Source of the DNA: Diphasiastrum complanatum
Taxonomy: Eukaryota > Streptophyta > Lycopodiopsida > Lycopodiales > Lycopodiaceae
Direction of reading: 5' to 3'
Length of the DNA stretch: 64,000 bases
NCBI GenBank assembly: GCA_029204225.1
Contig: CM055097.1
Location: 53,807,592 to 53,871,591 of the forward strand
The notes under the pieces are model-generated. The model was not told the origin of the DNA and searched no databases. It saw nothing but the letters and a program-made list of their open reading frames with translations. Numbering within the stretch: position 1 is the stretch's first letter; each line of letters begins with the position of its first letter. Positions 1-64,000 of the stretch are shown here, piece by piece. The translations under genes and the position numbers were made by a program.

Positions 1-495
1 TAACTACTGGATTGAAGGTCTCGGTGTAGTCAATGTTCTGTACCTGAGAGAATCCTCTGGCTACAAGTCAAGTCTTACTTCAACCAATACTTCCATCTGC
101 CTTGTATTGGATTTTGAATAACTATTTGCAATCAACTACATTTCTGATGGCATTAATTCGACGATTGTCCAAGTCTTGTTCTTGATAAGAGATGAATACT
201 CTTTATCCATAGTTTTTTTTTGGAGATCCGCGTTGAGCTAACTGAGTGCCTCTTCGACAGTCGTTGGCTTGTGAACAAGGTAAGTTGCAGACTCGTCGAT
301 ATACTTGTTAGGTGGTCTGCTGAGTCTTGTCAATCTTCTGGGTGATGATCGAAGTTGATCTTCATCATGCTGTAGTTGCTGAACTACAACATCATCATCT
401 TCAACTTTGTCATTGATAAGTTGTTCGTTGGGAGTAGACAAGCTTGGACCTTCAATGGGAATAGTCAAATGAAGAAACTTAATGTTTTTACCCAC
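1..495 (-). pseudogene. Ty1/Copia pol fragment (integrase tail to start of RT)
   Basis: Read on the minus strand, an open stretch at 495-238 carries the proline- and arginine-rich linker between Copia integrase and reverse transcriptase, with RRLTRLSRPPNKY followed by TTVEEALS. In another frame it continues as MDKEYSSLIKNKTWTIVEL and then reads LFKIQYKADGSI, the usual entry to the Copia RT domain. In-frame stops lie after EEALS, near the expected NVVDCK segment and at a Trp-to-TAG change before LFKIQ, so it cannot code. The element continues off the left edge. Seen: motifs and stops. Known: Copia order gag-PR-INT-RT-RNase H. Confidence 0.85.
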
Positions 496-824
496 AAAGC
501 ACTTTTAGCTTGTGAGCCTTTACCTGCAAAAATACACAAAATCTCTACACATGCAGCAACCAACTCAACCGAAGTCCTCGACACCAACGAGTTGCCAAGG
601 CACCAGTCTCAACCAAAGTCATCGACGATGCCGAAGTCAAGACTTAGCCGAAGTGGTCGAAGTCCCCGAAGACAACGAAGACAAACTAGTCCCCAAAGGA
701 CAAAGTCCCCAAAGTGTCCGAAGTCACCGAAGTGACCACAACCCCAGAAATGTGCCAAAGCCAAAAGTCGAGCCATCCATGTCAAACGTCGAGTACGTCA
801 TCAAAGCTCGACGATCATGACAGT
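496..824. other. Non-coding, cgaagtc-rich degenerate repeat
   Basis: No protein homology recognised. The stretch 560-770 is rich in short imperfect repeats of the type cgaagtc / cccaaag, which keep several frames open by chance. Confidence 0.4.
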
Positions 825-1543
825 TTGAATGTCACGACTCAGCCGTTAGGCCCTTGTAGTTAAGCAAAGTAGCAAGACGTAGTTAGCCGATATTTTAACT
901 TAAACTATCTTGTAATGCTTACTAATTTAGTTCTTGTAATTAGACCAAGCATGCTATATGTATTGGAGGTCGGATACAGATAGAATAGGAGAAAAAGTAA
1001 GAAGCATACACAGAGTGTGTATGAAAGAAAGAGGTCAATGAATGCAGTCTTGTAGTAGCAGACGCATATTATCAAACCAACGATTTAGTGCTAGCAGTAG
1101 CTAGTTCAGTGATAAGGGAGAATACCTCTCTTACCTCCACGATCTGGGGAAACAAACAGCACTCAAAAACATCATTGTTGTATACTTGATTTTGGTAATA
1201 TAGACAAGTAACAATTCTTCTGTTCAATGTATGCAATCTTCGAATGTTGTGATGCTTGCTCAGTTCATAAGTAGATATACTTTTGCTATCATTTGACATT
1301 ATCTACTATTCAGAAAATAGTATCAAATTAGTAGTAGCTATCTGTAGTTCGAAGGATGTCTAATTGCGGAATGAAGTAGTAGCTTTTCAGGACAAATGGG
1401 TTCCATCTGAGCTCATATTAGTGAATCACGACTAGCTCCGACTTCGAAGTGCTCAAGGTCTCCAACTTTTTTGAATTTCAAGATCCACATCAGTGGTATT
1501 AGAGCTGCTCGGTGAACCGAAGTCAACATCAGATTTACAGCAA
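825..1543 (+). repeat. Probable 5' LTR region of a plus-strand Copia element
   Basis: This stretch lies directly before a canonical initiator-Met primer binding site (1544) and a Copia gag remnant (1630 onward), where a 5' LTR is expected. It holds an AT-rich TATA-like segment near 955. The left boundary is a guess, as no second copy is in the window to define it. Confidence 0.4.
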
Positions 1544-1556
1544 TGGTATCAGAGCC
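1544..1556 (+). other. Retrotransposon primer binding site (tRNA-iMet type)
   Basis: TGGTATCAGAGCC is the standard plant Copia primer binding site. Related sites lie at 1494-1504 (tggtattagagc), 1566-1576 and 1586-1597 (cctatcagagc), so the site sits in a small repeat array. Confidence 0.8.
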
Positions 1557-1629
1557 TGCTTCGCTCCTATCAGAGCTCGGTTCGCTCCTATCAGAGCCTC
1601 GTCACTGAGACTTTGGCTGCACAATACTT

Positions 1630-2060
1630 GAAGCAGATGGGTTAAATTTCTTGGCCTGAAAGGTAAAGATTTCACTCATACTCAAAGGAGAGCACTATGG
1701 CCATGGGTTGACGGCACCAAAGAGAAACCAGCCAGCACAAACAAGGAACTTCGAGAGTGGAAGGAGAAGAATGACAAAGCAGTAGGTGTCATCTCCTCTT
1801 CCATTGAAGACAGCATTACCCTCGACCTTGCATCAATCTCCAATTCTAGAGAGATGTGGGATCCACTCACAAGCAAATTTTAGACCAAGTCACAAAATCA
1901 AATTATGCATCTAGAAGATCAGCTCACCTATTGAAGATGGGATGGCAAGGATCTAACCAGCTTCATTAGAAAAATGAAGAGCTTGTTCCTGTCATTACAC
2001 AATGTTGAAACAGAGGATGCAGTTGTTGTCCATATTCCAAAGATCAAGAAAGTAATGCCA
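1630..2060 (+). pseudogene. Copia gag remnant
   Basis: Plus-strand translation gives the Copia gag (UBN2-type) signature: an aromatic start ALWPWVDGT, a basic segment LREWKEKNDKAVGVI, then SITLDLASISNSREMWD and LEDQLTY. After a stop it continues as WDGKDLTSFIRKMKSLFLSL. In-frame TAG/TGA codons follow TSKF and LTY. The spacing fits a gag reading frame ~90 bp downstream of the primer binding site. It shares LEDQLTY...WD.KDL...R.....LF.SL with the minus-strand Copia gag near 61.0-61.5 kb, so the two belong to related families. Confidence 0.8.
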
Positions 2061-3532
<1,472 letters not shown>

Positions 3533-4217
3533 TGTTATAGTTCATCTATTTGTGTTTGTAATCTCATCACTCACACTATATTGCAACTGCTCTTGCCTAA
3601 CATTGTGTTGTAAGTGCTTGTGCAATCACGTGGGTATAGATCAATCAAAGTAAATGAATGCTTTTCATTTTCTTTCACAATAACAAACTATGTGGTTGGA
3701 AAATGGAAGTTTGACGATTTTGATGAGTATGCAAAGGTGAAAGAGAAATATGCCACTAGCGATAAGGGTAGTTAGATCACTGAATTATGTTTTAGATATC
3801 CTTTCAGAATATACTTGATAGAATGATTAATAGAGATATATTTTTTGATTAAAAACAAACAAAATTTTTGATAAGGGAGTAATATCCATTGTGAAAGAAA
3901 GTGCAACTAGGTGTACTAGGAGTATTGCACATTACTGTTGTCATTGAACACTTCTTTGTCCAAAATTCGCATCATGACAAGTTGGTGATAAAAGATATGG
4001 CAAAGTTGTTGGAGAAAAAAAATTGTAAATGATTGGCTATATGTTGAAAATGCAGCAAAATAAACCCAATTCATCCTAGAAATGATGGAGAAAGCACCTA
4101 CATAAGATCCAAACAATATGTAATAGCTAGATCACAAACCAAGTGACATTGATTTCTAGCTTATCTTGGCTTGAACTCCAGAATTTGGCTCCAAATTCAT
4201 GCAAAGAGGCTCACACG
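3533..4217. other. No recognisable feature
   Basis: AT-rich sequence with short broken frames. No domain, repeat or element boundary recognised. Confidence 0.45.
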
Positions 4218-4715
4218 TGTGAAAGTACAACTTGTTACTGCATTTGTACTATACCAATACCTTCAAACTCATCTAATTATTACAAGAGACCATATGTCAA
4301 TAGCAATCATCATTTAAATGATAGACAAAAACTAGTCATGAAGGAAGATCTCCATCTTACTCATAATCGGATGGATGATCCATCACATATTTATACATAT
4401 GTGCCTTGGATCTGAGCATTTCGGGATTCCTGTAATCCTTCCATAACCTAAACCTAATTTTTAACCTATTAGGTCATAAAGATCCACCCTAATTGGGTGT
4501 CAAGATCTTGAGATCCAAAACAATGTAGAAATTGTTATTTTTAGCTCCTAGAATCTCTCTAGCCTATCTATGCACATTTTGGCCTCATTCCAAAGATAGG
4601 TTATTGATTTGACTTAGAAGAAATTAGCTTATGCTTTTGGCACATGTGACATCCCACAACATGGCCTCAATGTAATTTACAAGTGGAAATTTCAAACTAG
4701 CTTGTGTTTTTAACA
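4218..4715 (-). repeat. Probable 3' LTR of the outer minus-strand Copia
   Basis: On the minus strand the interval opens with TG directly after a purine tract (gtgaggaggag, minus of 4716-4726), the expected polypurine tract next to a 3' LTR. Its far end is placed at tgtgaaag near 4218, the terminus seen in the nested element's LTRs. Only one copy is present, so boundaries are tentative. Confidence 0.45.
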
Positions 4716-4726
4716 CTCCTCCTCAC

Positions 4727-4962
4727 AACTAGTTTGTAGATAACATAGACTTGCTTATCAACCCAAGGGCTGATCTTAACTTCACAAATGCAGCTCTTTG
4801 AAATGTTTTAGTGAAGATATCAGCAACACAGTCACTACTTGCCACATGCTCCAAAGATATCTCTCTAGATTGCACCTTTTTCTCACAAAATGATGAGAGA
4901 CCTCAATATGCTTTGACCTTGCATGGATGATTGGGTTGGTTTCAAGGTGTTGGGCTGAAATG
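4727..4962 (-). pseudogene. Copia RNase H, C-terminal half (outer element)
   Basis: Minus translation gives SAQHLETNPIIHARSKHIEV, then SHHFVR, then after a frameshift SREISLEHVASSDCVADIFT and FVKLRSALGL. These are the last motifs of Copia RNase H. The reading resumes upstream at 9376-9840; the two halves are separated by the complete element at 4963-9364. It ends at the polypurine tract before the putative 3' LTR. Confidence 0.9.
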
Positions 4963-5655
4963 TGTGAAAGTACTATACTTTAGGACCATAAATGGATCTA
5001 CAAAAGATCCACAAGATTGATTGGATGCTTGCTTTACAACCTATCAAAAAACTAGACACAAAAAAGTTGATCTAGATTGGCAATTTGACAATCAACAAGC
5101 AAGAACAATCAATAGCATTGATCAATTACTAAATCCGACTTGGAAAGTGTGTAATACAGGCTGTAGTACGGCCTGAAATATGAGAAACATGTACAAATTT
5201 ATTTGGGTGCATTGGATCACAAAAACTAAATGCACAATGTGGAGTAGCTCGAGATTGCCAATGAGCTCCAAAAAATAATCTATCTTCTCACTATGGGAGT
5301 TTGGAATACATAGCAAAAGTGACTTCCTTTGTGAAGTTAGGTGGATTTCCAGCATGTAATAAGGAAGTTAACTTGGCTCTCTTGCCCTAATTTGCACTAA
5401 TTCCTAGAGTCATGCCTAGTAGGTGACTAGTTGGTCAATTTTTCACCTTAAACTTAGGTGTAGGTCCTATAATCTGGGAATGACAGCCAAAATGACATGA
5501 CCAACCCTTTAGACTTGATCTAACATATAGTAGGGTAGGTTTCCCATGTTTCTCCATGGCCTCACACGTGTGGGACCCACTTATGTACATAATTCTCATT
5601 ATTCTACATGGTTTTTGATCAAGCTAGATTTGCCAATTTTTGGCAATTCTTCACA
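4963..5655 (-). repeat. 3' LTR of nested Copia
   Basis: Matches 8670-9364 along its length. On the minus strand it begins TGTGAAGAATTGCC directly after a purine tract (gtcggaggag, minus of 5656-5665) and ends CACA. It carries CACACGTGTGG, a palindromic G-box, near 5571. Confidence 0.93.
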
Positions 5656-5840
5656 CTCCTCCGACAAATTTAGCTTGACCTATTTACAACTCTCTTGCTA
5701 GATGAATGAATGCTTTTAGAAGTGTCTAAAAAATCCAGCTACAAATGAGGAACTTTTGAGACACCAATAGAGAATGATGTCCATGAAGGATCTTTCACCA
5801 CCTCTTACAGGATCCCTTACAAGATGTTCGACAAATGTGT

Positions 5841-6377
5841 CTATATACATGTAGCACACTTCAAAAATGATACATCATGCCAAGCCATGGATTCCAAGGC
5901 ATTTTGTGCACTTGAAGATACATGAATTAAACTATTAAGTGTATACATAATGTTGCCAAAGACAACTTGCCTTGCTTGATCCATATGATTGAGCCTTGAT
6001 AGCTCCATCTTGATACTCAAGGTTCGTCTTGGAGTCCTCGGGTCTTGAGCTTGCTCCTCCATTTGACTTGAGTCCAAACCATCAATGAATTGAATAAGGT
6101 ATTGATCCAAAGGTGCTTCTTCAAGTTTACAAATCTTTCACTCTTGAAAGATCACATTTCCACCATTGACAACTTCTTTGGTGGAAAACATGTAGATTCT
6201 ACAATCTCTACTTGAAGAGCAAAACATTACCATTATTTCTATCCTTGAAGTAGGATAATCGTTGGTCCTTACATTGGAATTATCATGCATAAAGCATGTG
6301 GACCCAAAGATTTCCAATACAAATGATGTTTCATATTTTATGACACTATTCAAACTATTACAAAAATAGTTATCCAA
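5841..6377 (-). pseudogene. Copia integrase C-terminal remnant
   Basis: Minus frames give EIFGSTCFMHDNSNVRT, then TSRIEIMVMF.CSSSRDCRIY and EVVNGGNVIFQE. This matches the C-terminal part of Copia integrase (FG...Y.H......K.D......VGY....K.YR.Y....). It is followed by the acidic linker ending QDPRTPRRTLSI. Frames are broken between the two segments (6377-6138 and 6110-5841). The catalytic DDE core is absent. Confidence 0.75.
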
Positions 6378-6603
6378 TGAAATTGCTTTATCAACAACAA
6401 ATGTAGATTGGAAAGCATCTACTTCATTGTCTTGTCATAAAGAGTTCTAAACACCATCAATCTTAAAGATGAGAGACAAGTCACTTCAGGTCTACTATGT
6501 ATGAGCAAATCAAATATAGTAGATTCTCCAATGCTCTCCACCTTTGCAAGATGCACACTTGAATGAAAATTTGCATGCAATTTGATGACTTTGCCTTTGT
6601 ATT

Positions 6604-7125
6604 TCAGGTCCTCCTTGGAGCTCTCAAATTTTGAGGTTGATCCTCAAAATCTTCTTCTCTTTGATGCTCCTCCTCAATCCTTGCAAGCTTGTCACTAAAA
6701 TTGTTAGTTGCACTCTCAATAGCAACATAAGCCTCCAATTTAAACAATCTCCCTTGTTTAAATCCTTTTGCTATGCAGTTATCATTCTCCAAAATAGAAC
6801 AAACACCATGCTTGAAGTGGACATCAAAACTACTTTCCAAAAGTTGTCCAACACTTAGCATATTCTTGGTGATTGATGGTACATAAAGAAATTTCTCTAG
6901 ATCCATACATTTTGAGGATTCTAGACACAAAGTAATGGTACCAACACCATCTATCCTATACTCTTCATCATCTGCAGTAAAGACAAACTTTTTAGCATCA
7001 TTGAATGAGTGTAAGGTTGAGAAAAAGTCCTTTTCACAAGACATATGGGAGCTAGCCCCACTATCAATCCACCAAGTGTCTCTTGAGTTTCCATTGCTTG
7101 TTGGTGAAGATGTAGATGCCATCAA
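6604..7125 (-). pseudogene. Copia aspartic protease region
   Basis: The minus ORF contains TWWIDSGASSHMSCEKDFF, where the D-S-G-A triad is the Copia protease active site, and later FLYVPSITKNMLSVGQL, the usual hydrophobic block. It then runs into an acidic stretch ending LRAPRRT that resembles the later INT-RT linker, as if the integrase core had been deleted. The ORF is open for 173 codons but lacks its natural upstream fusion to gag. Confidence 0.88.
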
Positions 7126-7199
7126 GAAGGCATCTTCTTCATCCTCCTCCTCTTCATGTGCAAGGTTTCCTTGTTTGTCCTCCTCCTCTTGTGCTCTTT

Positions 7200-8059
7200 G
7201 CCTCTTGTAGCATTTGGATGCAAAATGCCCCTTCTTTCCACAAAAGAATCATTTTAGCCTTGACTTGTCCTTTGCCTTTGAACTTGATGTTTGATCCTCC
7301 TCCTTGGACTGCTTTGCATGATCCTTCTTGGATCCATTGTCTTCTTCTTTCCCTTGAATGAGAAATTTGCTCTCTCATCTCCATCTTGCAATGATAAGGA
7401 ACTCATCCTAGATTTTGTATGGAGCATCCTACACTCTTTAGCCACTAGTACACTATGGAGCTTATCAATTGATGGCAAAGTGTCTTGGATGGCAAAATTT
7501 TGAACCAAATCGGATAACTCATCTCCTAAGCCATTGAGAATCACTTGTACAAGCTCATTATCAAGGATCTTCTCACCAATAGAAGCCAATTCTTTGTCGA
7601 GAGACTTGATCCTTAGCACATACACTTGTGCACTTTCATCACTTCTCCTCATGCTTTGTAGGATTTGGTTTCTTATCATAAGCACTCTTAAAGTGTTGGA
7701 TTCATATATAGCTTTTACAAAATCCCAAGCTTCCTTGGATGATTTGCAAGAGGCTACCAAATTAAAGAGGTCATCGCTAACATTCATTTTGACGCAATGA
7801 AATGCTAGTCTTGCCTTCTTCTTGTATCTAACCAATTCTTGTCCTCCAAGAGGCTCATCCTCTTCATCTAAGACAATATCAAAGAGTTATTGGAGACTAA
7901 GAGTGACTCCATCCTCACTTTCCATATTGAGTATTTGTAGAATTGAACCTCGAGCACTAGATCCAAGAAGGAATCCACAATGGTTCCCATCCCCCAATGA
8001 CTTTTACTAATGATGTACTTGTTGGCCCTCCCTAAGCTCTTCTCCAAAATTTGCCTCAC
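7200..8059 (-). pseudogene. Copia gag with damaged zinc knuckle
   Basis: Minus frames: YSIWKVRMESLL (start of gag, 8059-7868), then after a frame change ARLAFHCVKMNVSDDLFNLV, SSKEAWDFVKAIYE and DELVQVILNGLGDELSDLV (7835-7254), the usual helical gag. The zinc knuckle lies in a third frame as FFCGKKGHFASKCYKR. Its expected first cysteine is a TGA stop at about 7249-7251. Two frame changes and this stop make it a pseudogene. Confidence 0.87.
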
Positions 8060-8653
8060 TAGAAACTCACCTGATGTTCACAAAGACACAAGTGGCAAGA
8101 TCCCCTTGATCTTGATTTACAAGAGCTTTTAGGAAGGTTTCTACAAAACAATGCTCAAGAAAATTGGTTTTGATTTGAACCTAGAAACTCAAAGGTTTCA
8201 CTTGTCTTGATTACCTCAAATTTGACTTCTAGCCCTCTCAATGGACTTATAGCCACAGTTCTTACACTCTCTCACAAAGATGAAATGAAGATTGGATGAG
8301 AATCTATCAAAGAACTATCAAATCTTACCAATTTTCACCATTTTTGGACAAAAAACATGACTAAATCTCACTCACACCTCTTGATGGTTTTACAAGACCT
8401 GTATATCACTTTAAGAGGACCTATTCTCAGCCTAGATTAATTAGATTCTATGACACTAAGTCAAACCTAATCAATGGCACTTGACCTTGGTATCTTTTCC
8501 TAGGATTAGCACCAAAAAACACCATCAAGATGCAATAGAATCCAAATTTATGGATATAACTAACATTTGAGTATTAAATGCAGGTTTAGAGGTGCCCACA
8601 CAATGGACAATACAAAATGGATTTGTTTTTTATCAATGGTTAATGCTCTTGTA

Positions 8654-8669
8654 CTTGGATCTGATACCA
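8654..8669 (-). other. Primer binding site of nested Copia
   Basis: The minus strand reads TGGTATCAGATCCAAG directly after the CA end of the 5' LTR. It differs from the common TGGTATCAGAGC at one position. Confidence 0.85.
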
Positions 8670-9364
8670 TGTGAAAGTACTGTACTTTAGACCATAAGTG
8701 GATCTACAAAATATCTGCAAGAGTGATTGGATGCTTGCTTTACAACCTATCAAAAAACTAGACACAAAATAGTTAATCTAGATTGGCAATTTGACAATCA
8801 ACAAGCAAGAACAATCAATAGCATTGATCAATCACTAAATCCAACTTGGCACATGTGTAATAAAGGTTGTAGTATGGCCTAAAAGCTGAGAAACAAGTAC
8901 AAATTTATTCGGTTGTATTTGGATCACAAAAACTCAATGTACAATGTGGAGTTGCCAATGAGCTCCAAAAAATAATCTATCTTCTCACTATGGGAGCTTG
9001 GAATACATAGCAAGAGTGACTTTCTTTGTGAAGTTAGGTGGATTTCCAGCATGTAATAAGGAAGTTAACTCGACTCTCTTGCTCTAATTTGCAACCCTAG
9101 CCTAATTCCTAGAATCATGCCTAGTAGGTGACTAGTTGGTCAATTTTTCACCTTAAACTTAGGTGTAGGTCCTATAATCTACGAATCACTACCAAAATGA
9201 CATGACCAACCCTTTAGACTTGATCTAACATATAGTACGGTAGGTTACCCACGTGGCTCCATGGCCTCACACGTGTGGGACCCACTTACGTACATAATTT
9301 TCATTATGTATTCTACATGGTTTTTGATCAAGCTAGATTTGCCAATTTTTGGCAATTCTTTCCA
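8670..9364 (-). repeat. 5' LTR of nested Copia
   Basis: Second copy of the 4963-5655 LTR, with the same termini in the minus reading (TGGAAAGAATTGCC...CTTTCACA). It carries the same palindromic CACACGTGTGG near 9267 and is followed by the target duplication AAATG. Confidence 0.93.
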
Positions 9365-9369
9365 AAATG

Positions 9370-9845
9370 TTGTCATTATAAAGGTTTGGAACAACGTCTA
9401 AAATCATGACCTTCAGCTAGAAGAAAGTGTTTTTGTTTCTTTGATAACCAAGAAACAACTCCTCCACAAATGAATGTTGGATAGGCACTTGTGGACTTTC
9501 TATCCCTTTTATCACCTGCAAAATCCGAGTCACTAAAGGCATGAAAATCAATAATATCCCCTCTATAGAGAATTCCATGATCTACAATGTCCGAGAGGCA
9601 TCTCAAGATCCTTTTTGCACTTTTCCAATGTATGATCATTGGATCTTGCATATATTGATTTAACGTACACACACTAAAGCACAGATCATGGCTAGTTTGG
9701 TGATCCACTAAGGAGCCTATAAGTATCCTATAAAGAGTGATGTCCATAAAAGATGCTTCATCACTTTTATTGAGCATTTTTACATCTTGCTCCATTGGTC
9801 ATTAGATTTCTCAATATCAAAAGACCCTTTAAGGAATGCCATGTA
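9370..9845 (-). pseudogene. Copia RNase H, N-terminal half (outer element)
   Basis: The minus ORF at 9795-9376 reads YRILIGSLVD, HWKSAKRILRCLSDIVDHGI, FSDSDFAGDKRDRKSTSAYP and VVSWLSKKQKHFLLAE. This is the Copia RNase H signature (FSDSDWAGD.DDRKSTSG; SWSSKKQ). Upstream, 9796-9845 gives the end of RT before the sequence loses similarity. The rest of the domain continues at 4962-4727, across the nested insertion. Confidence 0.92.
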
Positions 9846-10326
9846 GGATAAAGAAAAAAATCAAAAAAGAAAAACAATATTGTTTATTTGCTTGCCCCCA
9901 CCAATCCCGAGGCCTCCTTAACTCCCAATGATCTAACCATAGAGTCTATTGTCACAATTAAGAACCCTAAACTCTTCACAATCTAACTTGTCTAAATTTG
10001 AAAATACATTCCCTCCATTGGTTACAAAGAGGGCAATCTTCTCATTGGATCTAGAATATGAACGCCATCTCCAAATTCAAATCAAGGAAAAAAGCAAAAT
10101 GTATGAATATGCATTCCCTCCACTAGAATGAAAATTTGAGTGCCATCTCGAAATATGAATGCCATCTTCACATTGGAATAGAAATATGAGTGTCATCTCC
10201 AAATATGAGTGCCATCTTCTCCTTGGAATGAAAATATGAGCACCATCTCCAAATTTGAATCAGGCAGAAAAGCAAAATCAATGGGTTGATGGTATAGAGT
10301 ATATAATATAATAAAAGATAAGTACT
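9846..10326. repeat. Degenerate tandem repeat, 'atatgagtgccatctcc' motif
   Basis: Between 10040 and 10270 the motif (a)atatga.tgccatctcc recurs at least five times. Longer blocks such as 'aaatttgaatcaggcagaaaagcaaaat' are related to the stretch at 10075-10101. No coding sense recognised. Confidence 0.65.
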
Positions 10327-12130
10327 TTGTTTTGTTTTAAAAAAGTTGTTCTTAGTACTTTGATGCATCTGATTACTTTCTTGTTTTTTCTGATGACGAC
10401 ATTGTATCATCTACATTTGGATATCCCTACTAATTTGGCACCCCTACAGAGAAGAAGAGACAAAGGAATTCAAATATCTGTTGAAGATTGTTCTCGTTAT
10501 AGGGCAGAAGGAAAGAAGAACTTGGATTTGTGGACAAATGGAACATTATATCCTCAAGATCCTAGCACTTTGACTCATCCCACATTCTCTTCAATAACTA
10601 ATCTAGTTACATGGATATGCAATGGGCATACTGGATTACTAGGATATTGTGAGAGATTGAAGAATCATGGATATCAGTTTAATATGAAGAAAATTCACTT
10701 TTTAGAATGTGAGTTAATACAGATATCCTCTTGTTGGCAAAATAGAGATTGTCTTCTCCAAAAGCCCTTAGATGAAAATGAACAACTTAAAAGAAATAAT
10801 GAATCATTTCAAAAGATAACAATCGATATCAAAGTAAAACTAGAGCAAATGTAATCAATCTTACAATCTATTCGAATTGAAAACTTACAATTACTGAAGA
10901 TGTGAAATTGGCTAAGAAGAAGGCTAAGAATAAGAAGTGAAAGCAACAAAGTTGCAAGGATATTCAAACTCTTTCAAAAGGAGGTTATAGAAATAGAAGG
11001 ATTCGTGCATTCAAGTAAGCATATTCTGATTTTTGTAACTTGATCAATGACATATGGATTTATTTCAGCTACGGTGATATTCTACTAACTATCTGTCTAT
11101 TTGCGGATATGCATTAGTAGCTCCTCGGAATATTAAGGACAATGCTTCACCTGGAATGTCGTTGGACTCAATATTGACAGGCAAATCCACTGAGTGTATC
11201 ATGATGAACAATAGGAGTTCAAATGTAAAGTGCAAAATAACAGAGTCTTTGATGGTGGACATTCAAAAAAAATTAGATAAAACTATAGTTCAGGGTGCTT
11301 ATGATTTTGCAGGTATTAGTAGGGAAGCATATGCAACCATATTTAAACTTAATAGAGAAGCTTTTAAGCAAGTTCAAATTAGAAAAGTCCCAAATTCAAG
11401 GTCATATCACTTGAAGAAAGAGAGGGATACATTAAACATAGGTATGCATAAGATCATCAGTACCCCATTTTATATTGAGGAGGTGTATGAAACTGATGGA
11501 AGATCAATATCTTATAATTCATCAAACAACTTATTTGTTGATTGAAATTACTTGCTAAGATACATCTTCACATTCTATGCTATAACCTTTGAAAAGGTGA
11601 ATGGCAAAATAATCATAGTACTTAAGTTAGATGAGTCAGAAATTGTGAGGCAAAACTAGATTACTGAAAGTTGATGTATAGAGGAAGCTTGATAGTATGA
11701 TTGAAATTTTAAGAAAAGATAAACTTTCTGATATTGATAAGAAAGTTGTACAAAAGTCTTGTGTCGAGTTTGTTGATGCAATATTAAAAGCATGGAGAGA
11801 AGATCACATCACTCATTACATGGTTAGTATAAATGCTTTGAGATGCTTTTAGTTTTTCTTATATATTTTGATTTAAGCATAAGACTGACATTACAATTTT
11901 GACATGTGCAGCCCATCCTAAGTGATCATACAACAATTTCTACAAACACATATGGAAGCCTGAGTGTTTGATCATCACAAGGGATGGAGAAGTCACATTG
12001 GCAAGCACGGGCAACATTTCATCAAAATACACAACATGGAGGTACCAATGAAAAACGAAACTACATTTGTCAATTATTTCAGTGGTTCTACGGCAGAGTT
12101 AAAATTTGACAAATAACAAAATCCACAGAA
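10327..12130 (+). pseudogene. Transposase-like gene, decayed and probably spliced
   Basis: Plus-strand open segments run in series: 10327-10854 (LDLWTNGTLYPQDPST ... then a charged helical tail), 11100-11657 (CGYALVAPRN..., YDFAGISREAYATIFKLN, VNGKIIIVLKLDESEIV; one TGA in frame after NNLFVD), about 11690-11820 (IEILRKDKLSDIDKKVVQ, FVDAILKAWREDHITHYM), and after an AG acceptor near 11911 a segment with QGMEKSHWQARATFH and then QHGGTNEKRNYI. The LDE and late QG-E-SH motifs recall catalytic regions of large eukaryotic DDE transposases, but I cannot name the family. It may be a transposase or an unrelated unknown protein. Stops and frame changes show it is dead. Nothing here resembles the Copia/Gypsy proteins on either side. 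Confidence 0.45.
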
Positions 12131-12163
12131 TACAGCAAGTCTAGAAAAGCATGCAAGTTAAGA

Positions 12164-12243
12164 GAAATTAGAATATTGCTGAATAGCATATTACATTCTT
12201 CATGAAATTAGAATATTGCTGAATAGCATATTACATTCTTCAT
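12164..12243. repeat. Perfect 40-bp tandem duplication
   Basis: The 40-bp unit beginning gaaattagaatattgctgaa occurs at 12164-12203 and 12204-12243 with no difference, so the duplication is recent compared with the surrounding decayed genes. Confidence 0.97.
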
Positions 12244-12354
12244 GAAAATGTGCCATCTACAAATATTTAGAAAAGCAAGAGAGAAGAGCATCATAATCAA
12301 ATGATATGTACTCAATGTAAATGTATTGATTGTATCATAACAGAAAACAAAGTG

Positions 12355-13850
12355 TTCACTCTTCATCGTCAATTTTTGTATATCCTTCTGTGGTTGTATT
12401 GTCATGAAGAAATTCTTTGCTTGAGTATGCATCTAATAGATGTGCATTATCCTTGTTTCCACTAAGTTCAATAAACGTAGAGTACAGTGAATAATGGGAG
12501 CTCCTTAAAGAAACATTCTCATTAGTAAAACCTAGAATGTTCAAAACATAAAATCTCTTGACAAAAATGATCTTATTTGTTTTAACAAATTTATGTCCTC
12601 CTAAGTAATATGATAAAGCATTAACAACCATTATTAGTGTCTCCCCAACTAGAATGAACTTCGAATGGGCACAATACAGATCTCATTCTTTGAAAAATGC
12701 CTCAGATAGTGGCCAAGTCCACTATCCCTCTGGAACGAGGAAGCATGTTGTTTGAAACCACCTCGTCTCGCAGCAAAGCCATCAATTATGAGTGCATCCT
12801 GCAATAGAAAATAAGAGCTAAAAAAAAAACAAGTCATATTCAGAAGATAACAACATTCTTAAGCAATAAAGTTAAAATACTTATACATTTTTCATCATCG
12901 GCAGCGACCAAATCCGGATGATCAATATTATGACCGCCTACTAAAGAAGAATCATCTGTAAAATGCATTAATGATAGATGAGGGAAGCCCATCTGGGATT
13001 GAGATGCCATGCATTCTTCATCAGATGGCATGCTTCGTCCATGCTCAACAAAATTTGATAAAGCTTTCGTCATGCATTCTTCATCGGTCATAAGTCCATC
13101 TGCATCATCATAATCAATTTCAGGCACCAGGTCTTCGGTTTCAAAATCTACAATGTCGAAGAATTCAAAAATTGTGCCGGATAGTAAACAAAGCACCTCA
13201 TCCTCACGATAGTCAAAAAACTTACACAAATCAACTGTAGTACATCATCATTTATATGATACATAGGCAAATTAAAAAAAATATTTCGATTCATCTCCAA
13301 ACATTGATTCATCAGCAGTGATATTAGAGTCAATGAAAGAATCCCAAAGCACTTCAGTATCAACATCAAGGAAATCACTATCCTTATCAGGGGTGTCGAT
13401 AAGGAATGACTAATGTCTTTAAAGGATGATGGAACTGAGGATGAGATCATCTGAAGATCAGAAACAACAACTTCCTCATCATCTGAGATCTAAACTAGCA
13501 GAAAAAGTATGAAACTAGTCTGGTATTCAACAAAATGACATTTCCTCTTATAGACATGACACATTGTAGTGCATCTTATTTGTTGAAACAATCTAGTAAA
13601 CATCCTATCTAGTATCTGCTTGAACAACGGAAGGAAATGAACAAGATCAGTAAAATCCATGAACGAGAGAGGACCTATGGAGATAACAAGTATACTGACT
13701 ATATCCTTGAATCTAACATAGTGTTCATAAAATACTTCAGAATTAGGCTGCATAGTCTTGAAAACATGTAGATATGGGAGAAATAGCATGTGAAAGTAGT
13801 CTAAGTTCTCAGTAATTCCAAATTCAATAAGAAATGCACTCGACTAGATC
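12355..13850 (-). pseudogene. Hypothetical acidic protein gene, spliced, decayed
   Basis: Minus-strand segments, in order: SAFLIEFGITENLDYFHMLF onward (13850-13490); a segment with DSDFLDVDTEVLWDSFIDS; CKFFDYREDEVLCLLSG and a strongly acidic run with LMTDEECMTKAL and PSDEECMAS (13229-12900); then after a GCAG acceptor (~12798) ALIIDGFAARRGGFKQHASS (12797-12649); and, one frame over, LIMVVNALSYYLGG to TEGYTKIDDEE (12631-12356). The TDEEC/SDEEC pair suggests an internal duplication. I do not recognise the family. It is transcribed away from the H3-Ulp1 gene across a shared ~1 kb region. Frames do not join cleanly, so it is probably a pseudogene. Confidence 0.4.
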
Positions 13851-14139
13851 CCGAGGACGACGCCATCATTTTCAAACAAATATCACTTCTGTGCATGGGG
13901 TATGCAGACAGGAAAAAAGAGATTGTAAAGAACGTGCACATGAGCTATATGTATGGAAAATCCAGTTTGGATATCACACTAGTGCGCAGGTAGAAGACTA
14001 GCAACAATAGATACTACAAATAGTGTGCACAAGAGCAATATACCTCAGAAATCGAGAAAAAAAAGTAAAAACTTAATCGGTAGGCAATTTTTTCACATGT
14101 ATAGGTCAACGGTCAAACAAACACATGTCTATTCCCTAA

Positions 14140-14432
14140 TGGTTTGTACGACTACACGTGTGATCTGACTGTTGGACACGTGTTGACATGTGTCAGGAGT
14201 TCATTGGTAGAAAATGCAATACGACACGCCTTCCTAATGGTCCGTACGACTACACACGTGTGATCTGATTGTTGGACATATGTCACGAGGTCATTGGTTG
14301 GAAACGTGCCATGTGTCATCTCCTTATTGCACCATACGACAACACACGTGTGACCTGACATCTGGACACATGTCACGCGATCATTGCATGGATGAGATGA
14401 CAAGTGGCAAAATCTCATGAACTGACAGTTCG
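14140..14432. repeat. Three tandem ~93-bp units with CACGTG palindromes
   Basis: Units start near 14143, 14236 and 14328 (tttgtacgactac, tccgtacgactac, caccatacgacaac). Each contains acacgtgtga followed by 'ttggacac/atgtcacg'. They hold repeated G-box cores (CACGTG) and lie between the divergent genes at 12.4-13.85 kb and 14.8-16.5 kb, so they could be promoter elements (inference). Confidence 0.75.
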
Positions 14433-14524
14433 CATGTGCGACAAGACATGCGGTCTCACGTGTGAACAATTTTGATTAAAGTCCTTGACCCCGAGGCAGT
14501 TTTTTTCAAAAACATTTCTCCATC

Positions 14525-14775
14525 TTTTTGCATATCGCTCTTGTGTGATGCTAGTTTATGTGCCTTTCTGCCTACTACCATTCATGCACACAGATCCGAT
14601 ACACTGTACCTCCTCATATCGCTCTTGTGTGACCCTCTTCTATCTGCTTTTTACTTGTTATCCCCCTTGTGCATAGAAGCGATATATCCGTACATATCGC
14701 TCCTCTGCAACCACCATTACACTCGTTTCCGTCATATCTTACTTCTTGCACACAAGTCCGATATCCCTTTGACTA
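14525..14775. repeat. Tandem ~80-bp repeat, 'catatcgctc' unit
   Basis: 'catatcgctcttgtgtga' occurs near 14529 and 14617, with a diverged third copy near 14694 (catatcgctcctctgcaa). Each is followed by a tract ending in 'gcacacaagtccgatat' or a related form. It lies just upstream of the histone-like reading frame. Confidence 0.7.
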
Positions 14776-14780
14776 CCAGT

Positions 14781-16545
14781 ATGGACAGGAGAAAGTAAAA
14801 AAAGAGAGAGTTTTCTCTCTTGGTACTTCCTCAGATCCTGCCGTTCCCATTAATCCTCCCAGACGAACTAGAAAACGCAATCGTAGCAGGTGCCTATATG
14901 ATATTTGCAAATATAAAAAATCCACCCAACTCCTGATTCCCAAAGCACGATTTTACTGTGTTGTCCGCCCTATCACTAGGTTAGATCTCGGTAGTATAGT
15001 TAGGTTCACACCCGGGGCACTTCAGTGCCTTCAGGAGGTTGATGCGGATTATGAGAGCCTCTTTTTTGAGGACTCATTTTTTCTCGCCATACATGCCAAG
15101 TGAGTTACGATAATGCCTAAAGATTTTCAGCTGCTATACAGGATGAGAGATAGATATTCAAAATTACATATGTGTGAGCCAGCTGCTGCTCCTAGACCCG
15201 ATCCATTAGATAGGACAAACCTCCCTACCAAGAGGCTAGGAAGCAGCCAGCCCCCAAGAGAGCTCTGAAGAAAGTAAGAAGGGTTGTTAATCCAGAGTCT
15301 CTTTCTGTAGATAATGTAGATACTGCTACACTGGATTCGGTTGTAAACATAGCTACAACCATTTTGGATAATCCAATTATTCCTGTGGATACTTTTCATC
15401 CACCTCCTCCTTCTTTTATAGTTTTTTATACATATATAGATTCTGATGAATCTCTTAAATCTGAGAGTCAAATATCTGATGCTGTAGACAGAATTGGAGT
15501 TTCATTTTATTTTAGATTAGAGAAACTTGATTTTAGTATAAATTATAGGGTTATTGATTGTTTGGATCTGAAAAATAGACGAGCTTCTATCAGCGATCCT
15601 GTGATAGACTCTGGGGTCACACTCTTGCAATTTGACATTGCAAGAGATTCATCGAGTGAAATTTTGGTGCTCAATAATTTTTTCCTTCAGGCAAGTAAGG
15701 AGAAAAACGGTAATTTGTCACAATGTCTGTTTAGTGGATGCACACCAATTACAAAATATCTATTGGTGCCTTATCACTACAAGTAAGTCAATTATATGCT
15801 TCTTCTTGTTTATAGCTTTATCATTGGCAATATCATTTGAAATATTTCTCAGAATTGCAACTAATGGACTTTCTATTTTATTTTGTAGTGAGCACTGGAG
15901 TTTAAATCCAATCTCTATTATTAGGAGATCTATAGATAATTTTATTAAACTTTTTTGTGTAAAGATAAATTTGGCTGGTAATACACATAAGGATATTGAC
16001 TCAATCTTGCCGATTGTATGTAAATACATTCCACCAGAGACTCCCCATGCAACTGAATGAGATATCATCAGTTTGTAGGTAAAGTCTGTCCTTCTCATTA
16101 GCATTTTGAAATCAATAATATAATGTGTTCTTATTATTGTGTGGTTTTCCATTATTGATGTCTTGTGTGCTGAACTTTTTGCAGTCACCCCAGCAAATGA
16201 TTCATTCAGATGTGGGTGGTACACTTTGTACAGTGAAAAGTTGTTTTTTGAGTGGTTCATCCTTCAACAAGATGTTGATATTTCAAAGGTAATTACTTTT
16301 CTTTATTCTTGGTTTTGGAATCGTGATTCATTTTTCTATTCTAGAGATTTTCTAACCGTAACTAGTACGTGAATATTCTATATTGTAGTTTAAACTTCCT
16401 GAATACACTACACCCCAGGTGTACGTATTTAGGCAAGAAATGATCCTGAGCTATTGGTGAGGGTAAGGCTTCCCCCTGTTGATGATGGCGCACCGGATGA
16501 TGTTATTATACTAAATAAAGATTAGAAAAATATAGATATCATTGA
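14781..16545 (+). pseudogene. Histone H3/CENH3-like fold fused to Ulp1-like protease
   Basis: Exon 1 begins near 14781 (candidate ATG there is out of frame with the main reading). A basic tail RRTRKRNRSR leads into YDICKYKKSTQLLIPKARF, VVRPIT, RFTPGALQCLQE, FFEDSFFLAIHAK and VTIMPKDFQL: the H3 alpha-N to C-terminal helix in order. AAG-TGA-GTT at 15106 replaces the invariant Arg (CGA to TGA). LLIP and a loop 1 one residue longer than H3 are CENH3-like. After a net 1-nt shift near 15210 the frame runs through a basic linker to KYLLVPYHY. A GT-AG intron (15783-15888) is removed in frame to give NEHWSLNPISII, the Ulp1 catalytic His region. A later exon (~16186-16289) has PQQ in one frame and DSFRCGWYTLYSEKLF in the next, the Gln/Cys region. 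The last exon ends DDVIILNKD-stop at ~16525. Dead, but the order is clear. Confidence 0.7.
15783..15888 (+). other. Intron in the H3-Ulp1 gene
   Basis: Donor CAA|GTAAGT at 15783 and pyrimidine-rich acceptor ttttgtag at 15888. Removing it restores the reading frame as LVPYHY-NEHWSL, so the gene was spliced and is not a processed copy. Confidence 0.75.
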
Positions 16546-16844
16546 ACAAATATAGATTGAAAATGTATAGAATTGATAGGAGAATATACATTTATATATC
16601 AAATGCAGCTCCATTTTATTGAATTTGGGAACCCAAAATACATGTACTAATGCCCAACTTGGGCTTTCATTTATTGAATGAAAGAGTCTATACACAAATT
16701 TTGCTGAATTTTATTTGAAGCTATTGTTTTTCCACAATGTTGATTGTTGTAGATAGACCTTTGTAGCATGTTACTAGCTCCTGTCTTTTTCACATTTGTG
16801 ACAGGACAAATATTAGTGAACATGCCATTGCAAATCATTTTCCT
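16546..16844. other. No recognisable feature
   Basis: AT-rich 3' flank of the H3-Ulp1 gene. No terminal inverted repeat recognised. Confidence 0.4.
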
Positions 16845-17240
16845 TTAGTTTGTACTATTTTGAAATGGCATTAAACATAGAGTACTTACGAGTCTTCCAT
16901 TGATGATGAATCTAAAATAAGTCGGTAGATTGGTATGTAATAGAATGAGCTCTGCTTTGATAAAATCAAGCATCCAATGCTCTTCCACCTCAACCATAGT
17001 AAAAAATTCCTCATTGTGTATGATGCTTATCTCCTTTCGGTCTGTGTGACCATTTAGTTCAAAGTCTTGATCTAGTGGTAGCCATGTGCTGGTAGTTTTC
17101 TTGTATCTCTGATAGCTACATGTGAGACTGAGCATTTTTTTTTCGATATGATAACAGAAGATCATTGACGACCTTTTTATCCTGCATTCTATATCATTAT
17201 TTGTTTTACTGTCCCAGCCTTGATCCATGAGATCTGACAA
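16845..17240 (-). CDS. Unidentified ORF, 131 codons
   Basis: An open minus-strand frame, MSDLMDQGWDSKTNND onward, with a middle segment STWLPLDQDFELNGHTDRKE and an acidic FTMVEVEEHWMLDFIKAELI. Composition is protein-like and the length is above chance for this AT-rich stretch. I recognise no family and it lacks clear flanking signals. It may be a further exon or gene of the 10-17 kb cassette, or a chance frame. Confidence 0.25.
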   Translation of the reverse strand: MSDLMDQGWDSKTNNDIECRIKRSSMIFCYHIEKKMLSLTCSYQRYKKTTSTWLPLDQDFELNGHTDRKEISIIHNEEFFTMVEVEEHWMLDFIKAELILLHTNLPTYFRFIINGRLVSTLCLMPFQNSTN

Positions 17241-17589
17241 AGTCTCATCTAATAAATCCTTGCAAACAAATAAAGTTGGTGTCCTTGCTATTTAGGAAAA
17301 TCATATTGTCTCAAATAAACCAGACCAAAATTAGGTGTTTCCTTCACATATCTTAGATTTTATTTTTTGCTACTTTTTAATGATCCATCATGGGGGTTGC
17401 TATAAACTGATTAACCAAACTCACAATAGAAAAAAAAAAAATCAGGCCATGTGATGGTAAGATACATGATGCTTTCAACTAGCAAAACAATGTGACACCA
17501 ACTAGACCACTACCATGAATGCATGATAACCCTTACCAACCTTACTAGGTGTAGTTAATGACTTGCAATCAAACATATGAAATCACTTT
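17241..17589. other. No recognisable feature
   Basis: AT-rich, several stops in all frames, no motif recognised. Confidence 0.4.
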
Positions 17590-18075
17590 AGAGTTTCATA
17601 AATATTTTTATTTTAAGAAAGTTTGATATCATGTGCATTTTGCCACACTTCTGCCCCTGGACAATAATGTATAAGATCTAGATCCATCATCTCAAACTAT
17701 TTGCATGAATGGGTTTTGTTGGTATTTACAAGATCTTGCTCATTTCCAGTGATAATAATTTCATCAATATAAGCACTACCAAAATGACACTATTCCCATT
17801 TGTACAAATTGGGATCTAAAGTAGTTCTCACAAAATTGTTGCAAATAAAGCAATTTTCAATGCATCCATACCATGCTTGTGGTGCTTGTTTGAGGCCAAA
17901 TAGTGCCTTTCATAGCTTGCACACATTGTCCCCTTGCCCTTCCATAACAAAGCCTTGTGGTTGGAGCATATACACTTTCTCTTTCAGATTTTCATTTAGA
18001 TTAGCAAGCTTTACATCCATTTGATGGATCTTCCATTTGTGACCTATTGTATGGGATATAGCAATGTATAGTAGA
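17590..18075 (-). pseudogene. Copia reverse transcriptase fragment
   Basis: The minus strand reads WKIHQMDVKLANLNENLKEK, VYMLQPQGFVMEGQGDNVCK, ALFGLKQAPQAWYG and DPNLYKWE, then YIDEIIITGNEQDL. This is the core of Copia RT. The usual YVDDI active-site motif appears as YIDEI, and stops lie after CKL and KWE. Gag, protease and integrase are not recognised upstream, so it is an isolated fragment. Confidence 0.9.
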
Positions 18076-18648
18076 CATACATTGGGTTTTGAGCTTCAAT
18101 ATATATATCATTGAAAATTATAGCTCTATTTACAATGGTTCTTTATGCCTGCACTTTAAGTTTGGGAATTTATTTGACTATCTTGTGCCTTATAACCATT
18201 ATTACAAGTTGCTCTATTTACAAACATAGCATAGTTGTTCAAACCATTTTATTAACTATCCTATTGACTAATTATAGTCTAATTTAGCACCATGACTATA
18301 TTTAGCATTACCTATTATTTAGCACATGCGCTAATTGCATGCAAGACATGACACTATCCCTACTTAAACATTTATGTCCTAAAAATGAAGATCATGTGTG
18401 ATACTTCATCGAGTGTCATGCTCCATGAATCCCTTGATAGTCAGTGCAAATCTTTGGCTACATGTAATGAAAGAATAATTTTTCCTGTAATGTTCTCGTT
18501 GATCACCATTCTTTGTTGATCAGATATTGTTGTCTTATGTTTTGCTTCCAACTTATTATTGTAGAGTGAGGTTGTGACAACTTTTCTATTGAATTTAATT
18601 ACAAGTTTATTGCATATATTTTATAAAATCATTAAAGAAGAGGTTTAT
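18076..18648. other. AT-rich sequence, no gene recognised
   Basis: Possible continuation of degraded Copia pol on the minus strand just above 18075 (KWKIHQMDV is preceded by an RT-like stretch), but nothing firm beyond. The last five bases (18644-18648, TTTAT) are the left target duplication of the next element. Confidence 0.4.
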
Positions 18649-19395
18649 TATAGCGGGTATTTCCTATCCACCTTCAACCCTAGATCCAAGCACACAAGCA
18701 TCAAGGAGATGAAGAGGATTGACTAGTTGTCACGCGGAGATTCGTTCCCATGAGAGCGATAGCATATTTCATAATCCATCAAATGCATATGATTCATATC
18801 TCATACTAAGATCCATTAACACTAAGCATTAACACTACATCCATTAACACTAGATCCACAACAATGATAGAGACTTACTCTTCTCTCTCTTACTTTCTCT
18901 CTCACAAAAAGCATAAGAATGATCAATCCCAATAGGCATCAAATCCAACAATCAGCAAATCCAAAGAAAACATGAGAGTTAGAGGAGGAAAATGAAGAGC
19001 AAGGACATTCCATATTCATTCCATAAGAGGGCCAACCTGCTTGTATTGAATTGAAGAGAATACGTACAAATGATTCGAATCCACCACTATATATAGTGGA
19101 TTTTAGGGCTTTGGCCTCAAATCCTATTGGCCAATTTCTACCCTAAGTATTTGAAATTCAAAAAGTGGAGGGAACTGATTTGAATTTTGGTGGGAATCCT
19201 TTTTATTCACTAACTTGACTATTAGGCCCTGCAACATTAAAAGTCCCACAAAAAGACCTAAAGTCCTTTTATTAACTTCTAACTAATCAAATAGCTATGT
19301 GATCATCGGGTTGGACTTACACACACAGGGTGCCAAATCCCTCTCACCTATTAACTATGGTTAGGGTTTTCTCGATATCCGCAAACCCTCCAACA
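18649..19395 (-). repeat. 3' LTR of the Athila/Tat-like element
   Basis: Full-length copy (747 bp). Its first ~75 bp and last ~27 bp match the shortened copy at 20210-20316 (shared: ggtatttcctatccacc and aaccctccaaca). Confidence 0.88.
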
Positions 19396-20189
19396 GTATC
19401 CCCCACCAAAACTGGTGGCGGTCCCATGACACCAACCTCGACGCTTGAATGCAAATTTCAATAATAACCATATGGGTTTGGTAGCCATTCATGATAACCT
19501 TGTTCATTGACAAATGGGTAGTCGACACCATCCAAAAAAAGATCCTTAGATAATGCTTGTTGATTTTGATCCTTGTAGATAGGTACAGCTACTAGCAATG
19601 ACATTGTTGAAGCTAATGACAAGGTTACAGTTTTTTTTTTTTTGACATTTTCAAAAGTTTGTAACTTCCTCAATATTTAACGAAATGAGAAAAAAATTAT
19701 ATCTCCACAAAGCCCTTTCAATGCTATACAGCTCTATCTATTCAGATTGAATTTTAAAAGATAGAAGTTAGTGCAAAAAATGGATCAAATGGGGCAGAAA
19801 AATAAAAATAAAAAACAGAATTTTTGGTTTTTGACAAATTTACAAAATTTTGTTGCCAACTTCAAAGAATTTTAACTTGCTCAATACTCAACGGAATCCA
19901 AAAACAATTACATGGATAGAAAGCCCTTTAATGCTCTACAATCTTACCAATTTAGAACGAATTACAAAGAATAGAAAGTTGGGCAAAAATTGAATCAAAA
20001 AGAGCAAAAAAATAAAAAATAAATAAAAAACAAAAAATACAGTCCCCACTCATTTTTTGAATGTTTTTGGACATAACTCTCACAAATCACATCCATAATG
20101 CAAAACTAACCCTAGCATGCCAAAACCAAGATGCCTAAATGCAAGCTAACCATCATAAACATGCTGAAAATGAAAATTCAGCATAGCTC

Positions 20190-20206
20190 CCCGGCAACAG
20201 CGCCAA
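20190..20206 (-). other. tRNA-Asp-type primer binding site
   Basis: Plus-strand ccccggcaacagcgcca is the complement of TGGCGCTGTTGCCGGGG, typical of plant Athila/Tat Gypsy elements (one base off the usual TGGCGCCGTTGCC). Confidence 0.85.
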
Positions 20207-20209
20207 AAT

Positions 20210-20316
20210 TGTAGTAGGTATTTCCTATCCACCCTTAACCCTAGATCCAAGCACACAAGCATCAAAGAGATGAAGAGGATTAACTAGTTGCCTCGATATC
20301 CACAAACCCTCCAACA
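20210..20316 (-). repeat. 5' LTR with large internal deletion
   Basis: TGTAGTAGGTATTTCC start and CCCTCCAACA end match the other LTR. The middle is gone, joined at 'gattaactagttg|cctcgatatcc'. Confidence 0.88.
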
Positions 20317-20321
20317 TTTAT

Positions 20322-21540
20322 GAAATGCAAGATGGGCCTTTGACTAGCATTCTAGTAGGCATGGGTTGACATAATACATGCAACAAGACATTCGATAATA
20401 TTTTTCCCAACATCTTTTTAGATCAGACAAGGTATCCAATTCTTAATTCATCTCTTTTTATCTCTACATATGGTCCTACTGCCTTGTCCATAATGTGAAG
20501 TAATGATTTCATTCTGTAGCTCTAATCCGTTTGATAGAGCAATGAGATTAAAGCACTACATCTAGCTGTTATCAGTCGCTATCAATCAGTTCGAAATTTG
20601 TTGGATTTTGGCCCCGATCGTGAAGAATTCTGTACTTCAAGTCAAAATTAGATATAGGATCAAAATTGTGATGTAGGATCGAAATTGTTCGAGGTCAAAA
20701 TGAAATTGAAATTGACCTAGGTCGAAGGATCAAATCAGATCTATCTTAATGGATTTCAAAATTGATCAAATGATTGAATCAAATCGATCCTATTAGGTCG
20801 TGACAATATTTTGATATTGATAATTCGATTCATACTGATGATTTCGACTTGCTATTGTTTCTGACTCGATTCTTCATATATTTCGGTAGTTTCAAGTCTT
20901 GATAGACAAACTGAATGGATTTGGATTAGAGTAGGGTTTGAAGCATTGTTGAAATCCATATGCAGAAAGTAACAAACCTAAACAATCTCTAACTATGAGA
21001 CCTTGTCAAGATGTAGGAACATCCAAAAAAATTGTCAATATCTTCCAGTGGATCAAGTATGATGAGAGACTTGTTTTTGACCTATACTAATGTCAAAAAT
21101 TAGAGAGCATAACATCCATAAAGATGCGTAAAAAATAGGTCATGGTCATCATTCACATAAGCAAGACAATGTAGAAAATTCTACACAATGTAGAGACCTA
21201 TCACCTCCTCCAATATCTTCATCAAAATGAGGTATGTACATCAATTAATAAACTAGAAATGGAAGACATAACTAAACAAAAGAGGGATAAGCTTTCTCAG
21301 CCTTATCCCTTAGATTCCACGCGTGTGGACAACCACACTTTCACATGGAGATCAATTTGACAACCAAGATCAAGTTTGGGCCTTTGTATTAAGAGAAAGA
21401 TCAAATCAAACGAGTGAGCAGTGTAAATGTCTGTAATTGTAGCTTGAATTTGGAGTACAATCCAATTTTCAATAAATTAAATTACTTCTTACTTCCTATG
21501 ATCAAAGGTTATGATCATGTTTTTGATAATGATTTATGTG
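20322..21540. other. AT-rich sequence, no gene recognised
   Basis: No conserved domain in either strand. The portion 20600-20880 is unusually rich in 'gatcgaaattg/ggatcaaa'-type repeats. Confidence 0.4.
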
Positions 21541-22081
21541 GATATACTTCTAAGTAGTTAGATTCAACCAAGTGGTGGAGGATCTGGGAAGAGATCATTT
21601 CCTTCTTGAGGTTCCCAACCATCAGGAAGTTGTTCAGAAGCTAGGTGACAGCATGGAGGGTGGGATCACGAATGGCTTCCAACATATAACCATCATTCGT
21701 ATGGTACTGGTTGATGGTGGTATCAACAAATGGCTTTATGACTGATTTGGCATGTTTGTGAGATGGAGTTGGTCAAGGCCTAGAAATGATACCTATGGCC
21801 TCACTGACCCGCACCTTGTACACGACTCCTTGAAAAGTGAAATAAAACGTGGCCTTGGTTTCATTCCAAGTACCAAACGCCATGTTAATGAGCTCCATAC
21901 TTATTTTGTTTGAGAAGGCCCTGTCATGGATCCCCATCGTCGTGAGCAAGGGCTCAGCAAGGTTCAACCATTCAGCCACTCTGCTTGTGCTAGGAAGTGA
22001 CATGATGTCCGTTGAGATTGGAACATCACGTAGTACGACAAATCTGGGTGAAAGATGGGGATCTGACTCGGTAGAAGACAT
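21541..22081 (-). pseudogene. Unknown repeat-family ORF, copy 1
   Basis: The minus frame begins MSSTESDPHLSPRFVVLRDV and runs STDIMSLPSTSRVAEWLNLA, EPLLTTMGIHDRAFSNKISM, FYFTFQGVVYKVRVSEAIGI. It is interrupted, then resumes as IKPFVDTTINQYHTNDGYML, EAIRDPTLHAVT and LLNNFLMVGNLKKEMISSQI. It aligns colinearly with the plus-strand ORF at 62630-63300. The IW/TW...FYFTFQG...V segment faintly recalls the plant mobile domain and plant transposon-associated proteins, but I would not assign it. A stop after VT and a break near 21775 mark it as a pseudogene. Confidence 0.75.
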
Positions 22082-22680
22082 GGTGGCAAAGAATAATAAG
22101 TAAAACTGAGAATGGAAGGCTTGTGTATCATAAGGCTGTGTAAAAGTTTTGAAAAAGTTAGGTCGCGAGAAAAATTCGCAAGAGCTTCGCTATCACAAGT
22201 GAGAAAGGAAATCGAAATCAACCCTTTTATAAGCTAATTTTGAGCGTCTATTAGACAAAGTACTAGTTTGGCTGAACAGTTCTGGACAAAAATATGCAAG
22301 CATGTTCAGTACTATGCAAATAGCTTCCAAAATTCTCAACGAAGGTTCTTGGCCAATGGTATAGATCAGTGAAAGTTCTGGAGGTCTAACCCTCGCCTAA
22401 GTGCATCCTTCGCCTAGGTACTACATTTGATAGAAAATTTCAAGATCTAAACCTATGTCCAACCTAATTTTGGCATTCTAAATCCATCTGTCAAGACGAC
22501 GAAGGTTCATAATGAATGTAGCATGCTCGGCGAAGGTTCCCAAAGTGGAATATCTTTGAACTCTCACCTAGCTTGAAAACAGGTACTTACTGTGCAAACC
22601 AACCTTTGCCCACCTCAATATAGGTAAATCTGAACTAGATGTATGATCAAGAAGCTAGGCGAAGGTTCATATGACTGTTT
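22082..22680. repeat. Upstream flank with dispersed cgaaggttc motifs
   Basis: The nonamer cgaaggttc occurs near 22339, 22501, 22541 and 22660. This flank lies upstream of ORF copy 1 (minus) and has no recognised coding sequence; it may be the leader or LTR of that element. Confidence 0.4.
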
Positions 22681-23667
22681 GTTCAAGATCTTACTAAAAA
22701 AGTGATTTTTTGAGTCATTTTCTATCACAATTTGAATCCTGAAAATAATTTTCTTCCTCTTTTTCTGATCCGATGACTTTCTTGATTTTTGCTCATCATT
22801 CTTTTTCTTTTTTTTTGTTTTTAATGGTGTCTTTTCCAAAAAAGAATCAACAAGTAGTGAAAAACAACAAAATTGTAAAACAACAAAAGTAAAAATGAGT
22901 AGATCTTCAATCATGCTGGTAGATCTGGCTGCTAATTAGCACAGAAAGACCAAGTTCTCTTATGAGACATTTGAGACTAAGTGAATAGACAAAGTCCATG
23001 ATGTGTTCCCAAGAAGTGTATCCTTTTTGGAAGAGACTTCTACAAAGTCTTTCCTCAATATGCTCAAGGATTTTGAAGTTGATGATGATAATCATGAAAA
23101 ACGAAATTGATTCAAGTGGAGAAGTGGAACTATCTCTAGTCTAGTGATTGACCTCCCGCGTGGATATAAGAACTCCATAGATAGCATCAAGAAGAAGGGG
23201 AGGAGATTTGGAAAAAAGACAAGAAGTCCAAGTGAATTCAAGGAGAAATAAATGATTGGATAGGCCAGGGACAATAAAACAAGAGGAAGAATCGAAGTCG
23301 CAGAGGTTGAGGAGTGGTAAAATCAGAATGGATATGTCTAAAGAGAAGAGGGGGAGATGAAATGGAAGTATGGCCTAGTATTGCTCATTTCAAGTTTTTA
23401 TTCTTGTCATGTAGATCAAGTTTGTAAAAAGCTAATCAATTTTCAAAAAAATTGATGATTTGAATTTTTAACTAAATGACCTAGGGACATGTTTATTTCA
23501 ATTATCCCAAGTACACTCATAATAATCAAAGTTCGAGAAAGTGAACTAGTTCAATTCAACAAGCCATTTCTTTTTCTCAACAAAGTAGTTTCTTACTTGC
23601 TCTAGTTTTATGCAATTGGATCATAGATTTAGAAAACTTAGCACTTGCAATTTGTAATGGTTGAAAA
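22681..23667. other. No recognisable feature
   Basis: AT-rich. Lysine-rich minus frames near 22615-22914 come from T-rich tracts. No domain seen. Confidence 0.4.
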
Positions 23668-24415
23668 TGTGCGACTTTACTCTTCTCATGTCCACATTTG
23701 CTACAATTTTTCTCCTCGACAGACAAGTTCATCCAGATATTGACCAATTTTGTCCTCCCTTGTCCTAGATGATCAATTTTCTCTCAAACTTTGATCATTA
23801 ATCTCCTACGACTCTCTTTGTCTCCCTCTTTTCCTTAATTAGAATGAACTCCTGCATAACAAGCAATTTAAATCAAGATAGCTACACTTATTCACAATGC
23901 ACACACAATCAATGCATTTATTTGTGGAGTGCATGCTTTTATTGTATCTGAACTCTCCATGTTGTTTAAGGACCTCCAGAACTCTCCATGTGCGACTTTA
24001 CTCTTCTCATGTCCACATTTGCTACAATTTTCCTCCTCGATAGACAAGTTCATCCAAATATTGACCAATTTTGTCCGGCCAAATGGCCAATTTCTAGTCA
24101 CGCACGGATGCATGGACCTCCTCCCCCCACCCATGTATATGTATGGGGCCATGCATCCTACTCCCCATGCATACACTTGTTTCTCCTCCCTTGTCCTAGA
24201 TGATCAATTTTCTCTCAAACTTTGATCATTAATCTCCTACGGCTCTCTTTGTCTCCCTCTTTTCTTTAATTAGAATGAACTTCTACATAGCAAGCAATTT
24301 AAATCAAGATAGCTACACTTTTCCCATTCACAATGCACACACGATCAATGCATTTATTTGTGGAGTGCATGCTTTTATTTTATCTGAACCCTCCATGTTG
24401 TTTAAGGACCTCCAG
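23668..24415. repeat. 321-bp tandem duplication, second copy interrupted
   Basis: Copy A 23668-23988 and copy B 23989-24415 share tgtgcgactttactcttctc, agacaagttcatcca, 'tcctagatgatcaattttctctc' and gtttaaggacctccag, with few substitutions. Copy B is longer by the 107-bp insertion at 24077-24183. Confidence 0.95.
24077..24183. mobile_element. 107-bp MITE-like insertion in copy B
   Basis: Absent from copy A, so its limits are exact. It starts ggccaaatggcc, is rich in 'catgcat' and 'ctcctcccc', and is flanked by tcc (24074-24076, 24184-24186), a possible 3-bp target duplication. A related stretch lies at 44920-45060. Confidence 0.65.
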
Positions 24416-25300
24416 TGTATATGCAAATCCATGAGTTATCTCTTTTCAAAGGAATTGAGCTTATCATGGCCCTTAACATTGTAAATGATCTATTTTTTGT
24501 AGCAAAAGCCTCTAAATACTTTCATTAGGGCCTAGCCTAGTTTGAACTTCAGCCTAAAAGCCAAAGTGAAAGTGATGATAGTGTAAAGTGATGATTGGTG
24601 TAACCACTCAAAAGACTTTGTGTTTGTAATATCAAAGAACTCTCTCTAGTGGGTTAATTTTTTGTCATCTACTTGACTGAACATGCAATACCTCACTAGG
24701 ATGGTTTGAGATTGGCGTCAATAGGCATTGCATGGCCCATGTCTCTTACCTCCCACCTTTCTCTTTTGGCAAGTTAAATGACACGCAAAGGACCACCCCT
24801 ACTTTATATTTTTGTGATAAGTAGAAATGGAATGTTGGAACATGATTGGCTTGTGATTGATTCATTTTCTTAAAGTTGCCCTTGACAACTCAACATGCTG
24901 GACACTATCCCTACGTTTAAAAAGTGAAGTAGAGTAGCCTATGTGTACCCAAGGGCCCTTGCCACTTCATAGCTAACAACTCAAACAACTACAAAAAGAG
25001 GGGGGTACAAAGGCCTTTTGTTTTAATGGAACCAAATGGTAGGCCTACATTTTGAAGAGGGACCCTGACCCTATGCCCAGTGGGGCATCCTAGTCTAGTC
25101 TAAAGTCTAAACCACCCTTTGAATTCATGAGTTCAAAGTCCACATTTTCAATGTCAAATTTGACCCCCTTTTTTTGGGTGGTGGGAAGACTAGATTACAA
25201 ATACTTTATTGCCATGCTAAAATGTGGCTTGGAAGGGGTTGGGAGCTATGTATGTAGTAGGATAGATATTATATGGTACCAGATAGAGAGAGTGGGTAGG
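24416..25300. other. No recognisable feature
   Basis: No element or gene recognised; short frames only. Confidence 0.4.
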
Positions 25301-26100
25301 GCAGGGAGGGGCTTTTAAGGAGGGGGGGGTGGGGGAGGGGAGGCCGTGGGGGCCTGGGCGAGACATTGGGACCCGCTCTTCCGCACAACAACAACGGCCT
25401 CCCTGCCCCTGCGTGCGCGTATCTAAGTTGGCCCCTAGTACAAAAGGACACAGGAGGCGCTGACACCCCTGCTTGGAAGCGCTTCCGGATGCGGCTGGCC
25501 ATCGTCTTTCCATGTGGCATCTAAAGTGCCAAAAGGAATGGTGAATTTTGAATGCGCACAGACACCCAATACATAGGTGGTGATTCTGTCATTAGAGGTA
25601 GAATTGAATATAAGAAATAAAGCTTGTTTTGATGGGCTTATTTTGTGTACTATTAGAAGCAACCAGGATCTAGTGGCTGTTGGATTCTTGACTTTTGACT
25701 GTCTCTTTTGTGTGTTTGCTTGAGCCTTGCTTGCTTTGGTGTTGGCAAGTGAGAGTGTAGAATAGTGTAGTGTTTGTTTGTGCGGAGAGTGAAAAAGGTT
25801 TGATGGGATGGATCGATGGATCATGGATGGATGCAAAGAAGCAAGGGTGGTATGATGATGGATGGTTTCGTGGGCCAGATTCATTCACTTGCGGTCAAAA
25901 GCAGTTGTTGCGTCAACGTGTAGTTAAAGAGAGCAGCTGCCTGTCGAATCGAGAGTGTATCTGCTATGCAGAATCTAGATTCGTCTTTCTTTTTCTTCAA
26001 GCGTTGTTGGCACTTGTTGTCCTTCATCAAGTGCCCACTGCCCACTGCCCACTGCGTAAGGAGCTCCATTTGTCTTCTTGAGGTTGAGAGTTGAGTTGAA
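25301..26100. other. GC-richer segment with G-runs and short repeats
   Basis: A G-run tract (25320-25345) on the plus strand can form a quadruplex. A CpG-containing stretch follows to about 25560. Small tandem motifs follow: 'gatcgatggatcatggatgg' near 25810 and three copies of 'gcccact' near 26033-26052. Open frames here have no recognised homology. Confidence 0.4.
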
Positions 26101-26455
26101 ATTCCAACTCAGCTGAGCAGGACGACAAGACCAAAAAGTTTTTGCCATTTACTCCCCCTACTACTACAAAGCGTTGGGACTACTTCGAACTCGAGAGAAA
26201 AACAAAAAGTGTTCTCTACATTTGTGCTCAAAAACCTATTCTAAGTTTACCTCCTATGTCTTGCATTTTTTGAGAAGGCTCTTACAATTTTTGAATCTTT
26301 TAACTCATAACTTTTTTCGTATGTCGTGGTGGGGTGAGGCTTGCCCACTGACATGTGATTTTCAAGCCACACATGAGCAAAAAGGCCTTTATCTTTACTT
26401 AAGATTTTTAAAGAAAACAAAATTTTTATTTGGTGAACATATTTCACCGACTAAG

Positions 26456-26460
<5 letters not shown>

Positions 26461-26515
<55 letters not shown>
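26461..26515. repeat. (CT)n microsatellite
   Basis: About 27 uninterrupted CT units. Confidence 0.98.
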
Positions 26516-26519
<4 letters not shown>

Positions 26520-27519
26520 GTGAGGCCGATTGGAATAGAACAACGCCTCAACAACATGAAATAAGTCCCAATTTCTAACCAATGGCTTATTGGTAGACTC
26601 CACTAGTGTAGTTTTGACACAAGTTTGACAAATATCTTATTTGGCTACATCATAGTTAAAAATTTCATGTTTTGGAAAGACCCCTAGCATCAATTATTCT
26701 CTAAGGCCTTGATCCTCTCTCCTCCCTTATTGAGAATATATTGCTCTATCTAGATATTTTCTAAATATTGCAATAATGTTTGATAACAATGAGATGTTTT
26801 TTTGGTTTTGCAACAATGTTATTTTGCACTCGCATTATAATCTACAAATTAGCTTGGCCTAAAATGTTATTTACATCCACATTGTAGGCCAAGCCAATTT
26901 GAGCATGTGAGTACCTAGATGTCCCTTTTCCACAAATTGTGATTAGAGCATCGATCTCCATCATCACATGCAACACTCTATTCTAGCTTGACCAGGCTGG
27001 AGATGGCATTAGCTTTCATTATGTACAATATATATGTTGCATATCCACAATATTAGACCTTTTGTTGTTTGGAGACCCAATAGCTTTTTATCATTAACAT
27101 CAAAAAAGACTATAAAAATTCTTTGAACAATCTACCCTTGGTAAGAAATAGCATGAGGTTAGAACAGTAGCTCTTGTGAAAATAAACCTAGATAAGTGTT
27201 TGATAGATAATCTACAGCTACCATTTTCAATGCTATATCAAGAGTGAATACATCATCTTTCTCAAAAAGTCACCAATAATTGGCTACATACATCTAGTCT
27301 TAAAAAAATATGCTTTGCAATCACAATCTGAGTTTTTCCTACTAGAAATAAAGAAGTGACACATTTTGCTTGAGATTTGATCTTGTTACCTAACGACTAA
27401 AATTAATAATGAAGGTTGAAACTTAACCTTTTTAACAAATTTCTTCACATAAGGATTGGTCATATTCCCCTTGAGTTTATGAGTAGGTGTAGTATCATTT
27501 CATGAAATTTTCATTGCCC
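26516..27519. other. No recognisable feature
   Basis: AT-rich, no gene, repeat boundary or domain recognised. Confidence 0.4.
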
Positions 27520-27785
27520 ACTCCCATTAATGCTTCTTGGTTTTCAAGGGGAGGCTCGAACTTGGGACCAAAGAAACTTTGGATGCCGAGATAACCAGTT
27601 AAGCTAACCCCGTTGGGTCACTCCCATTAATGCTTCTTGGTTTCCAAGGGGAGGCTCGAACCTGGGACCAAAGAAACTTTGGATGCCAAGCTAACCTGTT
27701 GAGCCAACCCCGTTGGGTCACTCCCATTAATGCTTCTTGGTTTCCAAGGGAAGGCTCGAACTTGAGACCAAACACTCCCATTAAT
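27520..27785 (-). repeat. tRNA-derived tandem repeat, 100-bp period
   Basis: Units begin with actcccattaatgcttcttgg at 27520, 27620 and 27720 (third cut short). On the minus strand each full unit has a box A-like TAGCTTAACTGG or TGGCTCAACAGG and a box B-like AGTTCGAGCC or GGTTCGAGCC, about 40 nt apart, as in a tRNA or the head of a tRNA-derived SINE. The cloverleaf is too damaged to name an anticodon. Confidence 0.7.
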
Positions 27786-29990
27786 GGAGTAGTTATGTAA
27801 GAATACCATCAAATATCCCTCTAAGACTGATAAGTTACCGGTACTCTTCTACTACCATGTGAACGAAACTCAAGTTTTATTCAACATCCTAATTTTGAAT
27901 TTAATTGTGCCCTTCTTTTTTCCACCCACATTACTTATAGACTACAATCTGTGTTGATTCACCCTACAAATATGAGTCACATTTGTCCTTGTGTTTGTTA
28001 TCTTGAAATATTTCAATGATCTATAGATATGTATACATCACCTTTATTACTTTGATAAACGTAATAAGGTATTGCATCTATACAAGAAAATTCAAAAAGG
28101 TTTTACAAACTTATTGGGAGTATTATCTTGCTATAAAACAATATAAAAGCATCATAAAAACAATGAAAATTCATTCCCTATAAAAATTTGTTAAGATATT
28201 TGGAGGAAGCTTAGGTGTGATAACATGGTAAATCACTGGTGAAGGTATGAGTTCTACACATAGTAGACATAGATTTCCCTTAATGAGGACCAATGTGATG
28301 CAACTTTATGACATCCAATGAACTCTCGACTCAAAAGGGCCCTACCTATAAAGAATGTCACATAAGAAATGCTAATGTTGCCCAAGTCTATGTGTCACAT
28401 CATAGTTGCCCATTCCAGAACGTGTTCCGAAACGTGGCCAAAAATGAAATAAAATAATTCGCAATTATTTAACAAAACAAAAATTTGTACCCAAGCATAA
28501 GTGCATGTTTGAATGCTTGAGAGAATCAAGATTCTCTTAGGTAGACTAAGAGGCAAATGATGATCACCAATTTTACTCTAAGAACAAAACAAAGAAATAC
28601 AAAACTAAAACCACCCCCAAGAACTATAAAAGCTAATACTAAGAAGAAATAGACAATATACAAAATCCCGGAAGCAAAGGGCTGATTCTCCTCTTTTGAA
28701 AAATTTATTATTGATCATGTTGAAGAGACCAAAAGCTTAAATACCAACCGAAAAAAAAACCATTTGTATTTTTTTTTAAGTGACATTCTTTCCATGATTC
28801 TTTTAAAAGAGTAACCCTTATTGAGTAACAAAAAGAAGTAAATCATATAACTAATCTCCAAAAGAGTCTACTTGTACAAAGATCATAGATTTGTAGAATT
28901 CAAAAGCAATCACTTCATACTCAATAGAATCAGAAAAAGAGGTGAAATATGTGAATTATGTTAGTGCTACCATAGTCAGCTTTTATCAAAAGTATCAAGT
29001 AAAATAATCAACTTAGGCTTATAAAAGTTCCAAAAGAAATTATGAGACGTAAAAAATGTAAAAAATCAAGAACAAATAACTCATTGCCTAAATGCTCTTG
29101 CATGATTTAGCATATCTAAAAGGATGGGAGAAGTACCAAAGGTAAGTGTTAATATTTTTTTTATTTTTTGCATTTAAAGGCCACATTCTGAATTGACATT
29201 ACGTTTCGTTCCAGGTCGGAACGGGCTTCTAAGGTTCACATTATAGGAGTTTGTGCCCGAGCAACCATTTTGACTATGGGTAATTTTATAGCTCAATAGC
29301 ATGCTTTTAAGACCTGTCCAATGGGCAACTAAAGTCTAGGACACTATGGGGGTTTGTGTTCATCACATTGACGTCCACCTGCAGGATTTGTATTGGTCCA
29401 TGTGAACATAAGAATGGAAGAGCAATTTTGAAGCTATCAACAATCATCAAAGCACCAAAGTAAAAAGACATTTGTTACCCGACTTTGGAACTATAATAAT
29501 TTGGAAACTGATATGGGTAGCCTTTTATATGTAGGTTTTACCTTGGCCAGCATTGACCTTGATAAAACCTCAAATCTCAGAACACTTTTATGCTCATGAA
29601 ATGAGCACACTCCAAATAGTCAAAAAAACTGCTATGCCTACGATGCTTGGAACTCCAACATCTTAATAGAGGATATCCAATAGAGGAAAATACAATATAT
29701 ACGAGGTATCGTGTCCTCTTTGAATGGAGAAATACAAGGAATACACTCTATCAAAACGAGATTCTGGAGTTACTAAAAGACCTTCGTGCATGTTGTACTC
29801 CCCTAGAATAAATTTAGGACTTTTAAGTGAATGTTGTCAAAATAACTACAGCAGCACAAATATTTCCTCCAGCTTCAATAGAAACCATCACTAAAACTAA
29901 AAACAACTTACAAGTCTTAAATCAAAAGAAACTGTCCTGTCCCAATATCTAATTAAGGGCTTAGCATCCACATTGCAAAACCCTAAAACA
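27786..29990. other. Intergenic AT-rich sequence
   Basis: No coding sequence recognised. Near 28432 (gttccgaaacgtgg) and 29208 (acgtttcgttccaggtcggaac) lie short, partly inverted 'gttccg...aacgt' motifs; they may be ends of a small element but match poorly. Confidence 0.4.
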
Positions 29991-30438
29991 ACAACATATT
30001 TTGTTATTTATAAATGAAGCTGCACAGATAGTTCGCACTTACAAAAACCTCTGACTTCAGTTTGAAAACAGAAGACAGCACAGACCAGACAGCTGCTCAT
30101 ATTATAACAAGGAGTTTACAGAGATGATGCCTCCTCTGGAGCATCTTAAATGTCTGTACTGAGCAAACCGTGCTAAATGCAGAACATACACAGAAATCAG
30201 CAACTCTAAGCCTGCCTAAACCTCAACAGCACAATAAAGTGCTAAACAATGTGAAAGCAACTACAGCAACAAATTGGATCCTAAAGTTCTTTGCAAAATC
30301 TCTGTGCAGGAGCTTTAACTTGTTTTTTATTTCAGTGTCCAACAAAGTCTAAGACCCAAGTAGCAGAATTGACGTCCTGAACGTGAGTGATCTGCTCTGG
30401 ACTTTACTCTTGCAAACAGAGTTCCAGGGAACCCTCAG
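29991..30438 (-). other. Probable 3' UTR / downstream flank of AP4S
   Basis: Lies immediately after the AP4S stop codon on the minus strand. It is free of recognised repeats. The poly(A) site cannot be fixed from sequence. Confidence 0.4.
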
Positions 30439-30573
30439 TCAGGAGGATTTGTCCATCAGCTGTATTGGGGCAAGAATGTTGCTCTTATTGGTCTCAAGGA
30501 TGCATCCATTCATAACCATCTCTTCAAGTATAAAATGTGCCTTCTCTAGGTGGTTCATAATGTCAAGTTCGCA
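30439..30573 (-). CDS. AP4S: AP4S exon 4 (codons 100-143 plus stop)
   Basis: Acceptor TGCAG before [20 protein letters not shown]. It ends QLMDKSS and TGA (30441-30439). Confidence 0.95.
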
Positions 30574-32219
30574 CTGCATTCAAATTTAAGCAAAAACTAG
30601 TAAAATTTGAATCCTGGCTTTTCCCAGTTCTTCCAGAGAAGAGAGAGGATCCTTCTTAGTATGCAGTCTATGGACTTCAGAGCTTGCAGAGTGCCTCTAC
30701 AGCCTCCTTAAATATAGCATGACATATCATTTTGTTAATCTAAAACAAACATTATAGAAGTGCTCGTGGATCTAATTTCTACATATGCACTCAGAACTCC
30801 AAATATACTCTAAAGATGTGAACTTTACACTTAGTAATTTCATTATTATTCCAGTCAATAACATGTACTATGAGCTTGTGTTCTTCTTGCATATGTAGTT
30901 AACAAGAGATGTTATACATGCAAGTGAGTTTACTCACCACGTTGCAAAAGTAACGATCCATCGTTTCCACAACACAATGGATAAATTCCAAAATAGCCAG
31001 CTCATTCTGCCACAATGAACTTAACATGTTAATTCCTTGAGTTGCCATTTCTGTGCTGAGCTTTATGCACCGAAGTGCCAAACTGCATCTTTCAAGACTT
31101 AAAATAGAAAACAAAGTATGGTTATGTTGAAAATTACTTGTATTATACCTATACAACGGGCCTAGAAACCAATACAGGGAACGACTATTGCAGATTCTGT
31201 TCCTATAATCTGCATAAACTCTAAACATTTAACTAAACAATAGCACAAAACATGTGAAGTATCGGAGATATCAAACTGCACAAAGGTAGTCACACCATGT
31301 TCTACAGAAAACAATTTTGAGGATTACACATGAATCAGTAATCTGATTTCCTTTCTTCACAAATTCATATGTTTTGATACAAGGCTTTTGCAGATGTCAT
31401 TTTTGTTGCTAGATGGCAAGATCAAAGATGCAAGCACCAGAAACAACATTCAGGAGATCGAGAATATGTGAGCAGAGACCACGATAGCAAAAGTTAGTTC
31501 TCCTTGACGTGATGACACATACCAGGTGCAAGCACCAGTATATAGACAAATCTTTCAGGAATCAAAGTTCTGATTGAGGGGAGAAGAATTTCTACAGGCA
31601 GTGATTGTAAAATTAGTTTATAGCAGCAGTGTGTGCAAGTAACGTCCTAAATATAAACATAAGACACAAATGTTATCAAGAAAAAGCCTCAAAATGCCTC
31701 TCACAAGTTCCACTACATTAAGGACAAAAAAAACTTTTGGTAAGACGGGAGAAATTTCCAGTTGACGCCGATGAGATAGATAGCCCTAACGTAGGTTTGA
31801 GAGACCAGCATCATAAGAATTGTTTAAAACAAAACAATGCTCTATCATCGACCTTAAGGATAAGCTGGCTGTTCAGCCAAGATAAGTTCCACCAAACAAT
31901 CCATTGCAACAAGGCATCCTTGGGGAAGTTTAAAGATTGTGAGACTATAAAGTTGTTACTTGATAATTTCAAAGTTTCATTAAGTCCGTATTTTATCGAA
32001 GCATCAAATATTGATCATGAACTTGTCTGGATAGGATGGTGTAACTCCTCATGATTATTGTTAATCAAGCCAAGAGAAATTAGTCCAGTTAGAGCAAAAT
32101 AAGCAAGTGTTGAACTTGCACATCTTGTCAAATCTAGATTCGAAGATTCACAATGCCTTTTTGCATTTGTTGAACAACAAGACCAACTATAGCCTTGTAA
32201 AAAAACAATAGATGAATAG

Positions 32220-32264
<45 letters not shown>

Positions 32265-35200
32265 GTAGAGATCTAATCATAAATCACTGGGAGAGAATTG
32301 TGTTCCATGCCCTTGCCTGCCCTCTATTGGATGGATTGATGCTCCTGAATTATCCAATTTGAGGTAGAAGATTGCCTATTTCAGTAGAGACTATCCTCTC
32401 ATATGTGGAATGTAGAACCAATCATAAAATATGTGCATGAAATGGCATCACCAAGAAAAAGCATAGACGTTCATAGCTGCCAAACTATAGTAACCCAAAA
32501 CAACTTAGTTATTAGTGTTTCCACCCAGTTCAGAATCGACCTTTTCAGAATCAGAAGAATCGGCATGAATCATGGTTCCAAACCAAGCCCCTCCTGGAAA
32601 ATCGAAAAAAATCGGCAATTTTTTTTGGGCATTTTTTTTTTGTATTGCTAGAAAGCATGTAAGATAACATCTACAATGTTTGTTGAATCTTATAAACACT
32701 AGGTTGCTACATGCATGCATTTGAAAGTTCATTGTTGCTTGTAAAAGCTGATATATGCAACACAAACACATGCACACATGCACGAGTGCGCGCGCGCGCA
32801 CACACACACACACACACGATATATAGTTTTTAGTGTAAAATTTGCTACATGGAAATATATGAATCTATGAAGAAAATGCAACAATTATTTTCAGCTCACC
32901 AGGTGAATAACATGTTCTGTCCAAATGTATGATTACCTTTTATCTTGCATTAAAATCAAAAGCATAACTTCAAAGCTTGCAAGGCCCAGCTGAACATCTC
33001 TGGTTTTCATATAATATGAGAGAGGGAGAGAGAACACACTCACAATGCATGTGCTAGAATCACTAGATACAGTTAGAATGATGTCACCTAAGAGAGGTGT
33101 GATCACTAGTGTGCCTATAGGTCTAATCCACAGGATTCCATTAGAGCAGAAGCAGAGACAGTCATAAAATGTTTGCTCCATGAGTAATTGGTTGCGTGGC
33201 ACAGTAAACCTCTCAATGATGCTAACTAGGCATGTTCGTTGAGGGAAGGGATGTCATATTCTTTTATATTCATATCCCATTGTGAAGATGTATAAATATA
33301 AAAATGTAAAACTGTAAGTGTCCATATGCCTTTGGTGATTTTGCAAATGGATCTCAATAACACGGTCACTAGTCAAAAGTCACATGCTTGTGATTGGCAC
33401 AGGGGTATTGGGTCTCATTTGGAGGCCATAGGACTAACTTCCTAAAATGTAAGAGTTGACCAGTCGAAGGGACACTTGGTCCAATACATGAGTGGCAATG
33501 GTCTAACATTTTTAGCAATTTATGCCTCCTTGCCTTGGTGACATGGTCCTACAAAGTGGTAAGTGTTGGTGATTAGATTACATGCACCAAATGTTAGTTT
33601 AAAATATGTCAAGGTTAGGTAGGTATCAAGGGAATTTATGAGGCATTTATTCCGATGCAACTTTGGTTGGGAGGAGACTTGCAAATATGTTCTCTTAGGG
33701 TTCTAATTTTGGAATTTCAAAATGGCAACAAAGTGAAAGCTTTTGTATCTATCTTGTGTATTTTAGTAGTTGGTTGTTGCACTACCCATTTTTTGGCCAT
33801 TGAATGTGTCTACTTTTGACCTGTCCGAGTTTTGAATTCGTTCCACTCGCCCTAAAATTAGACCACTATGACTTTTAGTGAACCCTAGTAGCTCTCCCTT
33901 ATTCCCCTAAAAACTTACGCATCGTTGTTGTTAGAGCATAGTCTTGGCACTAGCTTGACCTCGGCACGACCAGTTACCACAGGGCCTGAGGCCAAGTATT
34001 TGCAATGGCCGGTGACCGGAGTGGACATTTGTCTTGAAAGCTGGGACATGTGCGTTACAAGCAGTGAACCGGTGTTGACAAGTTGTCAAAGACACGGTGG
34101 ATTGTGACCATCAGGATCCTAGCCGTCAGTGGCGAGATGCTAGTCAGCAAGTAACCAAGTTGACCAAGCAGGTCACAGGTCTTTGGCAAGGTTCGGGAAT
34201 GGTACCCTATGAGTCACTCAGTATTCACAGGTCACAAGTAGTATGCATCCCAGGTGGACTAATCACCCATTGTTGGATCCCATGTGCGAGGTGACAGAAA
34301 TAGCAAGTAGCAGGACTCTTAGAGGGTGCCTATGGTTGGGAGGTTCACTACAAATTGGTCTTCTTAGTTTCATGAGCTTGGAAAGACAGGTCTGTATTGA
34401 TATTACTATACTAAACAAGTGGACTCCAGCCGCCTTTTAAACAGTTGACTTGACTGATTTGTAACACATCTAACTAAACTAGTTGGGAGCCCCCTCAACA
34501 ATGAACATGAAGATCCTATCGATACACTAAGAGCCCTTTGTGCTTGCTTATTATTCCCACCTCTTCTAAAGTTTTTTCCTCCCTGCATATGCTTGCCACC
34601 AACTATGTGTTAGAGCCTAAACTCCATGTCCCGGTTATTTACAGTTTTCATAGACAGATGCACATTTTGTGATTATTGTAATTACTAAAATGCTTAAGTT
34701 ACCGGCCTGTGGTGACCTTTGAAAGTAATCTATTTAGTTGTAATTGGACCTCAGAGAGTCGTGCTTAGCTTTGGCATGGGGTACTGGGTCATTTATTAGG
34801 AGCGGCTGCACCGACCTCCTAAAAAGGAGTTGACTAGTCAACATGACATGTGCCATATGCTCACATTGTGTACAGGACATGCTAAGTTTTGAGTGAAGTT
34901 TCAGATTAGGAGTCTAACATTTGGTATCAAAGTAAAGGTTGTGTTGAGAGGAGGGCTGCAAATTTTTCAGAAATACCTTAGATGGACCATCATTGATCAG
35001 AGATTCAGAAGCATCAAAAGGTCGTGAAATTTTGCAGAAATTGGAGCCAACGGGAGGGCAGTCCAGCGTTGAAGGACAGCAAGAAAGTGGGCAATTTTTG
35101 AGCTGGAAAATCCAGGATCAAACGAAATGTAAAAATTCTGATTTACTTGTGGTTGGCTGTGTACTATGTGAGAAATTGTCAAAAAATTGGCAAATCTAGC

Positions 35201-38200
35201 TTGATCAAAACCATATAGATTGTAAATAGGTGGCTCCCACACGTGTGAATCCTTGTTGGCACGTGTGAGGTGAGGATTGGTAAAACTCTAGGGTTAGGTA
35301 AGATTGACATATTAGGGCAAGAAAGTGAGGAGATAGAATTTTTGGAGCAAATTGGCAATTTTGAGTTTTCTACACATTTGTCTTGAGTTTTTGTGAATGC
35401 TTTGGCATCTAAACTTAATTACACTTAATCTCCGATAATATGTTGTACTGGAGGCTGTACCACACGCGTGTGGGGTCGGAATTCCATGTTTGATCAATGC
35501 TTTTGATTGCTCCTAATTGTGGGATCCAATATTGCTTTTCTAGATCAAGATTTTGTGACTAGTTTTGCAATAGATAGGTGTATCAATCAATCAATCACTC
35601 TTGGAGCCTTATGCAAGTTCATTTATGGTCCTTAGTACTGTACTTTCAACATACCATTGTGGCTTAGTGTGGAAGGGCCTTATCTGTGCTGATTTGGACA
35701 ATTGGACAGCTAGGAAGCGACTACGGTACGCTGTACCAACCAGGTTAGACCTGCTGTGTCTGATTAGAGACGGTTTTGTGAGTCAGAAACCCTTGTTTCC
35801 CCACATTTTAGACCTCTGATCGGGTGGACATGTCTGCAACACTGTGATTATGGATCCACAAGAAGGTACGAATACAAGACTGACAAGGGTTGAGGAAGTG
35901 GCAGCCAAGGTGGATGCTATGGAGGTGACTTATCAACAAATCCTTGAACAATTGAAGACATCAAGATCCTCACATAAACTGGAAGCGGTATGATTGGTGT
36001 TTCATTTTGTGGAGGGCATGCATGGAAGTCTCAAAACCTTTCGTTGTAAAGAAGCAGACTCCTAACTGTGAGAATTGGCAAAAGTTAACTTGATCAAAAT
36101 ATCATAATCACTTGGACCTATGATGATTACACATGTGTGGAGCCTGTTCCCACGTGTGAAATAAATGTACTTTTCATGTAGTATAATCATATAGGTTGTA
36201 CATATGATTTAAATCAAGTTCTAGTGGCTAAAAAGGCCAAAATCATGTTTTTTAGTCATATGCCACATGGCATCAATCTAGAGATTGCATGAGCCACATC
36301 ATGAGATTAGGTGTCAAATCCCATGTGTAGAGGTCTGCTCACACGTGTGGAATAAGCTGAAGAAGTCGAGTTTGCAATTCTAGAAGATTTTTTCCTAGTT
36401 CTATACATAGAAGGAAAACTAACCAAAAGTGCTCAAAATAAAAGGTTTTGTCCAAGTGTCAATTTTGCGTGACGAATCATCATATGACAAAGCACCCTGA
36501 CACATGTGAGATCAGAGGAATGATCAGTACCACGAGCTCCCACTTTTTGTATATATAGAGCCACATTTGGCCATAATCATTAAGCAACACCAATCTTGAT
36601 TTTGGAAGCAATTTCTTGTCAATTTCATCATTTGTCTTGATTTCTTTTGATTGAATTGAGTTTCTATCATATTGTACTTTGTTTTCAGGCTGGAGTCCGT
36701 ACTCTGATAGGTTTTCACGTGTGAAACTGGCAAGTACAATCGCCTTTCATTTATGATTGTTCTTGTTAGATTTTCACATGGTATCAGAGCCAAGTACAAA
36801 AGGATTTATTGAGATTTGATGGGGTTGATCCAAAACTAAGCCCAAATCAGTACGTTTTTGGATACTAGCTAATTTTGATGTGGCGAGTTGGATTGGAAAG
36901 GTATACTCAAAATTTTTGCATCAAACTTGGTTGTGGGCTACAGGGGTACTATTCACACGTGTGAGGATGTACAGTACCAGTTTTGGAGCCTTATGTTACA
37001 ATTTGATGCTCATACACCCAAATTAACAAGTTTGTGGAAACTAGCTAATCTTGAGGTAGAGAGTTTGAATGGATTGATAGATTCAATATTTTTGTACCAA
37101 AACTTGTTGTAGGCTGTAGGTGTACTTTCCACACATGTGGGGCCGTACAGATCTAGTTTTGGTTGATAAAATTCAAATTGATGCATAATTTGACTCATAC
37201 ACCCAAATTTAGTGGATTTTAGTGCAAATTCAAGCTTTTTCTATAGAAATTCTATTCCTATGATTTGTTCTTGGATTAGATCATCCAAATAATTAAATTG
37301 AAGCTTGATTCAGGTGCATTAAATGTGATTCTCTGATTTTTTGAGTGTATGTTGAAGTTGAGAGAGAAATTGCCAACAATCATAGATTAAAGAGTGATAT
37401 GCAAGGTGAGAGGATGAAATCCATTGTACCATCACTCTAGATTTGTTCAAGAGTGATAGGGTCAAGTTTAGAAGCATCAATTTGCTAGAAAACATCCTTG
37501 GATTTGTCCTCCAAGTGAAACGTTTGAGAGTGTCTAGTGCATATATAGCATCTATGCAAATCTTTTGTAGAATTTGACATAGATTGGCTTCAATTGAGAG
37601 TTCTAGAAAAGAGATTGAGATCCAAGTCACATTGTTCAACCCTACTCAATATGTTTGAGTGTTTGTGAGGCTTGAAAAGAGTCATTGAAGTGTGTAAGCT
37701 TGGTGAAAAATTCTTGACATAGGTTGTTATCAAACGATTACAAATCCATTCCAAATCTCAAGAGTGAGATTCTTTGGGGATTCCAAAAGGGGTGATTGGA
37801 TCTTAATTTTGTGTGTTTGAATCAAATGTACATGTCAAGTTTGAGTGATCTAGAGTAGATCCTATGTTTTGTGAAAATTGGTGATATAGTTTGTTGTCAA
37901 ATCAAATCAAATTCATTTTAAATTTCAAGAGTGAGATTATTTGGGTCAAGAGTGAGTCCAAAAGAAGTGATTAAGTTTGATTTTCATGTGTTTTGAAACA
38001 AAACCCATCTCTTGTTCAAGAATCTCAAGTGTTGAGAGAACTAGTCAAGTGAAAAGGAAAATCTAGGTGTCAAATCTTTTCATATCCATTCCAACTCTCA
38101 AAAGGAAGAGTCATTGATATTTGTTGAGTTTAATAGGAGTGTTTGGATCTGATTTCTTTTGTGATTTGATTCAAAGATTGTGTGTGATCAAAGCAAAGTT

Positions 38201-41200
38201 TCCAAGTGACTAGTCATTAGTGTAAGATTGATTCTTAGGTCTGTGAGCTAGATCTTTTGTAGATCCTTCTAGATTATTGAATATGTTCAAATCTAGTCTC
38301 TTGAGAGTCACAAATTACATTTGTAGAATCATATCACAAGTTTTGTTTCACACGGCATCAATAGGTGGCATCCTATTGAAGGCAAGCAAGGATCTCAAGT
38401 GCAACCAAGGTTGCAGTCCGTGTTCCGGAACGCGATCCGGGATTTCCCATAAGGGTTTCCCGGAACGCAAATTTTTTTTTTTTTTTGTGTAGTTGCCAAT
38501 ATGGGTATCATGTGAAAGGATATCAAAAATGCACTTGTTATGCAGATCTGTTGCTTGGTTTCAGATGGCTGCGGGCTACATTGATTAGAAATCTGGACAT
38601 CAGTAGATGGTTTAAGAAAACTAGCTGCATTTTCATATGGTTTCAGAAATCTGGACTGTGTAGTTTGTCGACTGTTTCGGGTGCGAAACACCAAAAAGTG
38701 TGTTTTCACTCAGTGAGTTGGAAGGCCAAATCATGAAGAGGCCTTACCGTCGGGGCCGGGGTCTACCGGCAACCCCCGCACCCCGCCGTTGGGGGGCGTT
38801 GCCCCCCAAACCCCCCACCGGGGGGTTACCGCCCCCCGGACCCCCCGTTTCTCGGTACCGCCCCCCGAACCCCCTATTTCAGCCATTCCAAAAGAAGTAT
38901 ACAATTCCCGCCAATCTAAGGAAGGCTCCTTCTAACTCTTTCTATTATTTTCTAACAGAAAACGGAATCAGTAGATCTGCAAAGATGCTACAAAAAGAAG
39001 ACCAATCCATCCAAGGCGAACCAAAGCAAGGGGGCCGAGGTGAAGGATGGAGCTTCAAGTTCGACATGCAAATACAAGAAGGACAAATCCGCATTGTTTG
39101 GTTCAAGATGCAAAGATAGATGTCACTTTCAAAGAAGTAACTTGGATTTATTTCATGGAAAGTATTTTGCTTGGAACTTTAGATAAGTTCAAACTTATTG
39201 TTATGATCCAAGAAAAATCAATCAAGAATAAGGAGGAGCAATCACAAAACGAAAATAGTTTCATTTATGCTCTCATGTCAGCTTATGAAGAACTATTTTG
39301 CTTTGAAGAGATTTTTGTATCTCAAAGGTGGATTAAGGCAATACTAGTTGAGTGTGATGCCTTAAAAGTTAGCAAGGTATGTTTTCCTTGTAAGCTTACA
39401 TTAGATATGAAGTCAAGGAAATGGAAATGTCTTCATAATGTAAGATCTTTTGGTTTCAATAAGATCATGAATGATGTGTTCATTCATAAAGATGAAAATT
39501 TCAAGTTTTTAATCTTAAAGGCAAGTTGTAAACTTCTTATGAGAACAAGTGAAGCATCCAAAGTGGACACTTATATCCATAAGCAAGTAGTTAGCCTTAT
39601 TGAGATAGAAATAACCTTTGATTTCAATATTAGAAAAATCATGCCAAGTTGTGGTGTTTTTTGGACTCATGTTTCTAGCATAAGTAATCTTGATAATCAT
39701 AGAAAGTGCATATTGTATGGTCATTGTTGTTGTGATCATTATGAGACATGGAGGTCTCGGATTTCTATTGAGAAGGAGCACCATGAAGAGGATATTAAAG
39801 AGTCATCTCAAAGTTCAAGTGTCCCAAGGATTGAGGAGGAGAGTCCTTCTCAAGGTTCAAGTGTGCCAAGGATTGAGGAGAGACCTTCTCAAGTTGTGAT
39901 TCCAAAAAGAAACTCAAGAAACATAGTTAAACCCATGTGGCTCACATTTCAAAGGAAAGACGAGCATATCTCATGTGGTATACATCTCATACTTACTTCT
40001 CTTGTGTCATTTGATAATCAATTTGCTTTAGTGAGATCATTGCATCTCAAAATTGAAGTAAAGCCATACTAGTTGAGTATGTAGTCTCTCTTGAGAGCAT
40101 AGATGATGTTCTTAAAAGTTTGAAATTGATTTTAAATCAATTAGAAAGCAAATGGTTATGTCATCAAATGTATGCTCTTGAGTCATACAAGAGCAAAAGT
40201 GATTTGTTCACTCATAGTTTGAAAATTTCTCTTTTTTCAAGTATTGAGGCAAATTGTAAACTCTTTATGGTAAGTGAATCATCTTCTAAAGACACTTATC
40301 TCCATAATAAAGTATTTAGCCTCATTGGATCTAAGATTAGCATGGTAAACAAGCATGAAGATATGATGCAAACACTTTGTTATTATAGCATGCATAGTCT
40401 TGCCAATTTGGCTGAGTCTAATTCTCTAGATCGTGGTAACATGATGGTGGATCTTTGTGATCCTAATAAGTCAAGAAGCAATCTTTATTTTCTCATGGAG
40501 GAGAATGCACATGAAGAAGGAGCAAGCCTCAAGGTCAAGCATCTACATGAATTTGGAAGGAATCGATCTTGGAGGTGCTACGATGGTGCAAAGCTCTCAA
40601 GTTCATCAAAGATGTCAACATCAAAGAAGTACTATCATGGATATGGTGATCACGGATCAACATCAAGCTCATTGGCTGATCTTCACACCTTTTGAACCAG
40701 CAAAGACCAATTCAGCCCATGGGGTCAAGTTCAAGATCAACATGTTTTTATCAAGTTAGTTTTGAGGAGGAGTGTGAAAATTGGCAAAAGCTAACTTGAT
40801 CAAACATTGTAAATATCATAATGACTTGTAGCACATGTGTGGAGCCTATTCCCTCGTGTGAAATAAATGTACTTTTCATGTAGTATAATCATATAGGTTG
40901 TACATATGATTTAAATCAAGTTCTAGTGGCTAAAAAGGCCAAAATCATGTTTTTTAGTCATATGCCACATGGCATCAATCTAGAGATTGCCTGAGCCACA
41001 TCATGAGATTAGGTGTCAAATCCCATGTGTAGACGTCTGCTCACACGTGTGGAATAAGCTGAGGAAGTCGAGTTTGCACTTCTAGAAGAGTTTTTCCTAG
41101 TTCTCTACATAGAAGAAAAATTGACCAAAAGTGCTCAAAATAGAAGGTTTTGTCCAAGTGTCAATTTTGCATGATGAATCATCATATGACAGCACACCCT

Positions 41201-44200
41201 CACACATGTGAGATCAAAGGGATGATCAGTACCACAAGTTCCCACTTTTTGTATATATAGAGCCACATTCATTAAGCAACGCCAATCTTGATTTTGGAAG
41301 CAATTTCTTGTGAATTTCATCATTTGTCTTGATTTCTTTTGATTGAATTGAGTTTCTATCATATTGTACTTTGTTTTCAGGCTGGAGTCCGTACTCTGAC
41401 AGGTTTTCACACATGTGAAACCAGCAAGTACAATCCCCTTTCATTTATGATTGTTCTTGTTAGATTTTCTCATGTAGAATTGATCTAGATTGAACTAATC
41501 TTGTGTAGATTGGTAGATCAATTGTATCTAACATCATGTCCCTCTTGTGGATCATTTTAGGATCCATTCTTGGTCCAATTTTGCAGATTTTCACAGTAAC
41601 CTCCAAGGAGCAGTTCAGATAGCTCTGTGTTTGAAACACGAAAAATAAGGTTAGTGGTGAGCCTTGGCCTCAAGCAGTTTTCTGGCCTTGGATAAGAAGA
41701 GGCTCAAAAGGTTTAAGAGTCAATTTGCGCAAAGGCAAGTTTCAAGGTGACCTTAAAGGAGGAGTAGGCCTTCCAAGGATAGAGGATTGTAGGGGCGGTC
41801 TAGTGTCCAAAGAGGTCAACATTCTTCAGCAACAAGTACTTGTAGCTTCTAGGGACAACGATTGTAGGGTAAAAGGGCATCCGATGTTCAAAAGGGGCCA
41901 GCGACCTTTGTTGCTATTGCCACATAACCAAGAGTGTTCCAAATGTGGAAGTTTCATTTTGCTTTGGTTACTTGGGAGCATGCATGTGGAAGGAATGTCC
42001 ATGGAATCCAATGAGGACTTCATGCAATATTCTAGTGAAGCAGGCATGAGCACCTATGGCTATTGAAGAGCTGGAGCAAGATGAACTCGAGGGAAGCCTT
42101 CGTCACGTTGTGAAAGTGTCGCTGATCCGTTTGCCACAACTGTTTAAAACGACGCAACACATGTATCAATTTCCAAGTACTTCTTCATTGTTTTGACTGG
42201 ATAGATGTGTGGTATGGATGTGTGTGTTCTATTTGACACTAGGTCCTCCCATAACGTATTTGACTTTGATTGAGAGGTTGAATGTGAGCACACAACCATC
42301 CATGTACTAGTACACAGTCGTGAGGGCTGATGGAAAGGGTATTGTTGGGGGACGCTTCGGGGTTGTTCAGAGTTAGGCAAAGAAGTTGGACATTAAGATA
42401 ATGTGTTTGGCATGTTTTGATGTGGTACTCGAGATGGGTAGACCCTCAGAAACCATTTGCCATAGTAACGGATGCGAGTGATATCGTCATTGGGACAATT
42501 TTGATGAAAGAGGGTAGACCAATGGCCTTTGTGAGCGAGAAGCTCAACCCTGCTCAGAAGAGTTGTATGCCATTGTCCATGCTTTGAAAGTATGGAGGCA
42601 TTATTTGTGTGATGCAGGTTTTGTATACACCGACCATAACATTTTGATGTATTTCTACAATTAGCCAGGTGGGCTGAATTGATGCAGGAATTTCACATGG
42701 AAATTCGGTACAAGAAAGGTGCTGAAAATCATGTGGCTGAGGCATTAATTGTTGAGATCAAACAGATTCAGCAAGAGGATCCTCACTGGTTATTGTAAGG
42801 ACATTGTGAGAGAGGTAAATCTTGGCCAAGTAGAGTCTCACAAGGAGAACTCTAATCTCTTTGCTCACACCTGCCTAAAGTATACCATGGCAGATGGTAT
42901 AGTTGAAGGAAAATGGCAAACTCCCCATTCCAATTAGTAAAGCGCTGTGTAGGGAGATTTTGCATTTATGTCATGATAGTATTGGTGCTAGTCATCCTGA
43001 TGTGGATTGGACCTATGAGATGATCCTATGTAACTCTTAGTGGCCCAATATAATTTTAGGCCTACTAGTCTTGTTACGGTGGGAATTCCTCAAAGTGCCT
43101 AGTACAACTAATTTCTAACTCAATGGGTGAAATGATTGAGTTAATTGAAAAAATTTAAGAGAAGCAATCGTGGTGCTAGTGAGAGTCGAGTGCGATCACC
43201 AGTAGTATGGGATGCTGGTTGTCGTAGGAGGCTTGATTAGGCCAGTTGTTGTCGACAACTCTGGTGTACGGAGATGAGTCAGTTGTGACTCTATTCAGGA
43301 GCATGTAGAGGAGATCCATGAGCCAACAAGGAAAATGGATAGGTGGGAGAAACATCTGTGTAGCCGCTTGATTTATGATATATATAGTTGCTTGGCATGG
43401 AAGATCTCTTGCAGATACTGCCTGGGAGACCACGCACGGTTTGTGTGCACAGTACCCTAGTTGTGTCTTTTTTTGAGGGGGAAGGGATGTTAGAGCCTAT
43501 ACTCCCTATCCCAGTTATTTGCAGTTTTCATGGACAGATGCACATTTTGTAGTTATTGTAATTATTGAAATGGCTAAGTCACTGGCCTATGGTGACCTTT
43601 GTAAGTAATTTGTAAATAGTTGGCATTGGACCTCAAAGAGTCATGCTTAGCTTTGGCATGGGGTACTGGGTTATTATTAGGAGTGACTGCACTGACCTCC
43701 TAGAAAGCACGAGAGTTGACTTGTCAATGTGACACGTGTCACAAGCTCACTAAGACACTTGGTCCAGTGAATAAGTGACACAGGTCAGAGTTGACCGGTC
43801 AAACATGACACGTCACATGCTCACTGGGATACTTGGTCCAGTGTATGAGTGACACATGTAAGCCTACTCACTTGCCTATGTGTCAGGGTACTACCAAGTG
43901 GCAAGTGTCGACTGTGCATGGAATTGGCCATGTCGCCGTTAGGAAGGGTCAAGGTTCATAATTTTGCTCTCCATATATGAGCATCATATTTACTTATGAT
44001 CAGTAGAAAGGTAGCTTTTCTTTAGAACTTTAGCAAAGCTTTACAAATGCCTTTGGTTGAACTAAGTCCTTTACAAATCTTGCCCTCAGCCGAGTCCGTT
44101 TCATCAAATCCCCATTTGTGAAGCCGATCTATTCCAGCTTTGCACCATCCTTTTTCCTTTGTAGCCATCACAGCCTTGTGGGGGATTTTGTCTTCATTCA

Positions 44201-45278
44201 ACTTCTTGGCTTGGCCTTCTTGATATAATGTTTGAATCGCAAAAGGCTATGATAGGGGGGTGAGTGCTATGGATGGTGTAACTCGATATCAAAACTCCTC
44301 AACATTTAGAATCGAGTTGATATGGTTTTCAAAGGGTTGGTTACCAAAAAGGAGACTTGAAGCTAAAATCTTTTGATAAAGTCCATATCTTCCAAGTTCC
44401 ATTATGGTGTGAAAGGCACTTCATAATTACATTTGCAATTGGCTCTGGTGCTGGTGTTTGAACAACCAATATTTTAAAGTTACAATCAGTAGCTGTCAAC
44501 CTTGTTTGTGGAGGATAGTCGTGCCATTGATTTTCATGTAAGCCAAATGCTAGAAATGAAAAAAGTTAATCAGGTAATTAGAAACTATATCGTCAAGACA
44601 AAACAATAGATATGATGCACACGGCATTCTAGGTCTAGATATCCACAGCTCTAACATTTTGCAAAAGGCCTCCACATAATGCATCACGAATTAGTGAATA
44701 AACGGTACCTAGGTATTATCAGGGATCTGTAGGCTCTTACAGTACGTAAGAAATTTGCAAACATTACTATCACATCCCCCATCAGAAGGTGGGTCTATTG
44801 GCCCGTGGCTTGGTTTTGTGGTTTCCTCTTTTTTTTACAGAAAAACAAACGATTTTGATCAGCAACACTACATTTATGATATATATATATCTATATATAT
44901 ATTCAAACTTATGTACACTTTTGTGCATGGGTATGGGTGCACCCATGCATCCTCCTCCCCTCACCCATGCATACACACTTTTTTCACTAAAAATGATGGG
45001 AAGGGGGATGCATGTATGGGAAACATGATGCATGGCTCTCCTCCCCATGCATTATATATATAAAAATATATGTGTATACGTGCTCGGCAAAAATGTCATG
45101 TTTGCCATTGAAAAATGTTATCATTTGCCATCAAAAATGTCACACAAAAACTATGTATTTTTAAGAATATACACCTATAATAAATCTTTTTTATTGTCTC
45201 ACCTCCCCAAATTCAAATCCTATATTTCTCTCCCTCCATTTCTCTCTTCCCCTCTCTCTGTGTCTCTCCCTCAGGATC

Positions 45279-45330
<52 letters not shown>

Positions 45331-48300
45331 CATCGTCCTCCATCGGGCCTCTGCTGCAGCCATTGACAATCTAGCCCTTCTTAAATGTTGTAGCAAATCT
45401 TGAATGTTGTAGCGCATTTTACTTTCTTGAATGTTGTAGCGCATTTGTCTGGCGCGAGTTTGGAGGTGTTGAAGCATTGGTTTCTTGGATTCTTGGAGGT
45501 TGAATCGCTGGTTTTTTGGAGGTGTTGAAGCACAACGAACTATTTGCAGCCACCAGAACTGAAGAACCCAAACGATTTGCAGCACAATTGAATATGGTTC
45601 TGAAAATCCAAGCTCAGCAGAAGCAGTAAGAACATTACTTTTCGTTATCTCTAAAGCACTCATGTATAGAGTACGAGCAGGGATTGTCCCCATCAAAGAG
45701 GTTGTGAATCCCCTGTATAAGCCAGCTATACCTTCCTGCCGAAAAATGCCTACACCCATAGACATTGATGAGCTGCTGCAAATCGTTGCCTGGTCTTGAA
45801 AAGAACGGTATGTTGCCTGGTCTTGAGAAGAACGATAGGGTAGAACATTGCAGATTCCCCAAAGAACAAAGCCGCACCAAAAACCAAAAACTTAAATTTG
45901 TCCACATGTGCCATTCCACATCAACCGACAGTCGTATTTCAGCCATTGTTGATTGTATCTAAACTAAGTCGCATTTTTCCTGTTCTTTCGTGTATTCGCT
46001 GGAGCTGTTCATATTTTTAAGAACGGTTGATGTTCTAGCATTTTCCTTGATTTCTGTTGAGCATCGCAGCAAGCCCAGATTTTGTAGATTAGGTGAAATA
46101 TCTGCATGCATGGTTTTTTGCAATAAGATCTATCCAGCTGCTTGCGGGAGTTCTGGAGTCATTACTGCCTTTTAGAAGCAGGCAACAGTGCGTAGCAGAC
46201 GTGCCGCCAACTACGGGCATCTTCCAGGAGTATCTTAGAGGTCCTGTGTCATCGAATAAGGCTATGATCAACATCTCACCAATCGAAAGCTTAGATTACG
46301 AGTAATGTCCTTCTCACTATCCTTCCTCCATTGTGTCAGGAAGAGCTGCGAGTAATGTCCTTCTCACTATCCTTCCTCCATTGTGTCAGGAAGAGCTACA
46401 TTCACTTAAGCATTCAATCGGTTCCTGGAATCGTACGAGAGAAGTGGCCCTCAGACTCATTTCCGCACAACAGGTAGATGTAGAAGGAGTTAAGGAGGAA
46501 TTTCATGATAAGAAGGCTGAATGTCAAAAGTTGTAGAGAAAAATAGAGTTTTTGAAGGAAGACAAGAATGGAATCAACTCCTAAAATCGATCCTAGATGC
46601 AACTTAGATGTAGACTTCGATCCATGGTAGCTGTTTGGACCCTGAGCAGTCGTCGACCCACAAACAATTCTGATTTGCATCGATCTTGCGATATCCGAAT
46701 CCTTGAGCATAGAGCAATATGACCCGAATTAGCTATCCACTGAGCTACGTTTACTTCGATGTAGACTTCGATCCATGGTAGCTGTTTCGACCCTGAGCAG
46801 CCATCGACCCACAAACAATTCTGATTTGCATCGATCTTGCTATATCCGAATCCTTGAGCGCACAACAATATGACCCTAATTAGCTATCGACGGAGCTACA
46901 TTTATTTTGGGCCTACTCCACTGATTCAAGAATCGATCTTGAGCCAAGAACTAACTCTCTACAGATTCAGATTTTAGTCAAATCGATCCATTGAACCACT
47001 CGGCTATCAATGTTTTTAAGAATCTAAAGCGGCAGTTTTCCAGCATAGCGCTCTTGAACTATTGTTTATTGCCTACTAAATTGACTCCACACTTCTAAAT
47101 TACACCTTTCACATCTACATTCCGATCCAAAAGACAAGGATCGATTTGTCAATTTTGACCTTGAGTCGATGGATCTAAATGGATTTACAAACACAGACAG
47201 TTAGGGCACACTTTTCATGGGGTACTCTTCAACGGGCTATGCACACATCTATCTATTATATTATATATGTGTATACATGCCTAGGAAGTGATCAAAATTC
47301 TGATCCCTATCTAGAACTGTGTGGTGGAAAGGGGCCTCTGCTCATTCATCTATGCCCAAAACAGCATAGGCGTTGCGCCATCACAAATATCTATGAGACA
47401 ACTATCTAACCACTCTTATACTTCAATTGCATGAATTCAAATGGTCACAACAACGTGTTGGAACATTATTAGAAATGTTTTTTTTTTCGTCAATGTATTT
47501 TGACATATGAATTATGTCAAAAGCACTATTGATCATGGTTTTACATTGCGTCGCTTACATTTATATTTATCTATTTATGTGTTTATTAATTTATTTATAC
47601 AAAAATCCACACGCACAGTTGTATATCTTTTGTTTAAATATCATAATTTAAAAATATGGTCTAATATTGGAACTCTTTAAATTATGGAAACTCTGTTGAT
47701 TGAGTTATAAATCTTTTAATATTAGTAGTTGATAAGTTATGTAAATGAGAGAAAGTTTGTCTCTTCGGTGTGATGAGGTACAAATACAAAAAAATAGACA
47801 CCAAACTCAACTAAGTTTTGTTGAATAGGAGTACATGTCAAGAGAACTTTCTTGATCAATTTTGTAGTATTTGTGCTTTTTAAAATCTATTTTAGATATT
47901 ACATACATTTTTTCTTATATGATATTCTTATCCTGATGAATATAATTTTTATTCACCAAAAACATTTGTGGTTTCCTATGTGTCTTCAATGTCATTTTGA
48001 CAAAATAAAGACATTCTATATAAATAAAACATTATGAAACCATATGAGCATTAATATTGCCAAAATATCTTTTCAACATCCTCAAGACAAGAGGAGCATG
48101 TGTCTGCAATGACTAGATCATGAACTTGAAGGGATCGATCCAAGACGCCTAGGAAGGTGTCTCCAGATTTTGGTGAAGATCTTTTGCATTCGAGAATTCT
48201 GACTCATACCAAAATCCCACATGGCTAACAAAATCAAAAGTTTAAGGGAGATTGTGAGCAACAGAAAGAGCATTCATTGATCGAAAAAAACTTTCCAAGG

Positions 48301-49082
48301 AAGAAATAATGGATCGATGAAAGAATGAAAAGGAAGACTCTAAGAAGAATATAAAAAAAAATCTTATCTCACTCTTCCTCAAGATTATCCAAAAACTTAA
48401 TCTTGATTTGTCCTTTATTCCTCAAGAATCTTTTAAATCCCAAGAATTTCTCTTTTTTTTTCTCCCTATCCATAGAGAGAGAGAGTAAGGTAGGATGACC
48501 CTATAGGCATGTGCATACCTGATCCATTCATGAACCCCTAGCACATCAACCCCTCTAGGATCAAACCAGTAGAGGTAACTAGAAACACCATTTCCCTACT
48601 TAGAAGCCGAGTTTGTTGTCAAAACTCTTCAACCATCATTGTTATTAATAAAACGATTCACTCACTTGATTGGTTAAAACCTTTTCCAATACTAAAACAT
48701 CCTCCTTACGAGCCATAATAGTTATGTGAATTTTTCAATAAGTATTAAAGAACCTTTTTAGTTTACTACATAGGCACATTGGATGGATTGAACTTTTTCA
48801 CCTTGGAATGAATTTATATTTTGATTCAATTTTGTTTTAGGATTTAGGGTATTGTTCTACTGTAGTGAAGTCCACCCGCCGTACTGCGGCCATGTACATA
48901 CACACACATACATCGGCCACCCGTCAACGACCATCGGCTTTCCTCCTAGATCGTCGGCCTACATCGTCCTAGACCGCATTAGGACTGCCCGTCATCCAGA
49001 TCGTCGGTCGCCCGTCAACAGCGGACATACCCACTAGATCGTCGGATGTCCATCGCCCGTCAACGACGGGCACTCTTTACTA

Positions 49083-49138
<56 letters not shown>

Positions 49139-49235
49139 TAGTAAAGAGTGCCCGTCGTTGACGGGCGATGGCGGACGTGCGTCAATGGCGAACGTGCGCG
49201 CACACACGTGCGTGCGTGCGTGCATGTGCGCGCGG

Positions 49236-49310
<75 letters not shown>

Positions 49311-52300
49311 TGTGTGTGTGTGTGTGTGTGGGTGGGTGCGCGCGCGCGCATGTGCTGTGTGTGTTGTGTGTGTGTCATGTGTGTGTTTATGGAGGGTGTG
49401 TGTGTGTGTATGTGTGTGCTTACGGAGTGTGTGTGTGTGTGTGGGTTGTGGATTAGGATTAGGTTGTAGCTTTAGGTTTTAGCCTTAGGCTGTGTGTGTG
49501 TGTGTGTGTGTGAGGTGTGAGCAAAGAGACTAGAACTCTCCTCTTGAGATTCTACTTGCGCACGATTTGCCTCTCTGACAATTTCCTTACAATGAGGACC
49601 CTCTTGCTAAGTTTGTTTAATCTTAGCAACTCAATCATTCTCTACGACCACAAAAGACATCTACAATATCTGAGATAATGCATCAACCACACAATTTTTG
49701 ACACCTTTCTTGTATCAAATTTCCATGTGCAATTCCTACATCAGCTCTGCCCACCTGGCCTACCGCTCTGTTAAGCTTGGCTGGTTGCAAAAATGCTTAA
49801 GGGTGTCATGGTTGGTATACACATAGAACTCCACACCATAAAAATGCACGCATGCCTTCAATGCATGGATTATGGCATCGAACTCCATTTCATGAGTTGG
49901 ATAGTTCTTCTAAGTAGGGTTGGGCTTGTTGCCCTTACAAGCCACTTGCCTACCTTCATGCATCACTGCCCCCACGGCGATATCACTTGCATTTGTTTCC
50001 AGTACAAATGGTTTTTGAGGGTCAATACGCTTCGAAATGACAAAGTCAGCCACAGCTTGTCTCAATTCATCAAAACTTTGTTGCTGAACTTTTGTCCATT
50101 CTTTCCATTTATTCTTTTGTAACATATCAATCAACGGTGCAACCACATGTGAATTATTTTTCACCCCTTTACAATAGAACATGGCCAATCCAAGAAACCC
50201 TCTTAATATTGTCAAATTTGTAGGTACAGGCCAAGCAAGAAGAACCGCAACTTTCTTCGGATCCGGTTTTACCCTATCAACTAACAGTATAAAACCAAAT
50301 ATGTTTTTCCTTTTTAAACTACTTTTTTATTGTTAGCAAACAAAGTGTTATTCCTCAGAGTTGACAAAGACAAAATAGTTCTAATGTGATTCACATGAGC
50401 AACATCACCACAATTGTAAAAAAGTATGTCATCAACAACGTTAACCTCAAACTCGCCCGTAAACAGTCTAAGCAAACGAAGATTTGGGACATGAGGATGG
50501 TGAGTATGCCGTTAACTATTTAGAGTTATTCTTAGCTGGATTTTTTAATGGCTCGTTTGGCGCGCTTTGATGTCATTCTAGGGATGTGTTGGGACGCGTT
50601 GCAGAAGCCTTACATAGTCTGGGATACTCATGTGTATGAGTTTCAGCATGGTTGTAAGCTTCATTCCATCCGTGGTGAGTGGGATGTGCCTCCAGGACCA
50701 TTGATCTTAGCTACGCAGTTGCATAACGTAAGCTGTGAAAGTATATATGTTTGTTTTCTGCTAGAAATGACTACTAGTACTAGCATAGTTTCTTCGAATT
50801 GCGATTCGTTCAAAAAATTGTTGTTTTGAAACAGTCAGATTTGAATGGACCGTTCAAATTGAAAAAAAAAGAATTGAAATTTAAAAAAGTAATAGTAATA
50901 ATAATAATAAAACATTTTTGAACCATTTCAAAATGGGACTGTTTTTTGCCTAAACGTAAGTGAGACAGTCAAGCTTAACAAACTTCAAAAGGCAACCCTA
51001 ACCGAGCATAGAAACATATACTTTAAAAGAGAATAAAACAACAGGCTTATGTTTTGTGTAGGGTTTTTGACTCATAGAGAGAGGTTTAGTAATGTTTTCT
51101 TTTGTGTGAGGGCAGGGAATGAGATGAACCATAAACTAGATCATTGTGTAGGAGTGATTATTACTTTTTAAAATTACATTAGACAATATGATGAATTAGT
51201 GTTAGATAATAGAGTTTGCATTAGTGTTAGATTTAGGGTTTAGAGAGAGTCGAGACAATGTCGAGGTATGTTATGGCCATGCAGAGTCTCAGGAGGAGAG
51301 CTCTATTTTGTTTGCTCGCACTTATCTTAAGTATACCATAGAGAATGGTTTTGTGGAATGACAAGTTTCTCATTCCAGCTTGTGAGGAGCTGCGTAAGAA
51401 AATTCCAGTCGTGATAGACCTCGTGCAGGTCACCCTGGTGTGGATAAAACTTGTGAGTTGATCTGACGTAATTTTTGGTGGCCTAAGATTAACAAAGATG
51501 TACATAGTTAGATGACACATTGTTTTAAGTGTCAAGTTAACAAAGTCAAAAGGATTAAAGTTCCTAGATCATTACACCCTTTGCCTACTCCAGAGGGAAG
51601 ATGGGAGAGGGAGAGGGAGAGGGAGAGGGAGAGTGTTTCAATGGACTTTATCACAGACTTGCCTCGTACACAACTTCAACATGATGCCATAATGGTTGTG
51701 GTTGACAAACTCACATAAATGGCTCATTTCATACCAACACATAAAAAGATAGATGCACCTAGGGTAGCTGATCTTTCCATATAGCATGTATTCAAACTTC
51801 CTAGGTTACCATCATCCATAGTGTCTGATAGAGATACAAGCTTTACAGGTAATTTTTGGACTACCGTAATTATTAAGCTTGAGGTGCAGTTGTTACAGCC
51901 TTCACTCCCTGTCCTGGTTTGTATAGTTTCTCTGGACAAATGCACATTTTGTAATTATTGTCATCACTGAAATGTCTAAGTCACCAGCCTATTTATTAGG
52001 AGTGGCTGCACTAACCTCCTGAGTTGACTAGTCAACAAGACACGTGTCATAAGCTCACTGGGACCCTTGGTCCAATGAATGATTGACACATGTCGAGGTT
52101 GACCGGTCAAACATGAGACGTGTCATATGCTCACTGGGACACTCGATCCAATGTATGAGTGACACATGGTAGCCTACTCACTTGCCTGTGTGTCAGGGTA
52201 CTGCCAAGTGGCAAGTGTCGACTATGCATGGAATTGGCCATGTGTCGACGTTAGGAAGGGTTTGGGTTAAGGGGTGCTTGAGGATTGTGCATAAGTGAGC

Positions 52301-55300
52301 CAAGAGAGAGGCATTCCTCATCATAATCTATGTAGCAAAGGTTGGAAGGAGACAAGGCAGCTAGCTCCACCATGTTTCATGCTTTCTGATGTTCTATACA
52401 TGCAGGGAAATCAACAAAGATCGAAGTTTCAGATCTATGTGTACTTAATGTGCTAGGTTTAGAGTAAAGTTTCAAATTGAAGTCTGATAGCAGTTTAGAA
52501 TGAGTAGAAATGGATGGTCAAACAAAGAGAGCTAACCAGACCATACAAGATATGCTTATGGCGTACACAAGTGTTAAGCAAACACAATGGAAAAAGTATT
52601 TGACATTGTTGGAGTTTGCTTAATATGATAAAAAAGAATGCTTCCACTAAGATGAGTCCTTTCGAATTAAACTATGGTTTTCGGCCAGCTACTTCAATTA
52701 TTGTAGGAATCCCTCATAGAGTGCCTCGTGCTATAGATTTTCTACTCACATTGTACAAATGCTTGAGTTAGCCAAGAAAAATGTGAAACAAGCAATGGAT
52801 CGCACAAACATTTGTTGATCAGGGTCGCACACAATGAGAGTTTGAGGAAGGGGACATGGTGTTTCTCCTTATTCCAAAGGACTCACCTTCTCTTAAGACA
52901 AGGAAGTGCTATAACTTATCTCTGCATGATTGTGGACCCTAGAAAATAGTTAGAAAGCTTAATGATGTTGCTTATAAACTAGCGTTGCCTCAGGATTATA
53001 AAGTTCATCCTGTTTTTCATGTTTCACACGAAAAGAGGGTTTTACATGAGGGTCATAACTTGTTGACTGACAAACCTATAGTGTTTCAAGAGCATGGGGA
53101 GGTGATGCATGGACCTAACAGATTATTGGACCGGAAATAGAGACAACTTAGAAATCGATGCTACCTGGGAGAAAGCACACGCTTTGCATGCACAGTACCC
53201 TTATTTTACCATTGCAAACGATGCTCTTTAAGGAGGGAAGGAATGTCATATACTTATATTCCTACCTTAGTGTGAACGCATTCGACTTGTAAATTGTAAA
53301 TTGTATATATTGAAATGGCTCACACTAGCTTGTGGTGTTTTGTAAGAAAATGTAAAAAGCAAGTTTTGGTTAACTTGTTGACCTGCTTCTATTTGATACG
53401 GGGTACGGGGTCTTAATTTAGAGGCTGTTGGACTGACTTCCTAAAAGTAGGAGTTGACCGGTCAACGACATACGTGTCATATGCTCACTAAGACACTTGG
53501 TCATGTTGGACGGTCCTCACTTGCCTATGTGTCAAGGTATTACCAAGTGGCAAGTATCGCGCTTCGTCTGTTCATGGAATATGATGCCATGTGTCGACAA
53601 TAGGACAAATCAAGGGCAAGTGTATGCTTGAGGTAGGAGAGCATGAGAGCTTGAGAGGAGCCTCATCTTTCTACTATGCAGTAGGTGGCTGGGAGGAGAC
53701 TTAGCAGCAGTGCTCTTACGTGTTTATGCTAGGATCTTGATATACTTTCAAGCGAAATCAATAAAGTGGATATTTGGTGTGCTTAGGGCCACCTATAGCG
53801 CCCTATGGAGGCTATAAGTTTGCTCCTTTCTCACGACAGGCCTAAGACTCTCACACAAGCCCTCCACAAAATGGGATACCTGTAAAAAAACATCAATACA
53901 TCCTTAGGTATCCGCATCAAAGCCTCTCTATACTTGTTCGCATATTCTTGCACAGATATGTTGCCTTGCTTCAAACCGGTCCATGCTTGCATTGCCAGTT
54001 CCTTTCATCCAGTGTAACCTAGTTTTCCATAAACATTCATTTGAATGTTTCCCAAGTATGAGGAACTAGATTATCCTTCTCAATTTTATGCTATCACCTT
54101 GGTGATGTCTCTTGAACGCAATAAATTGCTTCCACAATCTTTTGATCATCATCTTCAATTTTGCACATCTAAAAAGCTTTCTCCCATTTCTACAACATCA
54201 GTATTCCACACAGCAATTGCTCCTATGTACTTTGGCGACTTCGGGTCTTTGATAGATGGAAACTTCCTTGATTTCGGAGGTGAATTGGCCTTTTATTCAC
54301 TTGACAAAGGATTAATTGCTATATTAGCCATTTCGCTAGCTCTCTTAGGCTCCTATGGGGATCTAGTAGACTTCAACCAATCAAGAATCTGTTGGAGGAT
54401 TACTTTCAAAGCATCCACCTTAATAGCTACCTCTTCAATTCGAAGTATCTTTGTGCTAGTACCTTCCAAAGGATCCATACTGACAGAAAAGGTGTCAATC
54501 TGAATAATTAGACCTTATACTATATGTAACAGCATTTTAGCCCAAGAAATCCTAAAAACTAGGTCTAAAAATTGATTTCCGAGTAACATGTTGCTTGCAG
54601 ATTGCCAAGACAAATCTGATTTTTACTTCTAGAAGTTGAAAAATGTTCAACCCTGATCTGAACTAAAGAGGCAATGATTACAATGTTTTGAAAAGCTGAA
54701 AACCTAAAACTTTCCAAGAGCAGGGCACATCTTATGTAGGCAGGATCTGCGAGTTGCTACAACTCCAAACAGCCTATATAAAGTGTGAAAAATCTGCAGA
54801 AATCTGGATATTCAACCCAAACCAAGGCAACAATTACTTGTAGGATTCCTGTGAGCTATAAGGCAGCAGTTTTAGACTTTGTAAACCCTGATTTTCACTG
54901 AAATTCTGCTCCAGTAGGTCGCAAACCAGCCAGCAGGGCTTCACCCCTAAACTCCTGAGAAATCTCGAAAATTACAATAGACCCAAATCCAACGATGGGC
55001 AGCAAATCAACTGGTGGACAAGAGATTGTCTAAATCTAAGATTTCACTTGGATTTGCAGCCCTATAACCCTTAGTGATCTGATCTTTCTTCTACTCTAAT
55101 ATCAAATGTCAAACTCTTTATCTGATCTAACCAATCAACCAACGACAACAGGAAATATGCGAAGCAAACAAATATTTATTTCCTTCAAATTATACATGTT
55201 ATGCTCATACAACACTAAAGTACTTGGTTGCTATGTCTCCTCCCAGCCTTTGCTACATACAAAGTGATAAGAAATGCCTCTTCTAGGCTCTCACATCCCA

Positions 55301-56498
55301 ATCCTCAGGCACCTCTGGACCTGACACATCCTATCGTTGACATATGGCAAATTCCATGCACAGCCAACACTTGCCACTTGGCAGTACCCTGACACATAGG
55401 CAAAGCAAATAGGACCGTCCAATAGAAGGTCAATCTAACGAGTCCAAATAAATGAACCAATACCCCATGCCAAAGCTAAGCAAGACTCTTGAAATCTGAA
55501 ACAAACTAATACACACCACAAGGTCGCGCCAAGCCATTTCAATAATTACAAATGCACCTCTATCCTATAAAACTGTAAATATTGGGATAGGGAATAAAAG
55601 CTCTGATAACTATAATATTTCTGTGTATTCAATCTAGCAACATCGTCCACATGACAACTATTAGACCAACCACCTCCCATTACAATGTAGAGTTTTGAAC
55701 GAGTGAGAATTTTCAAAGTCTTTATAGTTATTCATAAGATCTCTGGAAATGTGATCGCAACTCGAATCTCAAGAAAAAACATGGAATTCGCCACCTAAGA
55801 ATAACGCCATAATGCCCCACACCTAGGATAGCTAAACCCTTCTATTGACCTCTTTATGATTGCACTCAGCAAATATAATCTTGTCTATTTAGGTTTTCCA
55901 GGAAAAGCTGAACAAGAATCATCGAGAGCTGTTTCCTAAAAAATAGTGAAATATTTCCTGGGAACTCTTAAAAAATTGCCTCCAAGGGATTGCACTCACC
56001 TCATCACCATCTACACCAACAAGGAAAAACAAAGAAGCGTATCTTCTGTAAATGACCTTGTAATTCCGATGCTCCACGAAGGAACACTGCAATTCAGCCA
56101 TTAGGGCAAATAATCAATCAGCAAAACGTAACTCACCGCATACATCTTCGACTCCGAGTAAACAAGGTAGCTTTCAAGATCCAGGTAAGTTATAAATCTT
56201 CTATCAATTCAATGTGATTTGCAATGACAGTTCAATCCATTTATCTCACCAATACACCACTAGATCGGATACTTGTTGCTTAAACAGGAGCTTCCACATC
56301 CTCCTCTTATATCTGGACAAAATTGCGTGCATACATCAAACACATGGTCTATTATACCTGATTGTCACTACGAGCTAAGCATTTTCGGACAATTTCTCCC
56401 TCCAGAGCACGCCGCTCATCAAGAGTCAAATATTCGTAGTACTGAGCGAGCCTTGTTTGGCCCTGCTTGTTCACTAACAAGATGAACCGGATTGCCAT
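30439..56498 (-). CDS. AP4S: AP-4 adaptor complex sigma subunit (four exons, giant intron)
   Basis: AP-4 sigma is the small subunit of the AP-4 coat, which sorts cargo at the trans-Golgi network, including vacuolar proteins in plants. Coding exons: 56498-56358, 56086-56000, 31006-30938, 30573-30439. They join in phase 0 to 143 codons, the usual length for the family, with no internal stop. The product starts [20 protein letters not shown] and continues [57 protein letters not shown] and [20 protein letters not shown], ending [17 protein letters not shown] is typical of AP-4 rather than AP-1/2/3 sigma. Donors are GTATAA, GTGAGT and GTGAGT; all acceptors are GCAG. Introns are 271, 24,993 and 364 bp. 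The intact frame across 25 kb of transposon DNA implies a working gene. Confidence 0.95.
30938..31006 (-). CDS. AP4S: AP4S exon 3 (codons 77-99)
   Basis: Acceptor GGCAG before [20 protein letters not shown]; ends CNV before donor GTGAGT at 30937. It lies 24,993 bp from exon 2. Confidence 0.95.
32224..32261. repeat. (GA)n microsatellite
   Basis: 19 GA units. Confidence 0.97.
32787..32818. repeat. Alternating purine-pyrimidine tract (CG)n(CA)n
   Basis: gcgcgcgcgcgcacacacac-type tract of about 32 bp, a classic Z-DNA-forming pattern. Confidence 0.9.
33185..33720 (+). repeat. Gypsy 3' end: pol tail, polypurine tract and LTR
   Basis: Positions 33200-33251 resemble the last codons and polypurine tract of the Gypsy at 53.2 kb (gcacagta...gatgct...gagggaaggga). 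An LTR start TGTCATATTC at 33252 matches TGTCATATAC at 53244. LTR-family motifs follow (gagttgacc.gtc, cacttggtccaat). The right end near 33720 is uncertain. Confidence 0.65.
33721..34607. other. No recognisable gene
   Basis: Repeat-derived looking sequence; no domain recognised in any frame. Confidence 0.35.
34608..34919 (+). repeat. 5' LTR of the Gypsy (internally shortened)
   Basis: Begins TGTTAGA and ends TCTAACA, perfect terminal inverted ends. Compared with the 609-bp solo LTR at 51891 it lacks ~300 bp in its middle. Confidence 0.88.
35167..35651 (+). repeat. Copia solo LTR nested in the Gypsy leader
   Basis: Starts TGTGAGAAATTGTC and ends GTACTTTCAACA. Its inside (ggcaaatctagcttgatcaa, cacacgtgtg) matches the nested Copia LTRs at 4963 and 8670, in the opposite orientation. 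Flanks TACTA (35162-35166) and TACCA (35652-35656) fit a 5-bp target duplication with one change. No internal region remains. Confidence 0.85.
35850..36066 (+). pseudogene. Gypsy gag, N-terminal piece
   Basis: The ATG at 35850 opens [20 protein letters not shown] then [18 protein letters not shown]. It is homologous to the minus-strand gag at 54478 ([20 protein letters not shown]). It stops soon after (HKLEAV-stop) and is cut by the Copia insertion at 36067; gag resumes after 41596. Confidence 0.85.
36067..36778 (+). repeat. 5' LTR of the 36-41.6 kb element
   Basis: TGTGAGAATTGG start, TTTTCACA end. It shares with 40773 onward the blocks 'aaatgtacttttcatgtagt' and 'ggttgtacatatgatttaaa', and contains cacacgtgtgg near 36341. 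Confidence 0.9.
36779..36797 (+). other. Primer binding site (tRNA-iMet type)
   Basis: TGGTATCAGAGCCAAGTAC begins at the base after the 5' LTR. Confidence 0.92.
36798..37689. other. Leader of the 36-41.6 kb element
   Basis: Non-coding. Holds two related blocks: near 36900-36985 and 37070-37160 the motif 'aacttggttgtgggcta...tactattcacacgtgtgagg' recurs in diverged form. Confidence 0.55.
37690..38245. repeat. Three diverged ~168-bp tandem repeats
   Basis: 'attccaaatctcaagagtga' near 37748, 'attttaaatttcaagagtga' near 37915 and 'attccaactctcaaaaggaa' near 38083 head similar blocks containing 'ccaaaaggggtgattggatc' or variants. Confidence 0.65.
38395..38930. repeat. Inserted block with 'ttccggaacg' palindromes and G/C runs
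   Basis: Begins near tccgtgttccggaacgcgat (38414) and includes tttcccggaacgc before a poly-T. At 38745-38875 runs of four to six C or G are packed at short spacing (ccccccaaacccccc, ggggggttacc), capable of quadruplex or i-motif folding. Composition differs sharply from the AT-rich host element. Confidence 0.6.
39047..40072 (+). CDS. Unidentified retroelement ORF, 341 codons
   Basis: The longest open frame in the window, inside the Copia-type element. The first ~60 codons look incidental; the conserved-looking part runs from [20 protein letters not shown] through [28 protein letters not shown] and [18 protein letters not shown] tail repeats [19 protein letters not shown] and ends with [20 protein letters not shown], reminiscent of the Copia INT-RT linker. 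The 39370-39640 part is homologous to 40085-40350. No family is recognised; it could be a scrambled pol derivative or a lineage-specific protein. Confidence 0.4.
   Translation: MELQVRHANTRRTNPHCLVQDAKIDVTFKEVTWIYFMESILLGTLDKFKLIVMIQEKSIKNKEEQSQNENSFIYALMSAYEELFCFEEIFVSQRWIKAILVECDALKVSKVCFPCKLTLDMKSRKWKCLHNVRSFGFNKIMNDVFIHKDENFKFLILKASCKLLMRTSEASKVDTYIHKQVVSLIEIEITFDFNIRKIMPSCGVFWTHVSSISNLDNHRKCILYGHCCCDHYETWRSRISIEKEHHEEDIKESSQSSSVPRIEEESPSQGSSVPRIEERPSQVVIPKRNSRNIVKPMWLTFQRKDEHISCGIHLILTSLVSFDNQFALVRSLHLKIEVKPY
40120..40695 (+). CDS. Unidentified retroelement ORF, 191 codons
   Basis: Follows the previous frame. [20 protein letters not shown] and [11 protein letters not shown] parallel [20 protein letters not shown] and [10 protein letters not shown] in the 39-kb ORF, about 720 bp upstream, so the interior holds a diverged duplication. 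It ends shortly before the polypurine tract, the usual place for the last codons of a Copia polyprotein. Function unknown. Confidence 0.4.
   Translation: MKLILNQLESKWLCHQMYALESYKSKSDLFTHSLKISLFSSIEANCKLFMVSESSSKDTYLHNKVFSLIGSKISMVNKHEDMMQTLCYYSMHSLANLAESNSLDRGNMMVDLCDPNKSRSNLYFLMEENAHEEGASLKVKHLHEFGRNRSWRCYDGAKLSSSSKMSTSKKYYHGYGDHGSTSSSLADLHTF
40773..41595 (+). repeat. 3' LTR of the 36-41.6 kb element
   Basis: TGTGAAAATTGG start. It matches the 5' LTR to about 41470, then carries ~120 bp absent from the 5' copy, ending in a second TTTTCACA at 41595. Repeats of agattttc at both ends of the extra stretch suggest the 5' LTR lost it by deletion between them. Confidence 0.8.
41596..42434 (+). pseudogene. 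Gypsy gag and protease remnants
   Basis: Continues the host Gypsy after the Copia. Frames yield pieces such as [16 protein letters not shown], then ECSKCG followed one frame over by [15 protein letters not shown], a broken zinc-knuckle region. Heavily frameshifted, with stops throughout. Confidence 0.55.
42435..42800 (+). pseudogene. Gypsy RT end and RNase H
   Basis: [59 protein letters not shown] and [11 protein letters not shown] form the Ty3/Gypsy RT-RNase H junction, with TDASD as catalytic motif. [20 protein letters not shown] follows. There are several frame changes, and the RT core upstream is missing. Confidence 0.88.
42801..43488 (+). pseudogene. Gypsy integrase remnants
   Basis: [17 protein letters not shown]-type spacer, then [20 protein letters not shown] (the HHCC zinc-binding region), then a collapsed core. 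Near 43400 a tail reads FVCTVP like the end of the 53-kb Gypsy pol. The catalytic core is mostly lost. It ends at the polypurine tract. Confidence 0.65.
43489..43955 (+). repeat. 3' LTR of the Gypsy (truncated)
   Basis: TGTTAGAGCCTATACTCCC start; colinear with the 51891 LTR through 'aagtgtcgact.tgcatggaattggccatg' to 'gttaggaagggt', then similarity is lost. Confidence 0.85.
43956..44919. other. Intron sequence, no feature recognised
   Basis: No domain. Minor TA-rich tract at 44878-44903. Confidence 0.4.
44920..45062. mobile_element. MITE-like segment related to 24077-24183
   Basis: Contains catgcatcctcctcccc, acccatgcatacac and the palindrome atgggtgcacccat, with an inverted partner (gatgggaagggggatgcatg and ctccccatgcat). 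It shares the catgcat/ctcctcccc vocabulary and order with the 107-bp insertion at 24.1 kb. Ends are not defined. Confidence 0.5.
45282..45327. repeat. (CT)n microsatellite
   Basis: About 22 CT units, preceded by further CT-rich sequence. Confidence 0.97.
45575..45775 (-). pseudogene. Captured exon of a mitochondrial carrier (SLC25) gene
   Basis: The minus strand reads [58 protein letters not shown]. The order [12 protein letters not shown]...P.R.LYM..LE..K is that of a mitochondrial substrate carrier repeat, closest in memory to a plant carrier subgroup with ALEITKS. Carriers are ~300 residues with three repeats; only ~65 residues are present, so it is a fragment. It lies in AP4S intron 2 on the same strand as AP4S, next to CT repeats and duplications. 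It could be a transposon-carried or ectopically copied exon. Confidence 0.82.
45776..46300. other. Flank of the carrier fragment, possible further gene capture
   Basis: Higher-complexity sequence with a short direct repeat (ttgcctggtcttgaaaagaac / ...gagaagaac at 45787 and 45816). No exon recognised. Confidence 0.35.
46301..46397. repeat. 50-bp tandem duplication
   Basis: agtaatgtccttctcactat starts both copies at 46301 and 46351; nearly identical. Confidence 0.95.
46400..46600 (+). other. Short charged reading frame, unknown
   Basis: [20 protein letters not shown], then [18 protein letters not shown], stop, [13 protein letters not shown]. It looks like a coiled-coil fragment. Could be captured gene sequence or retroelement gag; not recognised. 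Confidence 0.3.
46607..47020 (-). repeat. Three tRNA-like (SINE-head-like) units
   Basis: Units 46607-46757 and 46758-46908 are a 151-bp tandem duplication. Each, on the minus strand, has a box A-like element (TAGCTCAGTGGATAGC at 46747-46732 in the first) and a box B-like GGATTCGGATATC (46702-46690), spaced as in tRNA genes. A third, different unit has TAGCCGAGTGGTTCAATGG (47006-46988), typical of class II tRNAs, and a weak box B near 46935. None folds into an intact tRNA by eye. Confidence 0.6.
47021..48845. other. AT-rich intron sequence
   Basis: No gene or element recognised over ~1.8 kb; many stops in all frames. Confidence 0.45.
48880..49085 (+). mobile_element. CACTA-like right terminus with subterminal repeats
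   Basis: GC-rich segment ending ...TTTACTAGTG. 'agatcgtcgg' recurs near 48948, 48999 and 49037, and 'cccgtcaacg' near 48921, 49012 and 49056. Repeated subterminal motifs next to a CACTA end are characteristic of En/Spm elements. No transposase seen. Confidence 0.55.
49050..49171. repeat. 122-bp perfect palindrome centred on (AT)n
   Basis: Arms 49050-49085 and 49136-49171 are exact inverted copies starting from CACTAGTAAAGAGTGCCC outward. Between them lies pure (AT)n (49086-49135), itself self-complementary. The whole can form one long hairpin or cruciform. Confidence 0.95.
49237..49530. repeat. (GT)n microsatellite and imperfect continuation
   Basis: Nearly pure GT from 49237 to 49330, then GT-rich sequence with 'gcgcgcgcgc' and 'ggattaggattagg' interruptions to about 49530. 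It directly follows the right arm of the palindrome and may have formed within the second CACTA-like end. Confidence 0.95.
49660..50500 (-). pseudogene. Gypsy RT and RNase H fragment, minus strand
   Basis: Minus order: [20 protein letters not shown] (RT YVDDI region, here VVDDI), [72 protein letters not shown] (RNase H, TDASD as TNASD), then [20 protein letters not shown] and [18 protein letters not shown]. This is a clear Ty3/Gypsy RT-RNase H with frame changes and stops. It is in the same sense as AP4S and abuts a plus-strand Gypsy protease at ~50.5 kb. Confidence 0.9.
50540..50740 (+). pseudogene. Gypsy aspartic protease fragment, plus strand
   Basis: [20 protein letters not shown] then [20 protein letters not shown] corresponds to the retropepsin C-terminal part (YDVILGMDWL...). 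It begins right after the minus-strand RT fragment, so two oppositely oriented Gypsy pieces meet here. Confidence 0.75.
50741..51240. other. No recognisable feature
   Basis: AT-rich; the RT of the plus-strand Gypsy would be expected here but is absent. Confidence 0.45.
51245..51890 (+). pseudogene. Gypsy integrase, N-terminal and core
   Basis: [16 protein letters not shown], then [20 protein letters not shown] and [16 protein letters not shown] (HHCC zinc-binding region), [20 protein letters not shown] (first catalytic D), [18 protein letters not shown] and [15 protein letters not shown] (second D). An in-frame run of GAGAGG repeats sits between PTPEGRW and SVSMDF. Stops follow VHS, LT and DLSI. 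Interrupted by a solo LTR at 51891. Confidence 0.92.
51603..51633. repeat. (GAGAGG)n minisatellite inside integrase
   Basis: About five hexamer units. It adds Arg-Glu repeats in frame between conserved integrase segments that are normally adjacent (PTPEG.WE.VSMDF). Confidence 0.9.
51891..52499 (+). repeat. Gypsy solo LTR nested in Gypsy integrase
   Basis: Starts TGTTACAGCCTTC, ends GTCTGATA. An exact 5-bp target duplication GCAGT flanks it (51886-51890, 52500-52504). Same family as the LTRs at 34608 and 43489 (shared: aatgcacattttgtaatt-type, cactgggac.cttggtccaatg). The integrase frame resumes immediately afterwards. Best full-length reference for this LTR in the window (609 bp). Confidence 0.95.
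52505..53243 (+). pseudogene. Gypsy integrase C-terminus and pol tail
   Basis: [20 protein letters not shown] (third catalytic region, with E replaced by K), [24 protein letters not shown], then [40 protein letters not shown] and [10 protein letters not shown], and a tail [13 protein letters not shown]. This is the GPY/F-type end of plant Gypsy integrase. A possible degenerate chromodomain-like ending cannot be confirmed. It ends in the polypurine tract aaggagggaaggaa. Confidence 0.9.
53244..53770 (+). repeat. 3' LTR of the 50.5-53.8 kb Gypsy
   Basis: TGTCATATACTTATATTCC start directly after the polypurine tract. LTR-family motifs include gagttgaccggtcaacg, 'cactaagacacttggtc' and 'tgtcaaggtattaccaagtggcaagt'. 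The right end, at the junction with a minus-strand gag, is approximate. Confidence 0.75.
53775..54478 (-). pseudogene. Gypsy gag, minus strand
   Basis: ATG at 54478: [20 protein letters not shown] then [20 protein letters not shown], matching the plus-strand gag start at 35850. Lower down, frames give [14 protein letters not shown] and [16 protein letters not shown], typical of the retrotransposon gag core. Several stops. The opposite-strand open frame (54045-54503) is a shadow. Confidence 0.85.
54479..55106 (-). other. Leader of the minus-strand Gypsy
   Basis: Lies between the 5' LTR end (55107) and the gag ATG (54478). A weak primer binding site, TTTGATATTAGAG, is on the minus strand next to the LTR, comparable to TTTGGTATCAAAG at 34920. 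Non-coding. Confidence 0.65.
55107..55610 (-). repeat. 5' LTR of the minus-strand Gypsy
   Basis: Read on the minus strand it carries the same LTR-family motifs (ttggcatggggtattggttc-type, gtgtcagggtactgccaagt, cctatgtgtcagggta). It ends TTTGACA before the primer binding site. Start approximate. Confidence 0.8.
55611..55998. other. AP4S intron 2, 5' end
   Basis: Intron sequence next to exon 2. No element recognised, so the first ~390 bp of the intron are transposon-free. Confidence 0.5.
56000..56086 (-). CDS. AP4S: AP4S exon 2 (codons 48-76)
   Basis: Acceptor TTGCAG before [15 protein letters not shown]. It ends [10 protein letters not shown] before donor GTGAGT at 55999, the start of the 25-kb intron. 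Confidence 0.95.
56358..56498 (-). CDS. AP4S: AP4S exon 1 (codons 1-47)
   Basis: ATG at 56498, preceded on the minus strand by a purine-rich GAAGAAGCAGCAG-type leader. It ends ...SDNQ before donor GTATAAT at 56357. This ATG is chosen because it gives the family's N-terminus. Confidence 0.95.
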
Positions 56499-56660
56499 CC
56501 CTGGCTTCTGCTTCTTCTTCTGCTGCTGCTTCTTCTTCCTTCGTCGTCCTTTTTTCCTTTTATTCTTTCTTTCTACTTCTCCTGCAGCTCTTTTCCAGGT
56601 TCCATCACATTTGTCTCCACGTTTTATGTATTTGAGGCCACCGTCCTAGCGTGTGCAATA
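56499..56660 (-). promoter_or_regulatory. Probable AP4S 5' UTR / proximal promoter
   Basis: On the minus strand, directly upstream of the ATG, a GA-rich tract (GAAGAAGAAGCAGCAGCAG) typical of plant 5' leaders. No clear TATA box or start site. Confidence 0.4.
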
Positions 56661-57160
56661 TAAAGTCCCTTATCTAAGCATCCAAGGATTTTTTTTTTTT
56701 TTTTTTGGGGGGGGGAGGGTTTGTTGGTGGTGGTGGTCTCCTTCCAAGGTGATTCTGCCGAGGAAGGCCCTTCGCCCAAGGTGGCAGCCTGAGGTGGAAG
56801 GACTTCCCGAGGCGGAAGAGCCGTGGAAGGAGCACCTTCTGCTTCGTGAAATTTCTTTCGAAGTTTTTTGAAACTTTAGAAACAAAGAAGTTCTGAAGTA
56901 TTCACAATCTCAGAAGTGTCATTATCTCCGGAATCATGAGTTGTGCTGAAGGTTGCTGAAGTCTTCAGAATCTCAAATCTGTCGTTTTTCTTGAATCACG
57001 AGTTGTGCAGAAGGTTGTTGTAATTGGATGCACCTTCCACACGTAATGTCATGTAAATTTGTAATGAAAAAATGTTTGCATAAATTGTGTGTGGTAAGGC
57101 CTATGTAAATCGTGAACAAAAACTAAGAAAGTGATTTCACGGGTGTGAGCAAACTATCTC
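56661..57160. other. Poly-T/G tract and GC-rich segment
   Basis: A T-run followed by a G-run (56690-56718), then a GC-rich stretch with 'gaggaaggcccttcg' and 'cgaggcggaag' related in inverted sense to 57400-57560. Confidence 0.45.
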
Positions 57161-57179
57161 AAAGCCATGATGCTCACTA

Positions 57180-57800
57180 AAATTATTTTGATTTTTTTTT
57201 TTCATGAAGAAAAAGAAGGCGCCTCACAAAACAGAATCTGTGCGCCTCCCTTTTTCTTCAAAATTTATTACATGCACCTTCTGAGTTGATTTTCTTACAT
57301 GACCTTCCGCATCTCGGAAGGTGCATGTAAAAAAAAAAAATGACAAAAAAAAGGACCAAAAAAGGAAAAAAAAATTCACTCCGCTGAAGGTCACCTCCTC
57401 GGTTGTTCCACCATGGAAAGGGCCTTCCGCCTCGGGCTACCGCCGTCAACCGAAGGCCCTTCCCAAGCAAAACGGCCTCGGAACGGCCTTCCGCCTCGGG
57501 TTACCGCACTCAACCAAAGGCCCTTCCTCAGTGGAACGGCCTCGAAGGGTGACTCAACCCCCACCCCCCACCCCTTCCTCGGTATAATCATTTTTGTGAA
57601 GAAAAGGCACCTCTTAATCTATACACCTCCTTGCACGTAATCTATTCGCCTCCTCTCTTTTTCAAAAAAATTTACATGCACCTTTTGGATCTCAAAAGGC
57701 CCATGTAAAAAAAATATTGCTTTTTTACATGACCTTCCATGCGGAAGACGCATGTTAAAAAAAAATTATGGCAAAAAAAAGGAAAAAATAAAAAAGTAAA
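57180..57800. repeat. Hairpin-bearing repeats with GC-rich core
   Basis: Stem-loops acatgaccttccg-catct-cggaaggtgcatgt (57296-57329) and acatgcaccttttg-gatct-caaaaggcccatgt (57671-57703), plus a decayed third near 57727. Each is flanked by A-rich tracts. Between them two units of 'ggccttccgcctcggg.taccgc..tcaacc.aaggcccttcc' (57420 and 57485) form a tandem repeat. Possibly small non-autonomous elements. Confidence 0.7.
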
Positions 57801-58764
57801 CAAGGGGAAGTGGCTAGGCCACATGGCCCTGCCTTGGTTAAATCATATTTAGGTAAGTTTATTTCCTAAATTACTAAAGACACTCTCCCTCACTCTATAG
57901 TGACTCTAAAATCAATAAAAGAAAATCCAAATGTAATGACTTATAATGGGAAATTTTTTTATTATTATAGAGTAATGATTACGAAAGTATGGATGATTAA
58001 TCGCATAGTATTGGGCACATTAAACCGACCGTTGTTGTTTTTTACTGGACCAAATTCCAAGGTAACAGAGGAGATATGAACATTGTAAAATCGACAAAGG
58101 AAATAGAAAAAAGTCAATCTAGAAAAAAGAGCCTTGAAAAAATATCAAGTAGATTTCATGAAATTTGGAAACCATGAAAAGTTTGATCGTGAAAGATATA
58201 TGACCATCGAAATACTCACAAAATGTCGTCGCGTTTTTTTTTTCACAAAGGCACCTTTTTTATTTGTTAATGTGCTCGTGAAAAGATTAGGAACCATCAA
58301 AAAAAATAAACAATTAATAAAAATGGAAAAGATATGGACATTGGATTTCATGAATCTAAATTTTGACATTGACTATTATCAGGTCTAGACTATCTCAACT
58401 ATCTTGACCTTCATGACTAATAGTCGAGTCAATATAAGATTTTCATGAGTGATGACAATTGATTGGTTGATTAGTTAGAACGAAGTACAAGATAGATTTA
58501 ACACTAAGTAATCCTCTACATAGATTGTGATTACCTTGTAAATAAGCAAGTGTAGCTATGGATCAATATAAATAGATAGTGCGAATAACAGATACGTACA
58601 GAGATAGATGCGCTTGTGTATGCATACAACTTTTGTTAATTGAATCAGGTTTTCATTCTTTTGTTGACCATTTGAGATTGATGTGTGCGCACATTTCTGC
58701 TATCAAACATTTGTTAAAGTAAAGAGTAGTATATCAAGTGTTGAATCTATTTATGTTATTTTAA
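57801..58764. other. AT-rich sequence; LTR-like stretch at its right end
   Basis: 58440-58680 has an LTR-like look (tataaatagatag, short A/T blocks) but no second copy to confirm. Otherwise no feature. Confidence 0.35.
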
Positions 58765-59103
58765 TCAGTTTTTTGTCAGTTCCTGGATGTATAACTTTTT
58801 GCTATCAGATATAAGTGCAAGTGTCCATACATTGTTCTTATACATGGATGACATTTCGTCCTCCATTGCCTGAATCCAACGATCTTTATCTGGTCCATCT
58901 ACAGCTTCCTTGAATGTTTGAGGTTCGTCAGAGAATCCACAAAGTTCGATGGTTGTATTAAAAACATCCTGACCATACTGTTTTCGTTGTTTGTCTGATC
59001 TTCTCACGGGTGGTTTCGAGTTCGATTCTGCAGGTTTCGAGTTTGATTCTGATTCGAGTTTTTCTGCTGGAATTCGAACTGGCGATTCGAGTTTGTCAGG
59101 CAC
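58765..59103 (-). pseudogene. Copia INT-RT linker and RT start
   Basis: The linker has duplicated SESNSKPAESNSKPPV and RRSDKQRKQYG, then EPQTFKEAVDGPDKDRWIQA and MEDEMSSMYKNNVWTLA, the RT entry. It breaks off as SDSKKLYIQELTKN. Confidence 0.88.
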
Positions 59104-59202
59104 TCGATCTTGACCTCCCTATAAATCTGATAATTCTCTTTCATCTTCTGCTTGTTTTTCTTTTGTTGTTGTTGGTAGCTCATAATAATTTCTGAAAATT
59201 TT

Positions 59203-60072
59203 TTAGCCGACTAGATCACTGTCTGCTATGTATTTCGTCTCATCAAATTTAACATCTCGAACGACTTTTATCTTGCCAGTTTCGGGCACATAAACACGAT
59301 AATAGGACGACTGTAACTCGAATCCCACCAAAAAACCTTGTTTTATCTTTTCATCGAGTTTCTTTCTCAGCTTATCTGGTATGTGCATATACACTGCGCA
59401 TCCAAATGTCCGAACATGTGCAAGATTTGGCTTTGACTTCCACCATATCTCATGAGGAGTTTTATGCGGTATTCGAGATTTCAGAATACAATTCTGAAGA
59501 TAATTTGATGTAGCCATTGCTTCTGCCCACAGCTGTTTTGGTGCTTTCGCATGATCCATCATACACCTTGCAGCTTTCGTTAGTGTACGATTCCTTCGTT
59601 CAGCTATTCCATTGTGCTAAGGTGTGTAAGATGCAGTCTTTGTGTGCATAATATCTCGATCAGTACAATAATCTTTGAATTCGTTGGAAATGTACTCACC
59701 TCCACAATCTGTGCAAATTTGCTTCAGCTTATTGCATGTCTGCTTTTCAGCCCAATTCGTATACTCAACAAATTTCTCGAAAGCTTCAGATTTGGTACGA
59801 ATAAAGTATACTACAGCAAACTTGCTGAAGTCATCAATAAACGTTATGAAGTACTTTGCATTACCCAACGACAATACTCCGAATGGTCCACAAATATCTG
59901 AATGCACAGTTTCAAGTACCTTAGTTGCTTTATAAACATCCTTACTGAAAGGTGTTCTAGTCATCTTGCCTTTAAGACATGATTTGCAGGTAGTTCGAAT
60001 ATTTCTACTTTTGATTTTGACTCCTTGAATTCTCTGACTTTTATTGGCTTGGTACAAGGCTTCCATGTTCAT
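59203..60072 (-). pseudogene. Copia integrase
   Basis: CKSCLKGKMTRTPFSK (end of the zinc-binding region), VHSDICGPFGVLSLGNAKYF (first D), FIDDFSKFAVVYFIRTKSEA, CTDCGGEYISNEFKDYC (second D), then after one stop HNGIAERRNRTL (catalytic E), PKQLWAEAMATSNYLQN, VRTFGCAVYMHIPDKLRKKL and KQGFLVGF. The D-D-E triad is complete apart from a single TAG between the two open segments (60072-59617 and 59562-59203). Confidence 0.93.
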
Positions 60073-60126
60073 GTGACATAGCCTTTTGTGCCATAGTACA
60101 TCTATTGATTCCTGAGTTTGATTGAC

Positions 60127-60500
60127 TTATTCGATTCTTGTTCGAATGTTCAGGTGATACAAATTTCCTTCTCTGCTGCCTTTAGCAACCAGGTTTTCGA
60201 ATAGTTTACAAGAGCTCTTTGTGAAGGTTACTAACATGTCTGTATCGACTATCTTAGAAACAGATAGAAGATCTTTATCAAGAGTAGACACATAGAGAAC
60301 TTCCTCCAGTTTCTTGTCTCCCTGATTCGTGTCCAACCATAATACACCAGTTCCATCAACCAAGTGTTTAGAACCGTCTCCAAGTATAATGAATCTCGAA
60401 GAGTTCATCTTCTTGTACTCAAACAAAATTTGTTTCGAGGAAACAAAATGTGAGGTGGCTCCCGAATCAAGTACTACTTCTCAAATTGAATTAGATGAAC
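60127..60500 (-). pseudogene. Copia protease region
   Basis: VLDSGATSHFVSSKQI (D-S-G active site) in the upstream frame, then MNSSRFIILGDGSKHLVDGT, EEVLYVSTLDKDLLSVSKIV. Typical of Copia protease and the pre-integrase block. A stop lies just upstream of the active site (NSI-stop-EVV). Confidence 0.88.
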
Positions 60501-60639
60501 AACATAGATCAGTACTGACATAAGATGCTGAATTCCTTGTTGCCCTGTCTTCTGCTGCTCTGGAGCATTTTGCTTTGTCTTCGGCATAGTTTGAATCTGA
60601 AGGTTCGTTTCGATTTTGTTCCTTTTTGTTTATGGGATT

Positions 60640-61520
60640 CTGATAAAAGTCTATTGTTGCATGACCCCGTTTATGACAATGAATGCATTCAATCTTTGGA
60701 TTTAGCCAAAACTTTTCTTCTGTGTGACCTGATCTTCTACATATGTTGCAGATCTTTTTATCACTAGAATTCTTCTGTTGTTTTCCATATTGTTGTTCAT
60801 TAGTCTTAGACTCATTCTTCTTAGATGACTCCCTCTTAAACTTAGTCTTCTTAGAAGATTTATTCTTCTAAGTAAATAGAGCATTTTTTGAATCACCGTT
60901 GTCGTCATAGCGTTCACAAGCTTCTACTTCCTCCTTAACTCCGTCTATTGCCTTTTGAAGTGTCATTGTCGCATCTTTTGCCAATAAGGTTCGAGTTGTG
61001 TGGAATGACCTGGGTAGGGCTCGAAGAAAATAACTAAGCTATTTTTCCTTAGAAATTGTATTTTCTGCACCATAATCCTACAAGGAAATAAACAGATCTT
61101 TAATCTTTCGCACAAATGTGTTCAGGTCTTTGACGTCCCACTATAGGTAAGTTAATTGGTCTTCCAAAAATATGATCTGATTATGAGATCGAGTCTCATT
61201 CTTGGTTTGCAATTTTTTTTCATAAATCCTTTGCATTTGAAATTGATGTAAGATCTAGCATTACATTGTTATGCACTGAAGACACAATAATTGCTATAGC
61301 TTTGTCATTTTTTAAACTCCATTCTCGAAGTTCTTTGCCAGGAGCTGGCTTCTCCTCAATTGGTTCTACCCATTGCCATAGACCTTCGCCCTTCAACAAG
61401 AGTGAAGTTGTTAATCAAGTAGTTTGAACCTTCTGGGTCCAATATTGTAGTGATCTTAGCTTGAATATTGGTGATCGACAACATCTTTCAATTCTGCATA
61501 ATCTCCAGATATCGGCTTAC
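60640..61520 (-). pseudogene. Copia gag with two zinc knuckles
   Basis: LEDQLTYL.WDVKDLNTFVR, KIKDLFISL, SYFLRALPRSFHTTRTLLAK and DATMTLQKAIDGVKEEVEA form the gag helices, with stops. The knuckles are CNICRRSGHTEEKFW and CIHCHKRGHATIDFYQN. In both the expected last cysteine is Phe, a TGT-to-TTT type change. Confidence 0.85.
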
Positions 61521-61599
61521 CGATGGATGTATGAAAAATGCTGAGAGGGATGCGAAGATTCCACTATATCAACTTTAATTCCGTATGCTCTGATACCAC

Positions 61600-62560
61600 T
61601 GTAGAAAAAATAGTAATTATTCTTCCACAAAGAACACAATACAAGTTTGACTAAATCAAACTAATATCAGTGTCTTCAATCGCGATTTTGACCTATGTAC
61701 TAATAGAACAATATATGTTTTGATTGAATATGCATGCAGAAATTATGAGCGGAAGTAAGAGACAATTTAAGACTTTTTAGACAATAAGAAACTATTGATA
61801 CAAAATGAATACATCTCTTGTTGTCTTATCTTGTTGTTGTGTCTCTGATTGAGTGAGTGAGTAACTAGTAGATATCTAACCGTTTACAACGGTTGATATT
61901 CAAATAGACGCTCTGTTTCCAAGCTCGAACAAAATTTGTTCACGAATAATTCGCGACAGTTCATCTCTTCGTCTCAGCTTCGTGTTTCACGAATTGTTCG
62001 CGACATTTTCGTCTATCGCAAATTGTTCGTGACAAATGACAATTCTTGAGTTTGAAGAAGAAATCTAGAATTTCTCACGAACTGTTCGAGATAGTTTCGC
62101 GATAGGTGAGCTTGAAGGAACAGTCCAGAAGATTCCGCGAATTGTTCGTTACAATTTTGCGACATTTGAGGCTTGAACAAGAAACAGAAAAATTTTCCAA
62201 CAAGATTCTGTTCGCAAATCTTTCGAGCTTCAACAAGAACGCCACGAGCTTCTACAAGAAACTGTTTCGCGAATCTTTCGCGAATTTTTCGAGTTGATTG
62301 CAAGACAAATTTCGCGAGTCTTTTCGAGTTGGTCACAAATAGATATGTTTCGAGTTCACGTTCGTTTCTTTCTCATCCTTTGTCAAGTAAACTGCGCGCT
62401 TTGCTGGTAGAATCAAGATCTGTCTGATCAGTTGTTCTACAAGCCAAACTACTATTCTGTGTAATGGACCCTCCAAATTCACCTCTAAGTTGGCTGAATT
62501 CGATTCATTCCTCACTTGTGCTAGCAAAACTCTTGCCAATTTTTTCAGCTACCAAAGCCT
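61600..62560 (-). repeat. 5' LTR region of the truncated Copia, with TCGCGA-type array
   Basis: LTR end: plus-strand TGTAGAAAAAATAG at 61600, one base from the primer binding site. From 61920 to 62345 it carries many copies of ttcgcga, cgcgaattgttcg and related dyads (for example near 61993, 62137, 62265), CpG-rich in an AT-rich setting. The far LTR boundary is not determined. Confidence 0.6.
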
Positions 62561-62629
62561 TAAAAATTTTCTATGCTATTTTTTGATATACACTCGCACT
62601 CATTATTCTTAGTTTCTGTTCTTTCCATC

Positions 62630-64000
62630 ATGTCTTCCACATATATGTCTCAGTTGCCTTGTTACACTATCCATCGTGATGTCCCATCTGCAACAGATAT
62701 CATGATCCTTCTTAGCACAAGCATGCTCACTCAGTGGATGACCCTTGCGAAGCCTCTGCTTACTGCAATGGGTATTCATGAGAGAGCCTTCTCGGGGAGA
62801 ATCAACATGGATTTTATTACTCTTGCCTTCAGTATTTGGAAGGAGGAGAAATCCAAATTTTACATTACCTTCCAAGGAGCCACAAACAAGGTGCATGTGA
62901 TTGAGGCCGCCCTTACTGCCATAGGGATAGCGTCTAGTACCCAAGCCTCGCCGAACCATAAGCAAGCCAAACATGCTATTAAGCCTTATATTGATATTAC
63001 CAATGATCTGCACTGGACTACTAACGACTATCTTCTAGAGGCCATTACTGATCCTGCCATTCAGGCCACTGCTCAGCTCCTCAACAATTTCCTGATGGTT
63101 GAAAACCTCAGGAAAGACCGTATTACTTCTCTAATTTTGCATAGGATAGTTGAGTCTCAGGCCAAGATAGCCAAGGCTCCTCTGGAACCATATAACTGGT
63201 TCAAGACTGTCTTTGGAGAGCTCAAACGAGCCATCAAGAGCAATACCAAGCAACAATTTGCTATTGGCCAGATGTTGTCACTCCTAGCAGCCTCCCACCT
63301 TGAAAATAAAATCCATGGTTTTAGTATGGACGTCGTGCTCTCTATCTATGAAGAAGCACCGACAGAATCGTCTCAACAGGCATCGAGCTCACATATTGTC
63401 GTCGTCCATGCAACGAGATCATCATTCTTGACTCGCCTTCCATGTCATGACGTCGTACTAGGCAGACATCTTCAGCTACGCTTCCACCCCCTGCTGCTAT
63501 TCGCACTGAACTCCCTATTCCCCCCGCCTCTGATGCTTCCCTCGCCTCTGCTTTCTCACAAGGTTAGACTATGACAATTGGATATTCCAGTCACAGTTGT
63601 CCCGCCCGTCTCTTTTCCACAGATTCGAGTCATTTTTCCAAACACACAATCATTCATGGACATGTTTGATGATTCCAACCCACTGAGCCCAGATGAGACT
63701 TTTGTAATGCCCACAAGCCCCGGACCCTTTGAACTTCAATCCCCTAGAAGAGGATTCGAACAGTTCCACGATACTACTACTGTCTTTGATGATTCTTTTC
63801 AGATCAACCAGCAAGGTCAAGTTGAAGCCACACCAGACACCCTTAGGGTCGATCATGCTGTTATATTTCCAAAGCAATTCGACGCCACAGTACCAGAGGG
63901 TTTTAAAGTTGAAGATACATTTGAAGAAGAAGAATCGACCACACAACAGAGGCCAGTTAGCACGATTCCTACTAGACCTGCTCCTGTAGCTGCTGTGCCT
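62630..64000 (+). CDS. Unknown repeat-family ORF, copy 2 (runs off the edge)
   Basis: The start at 62630 (MSSTYMSQLPCYTIHRDVPS) is chosen because copy 1 at 22081 also begins MSST. It continues STSMLTQWMTLAKPLLTAMG, RINMDFITLAFSIWKEEKSK, FYITFQGATNKVHVIEAALT, LLNNFLMVENLRKDRITSLI and NWFKTVFGELKRAI. The frame is open to TGA at 63572-63574. The same frame then stays open to the window edge (NTQSFMDMFDDSNPLSPDET, acidic, Pro-rich). A stretch before the TGA (63380-63570) reads better one frame over as a Pro/Ala-rich linker, so two compensating shifts are likely. Family unknown; perhaps a gag-like or plant-mobile-domain-like protein. Confidence 0.6.

Follow-up and report, generated by a model that had tools for sequence, protein, structure and literature searches.

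The stretch of the Diphasiastrum complanatum genome analysed here, 64,000 nucleotides long and referred to as the window, is part of contig C6 of a 1.745-Gb assembly. It contains a region in which motifs of histone H3 are followed by motifs of a Ulp1-type protease. The preliminary description of this region proposed that one ancestral gene, borne by a mobile element, encoded a domain like that of the centromeric histone together with a deSUMOylase-like domain, and that the product could aim the element or its protease at centromeric chromatin. The locus therefore raises the questions of whether the two parts belong to a single gene, what kind of DNA carries it, and what its product may do.

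The H3 fold of the window was identified in a blind six-frame Pfam scan of positions 8001–23000 with stop codons read as X. The scan gave a single histone match (PF00125, E = 6.1e-14), and otherwise the copia family RVT_2 alone exceeded the curated cut-off. With the single TGA codon read through, the E value of the H3 stretch is 1.4e-15, and histone H3 chains from the PDB match it at 4.8e-17, which confirms the proposed fold. The Ulp1 motifs quoted in the preliminary description lie downstream in a different frame, and a GT-AG intron joins the two halves of the His box. The whole spliced read-through of the window gene, like two of four shorter pieces, has no Pfam match; in the other two pieces, which carry X at the frame breaks, Peptidase_C48 is the sole family found, at E values of 0.027 and 0.046, under the curated cut-off. 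The window copy's own Ulp1 part is thus only suggestive, and from the window alone the claim would rest on motifs. The reading frame is broken by in-frame stops, some of them at the end of exon 2, and it shifts both between the H3 part and the Ulp1 part and within the Cys box. The window copy is a pseudogene, the decayed form of a four-exon gene at 14781–16525 that starts at the ATG where its beginning had been placed. An H3 stretch on a small contig (G000:C1134:61237-61722) has the same score, identity and stop as that of the window and is probably a haplotig or duplicate.

The relatives of the window gene decide whether the fusion is real. A loose first look at the assembly found 6,532 candidates for the H3-like protein; the 150 scored ones all have E values of 1.3e-52 or lower, and by hand count the matched H3 stretch is free of stops in 42 of them. 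Twelve further copies of about 10 kb were picked from these 42 and read, the flanks of seven included. In 11 of the 12 copies, exon 1 is a single open frame of 328–357 residues that runs from the ATG to the splice donor region and encodes the H3 fold, the linker and the N-terminal half of the Ulp1 domain, a share that is uninformative for the family as a whole because the copies were picked for a stop-free H3 stretch. The exception, L013, departs inside the Ulp1 part. Alignment of seven copies with the window yields the four-exon gene; among four stretches read, E14 and E15 are intact, E16 contains one stop and has lost an acceptor, and exon 4 is missing from E11. Two copies, L014 and L015, are native, unmended genes of 479 residues with both domains above the Pfam cut-offs (Histone, 8.3e-22 and 3.1e-24; Peptidase_C48, 3e-9 and 1.3e-7). 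Because these copies are intact, the fusion of H3 and Ulp1 parts is real: one gene encodes an H3-derived tail, an H3 fold, a basic, proline-rich linker and a Ulp1/SENP-type (C48) domain. The idea of a single ancestral gene on a mobile element is thereby upheld, and the two parts are neither always separate nor without profile matches. A chance or misread fusion is ruled out by the intact copies elsewhere in the genome.

Structural comparisons agree with these assignments. Histone profile E values range from 8e-22 to 7e-25 across L014, L015 and a member of a sister family, L058, and H3 chains are the best PDB matches. The C-terminal part of an intact copy matches 14 PDB chains at E ≤ 10, the best at 1.2e-4, and every one of them is named as a Ulp1 or sentrin-specific protease; together with the C48 matches of L014 and L015, this gives the Ulp1-like part the significance that its motifs and intron in the window had suggested. 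The catalytic His, Gln and Cys of L014 align to those of 6dg4, 1euv and 1tgz, the three best of the alignments printed. The position of the catalytic acid is Asn by motif (KMNS in the window family, RMNSL in sister family C) and Val or a gap in the PDB alignments, which are gapped there. The protease may be weak or dead, since the acid of the triad is not conserved as Asp. An AlphaFold model of exon 1 has a mean pLDDT of 38.

The gene is carried by a DNA transposon. The sequence shared by the copies stops sharply at about 5.7 kb before and 2.3–3.8 kb after the gene start, and the element measures 8–9.5 kb with 32-bp terminal inverted repeats. Both ends are kept in two of the seven long copies (E15 and E19), the left end alone in E11, and the right end alone in E14, E16, E17 and E20; the long copies other than E15 and E19 are truncated or rearranged. 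The 32-bp ends of E19 are inverted repeats that differ in one base. Genome-wide, 2,417 repeat ends occur at up to three mismatches (control, 0) and 1,162 are exact matches to an end pattern with one A/G position, counts in which some ends may not belong to full elements. A host gene is ruled out by the copy number and the terminal repeats. The window feature is a decayed copy of this high-copy transposon (Table 1). Its alignment to E19 and E20 by blastn has identities of 86% at 9805–11648, 76% at 11649–14081 and 78% at 14781–17285. It has lost its right end and the greater part of the putative transposase block; of the 900-nucleotide E19 block that contains the HLAGDLK...HPCLYC stretch, 202 nucleotides align to the window.

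Table 1 Features of the decayed transposon copy and its fusion gene, in positions of the window
Feature	Positions	Strand	Evidence
Decayed transposon copy; right end and its terminal repeat missing	9798–17285	+	blastn to E19 (L019/L021) and E20 (L020)
Remnant of left terminal inverted repeat	9798–9822	+	Fuzzy match, 6 edits, to the 26-base end CATTAGAGGAGTTCTCAATATCAAAA
Putative transposase gene, remains of upstream part	10315–11545	+	ORFs similar to ORFs of E15/E19
ORF2, remains, on the opposite strand	12649–13843	-	Frame-0 pN/pS 0.42 versus 0.56–0.85 in the other five frames
Fusion gene, exon 1: degenerate H3-type tail, H3 fold, basic/Pro-rich linker, N-terminal half of Ulp1 domain	14781–15782	+	ATG at 14781; splice alignment; PF00125
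Histone H3 fold, with TGA stop at 15101–15103	14855–15148	+	Pfam residues 26–123 of window positions 14780–15265
Intron 1 (GT-AG), splitting the His box	15783–15888	+	
Exon 2: catalytic His box (EHWSL) and catalytic-acid region	15889–16078	+	His aligned in relative L014
Exon 3: Gln/Cys box (PQQ...DSFRCGWY), frame-shifted	16185–16288	+	
Exon 4: C-terminal end of Ulp1-like domain	16389–16525	+	Splice alignment
ORF4, remains, cut at the break	16845–17285	-	ORF 16845–17291; 90% identical to E16 ORF over 435 nt

The insertion sites and the remaining genes of the element were compared among the copies. At E15, the joined flanks and three related copia stretches without the insert form an ungapped alignment of 294 columns, which leaves no target-site duplication there. 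The insertion L037/L038 has a possible TCA/TCA duplication, those of E19, L039/L040 and L041/L042 have no obvious one, and for L035/L036 no relative collinear across the junction was found. Apart from the fusion gene, the element contains an upstream ORF on the plus strand, taken as the putative transposase, and three ORFs on the minus strand. The ORFs of the copies (putative transposase and ORFs 2, 4 and 5) match no Pfam transposase family and give sub-cut-off names only, and neither a MULE nor a Tnp2 transposase was found by Pfam in the six-frame scan of 8001–23000 or in these ORFs. The putative transposase ORF presumably resembles DDE-type proteins. For a viral or bacterial origin there is no sign in searches with two short peptide patterns each, which found no relative in viral contigs or in contigs of prokaryote genomes.

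Other repeats occur in the window. A remnant of a copia reverse transcriptase lies at 17544–18068 on the minus strand, about 0.26 kb past the broken right end of the element. Related ORFs at 21773–22189 (minus strand) and 62564–63574 (plus strand), which are 65% identical in DNA and have MSST near their start, belong to one repeat. Short repeats at 34608–34864, 43488–43949, 51891–52261, 53300–53605 and 55173–55604 are related at about 69–84% identity and are possibly miniature elements. Rfam has no match.

The fusion gene belongs to a wider set of H3-like genes. With canonical H3 as the query, 13 host H3 genes match at 97–99% identity, followed by some partial matches at 79–93% and by H3-like ORFs at 44–57% (150 scored of 6,060 candidates). 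Four groups of H3-like copies were read: the window family, A, and three others, B, C and D. Family B (L043–L049 and L052) has an H3-like fold with an H3-like ending, and no Ulp1 part was seen by eye in about 1.2 kb after the fold of L043. The H3-like ORF of this family, at positions 2–607 in L043, is repeated and has a CENH3-like look (FLIPRAPF), which may confuse the annotation of CENH3; in L043 it ends in LARRLRRERT. Family C (L050, L056–L058, L064 and a broken copy upstream of E16) is itself repeated and has the order of H3 fold, linker, Ulp1 His and Cys boxes and a resemblance to exon 4, the Ulp1 boxes being seen as motifs; the L058 frame, in which the intron is read through and the Cys exon is absent, has no C48 match in Pfam. 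Family D (L059–L063) combines an H3 fold with an H3 start.

The N-terminal tails of these proteins keep the Lys4 end of H3 and mostly lack Lys9. Most C and D copies read start with MARTKQ-[T/I/M]-[A/T]-R, from which L059 differs by one residue and L060 by two. At residue 9, all four family C copies read have Pro and all five family D copies have Gly. The broken C-like ORF upstream of E16 starts MARTKSIARA, with Ala at residue 9. Family A starts with MDRRKQTRRD or a near variant, in which the equivalents of R2, K4 and R8 are invariant in 11 of 11 rows and the place of Lys9 is taken by Asp in eight rows, Asn in one, Tyr in one and Lys in one (L012). The H3 tail ARTKQTARKS as such is absent from families A, C and D, and its Lys4 end is kept. 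Within the fold, the equivalents of H3 H113, K115, R116 and P121 are likewise invariant in all 11 family A rows.

Counted by exact genome-wide DNA patterns, each with a control count of 0 and with Arg codes that also admit Ser AGY, there are 581 MARTKQ-[T/I/M]-A-R starts, most of them known by the tail pattern alone. The start is continued by P-K in 20 of the 581, by G-H in 48, by G in 51 and by K in 26, so that 555 lack Lys9. A Ser/Thr-type codon (WSN) follows in 24 of the 26 Lys9 starts, and by hand comparison 22 of the 26 coincide with a host-like H3 match or are no more than about 1 kb from one; those away from such matches are C1:40570870, C17:25721131, C20:32980256 and C20:33002692. Some MARTKQ-type starts lie about 770–830 bp upstream of a B-type fold, and an upstream exon of family B may therefore encode this tail. 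One 2-Mb stretch (G000:C3:18.5-20.5 Mb) holds 37 of the first 100 MARTKQ-[T/I/M]-A-R sites listed, and this crowd is possibly a tandem cluster or a centromeric region.

Selection on the regions of exon 1 was estimated from 12 copies chosen for open frames (66 pairs, with the aberrant end of L013 included), and pairs that were saturated or had dS ≤ 0.02 were dropped. The median pairwise dN/dS is 0.12 in the H3 fold (59 usable pairs), 0.31 in the N-terminal part of the Ulp1 domain (66 pairs), 0.39 in the tail and 0.45 in the linker (65 pairs each). Pooled pN/pS is 0.110/0.494 for the H3 fold and 0.139/0.301 for the Ulp1 part; the low dN/dS of the fold is in part due to a higher synonymous rate there, with a pooled pS of 0.49 versus 0.28–0.35 elsewhere. 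Seven comparisons, one of which involves the window, give a pN/pS of 0.35 for the frame that encodes the fusion and of 0.49–1.10 for the five others; stop pairs number 3 of 2,323 in the coding frame versus 96–290 in the other frames, a difference that partly results from the choice of open copies, by which the pN/pS ratio is less affected. The median dN/dS of the H3 fold points to purifying selection on it, within a set of copies picked for open frames. ORF2 stands out as well (pN/pS 0.42 versus 0.56–0.85 in its control frames). The pN/pS of ORF4 is barely the lowest (0.49 versus 0.52–0.81 in control frames), whereas those of the putative transposase (0.53, with two control frames lower, down to 0.41) and ORF5 (0.47, with a control frame at 0.34) are not.

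The explanation of the whole that is judged best, with a probability of roughly 0.45, is that the fusion would bind chromatin and work against silencing there as a SUMO-protease-like factor. It is established that an H3 fold forms pairs with H4, that Ulp1/SENP enzymes take off SUMO, and that plants silence transposons by methylating H3K9 and DNA. The fusion protein would be made during transposition, and its H3 fold would dimerise with H4 or enter nucleosomes, carrying the SUMO-protease-like domain to chromatin, most simply that of the element's own copies. At the chromatin, SUMO would be taken off silencing proteins, or these would be blocked. The tail, which keeps the Lys4 end and mostly lacks Lys9, would escape the H3K9 methylation directed at transposons in plants. 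The element and its relatives would thereby be de-repressed. The two intact genes with both domains, the open exon 1 of 11 of the 12 copies, the number of terminal repeat ends, the low pN/pS of the coding frame and dN/dS of the H3 fold, the invariant residues and the scarcity of Lys9 speak for this explanation. Against it speak the absence of Asp where the catalytic one is expected, the Lys at the Lys9 place of L012, the higher synonymous rate in the H3 fold, the choice of open copies, the missing C48 match of the family C frame L058 and the H3-like fold of family B (L043), after which no Ulp1 part was seen. It is conceivable, if doubtful, that a superfamily of plant DNA transposons has its own H3 variant, with the Lys4 end and mostly no Lys9, fused to a SUMO protease, and that this variant sits in transposon chromatin and blocks H3K9-based, SUMO-assisted silencing.

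The fusion may have a different role, or none. If the protease is dead, the protein could tether chromatin, for example for an integration complex, or poison nucleosomes or silencing readers by serving as a decoy. The triad acid that is not conserved as Asp and the lower dN/dS of the H3 fold than of the Ulp1 part favour such a structural or dominant-negative function, which is possible but improbable, since intact family A copies retain the His, Gln and Cys boxes, which are also seen as motifs in family C, and since the dN/dS of the Ulp1 N-terminal part is still below 1. Host gene pieces may instead have been captured by the transposon through transduplication and ride as passengers of no use to the element. 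Plant transposons are known to contain ULP domains and fragments of captured genes, according to passages of PMC2528002, the window copy is decayed, and the compared copies were chosen for open frames. However, the low dN/dS of the fold, the lowest pN/pS in the coding frame, the shared architecture of the divergent families A and C, and the 42 stop-free H3 stretches among the 150 scored copies make passengers quite unlikely. An assembly artefact or misreading, with no real fusion at all, might be supposed from the breaks between and within the domains of the window copy and from its C48 match below the cut-off; with intact copies on other contigs, the chance of this is negligible.

The centromeric origin proposed for the H3 part, by which a descendant of the host CENH3 would steer the element or its protease to centromeres, has its own evidence. 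The family has the LLIP motif, IT after the α1 arginine, a loop 1 that is one residue longer than that of H3 and T..AL before LQE, which are CENH3 features, and its short αN, WLxEIR, resembles animal CENP-A. LLIP, cited earlier as a CENH3 trait, is indeed shared with CENH3, but it is also present in most of families C and D, in which loop 1 is no longer than that of H3. Against descent from CENH3, identity to the host H3 exceeds that to a provisional Arabidopsis CENH3 sequence both for L014 (55 versus 50%) and for the window copy (49 versus 48%), so that the comparison is itself provisional. A tree of 14 rows, including three likewise provisional CENH3/CENP-A sequences, has two of 11 inner branches starred and does not tell the two origins apart, and the sister families start with MARTKQTAR as H3 does. 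CENH3 descent and centromere targeting are thus not specifically supported, and this origin is unlikely.

The anti-silencing explanation has a counterpart among known transposons. VANC is an anti-silencing protein of VANDAL transposons, and a fusion that acted as suggested would by analogy share its role, that of a transposon protein lifting the silencing of its own family; to our knowledge, VANC has no histone or protease domain. The plant DNA transposons KI-MULE, of high copy number, MULE-ULP and CACTA-ULP have ULP1 cargo, as described in passages of PMC2528002. The present element is likewise a plant DNA transposon with a C48 domain as extra cargo. Unlike in those elements, the C48 domain is fused to an H3 fold, no Pfam MULE or CACTA transposase domain is present, and the terminal inverted repeats start with CATTAGAGG; E15, which lacks a target-site duplication, is the sole insertion with clear insert-free relatives. 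With histone H3 and CENH3, the protein shares the H3 fold, the strongly conserved end of α2 and loop 2 (KRVTIMPKD) and, in the sister families, the H3 start, whereas it is transposon-borne, fused to a protease-like domain, mostly without Lys9, without the Lys27 stretch and short in αN. Its likeness to Ulp1/SENP SUMO proteases consists of significant PDB and Pfam similarity in intact copies and of His, Gln and Cys boxes in order, and its differences are an acid position that is Asn or displaced and an N-terminal region that is a histone. Passages of PMC6431247 contain no mention of histone, and a transposon-borne H3 or an H3–Ulp1 fusion was not found among the open-licence literature matches listed, a set outside which most subscription journals fall.

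We know of no other transposon with a conserved histone gene. In a genome such as this one, transposon copies can swamp counts of H3 and CENH3 genes. The H3 variants without Lys9 would provide a natural test of how far the silencing of transposons depends on Lys9 and SUMO. If the fusion protein enters or binds chromatin, the element would be an example of mobile DNA that makes its own chromatin state.
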